From: Nitrospirota bacterium
GTDB taxonomy: Bacteria; Nitrospirota; JACRHL01
Direction: 5' to 3'
Assembly (NCBI GenBank): GCA_029881725.1
Contig: JAOUMB010000022.1
Location: forward strand, 1 to 42,585
DNA: 42,585 bases
The notes beneath the pieces were generated by a model. It saw only the letters and a program-made list of their open reading frames with translations, was not told where the DNA came from and did no database searches. A program made the position numbers and the translations under genes. Positions 1 through 42,585 of the stretch are shown here, piece after piece. The first letter of the stretch is position 1, and each line of letters begins with the position of its first letter.

Positions 1-10
1 GGCCCCGGTT

Positions 11-67
11 CCCTTTCTCCGCAGCCCCGATTCACGGGCTTCGGAGAAGGGTAACAGGAATCGGGGC
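11..67. other. Pseudoknot-capable structured element
   Basis: Two long interleaved complementarities are visible. Bases 11-21 pair with 42-51 (10 bp, one bulged T). Bases 24-33 pair perfectly with 58-67 (10 bp), and 24-33 lies inside the loop of the first pair. This a-b-a'-b' order is that of an H-type pseudoknot, or of two mutually exclusive hairpins. A shorter alternative (23-27 with 36-40) competes with it. It lies about 110 bases downstream of the minus-strand amylase gene and near the left edge, so it could be a 3' element of that transcript or of a plus-strand gene outside the window. There is no T-run, so it is not a classical terminator. The orientation is undecidable because both strands can form it. 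Confidence 0.45.
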
Positions 68-174
68 GTCCCGCGCCGGGCGGCATGGCACCAGAGAAAG
101 CCCCCCCCGAGACCGCTCCCCCCTGCGGCCTCTTTGGGGCCCCCACCCCGCCGCCAGCCAATAGGGCCCCGCGC

Positions 175-2055
175 CTAGCAGTAAACCACAAACCCGGCGG
201 CGGGCACGGTCAGGTGCACCATGCTGCGGCCATCGTGGGCGGCGGTCACCATCTCCTTGGTATGCAGAATCCCCGAGGTGCTGGAATGGATGCAGGTAAG
301 GGCCGAACCGGGGGGGGTGATGTTGGCATCCACCGTCACCCAGGCGGTTCTCGGCTGGTCCGGATCGGTGTTGATGGCCAGCAGGTACTCCTGATTATTA
401 AAGAGGCGGGACCACGGCACCACCGAGCGCATCAGGCCCTGGCCGATCCGGCGCGGATAGCCGAAGGTGATGCCATCCCCGGAGATTTCGCGCAGGTATT
501 GCCGCCCGCGGCGCAGGGCCTTGTGCTGGGCGCGCAACTGGAGCACCTGGGTGGTGGCCTGGTAGATGGCGTGGTTCTCGTCAAAGAAGTGCTTTCCCTT
601 TGAGCGGAACGCCCCGAACGCGCCGCCGAACATGGATTCGCGGATGTAGCGGTCGGCATACCCTTCGTCTCCGCGGTGGCCTCCTTCCCCGTCAAAGCCC
701 TGTTCGGACCCGTAGTAGATGCACGGAATTCCCAGCGTGGTGGCGTTGAGGGCAATGGCCGCCGGAGCCAGTTTGGCGAAGCTGGAACTGTGGGCGCAGA
801 AACGCTGCTTGTGTTGCCCCTGATCCACCTGATCGTGGTCGTCGAACATGGTCACCACCCGGTCGCGGAACCAGGTCTGGCTGTCCTGCCCCACCTGCTC
901 GCCGTTGCGGAACAGGTCAAAATAGTGAATCGGGTCCAGGTCTCCCTTGACCAGTTTTTCCATGTTCGGCATCACCTCGTTGATGCCGAGGGCGGCATCG
1001 AGGCCCCGCCGCTGCATGGCGCTCACCACCTCGGGGCGTTCGCCGACGATCTCGCCGATCAGGTAGAAATTGTCCTTGCCGATGGACTGGGCGAACTCGT
1101 GCAGCACCGCGGTCATGTACCGCGTTGCCCCCGGGTCCATGTGCTTGACCGTATCCACCCGGAACCCGTCCAGGTCGGCGTAGGCGATCCAGTATTTGCA
1201 GGCCTCGCAGATGGCGCGCAGGGCGTGGGAAGGGTGGTAGTCCGCCTCCGGCCCATTCCCCAGATCGATATCCTTCAGGGCGTAAAAATCGCCGCTCAGG
1301 TACTCCGCCAGATTGTTCCACCCGCTTTCCCGGATTTGTCCCATGCGGGTGAACGTGCCCGGCTCCTGCAACTCGGCGGGCCACACGGCGCCATTGGGCC
1401 AGCCGGTGGGCGCGGCGGCGCCCGGCTCGAACGGCAGCAGGGTTTGGCTCTTGATGTCCTTGCGGAACCCGGCGGCCTCGAACTTGCCTCCGGACCACTC
1501 CGGGGACCCCGCCGTGTAGGCGAACACATCCCCGCTGTGGTTGACGATCACGTCCAGAATCACCCGCATGTCCATGTCGTGGGCGGCTTTCACCAGCTGC
1601 TTGAGGTCCTCGCGGGTGCCGAAGCGCGGCTCCACCTCGAGAAAATTCTGCACGCCATAGCCGTGATAGGTGTCCGCCTTGGTCACCTGTTTGAACAGCG
1701 GGCTGATCCAGATGGCGGTGATGCCCATCCGTTGCAGGTATCCCAGTTTGCTCTGCAATCCCTTGAGGGTGCCGCCGGTAAAGTCCTTTCCGGCGGCGCG
1801 CCAGAGGGTGGAATCGGCCTTTGGCTCAATGGCGTTTTCATAATCCGTGGCCGCATCGTAGCGCGGGGTGCCGCTCCCCGAAATGACCGTTCCGGCGTTG
1901 TTCCGGTAATCGGCCTCCTTGCCGTCCGAGAAGCGGTCGAGCATCAGAAAATACAGCACCTCGTCCTCCCATGCGGTGGGGGAGGGCGTGTAGTCGCGCC
2001 CGGCGGTGAGTTTGGCCAGGTCGATTTCGGCGATGGATTTGTGGGTGGTGGTCAT
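175..2055 (-). CDS. GH13 alpha-amylase-family glycoside hydrolase
   Basis: About 626 residues; probably hydrolyses or rearranges alpha-1,4/1,6-glucans. The four GH13 regions are present. Region I is DVIVNH at about 168-173. Region II is GFRVD, with nucleophile Asp301. Region III is GEIVGE, with acid/base Glu335. Region IV is FDDHD at 404-408. I chose the ATG at 2055 rather than the upstream open frame to 2196 because an AGGGGG ribosome site sits about 9 bases upstream and the added residues look non-coding (Arg/Pro-rich, no family similarity). There is no convincing signal peptide, so it is probably cytoplasmic. The N-terminal WEDEVLYFLMLDRF and the later FTGGTLKGL stretch are typical of neopullulanase/cyclomaltodextrinase-like or alpha-amylase members; substrate specificity cannot be read from sequence. 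It stands alone, with the POT transporter gene upstream on the same strand. Confidence 0.93.
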   Translation of the reverse strand: MTTTHKSIAEIDLAKLTAGRDYTPSPTAWEDEVLYFLMLDRFSDGKEADYRNNAGTVISGSGTPRYDAATDYENAIEPKADSTLWRAAGKDFTGGTLKGLQSKLGYLQRMGITAIWISPLFKQVTKADTYHGYGVQNFLEVEPRFGTREDLKQLVKAAHDMDMRVILDVIVNHSGDVFAYTAGSPEWSGGKFEAAGFRKDIKSQTLLPFEPGAAAPTGWPNGAVWPAELQEPGTFTRMGQIRESGWNNLAEYLSGDFYALKDIDLGNGPEADYHPSHALRAICEACKYWIAYADLDGFRVDTVKHMDPGATRYMTAVLHEFAQSIGKDNFYLIGEIVGERPEVVSAMQRRGLDAALGINEVMPNMEKLVKGDLDPIHYFDLFRNGEQVGQDSQTWFRDRVVTMFDDHDQVDQGQHKQRFCAHSSSFAKLAPAAIALNATTLGIPCIYYGSEQGFDGEGGHRGDEGYADRYIRESMFGGAFGAFRSKGKHFFDENHAIYQATTQVLQLRAQHKALRRGRQYLREISGDGITFGYPRRIGQGLMRSVVPWSRLFNNQEYLLAINTDPDQPRTAWVTVDANITPPGSALTCIHSSTSGILHTKEMVTAAHDGRSMVHLTVPAAGFVVYC

Positions 2056-2198
2056 GGCGTCGGTCCCCCTGTGGTGGGCCGACGGGATAGGCCGACGGCC
2101 CGGTGTGCGGCGAACGAGGCACGGCTGCGGCTTCCCCCTTGCGGCACGGGTGCCGCAAATTTCCCGAGACCCACCTCGCAGATTGGAAACTCTCATCG

Positions 2199-2227
2199 AC
2201 CTTACGCCGGTCGGAAACCCGCGTCAA
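2199..2227 (-). promoter_or_regulatory. Possible sigma70-type promoter of the GH13 gene
   Basis: Read on the minus strand, TTGACG (2222-2227) is followed after 17 bases by TAAGGT (2199-2204). The -35 matches 5 of 6 consensus bases, the -10 only 3 of 6. It would start a transcript about 140 bases ahead of the GH13 start codon at 2055. Confidence 0.35.
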
Positions 2228-2258
2228 CGGGTGGAGCAATGGCTAAACGATGCTTTGT

Positions 2259-3620
2259 TTATCCGTCATGCGCGTCCCCCGGCAGCGGCTCCTCCGCGTG
2301 CAGGTAGGTTTTCCCCGTGTACAGCCGGGCCACGCCGATGAACGCCAGCGCCGTGGCCAGCATCAGGCCGGTGAAGAACCAGTAGTAATCCGCCCCCGCC
2401 AGCAGCACCGTGCCGTCGTCCCGGCGGATGAGGAAATTGACCGCGCCGGTGAACAGGTTGCCCGCCGCGATGGACAGCATGAAAAACGCCATCACGAACG
2501 ATTTCATGCGCGCCGGAGCCTGGGTGTAGGAAAACTCCAGACAGGTGATCGACACCATCACCTCGGCGCAGGTGAGCAGCACATAGGCGGCCACCTGCCA
2601 GCCGATGTGCGGCATCGCGCCGCCGTCGATGGCCCGTTGCACCAGGGTCGGCACCAGAAACGCCGCCGCCGCCACGAACAGGCCGATGCCGATCTTGCGC
2701 AGCGGGGTGAGCGGAAACACCCGCTCGATGGCCGGATACACCCCATAGGAAAACAGCGGGATCAGCACCATCACCAGCAGCGGGTTGACCGCCTGAATCT
2801 GCGCCGGCAGCAGCTCGAAGCCGAACACCACCCGGTCCATGTGGCGGGCCTGCAACACCCAGGCGGAGCCGGTCTGGTCGAACAGGGCCCAGAACATGGC
2901 CACGAAGGCGTAGATGACGCTCAGCTTCAGCAGCGCCGCAACGCCTTCTTTTGAAAAGCACTCGGCAAGAAACGCCCGGCCGCCGGGGGGGATGTGCACG
3001 AAGCGGTGCCGCCCGGCCCGGAACGCGACGGTGGCGAGCACCATCAGCACGCCGGGCACGGCAAAGGCCACGGCGGGCCCATGCCGTTCCAGCAGCCACG
3101 GGGTGGCCAGGGTGGAGGCGAACGCCCCCAGGTTGATGGCGAAGTAGAACCAGCCGAACACGCGCGGGATCAGATGCCGGTTGCTGTGCCCGAACTGGTC
3201 CCCCAGATGCGCCGACACGCACGGCTTGATGCCGCCGGAGCCCACCGCGATCAGCGCCAGCCCCAGCGCCAGCCCCATGCGGGTGTCGTCCAGGGCCAGC
3301 GCGAAATGCCCCAGGCAATAGATGAGCGACAGGCCGATGATGGTGCGGTATTTCCCCAGCAGGCCGTCCGCCAGCAGCGCGCCGAACAGCGGCAGGAAAT
3401 AGACCGCGGAGACGAACAGGTGGTACCACCCCTTGGCCTCCTCCTCGCCCATGAAGGCGGGCTGGCCCGCGCCGTTCATCAGGTAGCCGGTCATGAACAC
3501 CACCAGAATGGCGCGCATGCCATAGAACGAAAACCGCTCCGCCGCCTCGTTGGCGACGATGAACGGAATGCCCCCCGGCATGTTCGGGGAAGGGACGGGT
3601 GCGGTGCGGTAACGGGTCAT
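2259..3620 (-). CDS. POT-family proton-dependent oligopeptide transporter
   Basis: 453 residues; an inner-membrane MFS protein of the POT/PTR2 family, which imports di- and tripeptides with protons. The family ExxERFxxYG motif is at residues 25-34 (Glu25, Glu28, Arg29, Phe30, Tyr33, Gly34). A GGIKPCVSAHLGDQFG stretch and FYFAINLGAFAS match the two PTR2 signature regions. About 12-14 hydrophobic segments are visible. The ATG at 3620 places the ExxER motif at the usual distance from the N-terminus. The open frame runs up to 3803, but those residues are Arg/Pro-rich and unlike a transporter. No good ribosome site precedes 3620, so the start is less certain than the family. It is divergent from the glycosyltransferase at 3851. 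The 230-base gap between them holds a TGCC-N7-GGCA dyad (3788-3802) that might be an operator. Confidence 0.9.
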   Translation of the reverse strand: MTRYRTAPVPSPNMPGGIPFIVANEAAERFSFYGMRAILVVFMTGYLMNGAGQPAFMGEEEAKGWYHLFVSAVYFLPLFGALLADGLLGKYRTIIGLSLIYCLGHFALALDDTRMGLALGLALIAVGSGGIKPCVSAHLGDQFGHSNRHLIPRVFGWFYFAINLGAFASTLATPWLLERHGPAVAFAVPGVLMVLATVAFRAGRHRFVHIPPGGRAFLAECFSKEGVAALLKLSVIYAFVAMFWALFDQTGSAWVLQARHMDRVVFGFELLPAQIQAVNPLLVMVLIPLFSYGVYPAIERVFPLTPLRKIGIGLFVAAAAFLVPTLVQRAIDGGAMPHIGWQVAAYVLLTCAEVMVSITCLEFSYTQAPARMKSFVMAFFMLSIAAGNLFTGAVNFLIRRDDGTVLLAGADYYWFFTGLMLATALAFIGVARLYTGKTYLHAEEPLPGDAHDG

Positions 3621-3850
3621 GATGGCGGCGTTTTCCGCCGAAAAGAATGGACGACATGAGACCTGTCTGTCCACCCGGTTCCCAACGCGGGGGCGGTTCG
3701 GGAGCATCCCGGGGGGAGAGCGGGGAAGGGTATGGGTACCAAAACCACCAGAACGGTTCCGCGCACGTGGCCGAAATCGCGCTTTTATGCCAAAATACGG
3801 CAATTGGCGTCCGTTTGGGGCGATGCTGACAGGCGGACCGGGAGAGCGTG

Positions 3851-5389
3851 ATGGGCAAGCACATCGTCATCCACAGCATTGGCTCGCTGGGCGACCTGTT
3901 TCCGTTTCTGCGCATCGGCAAGGCGCTTGCCGTGCGCGGGCACCGGGTCACCATCGCCACCCTGTCCCTGTATCAGGAGCGGGTGGAAAAGGCCGGGCTC
4001 GGCTTCCACAAAACCGGGCCGGAACTGCCGGAACTCACCCCGGAACTGGTGGAGGCCATCGCCGATCCGGTGTCCGGCGGCGAATACCTGCACCGCAAAC
4101 TGCTCTACCCCGCCATCGAGGAATGCTATGCCGACCTGATGGACGCGTGCCACGGGGCCGACCTGCTGGTGTCCGGCTCCATCGCCTATGCCGCGCCCAT
4201 CGTGGCGGCCATGACCGGCATCCGCTGGGTCTCCACCAACCTGCAACCGATGTTCATGTTTTCGGCCTACGATCCGCCGGTGCCGCCGCCCGCGCCGGGG
4301 CTGCGGCATCTGAAGAAAATGCTCGGCTCCATCTATGGCCGCTCGCTGAAAAAGCGCTTCCGCAAGGAGGCCAGCGGCTGGGCCGGACCCATCTACCGCC
4401 TGCGCGGCACCCTGGGCCTGCCCCGTGGCGGGGAGCCGATCACCGAGGCGGCCTATTCCCCGCTGCTGCATCTGGCCCTGTTTTCACCGCAGATCGGCAA
4501 GCGCCAGAAGGACTGGCCCAGAACCACCCGCCAGTGCGGATTTGTATTCGAGCCCGGCGCGCCCAAGGTGTTTGCCGACACCCCCCTGCCCGGCGACCTG
4601 GGCCGCTTCGAGATTCCCCCCGCCCCGCCCGAGCCCCGCGCCGGGGAGTATCGCGGCCAGACGGAAGGGGAGGAGCCGGCGCACGCCGGTTCTGCCGAGC
4701 CACATGCCGATGCCCATGTCGAGCCGCATGCCGAAGCGATGCGGGAGGTACTGGAGCCGGTTCCGGCCGACCATGGGCAACGGGTGGAGCATTTCATGTA
4801 TCAGGAGCAGCGGCCGTTGCTGTTCACCCTGGGCTCGTCGGCCACCTACATTGCGGGTGACTATTTCATCACCGCCATGGAAGCCGCCGAAGCGGTGGGG
4901 CGCAACGCCATTCTGATCGGCGACGATGCGGTGGCCAGCTGGCGGCTGGCGGGGGAGCCCACCCACGTGGCGGCGTTCGACTACCTGCCCTATGAAGACG
5001 TGTTCGGCCGCGCCTCGGTGATCGTCCATCAGGGCGGCATCGGCACCACCGCCGAGGCCCTGCGCGCGGGCGTGCCGCAACTGGTGGTGCCGTTCGGCTC
5101 CGATCAGTACGACAACGGCGAACGCATCAAACGCCTGGGGTGCGGCCTGTGGGTGGCGCGGGACGGGTTTGATCACCGGAACGCGCCCAAGCTGCTGGGG
5201 CAGATGCTAAACGAGACCCGCTACGCCACCGCCGCCCGCCAAACCGCCGAGGCCATCCGCGCCGAAGACGGGCTGAAGGAGGCGGTACTGGCCCTGGAGG
5301 GCCTGTTGAACCCCGATGCCCCGCAGACCGCGGTGCAGTCGAAGGTGAGCCCGGCGCCGACCCCGGAACCGGTGGGGACGGGCGGCTAA
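3851..5389 (+). CDS. UGT/MGT-like glycosyltransferase (GT1 type, GT-B fold)
   Basis: 512 residues. The N-terminal half opens with HIVIHSIGSLGDLFPFL, the glycine-rich first strand and loop of UGT/sterol-glucosyltransferase-like enzymes. The C-terminal nucleotide-sugar region (about 390-425) contains VIVHQGGIGTTAEAL and GVPQLVVPFGSDQ, the family signature with the HQGG motif. It probably moves a sugar from an NDP-sugar to a lipid or small hydrophobic acceptor; the acceptor is unknown. The ATG at 3851 has a GGGAGAG ribosome site 4-5 bases ahead; the adjacent GTG at 3848 is too close to that site. Residues about 270-316 form an unusual Glu/Ala/His-rich insert (EPHADAHV/EPHAEAMR repeat) between the two domains, which I do not expect in the family. 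No signal peptide is seen, so it is probably cytoplasmic or peripheral to the inner membrane. Confidence 0.88.
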   Translation: MGKHIVIHSIGSLGDLFPFLRIGKALAVRGHRVTIATLSLYQERVEKAGLGFHKTGPELPELTPELVEAIADPVSGGEYLHRKLLYPAIEECYADLMDACHGADLLVSGSIAYAAPIVAAMTGIRWVSTNLQPMFMFSAYDPPVPPPAPGLRHLKKMLGSIYGRSLKKRFRKEASGWAGPIYRLRGTLGLPRGGEPITEAAYSPLLHLALFSPQIGKRQKDWPRTTRQCGFVFEPGAPKVFADTPLPGDLGRFEIPPAPPEPRAGEYRGQTEGEEPAHAGSAEPHADAHVEPHAEAMREVLEPVPADHGQRVEHFMYQEQRPLLFTLGSSATYIAGDYFITAMEAAEAVGRNAILIGDDAVASWRLAGEPTHVAAFDYLPYEDVFGRASVIVHQGGIGTTAEALRAGVPQLVVPFGSDQYDNGERIKRLGCGLWVARDGFDHRNAPKLLGQMLNETRYATAARQTAEAIRAEDGLKEAVLALEGLLNPDAPQTAVQSKVSPAPTPEPVGTGG

Positions 5390-5444
5390 ACGGAAATCCG
5401 TTCCGGCGATTTTTATGCGCCGGGCTTCCCGCCCCCAACCCGTC

Positions 5445-5464
5445 ATTCCCGCGCAGGCGGGAAT
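5445..5464. repeat. REP-like palindrome
   Basis: ATTCCCGC-GCAG-GCGGGAAT is a perfect 8-bp inverted repeat with a 4-base loop, preceded by CGTC and followed by CCAG. This is the layout of the widespread GTCATTCCCGC/GCGGGAATCCAG palindromic repeats of many proteobacterial genomes. It lies about 55 bases after the glycosyltransferase stop codon. Confidence 0.6.
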
Positions 5465-5940
5465 CCAGAGCCAAGGCATTGCCGATCGGCCATTCCGACC
5501 GACGGCACCCAGCCGGTGGAAGGCGGCATGGACCTTTCCCCGGCCTTGTGTGTGAATGATCGCGTAGGGCCGGTCGCACGGGTCCCATCCCGCTTGCTTC
5601 ATTTCTTCCACGTCCTTCCAGCCCCCCCAATCCCCATCCCTTATCCCCCCACAGGGGGACAAGGGGGTGTGCTGCGCGCACGGCGGTATGTGACTGTAGA
5701 GGACTTTTTGGAACTCTTTCGGTGGAAATGACAGGCCGCCTTGCGTTCCGTATTGGCGATCGTCGATGGGCCACGCCGTGGGGGCATCGGGTGGCTTCTG
5801 TTGTCCGTTTGGGTCGGAATGAGCCAATCGGTAATCAATCCGTGATATTTCCTCTTACGAACCGTTAACGCACCGGTAACTTAGCCTGCTGCTACGCGCT
5901 CGGCGGGAGTGGCTGGCGCGGGGTTTTTCGCGCCTTGGCC

Positions 5941-5985
5941 TTCCCGCGCAGCCGGTTGGCCGTGTGCCGGGCAGCGGGAATCCAG
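5941..5985. repeat. Second, degenerate REP-like palindrome
   Basis: TTCCCGCGCAG (5941-5951) and CAGCGGGAATCCAG (5972-5985) are the two halves of the repeat at 5445-5464. Here they are separated by about 20 unrelated bases, so it looks like a related but decayed or expanded copy. Confidence 0.45.
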
Positions 5986-6271
5986 GGGACTGAAAATTTC
6001 GTTACGCCGTATAAACAAAGGCGACGCGGGCTTTTTGCGGCGGACCGGCGGGGCCAAAAAGGCCGTTCCGTTGGCCCCCCAGTCCGGATTTCCGCCTGGG
6101 CGGAACGGCCCTCCAATGGGGAACGCTGGACGGCCCAAGGGCCGCACCCGGAACCCTCCCCCCCGTGCGCCCCGCACCCACAAGTTTAAAAATCTCCACG
6201 TTTTCAATCTCTTCTGCACCATGCGCCGGGCACCCCCCCTCCACCACAAAGCCCTTTTATTCCCACATTTA

Positions 6272-6349
6272 CAATGGGTTCTGAAAATCCTCCGGCAAAA
6301 TCGGGTGGGAAATAAATCAAATCGTGCTACCGGCCTTCAGAACCCATTG
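6272..6349. repeat. 14-bp perfect inverted repeat (78-base unit)
   Basis: CAATGGGTTCTGAA (6272-6285) and its exact reverse complement TTCAGAACCCATTG (6336-6349) flank 50 bases that contain GAAATAAATC. The unit could fold as one long hairpin or be a tiny MITE-like element. No clear target-site duplication is visible on its borders. Confidence 0.6.
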
Positions 6350-6365
6350 ATATTCCGTTCCGAGG

Positions 6366-6394
6366 GCACCGTGAACATGCGAAACCCACGGTGC
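6366..6394. repeat. 8-bp inverted repeat GCACCGTG/CACGGTGC
   Basis: GCACCGTG (6366-6373) and CACGGTGC (6387-6394) are exact reverse complements around a 13-base loop. The core CACCGTG appears again at 6465-6471, just before the next inverted repeat. It lies inside the A+T-rich noncoding island. Confidence 0.45.
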
Positions 6395-6472
6395 GAAACG
6401 CCCCCACAAAGGGGTTTTTATTCCACAAAAACAGGCAGTTCTGCGCGCGAACACCGTTAATTTTCACCGTGT

Positions 6473-6552
6473 TTTATTTCGCAACCACAAACGCGAATTT
6501 TCAAATGAAAACAACTGGTTCTGGATTTTCAGCCGATTTTTTGCGAAATAAA
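6473..6552. repeat. 12-bp perfect inverted repeat
   Basis: TTTATTTCGCAA (6473-6484) and TTGCGAAATAAA (6541-6552) are exact reverse complements around 56 bases. The right arm also resembles the GGGAAATAAATC segment inside the 6272-6349 unit, so the elements appear to share ancestry or a common binding motif. Confidence 0.55.
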
Positions 6553-6938
6553 TCCGCCGTGCCCACAAACGGCCAAAAACAACACGATATTAGTTGGTTA
6601 TGCCCGGTGGTTTGCCGTGGCCCACGGTTTAGCTTTGCGGTTTGCGAAGCGAAATAGCACGATTTTGCCCCCGCCGCGCCGCCCAAAGGCCCCGCGTGCC
6701 CGCCCGGTACCGCTTTATAACCGGTTGTTTTTACGAAGCGGCCCCGCGCCGCCCGGGCCACAGGCGCCAGATCGGCCAGATCCACCGGCGGGCAGGTTCG
6801 CCCATGCGCTACGCTGGCTCCCGATGTTCGGTCCGCCGGGAAATGACGGCGGGGCATCGGCCGCCACGGAGGGTGTGGAAACCCGCACCGGTGGGGTAGG
6901 ATGAACCGGGGAACCGGACTTGGTGAAAAAGGAGCCAC

Positions 6939-7523
6939 ATGGGCAGCGACATCACGGTCAATCACGACATTCATCCGCTGTTGCGGCAGCGGCGCAGCCC
7001 GCGAGCGTTTGCCGACCGGGACCTGGCGGACGACATGCTGCGCGCGCTGATCGAGGCCGCCCGCTGGGCCCCGTCGTGCTTCAACGCCCAGCCGTGGCGG
7101 TTGCTGGTCACCCGCAAGGGCAGCCCGGCCCACGGGCGGCTGACCGAATGCCTGAGCGAGGGCAACCGCCGCTGGGCGCCCGCTGCCCCGGTCCTGATCC
7201 TGACCGTGGCCCGGAGCGCGTTCGACGGCGGCCGCCCCAATCGCCATGCGGCGCACGACGTGGGGCTGGCGGTGGGGCAACTGACCTTGCAGGCCACCGC
7301 CGTGGGGTTGTGCGTGCATCAGATGGGCGGCTTCGACCCCGATCGGGCGCGGGCCGCGTTTGCCGTGCCGGACGGCTTCGAGCCGGTGACCGTGGTGGCC
7401 ATCGGCTATCCCGGCGATCCGGACACCCTGCCGGAGGATCTGCGTGAAAAGGAACTCGCGGGCCGCACCCGCATGCCGCTGGAGTCGTTCACCTTTGGCG
7501 GGGAGTGGGGAACCCCCCTGTAA
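6939..7523 (+). CDS. Nitroreductase-family FMN-dependent oxidoreductase
   Basis: 194 residues, normal for the small nitroreductase family: FMN enzymes that use NAD(P)H to reduce nitro compounds, quinones or related substrates in the cytoplasm. The N-terminal LLRQRRSPRAFADRDL segment is the FMN-phosphate-binding Arg-rich motif. It is followed by ALIEAARWAPSCFNAQPWR, the family's second hallmark. GLAVGQLTLQATAVGLCVHQMGGFD and VTVVAIGYPGD match the core helix and C-terminal strand. AAGGAG lies 4 bases before the ATG, so the start is firm. The gene is convergent with the HIT gene, the stop codons being 9 bases apart. The physiological substrate cannot be inferred. The long noncoding region upstream may carry its control sequences. 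Confidence 0.9.
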   Translation: MGSDITVNHDIHPLLRQRRSPRAFADRDLADDMLRALIEAARWAPSCFNAQPWRLLVTRKGSPAHGRLTECLSEGNRRWAPAAPVLILTVARSAFDGGRPNRHAAHDVGLAVGQLTLQATAVGLCVHQMGGFDPDRARAAFAVPDGFEPVTVVAIGYPGDPDTLPEDLREKELAGRTRMPLESFTFGGEWGTPL

Positions 7524-7532
7524 ACGGGGACC

Positions 7533-7955
7533 TCAGTCGCCGGGGGTAAATCCTTCGCCCAGGGCGGCATACAGCAGGGCGCGGATGTCGGCGACCTTTT
7601 CCGGGCTGTAGGCCACCGGCGGAAAGCTGCCCCACACCGGGCCGGGCCAGGCCGCATCGCCCGGATTGCGGGCCACATGGTGAACGTGCAGTTGCGGGAT
7701 GATGTTGCCCAGCGAGGCCACGTTCATCTTGTGCGCCGAGAACATCTCCGCCATCACCTCCGCCAGGTGACACGATTCGCGCATCAGCTGCTGGCGGTCG
7801 GCCTCGTTCAACTGGTGAATCTCCGTGATCCCCTCCCGCGACGGTACCAGAATGCACCAGGGGAAGCGGGCATCGTTCATCAGCAGCAGGATCGACAGGG
7901 GGAAGTTTCCCAGCCGGAAGCAATCGGAAGCGAGCCGTTCGTGAAGTTGGGTCAT
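7533..7955 (-). CDS. HIT-family nucleotide hydrolase
   Basis: 140 residues, a single histidine-triad domain. The catalytic segment is PQLHVHHVAR, with His90, His92 and His93. As in the QLHVH subfamily, the third canonical His position is hydrophobic (Val94). GNPGDAAWPGPVW-like sequence after the motif, here ARNPGDAAWPGPVWG, is typical of the proteobacterial subgroup. Family members cleave nucleotidyl phosphate or phosphoramidate bonds (AMP-lysine, Ap4A-like compounds); the exact substrate is unknown. The start at 7955 is preceded by AAAGG. It is cytoplasmic, a one-gene unit pointing into the nitroreductase stop. Confidence 0.88.
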   Translation of the reverse strand: MTQLHERLASDCFRLGNFPLSILLLMNDARFPWCILVPSREGITEIHQLNEADRQQLMRESCHLAEVMAEMFSAHKMNVASLGNIIPQLHVHHVARNPGDAAWPGPVWGSFPPVAYSPEKVADIRALLYAALGEGFTPGD

Positions 7956-8050
7956 GGTCAGCCTTTGCGGGTTGGTTTCCGGTGAATGGCCGGGAAAACC
8001 ATAGCCCAGACGCGGACTTCCGGCAAGGGGGAGGGTTCGGCGACGGGGTG

Positions 8051-8095
8051 AAAAAAAGCCGCCCGTCCCCCGGAAAAATCCGGAAAACGGGCGGC
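8051..8095 (-). terminator. Intrinsic terminator after the DUF4402 pilin
   Basis: On the minus strand a 9-bp G+C-rich stem (8087-8095 with 8058-8066) is followed directly by seven T (8051-8057). A small inner stem (8071-8074 with 8079-8082) stacks in the loop. It lies about 40 bases after the pilin stop codon at 8137 and ends the fimbrial locus. Confidence 0.85.
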
Positions 8096-8136
8096 CTGAT
8101 TCCTTACGCCCCGAATCCGCCGGGGCGCGCGGCTCG

Positions 8137-8649
8137 CTACTGGTACACCACGCGGAAGGTGGCCGCGCCGGAGTAGGCGCCGACGATGTCGGTGCCGTCC
8201 AGGGTGGCGGTGCCGCCCACGCGGATGTTGGTCAACTGGCCCAGGCCATCCAGGGTGGCGGTGCCGGTGCCGCCGCCGGCGTCGGTGGCGGAACCGCCGA
8301 ACACCCAGGTGGCGACCGGAATCTGCTCGCTGGGCAGCAGGCCCGCGCCGGTGGTCATGTTGATGCCCGCGGTCTCCACGATCGACAGGTTGACCGGGGC
8401 GGCGGCGGAGCCGGCGGTAATGTCGAAGGTGGCCGCGGTGGCGTCCGCCGGAGCCACCACAACGGTGGTGACCACACCGGCTTCGTAGTTGCCGAAGCCC
8501 AGGTCGGCGGTCTTGGTCACCGCCAGCGCGGTCAGGATGTTCATGGTGGCGTTGAACGCCGTGTCCAGCGCCTTGGCGGGGCTGGCGGCGAATACAACGG
8601 CGGTGGCCAGGGACACGGCCAGGGCGGTTTTTTTGCCATTAAAATTCAT
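8137..8649 (-). CDS. DUF4402-like fimbrial subunit A (probable major pilin)
   Basis: 170 residues, secreted. A Sec signal peptide (KK, then a hydrophobic Ala/Val core) ends at about Ala27 in ASPAKA. The mature protein is Ala/Thr/Gly-rich with alternating beta-strand character. It has the DUF4402 hallmarks: ALAVTKTADLGFGNY near the N-terminus, LPSEQIPVATWVFGGS in the middle, and the ending ATFRVVYQ, which fits a donor-strand/chaperone-capping C-terminus. GAGGAA lies 5 bases before the ATG at 8649. It follows the usher gene after a 188-base gap and has its own strong terminator, so separate high-level expression is plausible. The mature sequence has no Cys. It is paralogous to the subunit at 12822-13337, sharing the LPSEQIPV-TW-FGGS block. 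The major-pilin role is inferred. Confidence 0.8.
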   Translation of the reverse strand: MNFNGKKTALAVSLATAVVFAASPAKALDTAFNATMNILTALAVTKTADLGFGNYEAGVVTTVVVAPADATAATFDITAGSAAAPVNLSIVETAGINMTTGAGLLPSEQIPVATWVFGGSATDAGGGTGTATLDGLGQLTNIRVGGTATLDGTDIVGAYSGAATFRVVYQ

Positions 8650-8837
8650 GGTGGTTCCTCTACCTCGGTCCACATGTTTGGTGATGGTGGCGGCCAGATC
8701 CCCAGGTAACCGCCGTGACCCTGCAAGGTCTTCTGGTCTCTTTTCGGCAGGTTGTGGGTGATGGTTTAGTGACAATTTGCACCCGAAACGGGCGAATCCC
8801 CACTAAACACAAGCCGGACGGGGAGGGATGGGGGTGG

Positions 8838-11393
8838 TCAGTTCCCGGACGCGGGCCACGGCCAGACCAGGTTGCTCACCCAGTCGGTGCCCGGCTCCAG
8901 ATTCAGTTCCAGGGGCGGCGGGGGGGCGTCGGTGCCGGTGATCTCCAGAATGAAGCGCCCGCTGGTGAGCCCCTCCAGCAGGAAGAAGCCGTCGGACTCC
9001 ACCCGTCCCTCGCTGACCACGCTGCGGTCGCTTGCGCGCAGGGCCACCACCGCCAGCCCCTGCGGCACCCCGCCGGGCCGTTGCAGGAAGCCGTCCACCC
9101 CGGCGGTCCAGCTGAGCAGGGGGCTGTAATCCAGGTGCGTTCCCGGGCGGAAGCGCACCGCCAGGGCGTCGGTGGCGGCCACCATGGTGGCATCCAGCGA
9201 GCTGTTTTCCACCGTGATGTACATGCGTTCGTCGGGAACGATGCCGTGCACCACGTAGCGGCCGTCCTCGCCCGTCACCACCCGGTGGCGGCCCACGCGC
9301 ACCACCGCGCCGGGCATCGGTTGCGGGTCGGCCCCCGGAGTGGGGGGGATGTATACCGCGCCGGACATGGTGCCGGTACCGAACTCGTCCCACCGCTCCG
9401 GCCCCGGCTGGGGCGAGAGCACGTCGAGCCAGGTGAGGCGGATGCCGACGCCGTCGTTGCTGCCGGTGACACCGATGTGGAAGCGCCGCTTCCAGCGCCA
9501 GTTGAGCACGCCGTTCCACTGCACGCTGCCGCCGTCCGGCAGGTCCAGGGTGGCGGTGGCGTCCATCGGGTCTTCCCAGCGCCCCTGCAGGCGGAAGGTG
9601 GCGCGCCACAGCCCCCCGGTGGGTTGCCAGCGGCGCTGCACGTCGGCGCGCATTTCCGGGCCGGGGGAAAAGATGATCCCCGTGCCGCTGCTGTGGGTGC
9701 GGGCGGTCCCCAGCCCGGTGACCGCGGTTTCGCCGAACAGGGTGAAGCGGCGGTGCGCGTTCAGGTCCAGGCGGCTGTCCACCGAGCGATCGAGGGAGGT
9801 GTCGCTGTAGCGGGAGCGCCAGGAAATGCGGCTGATGCGCAGGGAGTGCTCCGCCCGCCACAATCGGGTGCCGATGGCCTCCTGCCCGGTCAGGCCGATC
9901 AGCGGGCTGCTGTCGTCCAGCCAGCGGCCGGTGAGGCGCAGGGTGTTGGCCTTGATCGCGCTCAGATCGGCGCTCATGCCGTGATCCATCCCCCGTGCCG
10001 AGGCCAGGGTGTCGGACAGGATGGTGAGCCCGTAAAACGGCCGCCAGGCCAGATCGGCCATGAGGCCCGGCGCGTTTTGGGAGCCCGGATGGGTGGGCAG
10101 GTGCAGGACGTGCAACCCGGCGGAAAAGGTGCGGTGAAACCCATAGCGCAGCCCGGCGTGGGCAAATCCCCCCAGCGGGGTTTCACCGGAGGCGGTGCGC
10201 CAGTCGGTCTCGCCCGCGTCAAGGATGGCGGCGTTGTCCCAGGCGATGCGGATGGTTTCCAGATCGGTGGAGCCGTCCGGGAAGTAGAAGCGCAGGGTAA
10301 AGCTATCCCCCCCGGCGACCAGACGCTCGGCCAGTTCATAGGTGCCGTCGGCCCCGGCCACCAGCGACTCCTCCAGAAAGCCGTTGCGATATACGTCGAT
10401 TTCGGTGCCCGGCTGGGTGCGGTCGCGCAGTTCAAAGCGCCCGGCGCCACGGGACTGGCGCTTGTGATCCACGCGCAGGCCGTTGTCCAGCGACAGGGCC
10501 GACATGAGGGTCATGGAGTTGAAGCGGGTATCGCCCACTTCCATCAGATAAAACTCCGGCAGGTTGGGAATCTGGTTGTGCAGGCGGCGGTAACGCCAGA
10601 AATTGACCTTCGCCTGCTCCACGCCTGCGGGGGCGTCCAGGTAATGGGCACCCACCAGCGCGGTTCCGCCCCACAGGTCGCTCCCCAGGTCGGCGGCCAG
10701 ATAGCGGGTATGCTTGCCGTCCGGGCTCCGGTCCCAGCGAGCCTGATAGCGCAGCTCGGTGCGGCCGTTCCATTCCGGCTGGGTGAGGGGAAGCGCCGCC
10801 AGCCGCGCGCGGCGCTGGTTTTCCGCCTGCATGCGGCTGCGGGCCAGTTCGCGCTGGTGTTTGACCTCCGACAGCAGCGGGAAGCGGGGGCGGAACTCCA
10901 GGGTGTAGGTAACCTTGTGCCAGGCGGTGGTCATCGGCATCCAGGCACTCCAGGCGTCGTAGCGCAGCCACAGGGCGCCCTCGTGCAGCACCAGTGCCGC
11001 CGGGTCCAGTTCCCGCGGGGGGGAGCCATTTTCGCCCATCTGGCCCGAACGGCCGTCGATCCAGAAGATCTTGCCCGTGGTGGGCATCAGAACCTGACAG
11101 TGCCGGGTTTCCGGGTTGCAGTCGGCGGCCATCTCCAGCCACTCTTCCAGCGACGCCACCAGCTCCAGATAGGGACGCTCGTCCCGATCCATCATGACCC
11201 GGTGAAAGGCGCTGCCCCGGTTGTGGGTGACCCGCAGTTCCAGAAACTCCTCCTCCAGCGCAACCGGTGGCGGAGGGGTGGCGGAACGGGCCGCCTGGGG
11301 GGCGGGGGTGTCCTGTGCGAACGCGGGTGCCCAGGCAAGCGCGAGCAGCAGTCCGGCCAGCAGGGGCCGAACAATGGGCCACCGGATCGGCAT
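8838..11393 (-). CDS. Divergent fimbrial outer-membrane usher
   Basis: 851 residues with a signal peptide ending in APAFA at 26. Residues about 45-190 resemble the N-terminal region of non-classical ushers (EEFLELRV, a Cys92/Cys99 pair, then VLHEGALWLRYDAWSAWMP). The central part has long runs of alternating hydrophobic/polar strands fit for a beta-barrel. A plug-like segment lies at about 325-375 (GTEIDVYRNGFLEESL ... DSFTLRFYFPDGS). The C-terminal about 150 residues look like carboxypeptidase-regulatory/usher C-terminal domains (PGAVVRVGRHRVVTGEDGRY). It would receive chaperone-subunit complexes and export the fibre. The start lies 9 bases after the chaperone stop codon, so the two are co-transcribed. 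Classical PapC/FimD signatures are weak, so the call rests on domain pattern plus neighbours. Confidence 0.75.
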   Translation of the reverse strand: MPIRWPIVRPLLAGLLLALAWAPAFAQDTPAPQAARSATPPPPVALEEEFLELRVTHNRGSAFHRVMMDRDERPYLELVASLEEWLEMAADCNPETRHCQVLMPTTGKIFWIDGRSGQMGENGSPPRELDPAALVLHEGALWLRYDAWSAWMPMTTAWHKVTYTLEFRPRFPLLSEVKHQRELARSRMQAENQRRARLAALPLTQPEWNGRTELRYQARWDRSPDGKHTRYLAADLGSDLWGGTALVGAHYLDAPAGVEQAKVNFWRYRRLHNQIPNLPEFYLMEVGDTRFNSMTLMSALSLDNGLRVDHKRQSRGAGRFELRDRTQPGTEIDVYRNGFLEESLVAGADGTYELAERLVAGGDSFTLRFYFPDGSTDLETIRIAWDNAAILDAGETDWRTASGETPLGGFAHAGLRYGFHRTFSAGLHVLHLPTHPGSQNAPGLMADLAWRPFYGLTILSDTLASARGMDHGMSADLSAIKANTLRLTGRWLDDSSPLIGLTGQEAIGTRLWRAEHSLRISRISWRSRYSDTSLDRSVDSRLDLNAHRRFTLFGETAVTGLGTARTHSSGTGIIFSPGPEMRADVQRRWQPTGGLWRATFRLQGRWEDPMDATATLDLPDGGSVQWNGVLNWRWKRRFHIGVTGSNDGVGIRLTWLDVLSPQPGPERWDEFGTGTMSGAVYIPPTPGADPQPMPGAVVRVGRHRVVTGEDGRYVVHGIVPDERMYITVENSSLDATMVAATDALAVRFRPGTHLDYSPLLSWTAGVDGFLQRPGGVPQGLAVVALRASDRSVVSEGRVESDGFFLLEGLTSGRFILEITGTDAPPPPLELNLEPGTDWVSNLVWPWPASGN

Positions 11394-11402
11394 GGAGAGC
11401 GG

Positions 11403-12230
11403 TCAGCCTTCCGGCGTGCAGATGGTGTTTCCGGACTGGCCGCCCATGGGGCCCGCCTGCCACTGCAACAGGAGGGGGCCGGGCGGAGGCTTGAGGCCAA
11501 TTACCGGCGTCGCCTTGCGCGATTCCCGGTAGAGCAGCACCGGCTGTTCGAACAGGGGGCGGGAATCGGGGGCGGCGGTCAGATCGGTGCCGGGGGGATA
11601 GGCGCGCACGGTGCCCTCGTAGCGCCAGATGGAGCGGTTGACCCCCACCAGTTCCAGCTCTCCCCCGGCGCCGATATGGCAGCCGAAGGTAATCTGGCCG
11701 TCGCGGCGGCCCCGGTGGCCATAAATGGCCACGGCGGTTTCCATTTTCAGGGTCAGGCGCATGGTAAGGGCTTCGTCCCCGCCGGTGGGGCCCATGTTAC
11801 GGGCCGGTTCCAGCATGCGCACCAGCAGGTGGGCGCGGTATTCGCCATCCGGCAGGTCGGCGGGGGGGCGCACCGAGGCGCGGATGTTGCGCCGCTCCCC
11901 CGGTTGCAGGCTGACCGTGCGCGGGCTCACCCGCAGCCAGGGGGTCATGTCATCCTGCACGGAAGCGGCCGCATCCAGCGGTTCCCCGGCCCGCAGGGAG
12001 GCGGAATCGACCTCGAAATAGATTGGTTCGATGGTGAGGCGGATGGCTCCATCCCCGTTATTGGTGAGGATGAATACCTGGGTGCGGGGACGGGTCAGGT
12101 CCATGTCCACCCGGCCCGGGGCGACCAGAAACGAATTCGCGGCCAGTGCCGGCATGGCGGTGCCAAGCAGCGATGCCAACAGCACGGCGGCCGTCGTCAG
12201 TGGGCGCGGGAATCTCCGTTGTGCGTGCAT
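11403..12230 (-). CDS. PapD-like periplasmic fimbrial chaperone
   Basis: 275 residues with a signal peptide ending at about Ala30 (AMPALA). The N-terminal Ig-like domain has the usual pattern: SFLVAPGRVDMDL with FILTNNGDGAIRLTIEP, then WLRVSPRTVSLQPGERRNIRASV and DGEYRAHLLVR. These correspond to the strands that hold pilin subunits. The second domain is less conserved, and the tail is longer than in PapD/FimC (about 230 residues). It should bind the DUF4402 subunits in the periplasm and hand them to the usher 9 bases downstream. AGAGGGATA precedes the ATG. It lies 70 bases after the end of the subunit-B gene, in the same operon. Confidence 0.85.
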   Translation of the reverse strand: MHAQRRFPRPLTTAAVLLASLLGTAMPALAANSFLVAPGRVDMDLTRPRTQVFILTNNGDGAIRLTIEPIYFEVDSASLRAGEPLDAAASVQDDMTPWLRVSPRTVSLQPGERRNIRASVRPPADLPDGEYRAHLLVRMLEPARNMGPTGGDEALTMRLTLKMETAVAIYGHRGRRDGQITFGCHIGAGGELELVGVNRSIWRYEGTVRAYPPGTDLTAAPDSRPLFEQPVLLYRESRKATPVIGLKPPPGPLLLQWQAGPMGGQSGNTICTPEG

Positions 12231-12300
12231 TATCCCTCTCCCTGGGTACCTGATTGTTCAGCCCCCACCGGGGACCGGCTGCCGCCGACTCGATTTCGTA

Positions 12301-12825
12301 TTACTGGTAAACCAGCCGGAAGGTCGCCATGCCGATGTAGCGGGCGACCGCGATTGAATTGTCCACCGGCGCCACGGCCACCACCTGCAGGTTGGGCAGC
12401 AGTCCGCTGTCGTTGAAGCGGGCGAGGCCGGAATCGCCCATGTCGCCACCCATGCGCCAGGCGATCACCGGCGCCCCGACGATCGCCCCCTGCTGCCATT
12501 CCAGCACCGGAATGCCGCGTACCATGCCGTTTGCGTCCACCCACTCCATCTGAACGTCCACCGATGGAATGCTGGCGATTACAAAGCTTCCCGGTTCGCC
12601 CCGCGCCGCGAACGTGGCCAGGCCGCTGGCCCGTGACGGGTCCCGCAGGGGCGGGGCGGAGGTCTTCAGGGTGAGGGCGGACGGGCCTGCCAGGCGGCTT
12701 GGCTCCACCAGATTCATGCCGGGAAGGGCATCCCCCAGCGGGGTCCAGCCCACGGACAGGGCTCCGGCCATCAAAAAGGCGGCCAGCGCTGTCACGCGGG
12801 TGGAGGGCGGCAAGGGGCGGTTCAC
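12301..12825 (-). CDS. DUF4402-like fimbrial subunit B (minor or tip candidate)
   Basis: 174 residues with a signal peptide of about 31 residues. It ends in ATFRLVYQ, the same C-terminal signature as subunit A, and has PNLQVVAVAPVD before it. The middle is diverged: no LPSEQIPV block, and a longer N-terminal extension rich in Ser/Pro/Arg. This suggests a specialised (minor, adaptor or tip) subunit rather than the shaft. The GTG start overlaps the stop codon of subunit C as GTGA (12822-12825), so translation is probably coupled. It belongs to the chaperone/usher operon. The family assignment comes from the C-terminal pattern and the context. Confidence 0.65.
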   Translation of the reverse strand: MNRPLPPSTRVTALAAFLMAGALSVGWTPLGDALPGMNLVEPSRLAGPSALTLKTSAPPLRDPSRASGLATFAARGEPGSFVIASIPSVDVQMEWVDANGMVRGIPVLEWQQGAIVGAPVIAWRMGGDMGDSGLARFNDSGLLPNLQVVAVAPVDNSIAVARYIGMATFRLVYQ

Positions 12826-13337
12826 AGGTACACCGCCCGCATGGTGGCGGAGCCCAGGTAGGCCCCCGGCACGTCATCAAAGGTGACATGGGCGCTGGCG
12901 CCCACGCGCATGTTGGTCAGCGTTCCCACGTTGGTGAAGTTGGCCTGCCCGGCGCCGCCCACATCCACCAGGGAGCCGCCAAAGGTCCAGGTATCCACCG
13001 GGATCTGCTCGCTAGGCAGGGTGCCGCCGCCGGTGGTCATGTTAATGGACACTTCGACCACGCTGACGTTGATCGTTTGCCCCTTCTGCCCGGCGGCGTC
13101 GAACACCGCCGCGGTGGGGTCCAGCGGGGCCACGATAAAGGTGGTGGTGAGTCCCTGCTCCGAGGGGGGAAACGACATCCCCTGGATCAGGGTGACGGCC
13201 AGCGCCCAGTGGTTTTTGGCATGAACGGGAAGGACGGAGCCCAGCAGCATCAGCAGCGCGCCGACGAGCGCCGCACCCGGGCGCACCACGCCAAACCGCG
13301 TGTTTCCCCAAGTGGATTGTGCCTGGCGGGTTCCCAT
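12822..13337 (-). CDS. DUF4402-like fimbrial subunit C
   Basis: 171 residues from the ATG at 13337, which gives a clean signal peptide (GALLMLLGSVLPVHA). The open frame continues upstream to 13442, but that extension is Arg-rich with no export signal. It carries NMTTGGGTLPSEQIPVDTW and FGGS, nearly identical to subunit A, so the two are recent paralogues by this block. It ends MRAVYL instead of the usual VYQ. It overlaps subunit B by four bases. It could be a second shaft subunit or an alternative major pilin. Confidence 0.7.
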   Translation of the reverse strand: MGTRQAQSTWGNTRFGVVRPGAALVGALLMLLGSVLPVHAKNHWALAVTLIQGMSFPPSEQGLTTTFIVAPLDPTAAVFDAAGQKGQTINVSVVEVSINMTTGGGTLPSEQIPVDTWTFGGSLVDVGGAGQANFTNVGTLTNMRVGASAHVTFDDVPGAYLGSATMRAVYL

Positions 13338-13638
13338 AGCGTCTCGTTGCGGACGGCGCGCCTTCCGTCCGGTTTCTGCACGACAATACCGGAAATCCGG
13401 CAGTTTGTCATGCGTTCGATGCCCTGATAACGGGCGCAACACACTGTAACGAGGGTGGAAATTTCAGTCGGCTCTCCGGCTGCAACCTTCCCCCCCGGGT
13501 ATTGCGGCCCATGTCCTCTCTTACCGTATCGGTTGCAACAGTCGAAAATTAAAGGAATCGTATGCGGACGTGACCAGCATACAAAAAACACCTCCGTTTG
13601 TGGCCGGATTCAGGCGCTGGCGGGTGCCCCCCAGGCCA
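13338..13638 (-). other. 301-base gap between fimbrial subunits D and C
   Basis: No gene is supported. A short A+T-rich part (13540-13590) contains, on the minus strand, a weak TCCG/CGGA stem followed by six T. That could attenuate transcription between subunit D and the rest of the operon. I see no strong promoter match. Confidence 0.3.
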
Positions 13639-14160
13639 TTACTGATAGGCGATGCGGAAGGTGATGGATCCGTACAGGGTGCTTCGCTCTTTGGACACGG
13701 TCACCGGCGTTTCCGTGGTCACGCGCAGGTCGGGCAGCCGGCCTTTGGTATCGAAGCGGGCGGTGCCGGAATCGGCCCGGTTTCCGGACAGTTGCCACTG
13801 TTCCAGGGAAATCGGCTCCCGGCCGTCCACGCCTTGGGGAAATGCGGAAAGCCGGGGGAGCGGGCCGCGTTGAAAGGGATGCGCATACAGGTCCGCGTCC
13901 GGCAGGCTTCCGGTGACCGGCATGCCCGGTTCCCCGGAAACGGAGAACACCGCCAGGGTGCGATCGTTCATGCGCAGGTCGGCCGCACCGGTGGCCGCCA
14001 CCTTACCGGTGGCGGCCACCAGAAACGGAGCCGAAATCTGCATGTTGGCCGAGAACCGGGCCTCCGCCGCCATACCGATCCCGCCGCCAACCTGAAGCAG
14101 AAGTCCGGCCAGCACCAGGGCCAGGCGTCCGGAAGCACGGGGTTGGGGATGGCTCACCAT
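13639..14160 (-). CDS. DUF4402-like fimbrial subunit D (first gene of the fimbrial operon)
   Basis: 173 residues from the ATG at 14160, which has AAGGAA upstream and starts a signal peptide (LALVLAGLLLQVGGGIGMAA). It ends SITFRIAYQ, the family C-terminal pattern, preceded by LPDLRVTTETPVTV. It has QISAPFLVAATGKVAATGAADLRM near the mature N-terminus, like the strand opening of DUF4402 proteins. It lacks the LPSEQIPV block of A and C, and like B it is a diverged paralogue. It is the most upstream gene of the locus, often the place of a minor subunit, but that is inference. Confidence 0.65.
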   Translation of the reverse strand: MVSHPQPRASGRLALVLAGLLLQVGGGIGMAAEARFSANMQISAPFLVAATGKVAATGAADLRMNDRTLAVFSVSGEPGMPVTGSLPDADLYAHPFQRGPLPRLSAFPQGVDGREPISLEQWQLSGNRADSGTARFDTKGRLPDLRVTTETPVTVSKERSTLYGSITFRIAYQ

Positions 14161-14241
14161 GGGCCGGATTCCTTGTTGGCACCGGGGGACAGCCTCGGGA
14201 TGACACGTCACACCCATTCAAAATCGGTCGAAGCACTGGTC

Positions 14242-14247
14242 AGTATA
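14242..14247 (-). promoter_or_regulatory. Candidate -10 of the fimbrial operon promoter
   Basis: On the minus strand TATACT (5 of 6 consensus bases) lies about 80 bases before the subunit-D start, just past the cyclophilin terminator. No good -35 lies at 17 bases, so activator dependence is possible. Confidence 0.3.
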
Positions 14248-14263
14248 CGCGCAATAACCGGCC

Positions 14264-14306
14264 AAAAAAAAGCGTCGGCACCGGTGGTGAAGCCCGGTGC
14301 CGACGC
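14264..14306 (-). terminator. Strong intrinsic terminator after the cyclophilin gene
   Basis: A perfect 13-bp stem (14294-14306 with 14272-14284) is followed on the minus strand by eight T (14264-14271). It starts 17 bases after the cyclophilin stop codon and insulates the fimbrial locus from upstream transcription. Confidence 0.92.
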
Positions 14307-14323
14307 CATGTGTTGCGAGGCGC

Positions 14324-14863
14324 TTAGCTGGCCGGCTTGAGATTCGGGAAACCGCTGTCCAGCGCCTTGTTCCACTGGGGGAGGCGCTCGGCCACGGCGG
14401 CGTTGCCCATCAGCGTGGAGGTATCGCCCTCCACAGTGGCCTTGGTAATCTTGTCGCCGGTGGCGATGGCGTTGACGATGGTCTGGTCGCCATCAGAGAC
14501 CACCTTGCCGAACACGGTATGGTTGCCATCCAGCCACGGGCACGGCACGTGGGTAATGAAGAACTGGCTGCCGTTGGTGCCTTTGCCCGCATTGGCCATG
14601 GACAGGATGCCGGGAGAACTGTGGCGCAGTTCGGCGCTGAACTCGTCCTCGAACTTGTAGCCGGGGCCGCCACGGCCGCTGCCTTCGGGGCAGCCACCCT
14701 GGATCATGAAGTCGTCAATCACCCGGTGAAAGGTCAGCCCGTCGTAGAAGCCGCGCTGGATCAGGTTGACGAAGTTACCGACCGTGATGGGGCATTTGTC
14801 GGCATACAGATCAATATGGATGGCGCCCTTGGTGGTTTCGAGGGTGACGCGAAGCTCGCTCAT
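14324..14863 (-). CDS. ppiB: Cyclophilin-type peptidyl-prolyl cis-trans isomerase
   Basis: 179 residues, no signal peptide, so cytoplasmic like PpiB. The catalytic segment [13 protein letters not shown] has Arg47; SQFFIT is at about 99-104, and [11 protein letters not shown] carries the cyclosporin-site Trp110. The N-terminal [26 protein letters not shown] is the standard bacterial form. It has about 20 extra C-terminal residues compared with E. coli PpiB (164 aa). AAGGAG lies 6 bases before the ATG. It has its own extended -10 promoter and a strong terminator, so it is a single-gene unit. Confidence 0.95.
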
Positions 14864-14916
14864 GAGTATCTCCTTGGGATGGGTTGGGTGCAGACGAAAG
14901 GCGGGAATTGCGGGAC

Positions 14917-14925
14917 ATTATACCA
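14917..14925 (-). promoter_or_regulatory. Extended -10 promoter of the cyclophilin gene
   Basis: TGGTATAAT on the minus strand combines a perfect TATAAT (14917-14922) with the upstream TG of extended -10 promoters. The transcript would start about 48 bases before the ATG at 14863. The -35 region is poor, as is common for this type. Confidence 0.55.
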
Positions 14926-14953
14926 CGACCAGCGGCGGGACGAACTTCCGGGG

Positions 14954-15307
14954 CTATCCCCGCCGCTTGGGGAGGGCGTGAGTGCCGCGCGGGAGCCAAC
15001 GGGGCACGCGGGCGTGCAGGTGGTGGATCAGGGTCGGGTCGTTCTTCTGGAAACGGTCGGGGATGCCCAGCACCACCACCCGCCGACCGCCCAGCGAATC
15101 CTTGAAGCGCCGTTGCACCTCACTGCGGTGGCCCGGCTCCATCACGAAAATCAGGTCGGCCCACTGAATCAGGTCGGCCGACAGGACGCAGTCCGCATCC
15201 GGCTGCAACCCGGCGGAGGCGGTTTCCACTCCATCCAGGTCTGCAAACAGGTCCGCCGCGGTCGGGCTGCGCCGCCGATTCTTGCCGCACACAAACAGCA
15301 GGTGCAT
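14954..15307 (-). CDS. Low-molecular-weight protein tyrosine phosphatase-like protein
   Basis: 117 residues, shorter than classical LMW-PTPs (about 150). The N-terminal phosphate loop FVCGKNRRRS fits C-x5-R-S, with Cys7 and Arg13. The sequence then follows the short subfamily pattern: SAGLQPDADCVLSADLIQWADLIFVMEPGHRSEVQRRF, and VVVLGIPDRF in place of the usual DP motif. The Asp in GIPDRF may serve as general acid. The substrate is unknown; the classical role is dephosphorylating protein tyrosine. It begins 8 bases after the typA stop codon, so it is probably co-transcribed with it. Confidence 0.8.
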   Translation of the reverse strand: MHLLFVCGKNRRRSPTAADLFADLDGVETASAGLQPDADCVLSADLIQWADLIFVMEPGHRSEVQRRFKDSLGGRRVVVLGIPDRFQKNDPTLIHHLHARVPRWLPRGTHALPKRRG

Positions 15308-15315
15308 GGAGGCCC

Positions 15316-17124
15316 TTAGCGGGATGCCCGCTTGCGCTCGTTTTCGGTCAGCAAGCGCTTGCGCAGGCGCAGGCTTTCCGGGGTGATCTCCACCAGTTCG
15401 TCATCGTCGATGAACTCGATGGCTCGCTCCAGGGTGAGTTCCAGCGCGGGGGACAGGTTGGTGGCCTCGTCGCTGCCCGAAGCGCGGATGTTGGTCAGCT
15501 TCTTGGCTTTGAGGGGGTTCACCGCCAGGTCGTTCTCACGGCTGTGAATGCCGATGATCATGCCTTCGTATACCGGCACGCCCGCGCCGATGAACAGGCG
15601 CCCGCGCTCCTCCAGGTTCCACAGGCCGTAGGCCACGGACTTGCCCTCGGCCATGGACACCAGCACGCCATTCACGCGCCCCGGCAGTTCCTTCAGAAAC
15701 GGGCCGTAGTTGTGGAACAGGTGGTTCAGCACACCGGTGCCGCGGGTGTCGGTCAGGAACTCGGAGGTGTAGCCGATCAGACCGCGGGTGGGGCAGATGA
15801 ATTCGATGCGCACCCGGCCGTCCGGCATCGGCGTCAGGTTTTCCATGCGCGCGCCGCGCTTGCCGAGCTTTTCGATCACCACACCCTGGTATTCACCGTC
15901 CACGTCCACGGTGACGTGCTCGTAGGGCTCCTCGGTTTTTCCGTCCACCTGGCGGGTGATGACGTTGGGGCGGCCCACGGCGATCTCGAATCCCTCGCGG
16001 CGCATGTTCTCCAGCAGGATGGCGATGTGCAGTTCGCCGCGGCCCGATACCTTGAATACCTCGGGCTTGTCGGTGTCCTCCACGCGCATGGCCACGTTGG
16101 TGCGGATTTCCTTGTACAGGCGATCCCGCACCTGGCGGCTGGTGACGAATTTGCCCTCCTTGCCCGCGAAGGGGGAATCGTTGACCCGCACTTCCATGCT
16201 CAGGGTCGGCTCGTCCACACGGATTGGCGGCAGCGGCTCGGGGTGGTCCGGATGGGCGATGGTGTCGCCGATGTCGATCTCGTCGATGCCGGCCACGGCC
16301 ACGATGTCACCCGCCTGGGCGGAGTCCACCGGCACCTGCTCCAGCCCCTTGAACCCCATCAGTTTGGTGATCCGGGCCCGGCCCACGTGGCCTTCACCCA
16401 CCACCGCCACCTGCTGACCGTTGGTGATTCGCCCGTCGGCGATTCGCCCGATCACCACGCGGCCGATGTACTCGTCCCACGCCAGGGTCGTGGCCAGCAT
16501 CTTGAGCGGCGCGTCCGGGTCGCCGGAGGGGGCCTGCACGTGGGACAGAACGGTCTCGAACACGCAGGTCATGTCGATGGCCGGGTCGTCCATGGAGCGC
16601 ATGGCATACCCCTCCTTTGCGGAGGCGAAGATGACCGGGAAGTCGAGCTGCTCGTCGGTGGCGCCCAGGGCGCAGAACAGGTCGAACGTGTCGTTGACCA
16701 CCCGGTCCGGTTCGGCGCCGGGGCGGTCGACCTTGTTTACCACGACGATGGGCTTGAAGCCCATGGCCAGCGCCTTGGCGGTGACGAATTTCGTCTGCGG
16801 CATGGGCCCGTCGAAGGCATCCACCAGCAGCAGCACGCCATCCACCATGTTCAGCACCCGCTCCACCTCGCCACCGAAGTCGGCATGGCCGGGAGTGTCT
16901 ACGATGTTGATCGCGTTGCCCTTCCAGGTGATGGCGGTGTTCTTGGCCAGAATGGTAATGCCGCGCTCCCGCTCCAGGTCGTTGGAGTCCATCACCCGCT
17001 CGGTTACATGCTGGTGGCTGGCGAAGGTGCCTGACTGGCGCAGGAGTTGGTCCACCAGGGTGGTTTTGCCGTGGTCCACGTGGGCGATGATGGCAATGTT
17101 GCGCAGGGCGCGGGGCGATGACAT
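15316..17124 (-). CDS. typA: Ribosome-associated GTPase TypA/BipA
   Basis: 602 residues from the ATG at 17124, the normal length. A translational GTPase that binds the ribosome and supports 50S assembly and stress or low-temperature growth. G1 is AHVDHGKTT (about 14-22), G2 RGITI, G3 [16 protein letters not shown] and G4 [11 protein letters not shown]-like domains III/V and the TypA-specific C-terminal domain follow ([34 protein letters not shown]). A TTG at 17139 would add five residues; neither start has a good ribosome site, and I prefer ATG because the family starts a few residues before [10 protein letters not shown]. The downstream neighbour is the phosphatase-like gene. Confidence 0.96.
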
Positions 17125-17176
17125 AAGGGAATCAGCCAAATAGGGTCAATAGGGAAGGATCACAAGGGAACCGCGC

Positions 17177-17182
17177 ATTATA
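17177..17182 (-). promoter_or_regulatory. typA promoter -10 element
   Basis: A perfect TATAAT on the minus strand lies about 50 bases before the typA ATG. A TTGCAC occurs upstream (17196-17201) but with only 13 bases of spacing, so the -35 is unclear. Confidence 0.5.
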
Positions 17183-17524
17183 CCTTGGGAATGATGTGCA
17201 AGGGTAGCGCGGTCTTTTTCTTTCCCGTGGCGGGGGATGGGTCACCTCCGCCACGGAGCCGGGGTGGCTCCGCGGGTCAGGCCGGCGAGCATGGGCGATG
17301 AGGGCAGGCACGCTGCCTTTACAGGGCGCCGTTTCCGGTGATACGGTTCCGCTTCGGGACCGAAGCCTCCGGTTACCTGAAGATGCATTCCGGGGTGTGT
17401 TGGCAGCGCGCCCACTTGAAGCAAGCGGGCATTTTGTGTATTGCATCCGTCGCCAGAACGTGGCTGTTCGAAAAACTGGACTGGGCGGGATGTCCCGTCC
17501 CCGCCCCACTTCCGCTGTCTTCAC
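17183..17524 (+). promoter_or_regulatory. Leader region of the polytopic membrane protein gene
   Basis: This is the untranslated space between typA and the plus-strand gene at 17525. A candidate promoter is TTGAAG (17416-17421), 17 bases, TATTGC (17439-17444). Downstream, a 7-bp G+C stem GGGCGGG/CCCGCCC (17483-17489 with 17500-17506) ends 18 bases before the ATG and could affect translation initiation. No gene is seen in the rest. Confidence 0.35.
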
Positions 17525-19387
17525 ATGACAAGCGTCCTGCTCCTGTTTCTTCCCGGCGTCTGGCTGGGCGCCCTGGGCGTTTCGCTCAGGCTGGTAACCC
17601 GTCGTGATGTGGCCGTCCTGATTTCCGTGTCGCTCGGGCTGTCCGCCTGGTTGCTTGGCATTCATGTGGTGAGTCTGGCCCTGAGATCATTTTATCTGGG
17701 GCTGTGGTCCGCCACGCTGGCACTCGGTTGTGCGGGCTACGTGGTCTGGTATCGGGACCTCCGGCGGGTGCCCCGGAATTCCCATGGCGGGGAGGCACCC
17801 ACCCCTTTGTTTGGCAAGTGGGTATGGCGGGGGTGTTTGGCAAGTACGGTAATCATCGCCGTGCTGGTGGGGTTGGGCTGGGGAAACGACCAGCAATACG
17901 TCACGGGCCACCTGTCGGTGATCTCCCAGATGAACAACGGGGTGTATCCACCTCACTTCCTGCAGTTTCCACAGTTCGAATACCGCTACCACTATGGTGT
18001 GAACACGCTTTGCGCCGCTCTTTCCGCGATCCTGCACATGCCGGTGGATCTTACCGTGGACATGGTTGCGGTGCTGGCGTGGGCATACCTCTGGTTACTG
18101 CTCGCCGCCATGGGGGTTGCGATGTTCGGCGGCGGTGTTGCCGCGGCGTTGCTACCGGTTATGGTGACGTGCGCGGGAGGGACGCAGCCCTTTCTTTACC
18201 TGCTGCAGAATGCCTTCCATGGATCCGTTATCGAGGCACTCCTGGTGGCAGTCAATGTCGGCAAGGGGGGGGGCGGGCTGGTCTTTCATCACTTCTTCCA
18301 GCCACCGTTTATGCTGGGCATGGTCCTGATGTTCAGCGTGCTGGTTATCACTGCGTTCCGGCGCCGGGAGGAACGTCTGTATTTCCCGGTGGCCGCAGTT
18401 CTTTTTTTGGCGCTCGGGATTTCGCATATCGTCGTATTTCTGACGGTACTGGCCTGCTGGTTCACTTGGATGACGATTGAGGCGTGGCGATCCGGGCAGC
18501 GGGAATCGTTGCCGTGGATCGCGGGGAGTTTTTTGGGCATCGTGCTTCTGGTTTCCCAGATGCACGGATTTTTTGTTCCCGCTTACGATCCCGAGGCCGG
18601 AGTCCCGTTGGTCCCGAACCGGACGGCTGGCGACTTTGCGTTGTTGGCAACGAACCTGGGGATGTGGATGGGGCTTGTGTTTCCCGCACTCGGGGTGGCC
18701 GGGCTTTTGATCAACCGAAGTTGGCGGGTGTTCTGGTTGCTTTTGCTGGTGGGGTGCTGCGGGGTTTTGCTTTTTCTGCGCTATCCGCACACGTGGGACA
18801 TCGTCAAGTTTGCCGTGGTTGCTTCCATTGCCCTTGGGGTGGGGGTTGCGGCGTTGCTGTATCGCCTGCTGGGTTCCGGATATCGCTGGCGCGTGCCACT
18901 GGTCGGGGTGCTTGTGGTGGCGTGCGTGTTTTCCACCGCTTCCACCGTGGTGGCCAGCCTGGTCCTCCGTCACTACAGCGGGGAACCGCTCAAGTATTAC
19001 CGCATGAAAACGCTGGGTGGGGAACATCTGCTGGCGATGGAGTGGCTGCGCAAAAACGTGCCGGACGGACAGCTGATACTGATGGAGCCCGAACTCGCCC
19101 GTCGGTATAGCGTTTGGGGGGGGGTGGGAACACCGTGGGATGATATTGGGGAACTGCACGGCATACCACGGCAGGTTATCGACAGGCGGGAAGCGTTGAT
19201 GAGACGGCTTTCGATGAATCCGGACGATCATCTGGCCGAGGGGATTCGTTGGCTGCTGGTCACCGGAGAGCGGGACCGGGGCCTGGAAGCGATGGGTTCA
19301 CGCTGGGTACGTGCCGGAAGGGCGCGCCAGATTGCGCTGTCGGAGCGGATTACAGTCTTTGAGATCCTCCCGGCCAATCCGGAATAA
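17525..19387 (+). CDS. Polytopic membrane protein, GT-C glycosyltransferase-like
   Basis: 620 residues with about ten or more hydrophobic segments over the first about 475 residues, starting at residue 3, then a soluble C-terminal part of about 145 residues. The loop at about 140-155 (YPPHFLQFPQFEYRYHYGVN) resembles the Pro/aromatic lumenal loop of GT-C-type polyprenyl-phosphate-sugar transferases. The C-terminal EHLLAMEWLRKNVPDGQLILMEPE resembles the WLR-N-P motif that opens their soluble tail. I do not recognise a specific family, so the GT-C label is inference. The ATG at 17525 was chosen because the first membrane segment begins there, although no ribosome site is obvious; the frame is open upstream to 17441. 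Codon use is less G+C-biased than in neighbours, which may indicate transfer. Confidence 0.7.
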   Translation: MTSVLLLFLPGVWLGALGVSLRLVTRRDVAVLISVSLGLSAWLLGIHVVSLALRSFYLGLWSATLALGCAGYVVWYRDLRRVPRNSHGGEAPTPLFGKWVWRGCLASTVIIAVLVGLGWGNDQQYVTGHLSVISQMNNGVYPPHFLQFPQFEYRYHYGVNTLCAALSAILHMPVDLTVDMVAVLAWAYLWLLLAAMGVAMFGGGVAAALLPVMVTCAGGTQPFLYLLQNAFHGSVIEALLVAVNVGKGGGGLVFHHFFQPPFMLGMVLMFSVLVITAFRRREERLYFPVAAVLFLALGISHIVVFLTVLACWFTWMTIEAWRSGQRESLPWIAGSFLGIVLLVSQMHGFFVPAYDPEAGVPLVPNRTAGDFALLATNLGMWMGLVFPALGVAGLLINRSWRVFWLLLLVGCCGVLLFLRYPHTWDIVKFAVVASIALGVGVAALLYRLLGSGYRWRVPLVGVLVVACVFSTASTVVASLVLRHYSGEPLKYYRMKTLGGEHLLAMEWLRKNVPDGQLILMEPELARRYSVWGGVGTPWDDIGELHGIPRQVIDRREALMRRLSMNPDDHLAEGIRWLLVTGERDRGLEAMGSRWVRAGRARQIALSERITVFEILPANPE

Positions 19388-19812
19388 CCGGTTCGTCAGA
19401 CACGATTGAAGGGATGGCTGGGTGATCGTGCCCGCCACAAGAGGAGGGGCGCGTTCTGGTGGTCATGCCCCGGTTCCCGTGGGCGATGTGCCGACGTTGA
19501 GCGGGAAAGGGGAAAATGGGGCGGAGGTATCGAGGATATCCGCCAGATGATGTCGATGGGGAAGGCTTAAAAGAGAACCGCACCGATACAACGCGGGTGG
19601 GTGGGAATTCCCGGGAAAGAAAAAATTAGTGCCTCCATGGAACTTTTTTGGCTAAAATTAAGTCAAAAAAGAGAGGGGGTGGTGTTCTGTGTGGTGACGC
19701 TTCGGGCGTGCCTTGCGCCTTGCGGTTGGGCATGCCCGTGTTGGCGTCCAGGAGCACGCCATCGGCTTCCGGCGAGCATGCCGTTGGATTGCCAGCCTGA
19801 AGAGCGAGGACC
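19388..19812 (+). promoter_or_regulatory. 425-base gap with an A/T-rich dyad before the DUF1796 gene
   Basis: No gene is supported. CTTTTTTG (19643-19650) and CAAAAAAG (19664-19671) form an 8-bp perfect dyad around 13 A/T-rich bases that include TAAAAT (19653-19658), a possible -10. The palindrome GGGAATTCCC lies at 19603-19612. The remainder, to the ATG at 19813, is an unremarkable G+C-rich leader. Confidence 0.3.
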
Positions 19813-20445
19813 ATGAGTCATCCTGACGTAATAAACCTTTTGATGGGCGATCGCTCCCGGTACGAGATCATTCCGTTGGGAACCAACTGTGCGCCGTCGC
19901 ACTTTTTGCGCGCGATCGGGCTGCGGACAACGGCGCTGCCCTTCGATTGGAACGTGACCCCGGTGCGGACGTCCATCGAGCTGATCAAAAATGGATTTTC
20001 GGACTTTTTCGACATCGGGAATCTGATTTTTCTCCCGCCGGTGTTCCGCCTCCTTTTTGACGAGAAGGGGGTTGAACTGGAAATGAAGAACGACATTATC
20101 ACGCCCGTGGTATGCAGAAAATACAACATGTTGTTCCCCCATGATCTGCCAGAGGATTACCGGAAATCCATCGACGACGTGAAGGAAAAGTACAGCCGGA
20201 GAATTGCCCGCCTTACCGAATTGTTGCACTCGGACAGGCATTTGATTTTTGTCCACCACGATGAGCGGCTGAATGATTGGCAGGAAAGCCAGTACATGGC
20301 ATCCCTGAACCGCCGCTTTATAAATCCCCATGCGACGTGGAAGAAAGACCTTTCTGCCGTGCTGGACGAGCAGTATCCGGTTCCGGGGTATTCACTGCTG
20401 GAACTCTCCGAGTTCAGGTCAATCATTGAAGGATTTTGCCGTTAG
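19813..20445 (+). CDS. DUF1796-family putative cysteine peptidase
   Basis: 210 residues. The N-terminal IIPLGTNCAPSHFLRAIGLR followed by PFDWNVTP (Phe44-Asp45-Trp46) is the DUF1796 signature. Cys26 is the predicted nucleophile and His110 (MLFPHDLP) the likely partner; HHDERLNDW occurs later. No signal peptide is seen, so it is cytoplasmic if active. Family members have no settled function and often lie in surface-polysaccharide loci, which fits the GT-C-like membrane protein just upstream. GAGGA lies 3 bases before the ATG. A+T content is higher than in flanking genes. Confidence 0.75.
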   Translation: MSHPDVINLLMGDRSRYEIIPLGTNCAPSHFLRAIGLRTTALPFDWNVTPVRTSIELIKNGFSDFFDIGNLIFLPPVFRLLFDEKGVELEMKNDIITPVVCRKYNMLFPHDLPEDYRKSIDDVKEKYSRRIARLTELLHSDRHLIFVHHDERLNDWQESQYMASLNRRFINPHATWKKDLSAVLDEQYPVPGYSLLELSEFRSIIEGFCR

Positions 20446-20481
20446 CGTATACGGATTGATCCGTTAAAAAGTGAGTAAGCC

Positions 20482-21216
20482 GTGTGTGTTTCAATCCTTG
20501 CGGACCGGTTTACCGATTTGATCGGTGAACGTTTTCAGTTGGTTTTCGCGCGTTTATTCGGGGCGGGAGGGGGAGGACTGTCCTCCATTTCCCGGCGGGC
20601 AAGCGTGATTGGCTGGGTTCTGTTCTTCGCGCTGGTTTGCGCGGGGTCCGCAATGGCCGGCGAGTTCGCCCCGGAGGAAGTGGAGATCCTCCACCTGCGC
20701 TCCGGCTTCCCCCTTGCGGGCACTCACATGGAAATCGGCTGCGCCTCGTGCCATGAGGGGGAGCATTTTGAGGACGTCCCCACCCGGTGTGCCGGGTGTC
20801 ACACTCCGGCCGGAGCGGTTCCGGCATCGGTCCCTTCGGCGCGCCATCTTCCGAGCAGTGATGATTGTGATGCATGCCATACGGAAGATCGGTGGGAAAG
20901 GCAGGCGGTGGTCGAGCACGCGGCCGTGCGCGGTGAGTGCCGCCGCTGCCACGACGGCCGGGTGGCGGCGGGCAAAGTGCGGGGGCACGTGGTGAGTGGC
21001 GACAACTGCGGCGCCTGTCACACGTCTCCATTCAGCTTCGGCAACGCCCGCTACAGCCACGCGGGGATCGCCCAGCCGTGCGGCGACTGCCATAACGGGA
21101 TGGCCGCGGTCGGTCTGCCGCCGGGCCATATGGATTCCGCCACTACCTGTAATACCTGTCACGCCACGGAAACCTGGCAACCGAAGGCGGCGATCGTTGC
21201 CCTGTCGCCCCGGTAA
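20482..21216 (+). CDS. Seven-haem periplasmic c-type cytochrome
   Basis: 244 residues with seven CxxCH motifs (CASCH, CAGCH, CDACH, CRRCH, CGACH, CGDCH, CNTCH). They are spaced in repeating units with extra His residues (HLRSGF, HLPSS, HAAV, HVVS, HAGI, HMDS) that are likely distal ligands, as in cytochrome c3/c7-type proteins. A hydrophobic segment (VIGWVLFFALVCAGSAMA) followed by GEF gives export, either as a cleaved signal or an anchor. It would carry electrons in the periplasm. The GTG start at 20482 gives an unusually long, about 40-residue region before the hydrophobic core, with only a weak ribosome site; a later non-ATG start is possible. It lies 36 bases after the DUF1796 gene. No dedicated terminal reductase is nearby. 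Confidence 0.88.
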   Translation: MCVSILADRFTDLIGERFQLVFARLFGAGGGGLSSISRRASVIGWVLFFALVCAGSAMAGEFAPEEVEILHLRSGFPLAGTHMEIGCASCHEGEHFEDVPTRCAGCHTPAGAVPASVPSARHLPSSDDCDACHTEDRWERQAVVEHAAVRGECRRCHDGRVAAGKVRGHVVSGDNCGACHTSPFSFGNARYSHAGIAQPCGDCHNGMAAVGLPPGHMDSATTCNTCHATETWQPKAAIVALSPR

Positions 21217-21408
21217 AAGAGCCTTTGCCTGTTGAAAGGCGGGCCCGATGTGGCCCACGATCCGGGCTGAAAGGCCGTCGGTCCGAGTGCGGGTAGGCGC
21301 AAATAAAGTGATTGAAAAATAAAGAGTTCAAGAACGTGGTTCGTGGTCAAGTTCTGGTCGCGATGTCCCGATAGGACAGGATTCTTTTTCCGCATCAGGA
21401 GGCGATCC

Positions 21409-21828
21409 ATGACCCCGGACCAGATTCAACTGATCAAGAACACCTGGCTGAAGGTGTTCCCCATTTCCGAGCAGGCGGCGGCGATGTTCTACAACCGGCT
21501 GTTCGAGATCGAACCCTCGGTGAAATCCCTGTTCAAGGGCGACATGCAGGCCCAGGGGGTCAAGCTGATGACCACCATCAGCCTGGTGGTGGGCAGCCTG
21601 GACGCACTGGAAAATATTCTGCCGGCCGTGCAGCAACTGGGCCGCGACCATGTGGCCTATGGTGTGGTTGACGCCCACTATCAGCCGGTGGGTGAGGCGC
21701 TGCTGTGGACGCTGGAGCAGGGCATCGGCGACGACTTTACCCCGGCAGTGAAAGAGGCCTGGGCTACCGCGTACACCACGTTGGCCACCGTGATGATGGA
21801 CGCCGCCCGCGAGGTTCCCGCCGCCTGA
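21409..21828 (+). CDS. Single-domain globin (Vitreoscilla haemoglobin/flavohaemoglobin-like)
   Basis: 139 residues, one globin domain with no reductase part. Proximal His81 lies in LGRDHVAYGVVDAHYQPVGEALL, the F-helix pattern of flavohaemoglobin-type globins. Tyr28 (MFYNRLF) is the probable B10 residue and Phe42 the CD1 residue. It binds O2 or NO in the cytoplasm; detoxification or O2 supply is the usual role. AGGAGG lies 6 bases before the ATG, so the start is firm, and the open frame further upstream is discarded. The leader has a TTGAA-N10-TTCAA dyad (21312-21331) and a nearby GAAC/GTTC pair that could bind a regulator. Confidence 0.93.
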   Translation: MTPDQIQLIKNTWLKVFPISEQAAAMFYNRLFEIEPSVKSLFKGDMQAQGVKLMTTISLVVGSLDALENILPAVQQLGRDHVAYGVVDAHYQPVGEALLWTLEQGIGDDFTPAVKEAWATAYTTLATVMMDAAREVPAA

Positions 21829-21969
21829 CGATGATCCGGGTTCCGATCCGGCCTGGCCACCACATCTTCGGGGGGTGGCGGGGACGGGGCGGCGGCAACG
21901 GGGGGGTGCCCCTCCGGGTGGGTCGCCCTACGGACCTGGGGATGGTGTTCCGTGGTGGTGGATGGGTCG

Positions 21970-21978
21970 TGATATAAT
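21970..21978 (+). promoter_or_regulatory. Extended -10 promoter of the tol operon
   Basis: TGATATAAT contains a perfect TATAAT (21973-21978) and the upstream TG of extended -10 promoters. The transcript would start about 80-85 bases before the tolR TTG start. The -35 region is poor. Confidence 0.5.
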
Positions 21979-22067
21979 CGCTTCCGCGTCGCCCGTTGGG
22001 CGGCCCCGGGCGTGGTGGACAAGCCCCGCGCCAGCGACTTTCCCTCTTTTTATAGAGCCCGCCCACA

Positions 22068-22475
22068 TTGGACGTCGATCCCAAGGACCGCCGCTACCTG
22101 TCCGAAATCAACGTGGTTCCACTGGTGGACGTGGTGCTGGTGTTGCTGATCATCTTCATGATCACCGCGCCGCTCCTCTACCGGGGCATTGATATCGAAC
22201 TGCCGGCCAGCGAAATCAACACCATCAAACCCACCGAGCGGGTGGTGGTGACGGTGGAGAAGGACGGCAAGGTGTTCGTGGACAAGCAGAGGGTGCCGCC
22301 CCACACCCTGGTGCCGTTCTTCCGCAGTCTGGCCCAGGAAAAACCGGAAGCCGCCGTCTACCTGCGCGCCGATCAGGGCGTGCCCTATGGCGTGGTGGTG
22401 ACCGTGATGGATGCCATCAAGCAGGCGGGGATTTCGCAACTGGGAATGGTCACCGAGCCGCAGACGAAGCGTTGA
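22068..22475 (+). CDS. tolR: TolR/ExbD-family inner-membrane protein
   Basis: 135 residues. After a short cytoplasmic tail comes EINVVPLVDVVLVLLIIFMITAP, the TolR/ExbD membrane helix with its conserved Asp in PLVDV. The periplasmic domain follows (ELPAS, VVVTVEKDGKVFVD, YLRADQGVPYGVVVTVMDAIKQAGI). TolR works with TolQ to use the proton-motive force to drive TolA and to recycle Pal at the septum. The start is TTG: an in-frame TAG lies five codons upstream and no ATG precedes the helix. No tolQ lies upstream; the previous gene is a globin. The stop overlaps the tolB TTG start as TTGA. Confidence 0.93.
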   Translation: MDVDPKDRRYLSEINVVPLVDVVLVLLIIFMITAPLLYRGIDIELPASEINTIKPTERVVVTVEKDGKVFVDKQRVPPHTLVPFFRSLAQEKPEAAVYLRADQGVPYGVVVTVMDAIKQAGISQLGMVTEPQTKR

Positions 22476-23803
22476 TCCGCCGTATCGCCAAGGGAGCCTT
22501 GGCCCTGGCCCTGATCGGGGCCGCGGTCGTGGAGATGATTGCGCCGCTGCCCGCAGCCTCCGCCGATGACGTGTGGCTGCGCAGCTATCGTGATGTGGCC
22601 TCGCGGGTGCCGGTGGGGGTGCTGGGGGTGGTGGGGCAGCCGGGCCTGGACGTCCCACTGGGTGAAACCCGAGAAGTGTTGATGGCCGACCTGCGCCGCT
22701 CCGGCGTGTTCACCGCGCGGGATCTGGAACTGCACATGGCCGCCCCTCCGGACGAGACGCTGGGGCCGGTCCGTATCCGCGACATGGGCCTGTCCGAAGC
22801 CGTCGATGTGATGGTATGGGCCAGCCTCAGCCGGGACGAACTGGGCCGTTTTACCCTGCACAGCCAGGTATTCGATGCCGCACGCGGCAAAATGATCATC
22901 GAAAAACGCCAGCGCGCCCCGGAGAGCCAGTTGCGCGAGCTGACCCACCGTCTGGTGGGGGAAATCATTCACCATTACACCGGCGAATACGGCATCACCC
23001 GCAGCCGCATCGCCTTCGTGAGCGACCTGACCGGCACCAAGGAAGTGTTTGTCATGGATCATGACGGGTACGCTCCCAAGCGGGTCACCGCCGACCGGAA
23101 CATCGGACTGACCCCGGCCCTGGCCCAAGGGGCGAAAACCGTCCTGTACGCCAGCCAGAAAAGCGGCAACTGGCGCATTTACAAGCTCGACCTGGATAGT
23201 GGCGTGCGCTCGGTGGCGTTTTCGTCCCAAGGGCTTTCGATGACCCCGGTGTGGCATCCGGAGGGCAACGGTTTTGCCGTCACCGGCTCCGAACAGGGAA
23301 GCCGGGAGATCTACCACGTGACCGGCGACGGCCGGGTGATCCAGTTGACCAATCACCGGGCCGATGATCTGTCGCCCACCTGGTCGGCGGATGGGCGACT
23401 CATCGCCTTTACCTCCAACCGGGGCGGAAACCCACAGATTTATGTCATGAACGCGGGGGGCGGGCGAGCCAAGCGGATCACCTTTGGCGGCGACTACAAC
23501 AGTGAGCCGGACTGGTCGCCCACCGGCGAATTGATCGCCTACACCTGCCGCAGCGGCCAATGGTTCAAAATCTGCGTTACCACCCCGGATGGGCGTAACA
23601 ACCGGCAGATCAGCCCGGATGGGGACTGGGACGACGAAAGCCCGTCGTTTTCGCCGGACGGTCGCCACATTGCGTTTGCCTCCACCCGGGGTGGGCGGCA
23701 GGATATCTATCTGATGAGCCCGGACGGTGGCGACGTGGAGCGGGTCACCTATAATGGCGCCAATAACACCAGCCCGGACTGGGCCAGTGAGGTGGACAGA
23801 TAG
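22472..23803 (+). CDS. tolB: Tol-Pal periplasmic protein TolB
   Basis: 443 residues, normal for TolB. A signal peptide of about 30 residues is followed by the N-terminal alpha/beta domain (VGVLGVVGQPG, FTARDLELHM). A six-bladed propeller from about 165 has repeated units of the WSADGRLIAFTSNRGGNPQIY type, with NRGG, ADGR, FSPDGRHIAF and DIYLMSPDGG. TolB binds Pal and TolA in the periplasm. The TTG start (22472) overlaps the tolR stop by four bases. The A+T-rich 3' flank may hold a secondary promoter for pal. Confidence 0.95.
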   Translation: MIRRIAKGALALALIGAAVVEMIAPLPAASADDVWLRSYRDVASRVPVGVLGVVGQPGLDVPLGETREVLMADLRRSGVFTARDLELHMAAPPDETLGPVRIRDMGLSEAVDVMVWASLSRDELGRFTLHSQVFDAARGKMIIEKRQRAPESQLRELTHRLVGEIIHHYTGEYGITRSRIAFVSDLTGTKEVFVMDHDGYAPKRVTADRNIGLTPALAQGAKTVLYASQKSGNWRIYKLDLDSGVRSVAFSSQGLSMTPVWHPEGNGFAVTGSEQGSREIYHVTGDGRVIQLTNHRADDLSPTWSADGRLIAFTSNRGGNPQIYVMNAGGGRAKRITFGGDYNSEPDWSPTGELIAYTCRSGQWFKICVTTPDGRNNRQISPDGDWDDESPSFSPDGRHIAFASTRGGRQDIYLMSPDGGDVERVTYNGANNTSPDWASEVDR

Positions 23804-23924
23804 CGTTCGAGTATTTTTTTTCATAAAGTTGCATCCGGGGCTTGGGTGTTCGGATAAAAATTAGGTACAGTCTTGGGAAACTCCGGGAAATATCCCGGGT
23901 TAAACAGTGAGGGAGAGGGAACAA

Positions 23925-24467
23925 ATGAAGAGTGCATGGTTGCTTGCAGCGGCACTGATGCTGGTGGTTACCGGTTGTGGCGGCTCGAAGGGGGCTGTGG
24001 AATCCGGCGTGTCCGAGCCCGCGCCGCCGCCGATGGCCGCCCCGGTGGTGGATGAGGTTGAGGACGTTGGCGATGACGACATGGCCACTCCGGTGGCACC
24101 GGAGCCGGTGCGTGGTCCGAGCGCTTCCGAGATTTCCCGTCAGCTGCGCGACATTCACTTTGATTTCGACAAGTCGGTGATCCGTGAAGCGGACAAAGCG
24201 ACCTTGCGCGCCAACGCCCGCCTGCTGAACGACAACCCGCAGGTAAGCGTGGTCATCGAGGGGCATTGTGACGAGCGCGGCACCACCGCCTACAACTTGT
24301 CCCTGGGTGAGCGGCGCGCGGAGGCGACTCGTTCGGCGTTGCTGTCTCTGGGGGTGAACGCCCGTCAGTTGCGCACCGTCAGCTACGGTGAGGAAATGCC
24401 GGTTTGCACCCGCATGGATGAGTCGTGCTGGGCGCAGAATCGCCGCGCCCATCTGACCGCCAACTGA
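23925..24467 (+). CDS. pal: Peptidoglycan-associated lipoprotein Pal
   Basis: 180 residues. A lipoprotein signal ends at Cys18 in VTGC. A Pro/Ala/Val-rich linker leads to an OmpA-like peptidoglycan-binding domain: IHFDFDKSVIREADKATL, VVIEGHCDERGTTAYNLSLGERRA and QNRRAHL. It anchors the outer membrane to peptidoglycan and partners TolB. I took the ATG at 23925, with GGGAGAGGGA upstream, over the GTG at 23907. The 121-base gap after tolB holds a CCGGGA-N4-TCCCGG hairpin (23883-23898) and a loose promoter match (TTGGGT, 18 bases, TACAGT). Pal may therefore have extra transcription, as is common. Confidence 0.95.
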   Translation: MKSAWLLAAALMLVVTGCGGSKGAVESGVSEPAPPPMAAPVVDEVEDVGDDDMATPVAPEPVRGPSASEISRQLRDIHFDFDKSVIREADKATLRANARLLNDNPQVSVVIEGHCDERGTTAYNLSLGERRAEATRSALLSLGVNARQLRTVSYGEEMPVCTRMDESCWAQNRRAHLTAN

Positions 24468-24474
24468 GTCGGCA

Positions 24475-25407
24475 ATGATGAAATCACGTCCGGTTCTTTG
24501 GGTGGCTGGTCTGGCCGTCCTGCTGGGCGGCTGCGCCAGCCAGGCCAACATGGTGGACCTGGAAACCCGGGTGCTCGCCATCCAGGAGCGGCTTGATCGC
24601 GCCTCGGCACTGGGTAGTACCCAGCCGGGGGCGGCTGCCGGGGGTGCGTCCCCCTATGGCGACGCCGATTTCTCGCCGGTGGAGGGCGCCTCCCCGGCGG
24701 CTGCCGCGGAAGGTGGTGAGGCCCTGGTGCCGGGGCCGGGCATGCTCGACATGACCCTGGCCCTGGATCAGGTCCGGCAGGAGGTTGCCGAGTTGCGTGG
24801 GCAGGTGGAAGAGCTGGGATTCGGCATGAATTCCCTGGCTCAGACCGCCGACAGCCGTCTGGAGACGCTGGAGTCTCGCCTGGGCGTATCCACCGGACCG
24901 CTGGGGCCCATGACGCCGGGACCTTCCGGGATGATTCCCGGTAAACCGGGCGAGGCACCCCCGGGTGCCGGCCCGGTGATTTCCACGCCTTCGGGTGGGG
25001 GAATCACCCTGCCGGGAATCCTGAGGGATGCCGGAACTCCGGAACAGGCGTTTGCTCTGGCCCGCCGCGATTACGATCGGGGGCACTTCAATATCGCTGC
25101 CGCCGGGTTTGCCAATTTCATGCAGCAGTACCCGGACTCGAACCAGCTTCCGGAGGCCACCTACTGGCTGGGGGCATCCTACCGGGCGCAGGGGCAGACG
25201 GATCGGGCGCGTCAGGTTTGGGATACCCTGATCAAGCGTTTCGCGCGCAATCCGGCTTCAGCCAAGGCCCTGCTTGGACTGGGTGAAATGCTGCGCGCCG
25301 AGGACGATATCCCCGGTGCGGAAGACGCGTTGAAGCGTCTGATCGCCCAGTTTCCCAGTTCGGACGAGGCCCGTTCCGCCAAACGCATCCTGATTGAGTT
25401 GCGCTAG
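24475..25407 (+). CDS. cpoB: Tol-Pal coordinator CpoB/YbgF, lipoprotein form
   Basis: 310 residues. Unlike E. coli CpoB, it has a lipobox (LGGC, Cys20). An N-terminal coiled coil is split by a Gly/Pro/Ala-rich segment (about 45-85) and continues to about 140. A Pro/Gly linker (about 140-180) follows. C-terminal TPR-like repeats begin at TPEQAFALARRDYDRGHFNIAAAGFANFMQQYP and continue with LPEATYWLGASYRAQG and SAKALLGLGEM. It coordinates Tol-Pal with cell-wall synthesis at division. It lies 7 bases after pal. Two adjacent ATGs (24475, 24478) are equally possible starts. Confidence 0.9.
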   Translation: MMKSRPVLWVAGLAVLLGGCASQANMVDLETRVLAIQERLDRASALGSTQPGAAAGGASPYGDADFSPVEGASPAAAAEGGEALVPGPGMLDMTLALDQVRQEVAELRGQVEELGFGMNSLAQTADSRLETLESRLGVSTGPLGPMTPGPSGMIPGKPGEAPPGAGPVISTPSGGGITLPGILRDAGTPEQAFALARRDYDRGHFNIAAAGFANFMQQYPDSNQLPEATYWLGASYRAQGQTDRARQVWDTLIKRFARNPASAKALLGLGEMLRAEDDIPGAEDALKRLIAQFPSSDEARSAKRILIELR

Positions 25408-25617
25408 AGGCGGATTGTTTCGGAGGCGCGGCAGCGGGCCACCGACACGCACAAGGACACGGGTGGGGGGTTGCGCATGAGGCCGGCATCGAAATCCCCC
25501 GCCGGTCTGCCCGCATGCGGACGCCGGACCGGGCCGGAAATGCGGGACCGTGTGGTATTATTCAACGTATGCGGCGGTGTCCCGTTCCGGCCCGCCGCTT
25601 CGTTGTAATTGTCGCGA

Positions 25618-26568
25618 ATGCAACCATTCTCTCACGCCATTAACGAACCCGGCCGCCTGTCCCGCATGGTGGGGGTTTCGATCGCCGTCCATCTGGCCAT
25701 GATTGGCGGATTGGTGATTGTGGAGATGCTGGCTCCACCCGCGATCGATTTCCGGGATGCCATTCAGGTGGTGCTGGTGCCTCCCTCGGCACCGTTGTCG
25801 GAACCGACACCCTCGCCGGACAAGCCGCCTCCCCCCGCGCCACCCATCCCCAAGGCTCCGCCGCCTCCCCCTCCCGCTCAGGCCCGGCGCGACCCGGTGC
25901 TGGCTCCGCTGGACGATAATCCCCTGTGGGACAAGCTGAGTGATGAGCCTCCCCCGGAGGAAAGCGATCTGGCGCGGCAGTTCCGGGAGATGGAGCGCGC
26001 AAAGACCGCGCCCCCGGTGGAGAGCGAGGAGTACGAAAAATGGTGGCGGGAGATGATGGCATCTGCCCCGAAACCTTTGCCGCAGGCGCCGGAACCGGAA
26101 GCGGAAACGCCACCGGTTGCCGACACGCCGTCGTTGAGCGAGGCCTTCGAGCAGTTGCGCGCCGCTGAAAAGCAGCCGGAGGACACTCCGCTGATATCCG
26201 GTGAGTTAACCCAGTGGCTGGATGCGCAGATTGGCTTGGTGCTGTCCCCCGGAGCCAACTCCCAGGAGCGGATTCCCGATGTGGACCGTTACACGGCAGC
26301 GGTGAAGGCTCGCGTTGACAGCCGTTGGTCCCCACCGGACCTGTTCCGGGGCAGTGGGGCCAAGGCGTTGCTGACGTTTGTCATCGAGCGGGATGGCCGG
26401 GTGTCGGAGGTAAGGCTGGCGCGCTCATCCGGCTCCAATCATTACGACGATACCGCCATGCGCGCGGTGCTCACCTCCAGCCCGTTCCCCCCCCTTCCGG
26501 AGACGTGGAAGGCCCCGGCCATGCAGGTCAACTACGTGTTCGAGTTCGCGCCGGGGAGAAGGCCGTGA
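25618..26568 (+). CDS. TonB/TolA-like energy transducer
   Basis: 316 residues. One N-terminal membrane helix (VGVSIAVHLAMIGGLVIVEML) carries the SxxxH-type Ser/His of TonB/TolA. A long Pro-rich periplasmic region (about 55-90) and an acidic/charged spacer follow. A C-terminal TonB/TolA-like domain (about 225-312) has YTAAVKARVDSRWSPP, TFVIERDGRVSEVRLARSSGS, DDTAMRAVLTSSPFPPLP and VNYVFEF. In this operon it most likely takes the TolA role, linking TolQ/R to TolB/Pal. It sits after cpoB rather than between tolR and tolB. The ATG at 25618 has no clear ribosome site. A -10-like TATTAT lies at 25556-25561. The stop overlaps the next gene as TGATG. Confidence 0.88.
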   Translation: MQPFSHAINEPGRLSRMVGVSIAVHLAMIGGLVIVEMLAPPAIDFRDAIQVVLVPPSAPLSEPTPSPDKPPPPAPPIPKAPPPPPPAQARRDPVLAPLDDNPLWDKLSDEPPPEESDLARQFREMERAKTAPPVESEEYEKWWREMMASAPKPLPQAPEPEAETPPVADTPSLSEAFEQLRAAEKQPEDTPLISGELTQWLDAQIGLVLSPGANSQERIPDVDRYTAAVKARVDSRWSPPDLFRGSGAKALLTFVIERDGRVSEVRLARSSGSNHYDDTAMRAVLTSSPFPPLPETWKAPAMQVNYVFEFAPGRRP

Positions 26569-27848
26569 TGCCGTCGCTCAATGATCGGGCATCCGCGCGG
26601 GGGTGGCTTGCGGTGGCGGTTCTGCTGTTGTCTTCCGGCTGTGCCATGCAGGCGGACATGATGCGCATGGACGCCGATATGAAAACCGTGCGGGAATTGC
26701 AGGATACCCTGGATGCACAGGTCGCGGCCGCCAGCGAGGCGGTGACGCGCATCAGCGCCCTTGAAGAGCGCTTGAACCTGTATGAGGAGCGGCTCGACAC
26801 GGAAACCAGCGCAGCCCTGAACGAGGGACTGCCCCAGACGGCCAAGCGCGCCGAGCAGGCGGTGCGCGACCTGAGGCAAGCATCGGCGGATCTTGGGAAG
26901 CGGGTGGCCGAATCAGAACATTATTTTCTGACCAAGCTGACCGAATTCGAACAACGCCAGAAGGAGTTTACCGGCGACGCGAGCGCCCTTCAGCAGCGTG
27001 CCGCCGAGTGGGAGGAGCGGCTGGTTCAGGTGGATGCGTTGATCAACCGCCTGTCCGCCTCTGAGCAGATCGCCGAGCGGCGCGGGGAGGAAATGATTGC
27101 GCTGCAAACCCGTCTGGAAGGCATGGAGCTGGCCCTGCGTAGCGTGGCCCAGGAGGGTATGCAGCGTGACCAGGCCTTGGCCGGGCAGGTGGCGCAGACC
27201 AGTGGTCAGTTGAGCCTGGCGGTGCAGAATTTGGAAAAATCCCAGCAGGAAGCCAGCGGACGCATGGCTGGAACGACCGACGATCTGGTCAAGTGGCTGC
27301 GCCAGCAACTTGAGGCCCTGGAACAGCAGGTGACCATGCTGGACGCGCAACAGGTGGCACGCGTGGAGGAGGAGCAGCGGGCACTCCAATCCGAGGTGCA
27401 GAACCTGAAACGCAAGGTGGAAACCACGGCCGCACGCCCCACGGGCCCGGTAGCTTCAGACAAGACCGTTGCGCAATTGAGTGACCGCATTGAGGCGCTG
27501 GAGAGCGCTCAGGAAAACCTTCCCCTGGAGGACAACTTCAACCGCCTGACCCGGCGGGTGACGGCCCTGGAAAAGGATTCCCCCGACGTGGCCAAGCTGA
27601 CCCGTCGTCTGGCGGATCTGGAGCGGCGCGCCGAGCACCTGCGTCGGGTGGAGGAATTGACCCTGCAACTGGGAGAGTTGGGCCGTCAGGTGACCCAGCG
27701 GGTGGATGCGGAACAGAACGACTTTGCCGCCATCGACGCCCGTTTGTCGCGGCTGGAGGGGTCCCAGAAGCGCGTCGCCATCGACCTGCTCAAGCGCCTG
27801 CGCGAGCTGGAGGAAAAGCTCGACAGCCTGAGTGGACAAGGCGGCTGA
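26568..27848 (+). CDS. Coiled-coil lipoprotein of unknown function
   Basis: 426 residues. The lipoprotein signal ends at Cys25 in SSGC and is followed by Ala-Met-Gln, which favours the outer membrane. Nearly all the rest is heptad-patterned and rich in Glu, Gln, Leu, Arg and Ala, suggesting one long alpha-helical coiled coil (about 35-425) with a few breaks (about 290-320, TAARPTGPVASDK). I do not recognise a family. The start overlaps the TolA-like stop by one base and the stop overlaps the tsaB start by one base, so it is translated with the tol genes. A structural tether between outer membrane and the Tol complex is a reasonable guess only. GGAGAAGG precedes the ATG. Confidence 0.8.
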   Translation: MPSLNDRASARGWLAVAVLLLSSGCAMQADMMRMDADMKTVRELQDTLDAQVAAASEAVTRISALEERLNLYEERLDTETSAALNEGLPQTAKRAEQAVRDLRQASADLGKRVAESEHYFLTKLTEFEQRQKEFTGDASALQQRAAEWEERLVQVDALINRLSASEQIAERRGEEMIALQTRLEGMELALRSVAQEGMQRDQALAGQVAQTSGQLSLAVQNLEKSQQEASGRMAGTTDDLVKWLRQQLEALEQQVTMLDAQQVARVEEEQRALQSEVQNLKRKVETTAARPTGPVASDKTVAQLSDRIEALESAQENLPLEDNFNRLTRRVTALEKDSPDVAKLTRRLADLERRAEHLRRVEELTLQLGELGRQVTQRVDAEQNDFAAIDARLSRLEGSQKRVAIDLLKRLRELEEKLDSLSGQGG

Positions 27849-28564
27849 TGAGTGCTTCCGAGGCCTTGTTGCTGGGCATCGACACCACCACATCCCTGGG
27901 CGGACTGGCCTTGGCCGGAGCGGGCGGCCTGCGGGCCGAGTATGCCGCCGACGTGCACGGCTCCCACGCCGCACGCATCATGCCGGGGATCGAGCGGATG
28001 CTGAACGAGGCGGAACTGGCCCCGGGCGACCTGTCCGGCATCGGCGTGTCCATCGGTCCTGGTTCCTTCACCGGTTTGCGGGTCGGTGTTGCCACCGCCA
28101 TGGGGCTGGCGCGGGCCGCCGGATTACCCTTGTACCCGGTCCCGACCCTGGAAGCGGTGGCATGGACGGTGGTGGCCTCGTCCGGCGGGGCCGTGGCCGT
28201 GGCCATGGTCGCGCGCAAGGGTGAAATCTATGGCGCCGTGTACCGGCCTGACGGGGAATGGGTGGCGCCGGTCATGGCGCCCGCGGCGCTCACCCCCGCC
28301 GAATTCATGCAGCGGATCACCCGGCTGAACATGCCGCTGGCCGTGTGTGGCACCGCCGCCGATGATTTGGCGGGTGAAACGTGCGGCTCCCTGCACCGGG
28401 TGGCGCGGTTGTTTGATTACCCGCGCGCGGCGGCGGTGGCATGGCGCGCCGTGGCCCTGCACCGGGATGGCTCCCTTGTGGCCCCGGACGAGATCCGTCC
28501 GCACTACCTGAAGGCCAGTCAGGCGGAGCGTGAGTGGGCCCGGCGTCAGACCGCGGGGGGATAG
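27848..28564 (+). CDS. tsaB: tRNA t6A biosynthesis protein TsaB
   Basis: 238 residues. An ASKHA-fold protein that dimerises with TsaD in the complex making N6-threonylcarbamoyl-adenosine at position 37 of ANN-decoding tRNAs. LLGIDTTTSLGGLAL (phosphate-1-like) and IGVSIGPGSFTGLRVGVATAMGLA are the family hallmarks, followed by VPTLEAVAW. The start overlaps the coiled-coil lipoprotein stop (TGATG). rimI follows immediately, a frequent pairing. It is cytoplasmic. Confidence 0.94.
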   Translation: MSASEALLLGIDTTTSLGGLALAGAGGLRAEYAADVHGSHAARIMPGIERMLNEAELAPGDLSGIGVSIGPGSFTGLRVGVATAMGLARAAGLPLYPVPTLEAVAWTVVASSGGAVAVAMVARKGEIYGAVYRPDGEWVAPVMAPAALTPAEFMQRITRLNMPLAVCGTAADDLAGETCGSLHRVARLFDYPRAAAVAWRAVALHRDGSLVAPDEIRPHYLKASQAEREWARRQTAGG

Positions 28565-28999
28565 TTGGACGTGCGACCGATGGGGGCGGCCGATGCTCCG
28601 GCCGTTGGCTGGATCGCGCGGGTCACACTCGGTTCCGGGCGGGCCGAAGGGGACTGGCGAAGCGATCTGGAGCATCCCGGTTACCGCATGCGGGTGGCCG
28701 ATGACGGGGGGCGTGTGGTGGGCTTTTCCGCCTGTTCCCTGGCTGCCGACGAATGGACCGTTATGCACGTGGCGGTGGTTCCGGAATGCCGCCGGAAGGG
28801 CGTCGGGCATGCCCTGCTGGGGACGGCACTTGCGGAGGCGGCAGCGCAGGGAGCGACCCATGCGGTGCTGGAGGTGCGGCGCAGCAATCGGGCGGCGCAG
28901 GCCCTTTACCGGCGATTCGGATTTGCTCAAGTCGGAGTGCGAAAGGGGTATTACCAGGGACCCGTGGAGGATGCCCTGGTGCTACGGGTGGAACTATAA
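28565..28999 (+). CDS. rimI: GNAT-family N-acetyltransferase RimI-like
   Basis: 144 residues, the size of RimI, which acetylates the N-terminal Ala of ribosomal protein S18. The acetyl-CoA motif is VVPECRRKGVGHALL (RRKGVG). RSNRAAQALYRRFGFAQVGVRKGYYQGPVEDALVL is the characteristic RimI C-terminal half. The start codon TTG follows the tsaB stop with no gap; a GTG at 28571 is an alternative. The tsaB-rimI pairing supports the name, though other GNAT proteins have the same core. Confidence 0.88.
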   Translation: MDVRPMGAADAPAVGWIARVTLGSGRAEGDWRSDLEHPGYRMRVADDGGRVVGFSACSLAADEWTVMHVAVVPECRRKGVGHALLGTALAEAAAQGATHAVLEVRRSNRAAQALYRRFGFAQVGVRKGYYQGPVEDALVLRVEL

Positions 29000-29140
29000 C
29001 CCCGTTCTGCCTCCGCAATCCCTGCAATTGGGCGGAAATTCCCATAGAATACAAGGCTGCAGGGGCGTGCGCCCCCGGGAACGGACTCCCTTGGAGCACC
29101 GGCGTGTCCCGTTGCGCGATTTCCAGGTGAAGGACCAGCC

Positions 29141-29566
29141 ATGAACGAGAAGCAGGAATTCAAGGTCAACGACCGTCGGATCGACCACGGCGCCGCCAGT
29201 TCGCCGGCGGAGGCCGATGCCCCCCAGTCGGACAGCACATCAACGTCGAAGCCGAAGGATCCGGGGTTCACCACCGATTCGGGTCCGAGTATGGATTTCA
29301 CCACCTTTGTGGTTTCACTCTCCCAGAGCGCATTCATCCACATGGGGCTGGTGAACCACCCGGACACCGGAAAGCCGGAACCGAACCTTACGGTGGCTCG
29401 CCAGAACATCGACATCCTTTCCATGCTGGAAGAGAAGACCCGCGGCAACCTGAGCGACGAGGAGGGGGACCTGCTGTCCCAGATGCTGTACACGTTGCGG
29501 ATGCGTTTTGTGACGGCGCTGAAGGACGCGGAGGCCAGCGCCACCACTCCTGAAACCGGCGGCTAA
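29141..29566 (+). CDS. DUF1844-domain protein
   Basis: 141 residues, no signal peptide. The first about 50 residues are polar and low-complexity. The DUF1844 core begins at MDFTTFVVSLSQSAFIHMGLV and runs through VARQNIDILSMLEEKTRGNLSDEEGDLLSQMLYTLRMRFV, the family's helical pattern. Function is unknown; it is a small cytoplasmic helical protein, common in delta-proteobacterial-type and related genomes. AAGGA lies 7 bases before the ATG. The tamB anchor frame starts 3 bases after its stop, so it is the first gene of the tamB-tamA-glnE group. Confidence 0.85.
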   Translation: MNEKQEFKVNDRRIDHGAASSPAEADAPQSDSTSTSKPKDPGFTTDSGPSMDFTTFVVSLSQSAFIHMGLVNHPDTGKPEPNLTVARQNIDILSMLEEKTRGNLSDEEGDLLSQMLYTLRMRFVTALKDAEASATTPETGG

Positions 29567-29569
29567 CCG

Positions 29570-29683
29570 TTGCGGATTCGCCTCCTGATCGGGGGCCTGC
29601 TGCTCCTCATCCTGATCGGCGGGGCGGAGCTGTATCTGATGCGGGGAGGCCTTTCCGGTCCGGTGCGCGTCGCCGTGGGCGAC
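29570..29683 (+). other. Out-of-frame N-terminal membrane anchor of TamB
   Basis: From the TTG at 29570 this frame encodes a basic start, a 17-residue hydrophobic helix (LLIGGLLLLILIGGAEL) and LSGPVRVAVGD, exactly the TamB/AsmA N-terminus missing from the main frame. Switching by -1 at GAC (29681-29683), so that CTG at 29683 is read next, gives VAVGD-LSRAALGAEVEMERV, a natural join to the downstream frame. One base therefore seems missing at about 29681-29684. No slippery heptamer is present. It is either an assembly error or a real frameshift. Confidence 0.75.
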
Positions 29684-29709
29684 TGTCGCGGGCGGCGCTG
29701 GGGGCCGAA

Positions 29710-32700
29710 GTGGAAATGGAACGGGTGCGCCTGTCCCTGTTTCCGCCGTCGGTGAACCTGCACGGGGTGAAACTGCCTGCGGCGGGAAACACCTTTTCCG
29801 GGGGGGGCGTGGAACGGATACGGGTAAAGGTTTCCCCCTGGTCGCTTCTGGCGGGTGGTCTGCGCACCCTGGATGTGACCCTCTGGTCACCGACGCTGCG
29901 TCTTGAGGTGGAGGCTCCCGCACTTCCCGGTGTGGATCAGGAGGGCGCACCCGACAAGGCCGTGCGCCAGGGCCTTGCATCCAACCTGGGTGTGTTGGCC
30001 GGGCACCACTTGCGGGTGCTGGACGGCACCCTGCACATGGCTTCCCGCGGCAAGCAGGTGACGGTTTGGGGGGTGGAGGTGGAAACCGAGCCGGATGTCA
30101 CGCTGCGCTATCTGAACCTGATGGTTTCCACGGGAGTGGTGCAGGTGGGTAACACGGAGTTGCTGTCCATGGCGTCCCTGGAGGGGGCCCTGGATTCCGA
30201 GCGGCTGCGGGTGGCGAAGGCCCGCTTTGAGGCGCTGGCGGGGAACCTGGAAATGTCGGGTGAGGTGCGGATGGAAGCGCAGTTGGTGGCCGCCCTGCGC
30301 ACCCTCTACGATGGCCGTATGCAGGGAGCCGCCGCGCTGGTGCGGCGTTTCGGGATCAACGCCCCGGAGGTGACGGGAACGGTGCACGCCGAGGGACGTC
30401 TGTATGGGAATGTGGATGACCTGCACTGGGACGGGGAACTGAAGGGCGCCGATCTGCAACTGGAGGACGACCCGCACCGGTTGCCCAGCGCCGAAATGCG
30501 CCTGCGGCTGTCCCGCGCCCGGGTGGAGGTGGTGCATGCCCGTGCCTCCGTGGGGGAGGGGGAAGTGCGCGCGAAGGGGGGGCTGGCGCTGGATGGGCCA
30601 CCGGAGTATGACCTGGATGGTTCGCTGGATAATGTGTCCGTGGCGTGGCTGGGCGCGGACGATCTGCTACCCGGCACAATGGGGGGCGATTTTCGGGTGC
30701 GAGGTACCCGCGGGGAGCGGCTTCAGGCAACTGGAGACTGGCGGTTTGAAAACGGTGGCCAGGAGGATTTGTCGGCTTCCGATCCGGTCTGGCGTCGAAT
30801 CCTGGCGCGGCTGACCCGCGCCAGCGGACACACGGAGATCGCTCCGGACGGAGGCCAGCGGCATACGGTGCATCTGGTCACCGGCAAAACCGATTTGCAC
30901 GCCAAGGGGGAGATGTCACCCGGCCGCCAGCTGAATGGCCATTTCAATTTTCAGACCTCCGACTTTGCCGACCTGGGGGAGTTGTTTGGTCTGCCCTATG
31001 TGCATGGCACCACCATGGGGGAGGGGGTGCTGAGCGGTACCCGGGATGATTTCCGCCTCACCTACCGTTCGGTCATGGAGGGGGGGCGAGCGAAGAATCT
31101 GGTTTTGGGCCGGGTGACCGCGGACATGGTACTGACACCGGAAAAGCTGACGATACGTCACCTGAATGCGGACGGGGACGGCCGCATCCGTCTGGACGGG
31201 GAGGTCCGCATCCCCCCCAAGGGCCAGCCCGCTTCCGAACTGGGTGTCAACCTTGCCGCCAGTCTGGACCACGTGCCGCTGACACCTCTGGCAGAGCTGT
31301 TTTACACCGGGGAGGACCCGCTGGAGACCGACTTTCCGGTTACCGGTGATGTGCACGTAATCAATTCCCGCCAGAGTCTGGCGGCCTGGAGCCTGTTGAC
31401 CGGCGGCGCAGGTACTTTTTACGGGCAGGACATCTCCGACGCCCGTGCCGACGTGTGGATTGATCACAAGGGCATGAAGGTGAAAAATGCCCGGTTCGGC
31501 ATCCCCTCCGGCACCCGCCGCGCCGAAGTGACCGGCGATGCCGCCATCGAATGGGAGCGTGAGCGTTTTGAGGTGAGCATGCAAAGCGCCGGGCTGCCGG
31601 TGCAGTCCACGAACCTGTTCCAGGAGAACGCGCCATACATGGACGGCACCTACATGGGCGATGCGCACCTGTCCGGCGACTTCGAGGCGGCCATCCTCAC
31701 CGCGCGCGGACGGGTGCGCGATTTCACCCTGGGCGGAATGCCGGTGGGCGATGGCGACGTGGATGTGGTCATGTCGCCCTGGTGGCAGCTGCGGGTGCGC
31801 GCCACCCTGGACGGGGAAGGCGGGGCGGACAATCCGGCCAAGGCCGCCTGGGTGAATTATTACGCCATGCTCGACCGGCATTACCCGTTCCACCTGGCCA
31901 CGCGCATCGGCGGGCGGCTGCCGATGGTGCCCTGGTTGCGGGAATTTGTGCCCGATGCCGATGCGTCCTTCCGCGAGCAACTGGGTGAGGATTATCGCAT
32001 GTTTGCCACCGGCAGAGCCGCCATGAGTGGCACCGTGGACGAAGGCGCCACCCATGCGGTGGGGCGCTTTACCCGCTTCGATGTGGAGACGGGTGAACTG
32101 GTCGCCTCCCTGACCGCTCCGGTGGTGGCCCGCCTGGAGGACAACCACCTGTCTACCGAGCCGATGACCCTGGTGGGGGATGGGCTCACCCTGGCCGTTT
32201 CCGGTGGAATGACCCTGGACGAGAGCTTTGACCTGTATGCCAGGGGCGTGGTGGAGGGTCCCTGGTTTCGCCAACTGAAGCCCGACTGGGGAGTGATCTC
32301 CGGAGAAACCTCGTTTGACGTCCACGTGTATGACGACTGGGTGCTGACCCGTGTCAAGGGCTTCGCCTATCCCAACGCCATGCAGGCGACTCCGGTGGAC
32401 ATGCTGCCGCCGTTCGCGGCCATCACCGTCACCGGGCAGGTGGAGATGGATGGGCCGTTGGAGGATCCCATGCGTGGGGACGTGGATGCGCGTCTCGGAC
32501 CGGTGGCGCTGACCGTATTTGGAAGCGCACTCACCGCTCCCCAGGCCCGGGTGAAGTCCGTAAACGGAGTGTATCTGGCCGACCCGGTGGAGTTGACCGG
32601 CCCCATGGGCCAATTGCGGGTGGAAGGGGGGTGGGAGTATGAGAAGTCGGTGCAACTCAAAGCCGTGGGAAGCCTGGATCTGGCCCGTTTGACTGCCGGG

Positions 32701-33945
32701 GTGGACGGTCTGGAGCAGGGCGTGGGGACGATTCAGGTCACCATGGAGCAGACCGGCGGTTGGGATATCTCTGTCTACCGGGGGGGCGCCACCCTCGAAA
32801 AAGGCCGGGTTCACGTGGATGCCCTGGGTCAAACGTTGCAAGTGGACTTTGCCAGCGTGCTGGTGGACGACACCCGGATTCTGATCGACACCCTGGAGGC
32901 CCGCATGGGTGGCGGCACCCTCACCGCGCAGGGGGTATTCGATACCGCCACCCTGGATGGGCGCCTGCTGGTGGAGGTGGACCAATACACCGTGCAGCCG
33001 GTGGCGGGCTTGAGCGCCACCGTGGGCGGGCAATTCATCCTGGAGGGAAAATATCCCGCTCCCACCCTGTCAGGGGACGTGCGCGTCCATAAGGCTTTGT
33101 ACGATCGCAGCATGCAGTGGGGGGACTGGATGGCCAGCGGCGCGGGAGAGCAACTGGAAGAGAGCGGTCCCCTGGGCGATACCCGGCTGGCGGTGCATGT
33201 CTATGGTGATCGCAACCTGTTTGTGGACAACAACCTGGCCGAAATGGCGCTGGACATGGACCTGATGATCGGCGGAACCGTTGCGTCCCCGTCATTGCTT
33301 GGTCAGGTGGACAGCCGGGGCGGCACGGTGAAGTACCGGGAGCACGTTTTTGAGGTGCAACGGGCGTCGGTGGAATTTGTCACCGAAGGGGCGGTGGACC
33401 CGTACCTGGATATGGTGGCGCGCACCACCGTACAACACGCTTTGCCGGACAACCCGCTAAACACCGAGCCGATTGAGGTGGAGGTGACCCTGTCCGGTCG
33501 GGTGGAGGACCAGATGGACCTGACCCTTACCAGCCGCCCGGAGTTACCGCAGGCGGATCTGATCTCGCTGTTGGCGGTCGGCATGACCGCTGACGAGTTG
33601 ACCGATTCGGGGGCTCAGACCGGCCTCACCGAGGCCATTTCACTGGCCACCGGTCCGATGCAGGCGGAATTGCAGCAGCAGTTGCACCGGATTGCGGGGA
33701 TCGACCGCTTCCAGGTGGATCCGTTTTACGACGATGCCTCGGCCAGTTCCAGCGCCCGGGTAACGGTGGGAAAGAGCCTGTTTGATTCCCAGGCACAGAT
33801 CACCTACAGCACCGTGCTGGATGCCACCCAGGAGCCGATCATCCAGTTTAGTTACCGGCTGGGACCGCGCATGTCGCTGATGCTGGAACAGGATGAGGAA
33901 GGGCGGCGCGGCGGGGAAGTGCGCTTTCGGGTGCGTTTTCGCTAA
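29710..33945 (+). CDS. tamB: TamB, translocation and assembly module (DUF490)
   Basis: 1411 residues in the open frame from GTG 29710; the restored protein (from 29570) would be about 1458. An AsmA/TamB-like inner-membrane-anchored bridge of long beta-groove repeats that works with an Omp85 partner and in lipid transport to the outer membrane. The N-terminal VEMERVRLSLFPPSVNLHGVKLP is AsmA-like. The C-terminal DUF490 region is clear: ILEGKYPAPTLSGDV, GQVDSRGGTVKYREHVFEVQRASVEF, LTLTSRPELPQADLISLLAVG and the GKSLFDSQAQITYS strand region. The anchor is out of frame just upstream. The stop codon touches the tamA ATG with no gap. Confidence 0.93.
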   Translation: MEMERVRLSLFPPSVNLHGVKLPAAGNTFSGGGVERIRVKVSPWSLLAGGLRTLDVTLWSPTLRLEVEAPALPGVDQEGAPDKAVRQGLASNLGVLAGHHLRVLDGTLHMASRGKQVTVWGVEVETEPDVTLRYLNLMVSTGVVQVGNTELLSMASLEGALDSERLRVAKARFEALAGNLEMSGEVRMEAQLVAALRTLYDGRMQGAAALVRRFGINAPEVTGTVHAEGRLYGNVDDLHWDGELKGADLQLEDDPHRLPSAEMRLRLSRARVEVVHARASVGEGEVRAKGGLALDGPPEYDLDGSLDNVSVAWLGADDLLPGTMGGDFRVRGTRGERLQATGDWRFENGGQEDLSASDPVWRRILARLTRASGHTEIAPDGGQRHTVHLVTGKTDLHAKGEMSPGRQLNGHFNFQTSDFADLGELFGLPYVHGTTMGEGVLSGTRDDFRLTYRSVMEGGRAKNLVLGRVTADMVLTPEKLTIRHLNADGDGRIRLDGEVRIPPKGQPASELGVNLAASLDHVPLTPLAELFYTGEDPLETDFPVTGDVHVINSRQSLAAWSLLTGGAGTFYGQDISDARADVWIDHKGMKVKNARFGIPSGTRRAEVTGDAAIEWERERFEVSMQSAGLPVQSTNLFQENAPYMDGTYMGDAHLSGDFEAAILTARGRVRDFTLGGMPVGDGDVDVVMSPWWQLRVRATLDGEGGADNPAKAAWVNYYAMLDRHYPFHLATRIGGRLPMVPWLREFVPDADASFREQLGEDYRMFATGRAAMSGTVDEGATHAVGRFTRFDVETGELVASLTAPVVARLEDNHLSTEPMTLVGDGLTLAVSGGMTLDESFDLYARGVVEGPWFRQLKPDWGVISGETSFDVHVYDDWVLTRVKGFAYPNAMQATPVDMLPPFAAITVTGQVEMDGPLEDPMRGDVDARLGPVALTVFGSALTAPQARVKSVNGVYLADPVELTGPMGQLRVEGGWEYEKSVQLKAVGSLDLARLTAGVDGLEQGVGTIQVTMEQTGGWDISVYRGGATLEKGRVHVDALGQTLQVDFASVLVDDTRILIDTLEARMGGGTLTAQGVFDTATLDGRLLVEVDQYTVQPVAGLSATVGGQFILEGKYPAPTLSGDVRVHKALYDRSMQWGDWMASGAGEQLEESGPLGDTRLAVHVYGDRNLFVDNNLAEMALDMDLMIGGTVASPSLLGQVDSRGGTVKYREHVFEVQRASVEFVTEGAVDPYLDMVARTTVQHALPDNPLNTEPIEVEVTLSGRVEDQMDLTLTSRPELPQADLISLLAVGMTADELTDSGAQTGLTEAISLATGPMQAELQQQLHRIAGIDRFQVDPFYDDASASSSARVTVGKSLFDSQAQITYSTVLDATQEPIIQFSYRLGPRMSLMLEQDEEGRRGGEVRFRVRFR

Positions 33946-36726
33946 ATGAAGCGCTCTGTCTTTAGATACCTGTTGCCGCTGTTGCTGTGGCTGTTGGCGG
34001 TGCCCGCCGTAGCGGAGGACACGCGCGTGATGCGCGTCGATTGGGGTTCCTCGCTTCCATTGCCGGCGGAACGGCTGGCGGAGGTTTCGGGGCTGGCCCC
34101 TGGCGTGGTGCTGGACCGCTCCGCCGTGGCCCGCGCGGTACGCCTTTTGTCCGAACTTCCCGAGATCCGCCAGGTGGTGATTTCCACCGCCCCGGAAAGC
34201 GGTGGCGTGGCGGTTACGGTGATGCTGGTGGGGGTCCAGTTCGCAAGTGAGGTACGGGTGGAGGGAACCCGCGCGTTGAGCGCGGAAGTCGTGCTGGATG
34301 CGTCGGGGCTGAAGGTGGGCAGTGAGGTGGGGCCGGAACTTCTGAGCCGGGTGGCCACGCGGGTTAAACAGTTTTATTTTGAGCAGGGATACCTGGCGGC
34401 GGAAGCCGACGTGGCCGTGGCGGACGATACGGCGGTGGATGCGATCCGGGTTCCGGTGGTCATTCGTGTGACAGAAGGTATCCGTGCCCGGGTGGGATCG
34501 GTGCGTCTGCCCGGCCTGCCGGGTGCCGACGCAGACGGAATTCACTGGCCGAAGGACCTGCGTCTGTCCACCCGGCTGGGGCGTCCGCTGGATTCCGGAC
34601 GGCTGGACAAGGACGTGGAGAAGGTGGAGCGTTACCTTCTGGACGCGGGTTACCTGAGTCCCCGGGTCGGGCCGTACCGGCTGGTGCGCCAGGGTGAGCG
34701 GGTCAACGTGATCATTCCGGTTCTGGTGGATGGGCGGGTTCAGGTGACCGTGGTCGGCAGCCACCATCTGAGCCGCAAAAAGGTGCTGGCGGAAATGGAT
34801 CTGTCCGTGCGCAGGCAGGTGGATGAGCCCACCCTTTCCGAGGCTGGAGCCCGACTGCGCAAACGTCTGGAGGAAGAGGGCTTCCGGGATGCACGGGTTA
34901 CGGTGACGGCGGAACCGGATATTGCCGATCCCCACCTGAACCGGGTGTCGGTGGTGATTGAGGAGGGGCGGCGCCACCGCATCCGTGATATCCATTTTGA
35001 GGGCAATTATACGTTCCGGGACCGCCAATTGCTGGAACTGGTCAAGCCGGGCTGGCGGCTGATTGAAGAGCCCGCCCGGTCCCGGATCATCGCGCGGCGG
35101 GCCGCGGCCATCGAGGGCGCGTTACGCGCTCTGGGATTCCCCGATGCGGAGGTTGGTTATCGCTTTGACGGCCTGCCCGATCATCCCCATATGCTGAGCG
35201 TGACTTACCAGATATCGGAGGGACCGCGCTGGTGGTTTGCCGATTCCCTGCTGACCGGAACCGAGGGCGTGGATCCGGTGGTTACCCGGTCGGCCAGCGT
35301 AAAGGCGGGCGAACTGGCTGCATTGCCCTACCGGCGGGATCGCTTGCGTGCGGCCCGTTCCGACCTGCGCAGGGTATTTGCCGAGGCGGGGTATCCCGAC
35401 GTCCAGGTGGACGTGCGCACGGAAAACCGCGACGTCTGGCGCGGACAGATCACCCCACGGGGTACCCCCCTGCGGGAAGTGCTGGTGGACACGGAGTTTC
35501 AGGTGACGCCGGGCCCCGCGGTAACCATCGGGGCGGTGGTGATCGAGGGCAGGTTCCGCACCCGCAGAAAGGTAATTGAGCGCGAGCTCACCTTTGCGGA
35601 GGGCGGCGTTTACGCCCTGTCGTCGCTGGCCGAAACCCGCCGCCGCCTGTTTCGGACCGCCGCCTTCGATCAGGTGCGCATCGGGCAATTGGACCCGGAC
35701 GATCGGGACGAGGTACGCGACGTGAGGGTGTTCCTGATGGAGGGGCGTCCCGGTGCGGTGGAAATGGGCCTCGGTTATGGTGAGGGGGACGGGGTGCGCG
35801 GCCTGATCGACCTCTCGTATCGGGACATGTTCCGCATGGGGCACCGGGCCAACCTGCGCTTTCGCACCGGTCGCCTGCGCCGTTCCTTCTCGTTCGGCTA
35901 TCTGTTGCCATGGATTGGTGACTGGCGCGCCAACCTGCGCACCCGGGTACTGTTCGAGCGAGAGGATCTGATCAGCTATGAGCGGGAAACGCGCGCGGTA
36001 GAAGCCGGTATTCGCCGGGAACTGTCGGACAAGGTGACCGCCACCACCACCTACCGGCTGGAGCGCAACCGGTATCCGCGCCTGCCCCCCACCCCGTTGC
36101 CGGAGCGGCGCCGGATCAACGTGGGTTCGATCCTGGTCTCCCTGGTGCGCGAGGCGCGGGACAATCCGTTTGCCCCCACCCGTGGGAACGTGCTGGGCGT
36201 TACCTATGAGCAGGGTGCGCACATCCTGCTGTCGGAAGTGCAGTTTGGCAAGGGCACGGTGCAGGCGGCGGGATATCTTCCAGTGGGGCACCATCTGGTG
36301 GTTGCCGCGAAGGGGCAGGGGGGACGGGTGCGGCAGTTGTTCGAATCCACCGCGGTGCCGGTGTCGGAGCGCTTCTTCATGGGCGGGCACTCCACCGTGC
36401 GTGGCTATCAACTGGACAGCATCGGCGTGCCCGACGATACCCTGATCGCGGGGGAGCCAATCGGCGGCGAGGTCATGGTGCTGGGAAATCTGGAGTTCCG
36501 CTGGGGCAGTGAACAGGGGTGGGGCACCACCCTGTTCGCCGACGCTGGAAACGTGTGGAGCAAGGGCAGCGCGGTGGGGGTGAACGACATGCGTGTCGGG
36601 GTCGGGGTGGGCATCAATTACGCCACCCCGGTGGGTCCGTTGCGGCTGGATTGGGGACACAAGGTCGACCGCCGGCCGGGAGAGGACCCGTACCGTTTTC
36701 ATTTCACTCTGGGACACACCTTCTGA
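33946..36726 (+). CDS. TamA/BamA-like Omp85 protein with seven POTRA-like repeats
   Basis: 926 residues, longer than E. coli TamA (577) or BamA (810). The signal peptide ends at about Ala23 (AVPAVA). By eye I count seven POTRA-like units of about 75-90 residues between 26 and about 585, each ending in a V-V-x-EG or G-turn before the next beta-strand start. An outer-membrane barrel follows (about 590-926). The Omp85 lid-loop motif is FMGGHSTVRGY, and the C-terminus ends in a beta signal with terminal Phe (FHFTLGHTF). Adjacent to tamB with zero spacing, it is probably the TamA partner; BamA-type assembly cannot be excluded. The stop overlaps the glnE start as TGATG. Confidence 0.9.
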   Translation: MKRSVFRYLLPLLLWLLAVPAVAEDTRVMRVDWGSSLPLPAERLAEVSGLAPGVVLDRSAVARAVRLLSELPEIRQVVISTAPESGGVAVTVMLVGVQFASEVRVEGTRALSAEVVLDASGLKVGSEVGPELLSRVATRVKQFYFEQGYLAAEADVAVADDTAVDAIRVPVVIRVTEGIRARVGSVRLPGLPGADADGIHWPKDLRLSTRLGRPLDSGRLDKDVEKVERYLLDAGYLSPRVGPYRLVRQGERVNVIIPVLVDGRVQVTVVGSHHLSRKKVLAEMDLSVRRQVDEPTLSEAGARLRKRLEEEGFRDARVTVTAEPDIADPHLNRVSVVIEEGRRHRIRDIHFEGNYTFRDRQLLELVKPGWRLIEEPARSRIIARRAAAIEGALRALGFPDAEVGYRFDGLPDHPHMLSVTYQISEGPRWWFADSLLTGTEGVDPVVTRSASVKAGELAALPYRRDRLRAARSDLRRVFAEAGYPDVQVDVRTENRDVWRGQITPRGTPLREVLVDTEFQVTPGPAVTIGAVVIEGRFRTRRKVIERELTFAEGGVYALSSLAETRRRLFRTAAFDQVRIGQLDPDDRDEVRDVRVFLMEGRPGAVEMGLGYGEGDGVRGLIDLSYRDMFRMGHRANLRFRTGRLRRSFSFGYLLPWIGDWRANLRTRVLFEREDLISYERETRAVEAGIRRELSDKVTATTTYRLERNRYPRLPPTPLPERRRINVGSILVSLVREARDNPFAPTRGNVLGVTYEQGAHILLSEVQFGKGTVQAAGYLPVGHHLVVAAKGQGGRVRQLFESTAVPVSERFFMGGHSTVRGYQLDSIGVPDDTLIAGEPIGGEVMVLGNLEFRWGSEQGWGTTLFADAGNVWSKGSAVGVNDMRVGVGVGINYATPVGPLRLDWGHKVDRRPGEDPYRFHFTLGHTF

Positions 36727-39710
36727 TGGATTCGCGCACGCAATCTCCGTTTGCCAAGCCCATTGAGGCCGAAACCCTGCTGGCCCCGCTGTTGGCCGCC
36801 GTTCCCAGTGTGCCGCTGGCGGAGGACCTGGGCGCCAGTGCCGATCCGGACGGCGCCCTGTTTGCCCTGTCCCGCTTTCAGGAGGTCGATCCGGATGGCG
36901 CGGCCCGCCTGCTGGCGGATGCGCGCGGCCGCCACATGCTGCTGGCGGTGGCCGCTTCCGGGCCGTTTCTGTCCGGTATCCTGACCCGTCTTCCGGGCGC
37001 GGCGGAACTGCTGGAGGAGGCGGTTTCCGGGGAAGCATTCGACTGGCCCGATCCGGAGGCGGTGGCCGATTCGGTCACCGGCTTTACCGACCTGCAAGGG
37101 GCACTGCGCTATTTGAAGGCGCGCGCCTTCCTGTATCTGGCGGCGAGGGACCTGGCGGGGGGCGAGTTGTTTTCCGCCACCGAGGGGCTGTCGCGGCTTG
37201 CGGAGGTTACCGTGGAAGCGGCGATCCGCTTCTGCCGCCGCGAACTGGTCGAAAAGCATGGCGACTGCCTGCGCGCGGACGGCAGTCCGGTGCCATTCAT
37301 GGTGGCGGGCATGGGCAAGCTGGGGGCCCGGGAACTCAATTACGCGTCGGATATCGACATCATTGCCTTTTACGGGGACGGTGGGCAGGAAACCGACGGG
37401 CGGAGATCGGTCTATCCCACCGAATTTTTTTCCCGCCTGACCCATCGGGTGGTCCAGGCCGTGGGCGAAACCACCGCCGACGGGCGCGTGTTCCGGGTGG
37501 ACCTGCGGTTGCGGCCGGAGGGTTCCACCGGAGCCACCGCCTGGTCCCGCTCCGCCGCCATGGCCTATTACGAAACCCTCGGCGACACCTGGGAGCGGGC
37601 GGCGTTCATCAAGGCGCGCATGATTGCCGGAGATCTGGAGGCGGGAGCCGCCCTGCTGGCGGAGTTGGCTCCGTTCGTGTTTCGACGCTATCTGGATTTT
37701 GCCGCTCTGGAGGGGATTCGCTCCGTAAAGGAACGAATCCGTGCCCGCCAGCATGCCCGCCAGGCCTTGGGCACCGATGTGAAGTTGGGCCGCGGCGGTA
37801 TTCGTGAAATCGAGTTCTTTGTGCAGGCCCTGCAACTGATTCACGGCGGCAAACGTCCCGCCCTGCGCGAGTTGCGTACCCTGGACGCCATGTCGCGGCT
37901 GGTGGAGGCCGGGCACGTGGAGGCGGGGGACGCCCGCAAACTGGCGTCCCACTACATGTTCCTGCGGGACGTGGAGCATCGGGTGCAACTGGTGGCCGAG
38001 GAACAAACCCATTTGCTGCCGCAGGCGCCGGAGGCGCGCCGTCGCCTGGGGGTGCAGATGGGGTTCGGTGGCCGAGATCCGTGGGAGGCGTTTCACTCTC
38101 GTTATCAGGCAGTGACCGACGAGGTGCATCAGGTGGTGGATACCCTGTTTCAGGAACCGGAAGTGGAAACCGAAGCGGCGCCTTTCGAGGGGCTGGTTTC
38201 CGCACTGGATCACCTGTCTGCCGAGGTGGACCTGAGTGTGCTCAACCTGCGCGACCCGGAAGCGGGGCGGGCGCGTCTGGCTGCCCTGGGGGGGCACGTT
38301 GAGGCCATGTGGCAAACCGAGCAGGGGCGGGTGCGATGGCGCCGTCTGCTGCCCCTGTTTTTGAACGATATTGCCGGGGGGGAGGATCCGGACGTGGGGC
38401 TGGCCGGGTTGGAGGGTTTCGTGGAAGCCTTGCGCGGTCGCAGCATCTACGCCGCCATGCTGACGGAAAACCCCCATGCCCGGGAATTGCTCAGCCGCAT
38501 GTTTTGCGCCTCCCGTTTTCTGTCCGGATTACTGGCGCGCCACCCGGCGCTGCTGGATGAACTGCTGGCGCCCCGTGCCCTGCTGGACGAGCGCCCGGTG
38601 GACGCCATGGAGGCGGACCTGGCCCGTGCCACCCAGGGGTTGGACGAGGAGGCGTGGCTGGACGCCCTGCGCCGGTTCAAACACCGGGAGGTGCTGCGGG
38701 TGGGGCTGCGGGAACTGCTCACGGGAATCGATGAACAGGCCCGTGGGATCGCCCTGGCGCAGGTGGCCGAAGCCCTGGTGCGCGCGGTGCTCCATTACAC
38801 CTGGGACGATCTGGTGTCCCGTTACGGCTTTCCCCCGGGTGCGGGCGGGGGGAACGGACAGGTGGCGGTGGTGGCCATGGGGCGGCTGGGGTCGGGCGAA
38901 ATGGGGTACGCATCGGACCTGGATCTGGTGTTTATTCACAACGGGGATCCGGCCGACACCACGACTGGAGGGGAAAAAGAGCTGTCGGTACCGGAATTCT
39001 ATGCCCGGCTGGGGCGCCGCATCGTGTCGCGCCTTACCCTGGGAACCGGCGAGGGGGTGCTCTATGAGGTGGACATGCGCCTGCGCCCCTCGGGAGCCAG
39101 CGGGCAACTGGTCACTTCGCTGGCGGCCTTTGAGCGCTATCAGGCCGAGGAGGCGTGGACCTGGGAGAAACAGGCCCTCACCCGGGCGCGGGTGGTGGCG
39201 GCCACCGGGGATTTTTTCGCGCCGGTCTCCTCCGCCCTGCGCACGGCCTGCTACACCCCCTGTGATGCGGAGGCCCTGGCCAGCGAGGTGCGCGACATGC
39301 GTGTGAAAATGGCTGAGCATCTAAGCCGCGAACGGGAGGACGCCGTGGACCTGAAGCAGGATCCCGGTGGCATTGTGGATATCGAATTTGTGGTGCAGTA
39401 CCTGCTGCTGGCCCACGGGCATTCGCACCCGGAGGTGCCGGATCCCAATCCGCGCCGCGCGTTGGACCGTCTGGCCGATGCCGGTTTGATCGCACAGACC
39501 GACGCGGATCGCCTGCTTTCGGCCATGTCCCTGTATCGCACGGTGGAGGGGCTGTTGCAACGCACCTACGGCGAGTCCACCCGGCTGCTGGAATGCGATG
39601 GTCCCCCGCTGGCGGGAGGACGCGTGGTGTTGTTCGAAAAGGTGCGGGCCGCCCAGGCCGGAGTGGTGGATGTATATCGCCGCATCTTGGGCAAAAACGC
39701 GGGGGAATGA
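36726..39710 (+). CDS. glnE: Bifunctional glutamine synthetase adenylyltransferase/deadenylylase
   Basis: 994 residues, the full two-domain length. It adenylylates or deadenylylates glutamine synthetase in answer to PII and glutamine. Two nucleotidyltransferase domains are visible: the first with GMGKLGARELNYASDIDII (from about 195), the second with MGRLGSGEMGYASDLDLVF (from about 717). Both keep the SD-x-D metal Asp pairs. The GGIREIEFFVQALQLIHGG and GGIVDIEFVVQYLLLAHG helices follow each domain, as in GlnE. The ATG overlaps the tamA-like stop by one base. An open frame extends upstream into tamA but is not coding. Confidence 0.96.
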   Translation: MDSRTQSPFAKPIEAETLLAPLLAAVPSVPLAEDLGASADPDGALFALSRFQEVDPDGAARLLADARGRHMLLAVAASGPFLSGILTRLPGAAELLEEAVSGEAFDWPDPEAVADSVTGFTDLQGALRYLKARAFLYLAARDLAGGELFSATEGLSRLAEVTVEAAIRFCRRELVEKHGDCLRADGSPVPFMVAGMGKLGARELNYASDIDIIAFYGDGGQETDGRRSVYPTEFFSRLTHRVVQAVGETTADGRVFRVDLRLRPEGSTGATAWSRSAAMAYYETLGDTWERAAFIKARMIAGDLEAGAALLAELAPFVFRRYLDFAALEGIRSVKERIRARQHARQALGTDVKLGRGGIREIEFFVQALQLIHGGKRPALRELRTLDAMSRLVEAGHVEAGDARKLASHYMFLRDVEHRVQLVAEEQTHLLPQAPEARRRLGVQMGFGGRDPWEAFHSRYQAVTDEVHQVVDTLFQEPEVETEAAPFEGLVSALDHLSAEVDLSVLNLRDPEAGRARLAALGGHVEAMWQTEQGRVRWRRLLPLFLNDIAGGEDPDVGLAGLEGFVEALRGRSIYAAMLTENPHARELLSRMFCASRFLSGLLARHPALLDELLAPRALLDERPVDAMEADLARATQGLDEEAWLDALRRFKHREVLRVGLRELLTGIDEQARGIALAQVAEALVRAVLHYTWDDLVSRYGFPPGAGGGNGQVAVVAMGRLGSGEMGYASDLDLVFIHNGDPADTTTGGEKELSVPEFYARLGRRIVSRLTLGTGEGVLYEVDMRLRPSGASGQLVTSLAAFERYQAEEAWTWEKQALTRARVVAATGDFFAPVSSALRTACYTPCDAEALASEVRDMRVKMAEHLSREREDAVDLKQDPGGIVDIEFVVQYLLLAHGHSHPEVPDPNPRRALDRLADAGLIAQTDADRLLSAMSLYRTVEGLLQRTYGESTRLLECDGPPLAGGRVVLFEKVRAAQAGVVDVYRRILGKNAGE

Positions 39711-39716
39711 TATGAT
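39687..39716 (+). promoter_or_regulatory. Predicted ugd promoter overlapping the glnE 3' end
   Basis: TTGGGC (39687-39692), 18 bases, TATGAT (39711-39716, 5 of 6 consensus). The -35 lies inside glnE and the -10 directly after its stop. A transcript would start about 35 bases before the ugd ATG. Confidence 0.45.
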
Positions 39717-39757
39717 TGGTGCTTTGTGATGTTTGAATAACCGTTACCCGGGTCTGT

Positions 39758-41071
39758 ATGAAGATTACCGTTGTCGGCACCGGCTATGTGGGCCTGGTGA
39801 CTGGAACCTGCTTTTCCGAATTTGGTGTCGACGTCACCTGTGTGGATCGTGACGCGACCAAGATCGAAGCCCTCAACCGGGGTGAGATTCCCATCTATGA
39901 GCCGGGGTTGGAGGAGATTGTTTCCCGCAACCATGCCGAGGGGCGCCTGCGGTTCACTACCGATCTGGGTAGCGCGGTGCGCGGATCGGCGGCGGTGTTT
40001 ATCGCGGTGGGCACCCCCCAGGGGGATGACGGCTCCGCCGACCTGTCCTATGTGGATCAGGTCGCGCGCGACATTGCCCCGCACCTGAACGGTTACAAAG
40101 TGATCGTCACCAAAAGCACGGTGCCGGTGGGTACCGGCCAGCGCGTAAAGAAACTGATTGGCGAGGCCGCGCCCAAGGGGGCCCGTTTTGATGTGGCCAG
40201 CAACCCGGAGTTCCTGCGCGAAGGCTCGGCGGTGGAGGACTGCATGCGTCCCAACCGGGTGGTGATCGGCACCGATTCGGAACAGGCCGCCGCCCTGCTG
40301 CGCGAGTTATACCGTCCCCTGTACCTGATCGAAACCCCGTTTGTGATGACCGATATCGCCACGGCGGAACTGATCAAATATGCCGCCAACGCATTTCTGG
40401 CCACCAAGGTATCGTTCATCAACGAGGTGGCCAACCTGGCCGAGGCGGTGGGTGGGGACGTGCAGGTCGTGGCCAAGGCAATGGGCCTGGATGGCCGTAT
40501 CGGCTCCAAGTTTTTGCACGCGGGTCCCGGATTCGGCGGATCCTGTTTCCCCAAGGACGTGGCCGCGCTGGAGCGCATCGCCACCGACGTGGGCTACGAT
40601 TTTGCCCTGGTGCGCGCGGTGCGCGAAGTCAACAGCCGCCAGCGCGTGCGCATGGTGGACAAGATCCGCGCCGCCGTGGGTGGCAACGTGGACGGTTGCC
40701 GGCTGGCCTTTCTGGGGCTGTCCTTCAAGCCGAACACCGACGACATGCGCGAGGCGCCAAGCATCGACATCATCCGCGCCCTCAAAGCCGAAGGCGCCAT
40801 GGTTCGCGGGTGCGACCCGGTGGCCGAGCATGAGGCGCGCAAGGTATTGCCGGAGGTGGATTTCTTCGCCGATGCCTACACCACTGCCGAGGATGCCGAT
40901 GCCATTGTGATCGTGACCGAGTGGAACCGGTTCCGCAATCTGGATCTGGAACGGCTCAAGGGCTTGATGCGGCAGCCGGTAATGATGGACCTGCGCAACA
41001 TCTACAATCCGTCGGCGGTTATTGCCGCCGGATTTTCCTATCACTGCGTCGGACGCGCGGGGTACCGCTAG
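39758..41071 (+). CDS. ugd: UDP-glucose 6-dehydrogenase
   Basis: 437 residues. Oxidises UDP-glucose to UDP-glucuronate with two NAD+; the product feeds exopolysaccharide or lipid A modification. The Rossmann start is KITVVGTGYVGLVTG. Asn/Pro/Glu-containing NPEFLREGSAVEDC and the catalytic FGGSCFPKD with Cys263 follow. LGLSFKPNTDDMREAPS marks the C-terminal UDP-binding domain. It is cytoplasmic. The PilZ gene starts 8 bases after its stop. Confidence 0.95.
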   Translation: MKITVVGTGYVGLVTGTCFSEFGVDVTCVDRDATKIEALNRGEIPIYEPGLEEIVSRNHAEGRLRFTTDLGSAVRGSAAVFIAVGTPQGDDGSADLSYVDQVARDIAPHLNGYKVIVTKSTVPVGTGQRVKKLIGEAAPKGARFDVASNPEFLREGSAVEDCMRPNRVVIGTDSEQAAALLRELYRPLYLIETPFVMTDIATAELIKYAANAFLATKVSFINEVANLAEAVGGDVQVVAKAMGLDGRIGSKFLHAGPGFGGSCFPKDVAALERIATDVGYDFALVRAVREVNSRQRVRMVDKIRAAVGGNVDGCRLAFLGLSFKPNTDDMREAPSIDIIRALKAEGAMVRGCDPVAEHEARKVLPEVDFFADAYTTAEDADAIVIVTEWNRFRNLDLERLKGLMRQPVMMDLRNIYNPSAVIAAGFSYHCVGRAGYR

Positions 41072-41079
41072 GGGGCGCG

Positions 41080-41535
41080 ATGGCGGATATTGACGGGGGC
41101 ATGCCACCACCAGCGCCGCGTCCGCCCGGCGAGGACCGGCCCGAAAACCGCAAGCACGGGCGGCGGCGGGTCGCCGCGGACGTGGGTGTGGAACTGGATG
41201 GTATCCCCCCCTTTTCCGGCCGTTCCCGCGATTTGAGCTTTGGCGGTGCTTTCGTGGAGTGCGACCCACCGCCGGTATCCGCCGGCACTCCCGGCCGCCT
41301 GACCCTTACCCCCGACGATGCCCCGGACGAAGTCATTACCTTTGTCTGCCGGGTGATGCGCATTGCGGATGGCGGTATCGGTTTTCGCCTGCTGGAAACC
41401 GACCCCGCAGGTCACGAGCGATTCTCCGACCTGATGCGGAGGGCGGGCTCCATCGACCCGCTGTTGAATGAAATTCGCGTCAGTTCCGGATTTTCCGTCT
41501 CCACTTCTCAGGGCATGCGCCGCGCCCTTGACTGA
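41080..41535 (+). CDS. PilZ-domain c-di-GMP receptor protein
   Basis: 151 residues, single PilZ domain. The c-di-GMP site is RKHGRRRVAADV (RxxxR-type Arg cluster) and DLSFGG (D/N-x-S-x-x-G). The domain continues through FVCRVMRIADGGIGFRLLE. The N-terminal about 25 residues are Pro-rich and disordered. The ATG at 41080 has AGGGGG upstream. Coupled 8 bases after ugd, it suggests c-di-GMP control of a UDP-glucuronate-derived polymer, which is inference. Confidence 0.9.
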   Translation: MADIDGGMPPPAPRPPGEDRPENRKHGRRRVAADVGVELDGIPPFSGRSRDLSFGGAFVECDPPPVSAGTPGRLTLTPDDAPDEVITFVCRVMRIADGGIGFRLLETDPAGHERFSDLMRRAGSIDPLLNEIRVSSGFSVSTSQGMRRALD

Positions 41536-41645
41536 ATTGTGACCCTCCCCCTTTAGGTCATTCCCTGAACGTCCGATAATGCAAGCATAGTAGTTGTGCG
41601 GTGTTTGCTGTGCGATGTTGTGGTGTGGATGAGTCGAGGTGGGTC

Positions 41646-42068
41646 ATGTTCAATACAGCGGTGGTTTCCAGCTATCAGCGAATTCTGACGGCAGGAAATT
41701 TTGGAGACTGTGTATATCAGCGATTTTTGGAAAGCCATCCGGAGGTAGCGCGCCGCTTTGCCGGGGTGGATATGGCCCGTCAGAAATTCCTGTTGCAGCG
41801 ATCCCTCACGGTGATGATGCAGCATGCGGCCGGTCTGAAGGGGGCTGATGCGGCGTTGGATCGCATTGCCGGACAACATGGGCCGCACGGCATGAGCCTG
41901 CCGCCATTCCTGTTTGACTATTGGATCGATGCCCTGGTCGGGGCGGTTGCGGAGTGTGACCCCCGGTGTGATATGGCCCTGGAGGCGGCCTGGCGCAGCC
42001 TGTTGCGCCGCGAGGTGGCACATTTCATTGCCCGTGGAAAGCAGGCCCTGCCGCTCCCCGTGGGGTAG
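41646..42068 (+). CDS. Second globin-family protein
   Basis: 140 residues. YQRFLESHPEVARRFAGVDMARQKFLLQRSLTVMM is a globin B-E helix pattern. RIAGQHGPHGMSLPPFLFDYWIDALV holds the probable proximal His78, and AWRSLLRREVAHFI is the H helix. It is more diverged than the globin at 21409 and lacks its Tyr/Phe pattern at the same spacing. It may be a sensor-type or other single-domain globin. GAGGTGGG lies just before the ATG. A -10-like GATAAT (41575-41580) precedes it. It is convergent with the TSP3-repeat gene. Confidence 0.75.
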   Translation: MFNTAVVSSYQRILTAGNFGDCVYQRFLESHPEVARRFAGVDMARQKFLLQRSLTVMMQHAAGLKGADAALDRIAGQHGPHGMSLPPFLFDYWIDALVGAVAECDPRCDMALEAAWRSLLRREVAHFIARGKQALPLPVG

Positions 42069-42075
42069 CGGCAAG

Positions 42076-42090
42076 GGCCCGCGGCGGGCC
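42076..42090. terminator. Hairpin between convergent genes
   Basis: GGCCCG-CGG-CGGGCC is a perfect 6-bp stem with a 3-base loop in the 30 bases between the two stop codons. No T-run follows on either strand, so termination is only suggested by position. Confidence 0.3.
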
Positions 42091-42098
42091 ATTCCGGG

Positions 42099-42470
42099 TC
42101 AGAACGTTTCGCAGGCGTCGCCGGTGCCGTCTCTATCCCAATCCAACTGAACCGGGTTGAACACGTATGGACAGTTGTCCTCGTTGTCCGCAATGGCATC
42201 GCCATCCAGGTCCACACTGTCGAGAAACACGTATCCCTTTTCCGCAGGGTTGTCCGGTCCGAACCGTGTCATCGGATCCGGCCCGATTCCTCCTCCGGGA
42301 AAAATAAGGGTGGCCTCGCCTCCCGCTTTCCACGGCTTGCGAAAGTCGGGGCTGTAGGTGGGGGTATTGAGGTCGCTTGCGGAAGATGGGACTGGAACCC
42401 CCGTACAGAACAGCGATATGGCCAGAAAGGGCAACGCAAGAAAGCACGCCCGGGTAATTGTTGGGGACAT
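42099..42470 (-). CDS. Secreted protein with thrombospondin type-3-like repeat
   Basis: 123 residues from the ATG at 42470, which gives a signal peptide ([24 protein letters not shown]). A short Pro/Gly-rich middle region is followed by a C-terminal Ca-binding repeat: [24 protein letters not shown] then DRDGTGDAC, the Dx[DN]xDGxxDxxDNC pattern of TSP3 repeats. It is likely extracellular or periplasmic with a structural or adhesive role; no enzymatic motif is seen. It begins 4 bases after the stop of the truncated upstream gene, whose end supplies the GAG of its weak ribosome site. Confidence 0.75.
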
Positions 42471-42474
42471 GATG

Positions 42475-42585
42475 TTACTCCGAAATGGCCATGGGAAACG
42501 GGGCACAGGCGTCGCCGATGCCGTCCCCAGCCCGATCGAGTTGCTCCGGGTTGAAGACGTATATGCAATTGTCCGCCTCGTCGGC
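42475..42585 (-). CDS. Partial gene: TSP3-like repeat protein, C-terminal end
   Basis: The gene runs off the right edge; only its last 36 residues are visible. [16 protein letters not shown] and GDGIGDAC form the end of a thrombospondin type-3-like repeat, closely similar to the repeat of the next gene, followed by a short tail and TAA. One Asp of the second DxDxDG unit is replaced (LDRAGDG), so one Ca site may be weak. It is probably a tandem duplicate in one operon with the gene at 42099-42470. Confidence 0.7.

Follow-up and report, generated by a model that had tools for sequence, protein, structure and literature searches.

A probable chaperone-usher fibre locus with DUF4402-type subunits, related to archaic systems, in a Nitrospirota bacterium

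We analyzed a window of 42,585 nucleotides (hereafter, "the window" means this whole stretch of DNA) from a Nitrospirota genome assembly of 2.96 Mb in 126 contigs. Between a HIT gene (7533-7955) and a cyclophilin gene (14324-14863), the window carries a minus-strand operon of six ORFs, all intact, in the order D, C, B, chaperone, usher, A. This inventory agrees with an earlier note on this DNA, which had described four pilin paralogues with a chaperone and a usher. The features of the locus are as follows:

13639..14160, minus strand: subunit D, a secreted DUF4402-like pilin with an N-terminal extension (AEARFSANMQIS); the ORF opens at 14217.
12822..13337, minus strand: subunit C, above the DUF4402 cut-off, without N-terminal extension (predicted cleavage between HA and KNHWALAVT); the ORF opens at 13442.
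12301..12825, minus strand: subunit B, DUF4402-type by alignment only, with the C-terminus FRLVYQ.
11403..12230, minus strand: periplasmic PapD-like chaperone of the non-classical type (Pro103, Arg132).
8838..11393, minus strand: usher-like outer-membrane protein of 851 aa, with a plug-like stretch at ~320-385 and carboxypeptidase-regulatory/SdrD-like C-terminal domains at ~675-850.
8137..8649, minus strand: subunit A, DUF4402-like, with an N-terminal extension; the ORF opens at 8775.
8056..8097, minus strand: strong terminator-like hairpin behind subunit A (19 pairs, T-tail).

The genes for B and C share 4 bp (GTGA), the chaperone and usher genes are 9 bp apart, and A lies 188 bp behind the usher. 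Because a strong hairpin stands 3' of subunit A, the operon probably ends there. The ORF openings of A (8775) and D (14217) are mechanical starts. The most likely start of A is ATG 8649, which is preceded by a purine-rich ribosome-binding stretch and opens a signal peptide, MNFNGKK...AKA, with LDTAF as the beginning of the mature protein; that of D is most likely ATG 14160, where the earlier note had ended the locus. Signal-peptide cleavage sites were assigned by eye and with a simple rule.

Three other regions of the window, all on the plus strand, are of separate interest. At 29710-36726, a TamB protein (PF04357, 5.3e-39) and, immediately after it, a POTRA-containing Omp85 protein (PF01103, 3.1e-52) form a TamAB-like pair; in E. 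coli, TAM assists usher insertion. A UDP-glycosyltransferase-like protein (3848-5389; EryCIII-like, 2.6e-17) contains an internal His/Glu-rich stretch (EPAHAGSAEPHADAHVEPHAEAM). A hydrophobic protein of 648 aa without a Pfam family (17441-19387) is kept beside typA in a sister metagenome-assembled genome (MAG; L011 14524-16437).

The four subunits are paralogues that share a W.FGG-type block and an FR.xY[QL]-type C-terminus. In Pfam, DUF4402 (PF14352) matches C at 27.2 bits against a cut-off of 25.2, reaches A (0.0083) and D (0.012) below the cut-off, and gives no match to B; it matches 17 of the 20 members of the aligned subunit set. At E<=0.1, SCPU (PF05229) matches neither the window's subunits nor any member of the aligned set. 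One SCPU pilin of another Nitrospirota genome (SCPU 4.6e-24) also matches DUF4402 at 0.0038 (profile 21-129 of 129) and Fimbrial at 0.0027, in both cases along most of the protein, and this overlap of three families on one pilin links DUF4402 weakly to pilins. A phylum-wide DUF4402 search returned weak matches in four other genomes, two of them (G208, G379) next to a chaperone-usher chaperone.

Classical pilins carry a "penultimate tyrosine" motif, on which we found no papers in the literature searched. Among 25 subunit C-termini of the system, 16 have Gly at -14 and 19 have Tyr at -2, the same as in FimA/F/G/I, whereas four of the five archaic subunits compared end on the aromatic residue itself. 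An AF2 model of mature A, built from 7 sequences, is all-beta (pLDDT 70, pTM 0.66), and its residues 1-13 are disordered (pLDDT <50), matching the expectation for a free donor strand. A fold search with this model found no PDB match at E<=0.001; the best TM-scores among the matches listed, 0.35-0.38 and not significant, belong to fimbrial subunits (5n2b, DraE, AfaE). The subunit HMM could not tell known pilins apart from shuffled decoys and did not find EcpA.

When the mature subunits are aligned, C and its orthologue open with KNHW, immediately ahead of the first conserved strand. About nine additional N-terminal residues with an alternating pattern (e.g., LDTAFNATMNI) are present in A, D and the sister MAG's B; the extension of the window's B is slightly shorter. 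A subunit with no obvious extension also occurs in Vibrio campbellii (P0028) and, judged by eye, perhaps in Polaromonas JS666 and Pseudoalteromonas. In chaperone-usher assembly, a subunit without a donor extension can only be the first, at the tip, so the missing extension makes C the candidate for the tip or first subunit. Subunit A is likely the major, repeating shaft unit.

A different mark of subunit roles had been proposed in the earlier note, which observed that an LPSEQIPV block is present in A and C and lacking in B and D, and took this split for a division between shaft and minor or tip subunits. The observation is correct, as the block is common to A and C alone in the window. Its interpretation did not hold, because the orthologues do not keep the block: at this position the sister MAG has LGATQQIPV in A and TPATQILV in C. 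We consider the N-terminus the better signal of role. In the block, the window's A and C are 75% alike in amino acids (72% in nucleotides), versus 52% and 50% in amino acids to their own orthologues, and this greater mutual likeness points to local A-C homogenisation. Gene conversion is possible across the NMTTG-LPSEQIPV-W-FGG block of A (8137-8649) and C (12822-13337).

Taken singly, the proteins of the window all fall short of the cut-offs for the PapD and Usher families; in Pfam, PapD does not match the chaperone at all, and NCBIfam gives no match for the locus proteins. As neither chaperone nor usher is recognized by Pfam or NCBIfam, we took their identities from relatives. Against P0015, a genuine PapD_N chaperone (PapD_N 2e-17), the window's chaperone scores E=5e-7 in hhalign, and PapD_N itself matches six of the 12 members of the chaperone family (best 2.7e-8). 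With the chaperone-family HMM, two archaic chaperones score 8.1e-21 and 1.9e-15, against 0.088 for the best shuffled decoy; EcpE (0.19) and FimC (1.1) are weaker, and EcpB is not above decoys. Among solved structures, the chaperone profile matches the pili-assembly chaperone 4ncd at 7.5e-5 and CfaA at 0.013. A PapD-like periplasmic chaperone is thus encoded together with the subunits. Ubiquitin matches of the chaperone in phmmer were judged repeat artefacts, as no stretch was significant alone. The chaperone profile (A7) also matches the Enterococcus WxL-interacting protein EfmWxLIP1 (9i25, 9i1y) at 1.2e-4, about as well as the solved pilus chaperone, and PapD-like chaperones may be distantly connected to the WxL systems of Gram-positive bacteria.

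According to Pakharukova et al. (PMC4654587), one proline is invariant in the chaperone superfamily, and what most characterises the non-classical members is an arginine that binds the C-terminus of the subunit, Arg89 in CsuC/EcpB. The invariant Pro (Pro103 in the window) aligns in all chaperones of our set. The Arg (Arg132 in the window) aligns in 11 of the 12 and shares its column with the Arg of EcpB, EcpE and the archaic controls; FimC lacks it. By this signature, which speaks to type and is not proof of mechanism, the chaperone is non-classical. A Tyr (Y234) and an Arg (R203) of domain 2, where the alignment is uncertain, may be the partners of Arg132.

Searches of Pfam, NCBIfam and the PDB returned nothing for the usher except its C-terminal domains; its only Pfam score is a carboxypeptidase-regulatory-like domain at the C-terminus, just under the cut-off, and the only PDB matches of its profile, with no solved usher among them, are SdrD-like and NOMO matches to these domains. 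PF00577 has no match anywhere in the host genome. An HMM of 11 usher-like proteins nevertheless matches the archaic ushers of two loci, at 1.7e-13 (L014, P0016) and 8.9e-8 (L013), against a best decoy of 0.12 (100 shuffled sequences per protein plus reversed ones); FimD and EcpC were not found. The archaic usher controls include a PF00577 protein (E=2.9e-32). Homology to outer-membrane ushers of PF00577 is therefore found through the profile of archaic ushers and fails at the Pfam cut-off, which none of the 12 ushers in our alignment (A9) reaches, two of them matching weakly (best 0.0014). The usher had been called divergent in the earlier note, rightly, though family models do not reveal it. 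Carboxypeptidase-regulatory domains are present in all 12 aligned ushers and SdrD_B in nine. By eye, a block at residues ~320-385 ("DVYRNGFLEESLVAGADGTYELAERLVAGGDSFTLRFYFPDG") resembles the archaic plug. The AF2 model of the usher, built from two sequences, is unusable (pLDDT 35).

The cassette recurs in other genomes. In the sister MAG, a Nitrospirota genome of the same family (G003; Nitrospirota bacterium isolate 4_1_July_SF_Bin45, contig JAOUFN010000006), C, B, chaperone, usher and A keep this order and are likewise flanked by the HIT and cyclophilin genes; subunit D is absent from that locus. Two further genomes of the family (G001, G002) show no match, and a usher of the window's type is present in 2 of 396 Nitrospirota genomes. 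Of two contig scans with the single usher, the first found no relative and the second the sister MAG only. Tblastn against plasmid records located the cassette in Vibrio parahaemolyticus, V. vulnificus and V. campbellii, and searches seeded with relatives added two Pseudoalteromonas, Sphingopyxis, two Novosphingobium and two Polaromonas, so that it spans Nitrospirota and Alpha-, Beta- and Gammaproteobacteria. These relatives have one to three small subunits, then a PapD-like chaperone, then a usher-like protein. A third locus type with one subunit occurs in two more Nitrospirota (G026, G351), and the G026 subunit has no Pfam match. The usher search also gave a match in G101; weak usher matches in three other genomes (G064, G158, G314; L023-L025) were rejected, since no chaperone is adjacent.

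Some relatives merit comment in their own right. The third-type loci (L012 544-7101, L053 2562-7120) encode an unnamed subunit, a chaperone and a usher-like protein of 1013-1062 aa, followed in L012 by a protein with beta-propeller-like and GND-type repeats. In Novosphingobium THN1 (L038 2663-6583), the first call of the usher ORF gives 1306 aa, of which ~400 are extra residues at the N-terminus, and its start may lie further in. Both Polaromonas cassettes (L036, L037) are plasmid-borne with IS6-family transposases nearby, which suggests that the system may be mobile.

The relatives are currently annotated as "DUF4402", "hypothetical", "molecular chaperone" or "carboxypeptidase regulatory-like", and one chaperone only is named fimbrial. 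Searches with "DUF4402" and related terms yielded no description of such loci in the literature covered, outside which most subscription journals lay. The earlier note had suspected an undescribed fibre, and the homologous loci that we found are indeed uncharacterized in that literature. With key parts annotated as "hypothetical" or "DUF4402", it seems that a pilus type of wide distribution has escaped notice.

With good confidence, we read the locus from its sequence as encoding all parts of a chaperone-usher fibre system, one that belongs to a divergent, unnamed lineage akin to the archaic (sigma) systems. Very probably it is a working system that stands nearest the archaic rather than the "alternative" (alpha) class. 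Its four subunits, presumably incomplete Ig folds, would reach the periplasm via Sec, where the chaperone would capture each by donor-strand complementation, Arg132 and its partner residues in domain 2 clamping the subunit C-terminus. The usher, presumably a 24-strand barrel with a plug in the outer membrane, would receive the chaperone-subunit complexes and thread the subunits outward by donor-strand exchange. C, which lacks an N-terminal donor strand, would go first as the tip, and A, B and D would follow, each extension plugged into the preceding subunit and A likely repeating along the shaft. The resulting polymer may serve in adhesion.

How far this lineage stands from the archaic class is a matter of classification, as the mechanism would be the same if the locus were an extremely divergent archaic system and DUF4402 a far branch of SCPU. 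We rate this at a little under an even chance. The HMM links of usher and chaperone to archaic proteins agree with it, as does the SCPU-DUF4402-Fimbrial overlap. In the chaperone tree, moreover, the 13 chaperones of the system group at a support of only 58/59, with firmer sub-lineages inside (window, sister MAG and Vibrio, 100/100; a proteobacterial group, 99/99; G026 and G351, 99/99). Such a placement has to contend with the failure of all 12 ushers at the PF00577 cut-off, with the CarboxypepD_reg-type C-terminal domains that all 12 carry, and with subunits that mostly end, classical-like, on Tyr(-2) plus one residue.

A chaperone-usher-derived exporter could instead make a thin capsule-like surface coat or short linkers and no pilus, which we think unlikely. 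Sphingopyxis (L030), G026 and G351 do have a single subunit, and none of the loci has an obvious two-domain adhesin; most loci, however, pair one extension-bearing subunit with others, some lacking an extension, as in polymerising systems. That the large protein is no usher but an unrelated protein of the outer membrane or surface that bears SdrD/carboxypeptidase-regulatory domains, and that the DUF4402 proteins leave by another route, is very improbable: its notable curated and PDB matches are to the SdrD-like domains only and its AF2 model is poor, but its profile likeness to archaic ushers beats all decoys, relatives match PF00577 weakly, and a PapD-like chaperone is linked in every locus examined.

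Within the reading of the locus as a chaperone-usher fibre system, we tentatively raise a further proposal, which we doubt more than we believe: a fourth class beside the classical, alternative and archaic ones, defined by DUF4402 pilins whose C-terminal strand has the classical length, together with a non-classical chaperone and an SdrD/carboxypeptidase-regulatory-like usher C-terminus, and with at least three sub-lineages in Nitrospirota and Alpha-, Beta- and Gammaproteobacteria. If the reading as a chaperone-usher fibre system is right, DUF4402, a domain of unknown function, would be a pilin family, and widespread "hypothetical" or "carboxypeptidase regulatory-like" outer-membrane proteins would join the chaperone-usher machinery as ushers, which surveys of secretion systems based on PF00577 would have missed. 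Pairing a non-classical chaperone with subunits whose C-terminus has the classical length, the system would also be a test of the generality of the two known carboxylate-anchoring modes.

Compared with known systems, the locus shares with the classical (Fim/Pap) class its operon logic and the Gly(-14)...Tyr(-2) pattern of the subunit C-terminus. It differs in a chaperone without the G1-strand Lys and with the Arg missing from FimC, and its usher and chaperone HMMs do not match FimD and FimC, bearing out the earlier view that it is unlike Fim/Pap. The same note had called the system an alternative chaperone-usher one; chaperone-usher stands, "alternative" is imprecise. With the alpha class (ECP, CFA/I, CS1, Tcf) the locus shares the non-classical Arg of the chaperone (EcpB, EcpE) and the weak chaperone-profile match to CfaA; archaic proteins rise above decoys, whereas EcpC, EcpB and EcpE do not, and EcpA is missed by the subunit HMM. 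One relative's usher has a weak CooC_C score (0.0012), which we rejected as an alpha-class mark because it also appears in unrelated genomes. The likeness to the archaic class (sigma; Csu/CupE type, SCPU pilins) extends to the gene set, to usher and chaperone that are homologous by HMM, and to a chaperone with the non-classical Arg (CsuC Arg89) and the invariant Pro and without the classical G1 Lys. The differences from it are subunits of DUF4402 rather than SCPU type, with a C-terminus one residue longer and a penultimate Tyr, and a usher below the PF00577 cut-off with CarboxypepD_reg/SdrD_B-type C-terminal domains.
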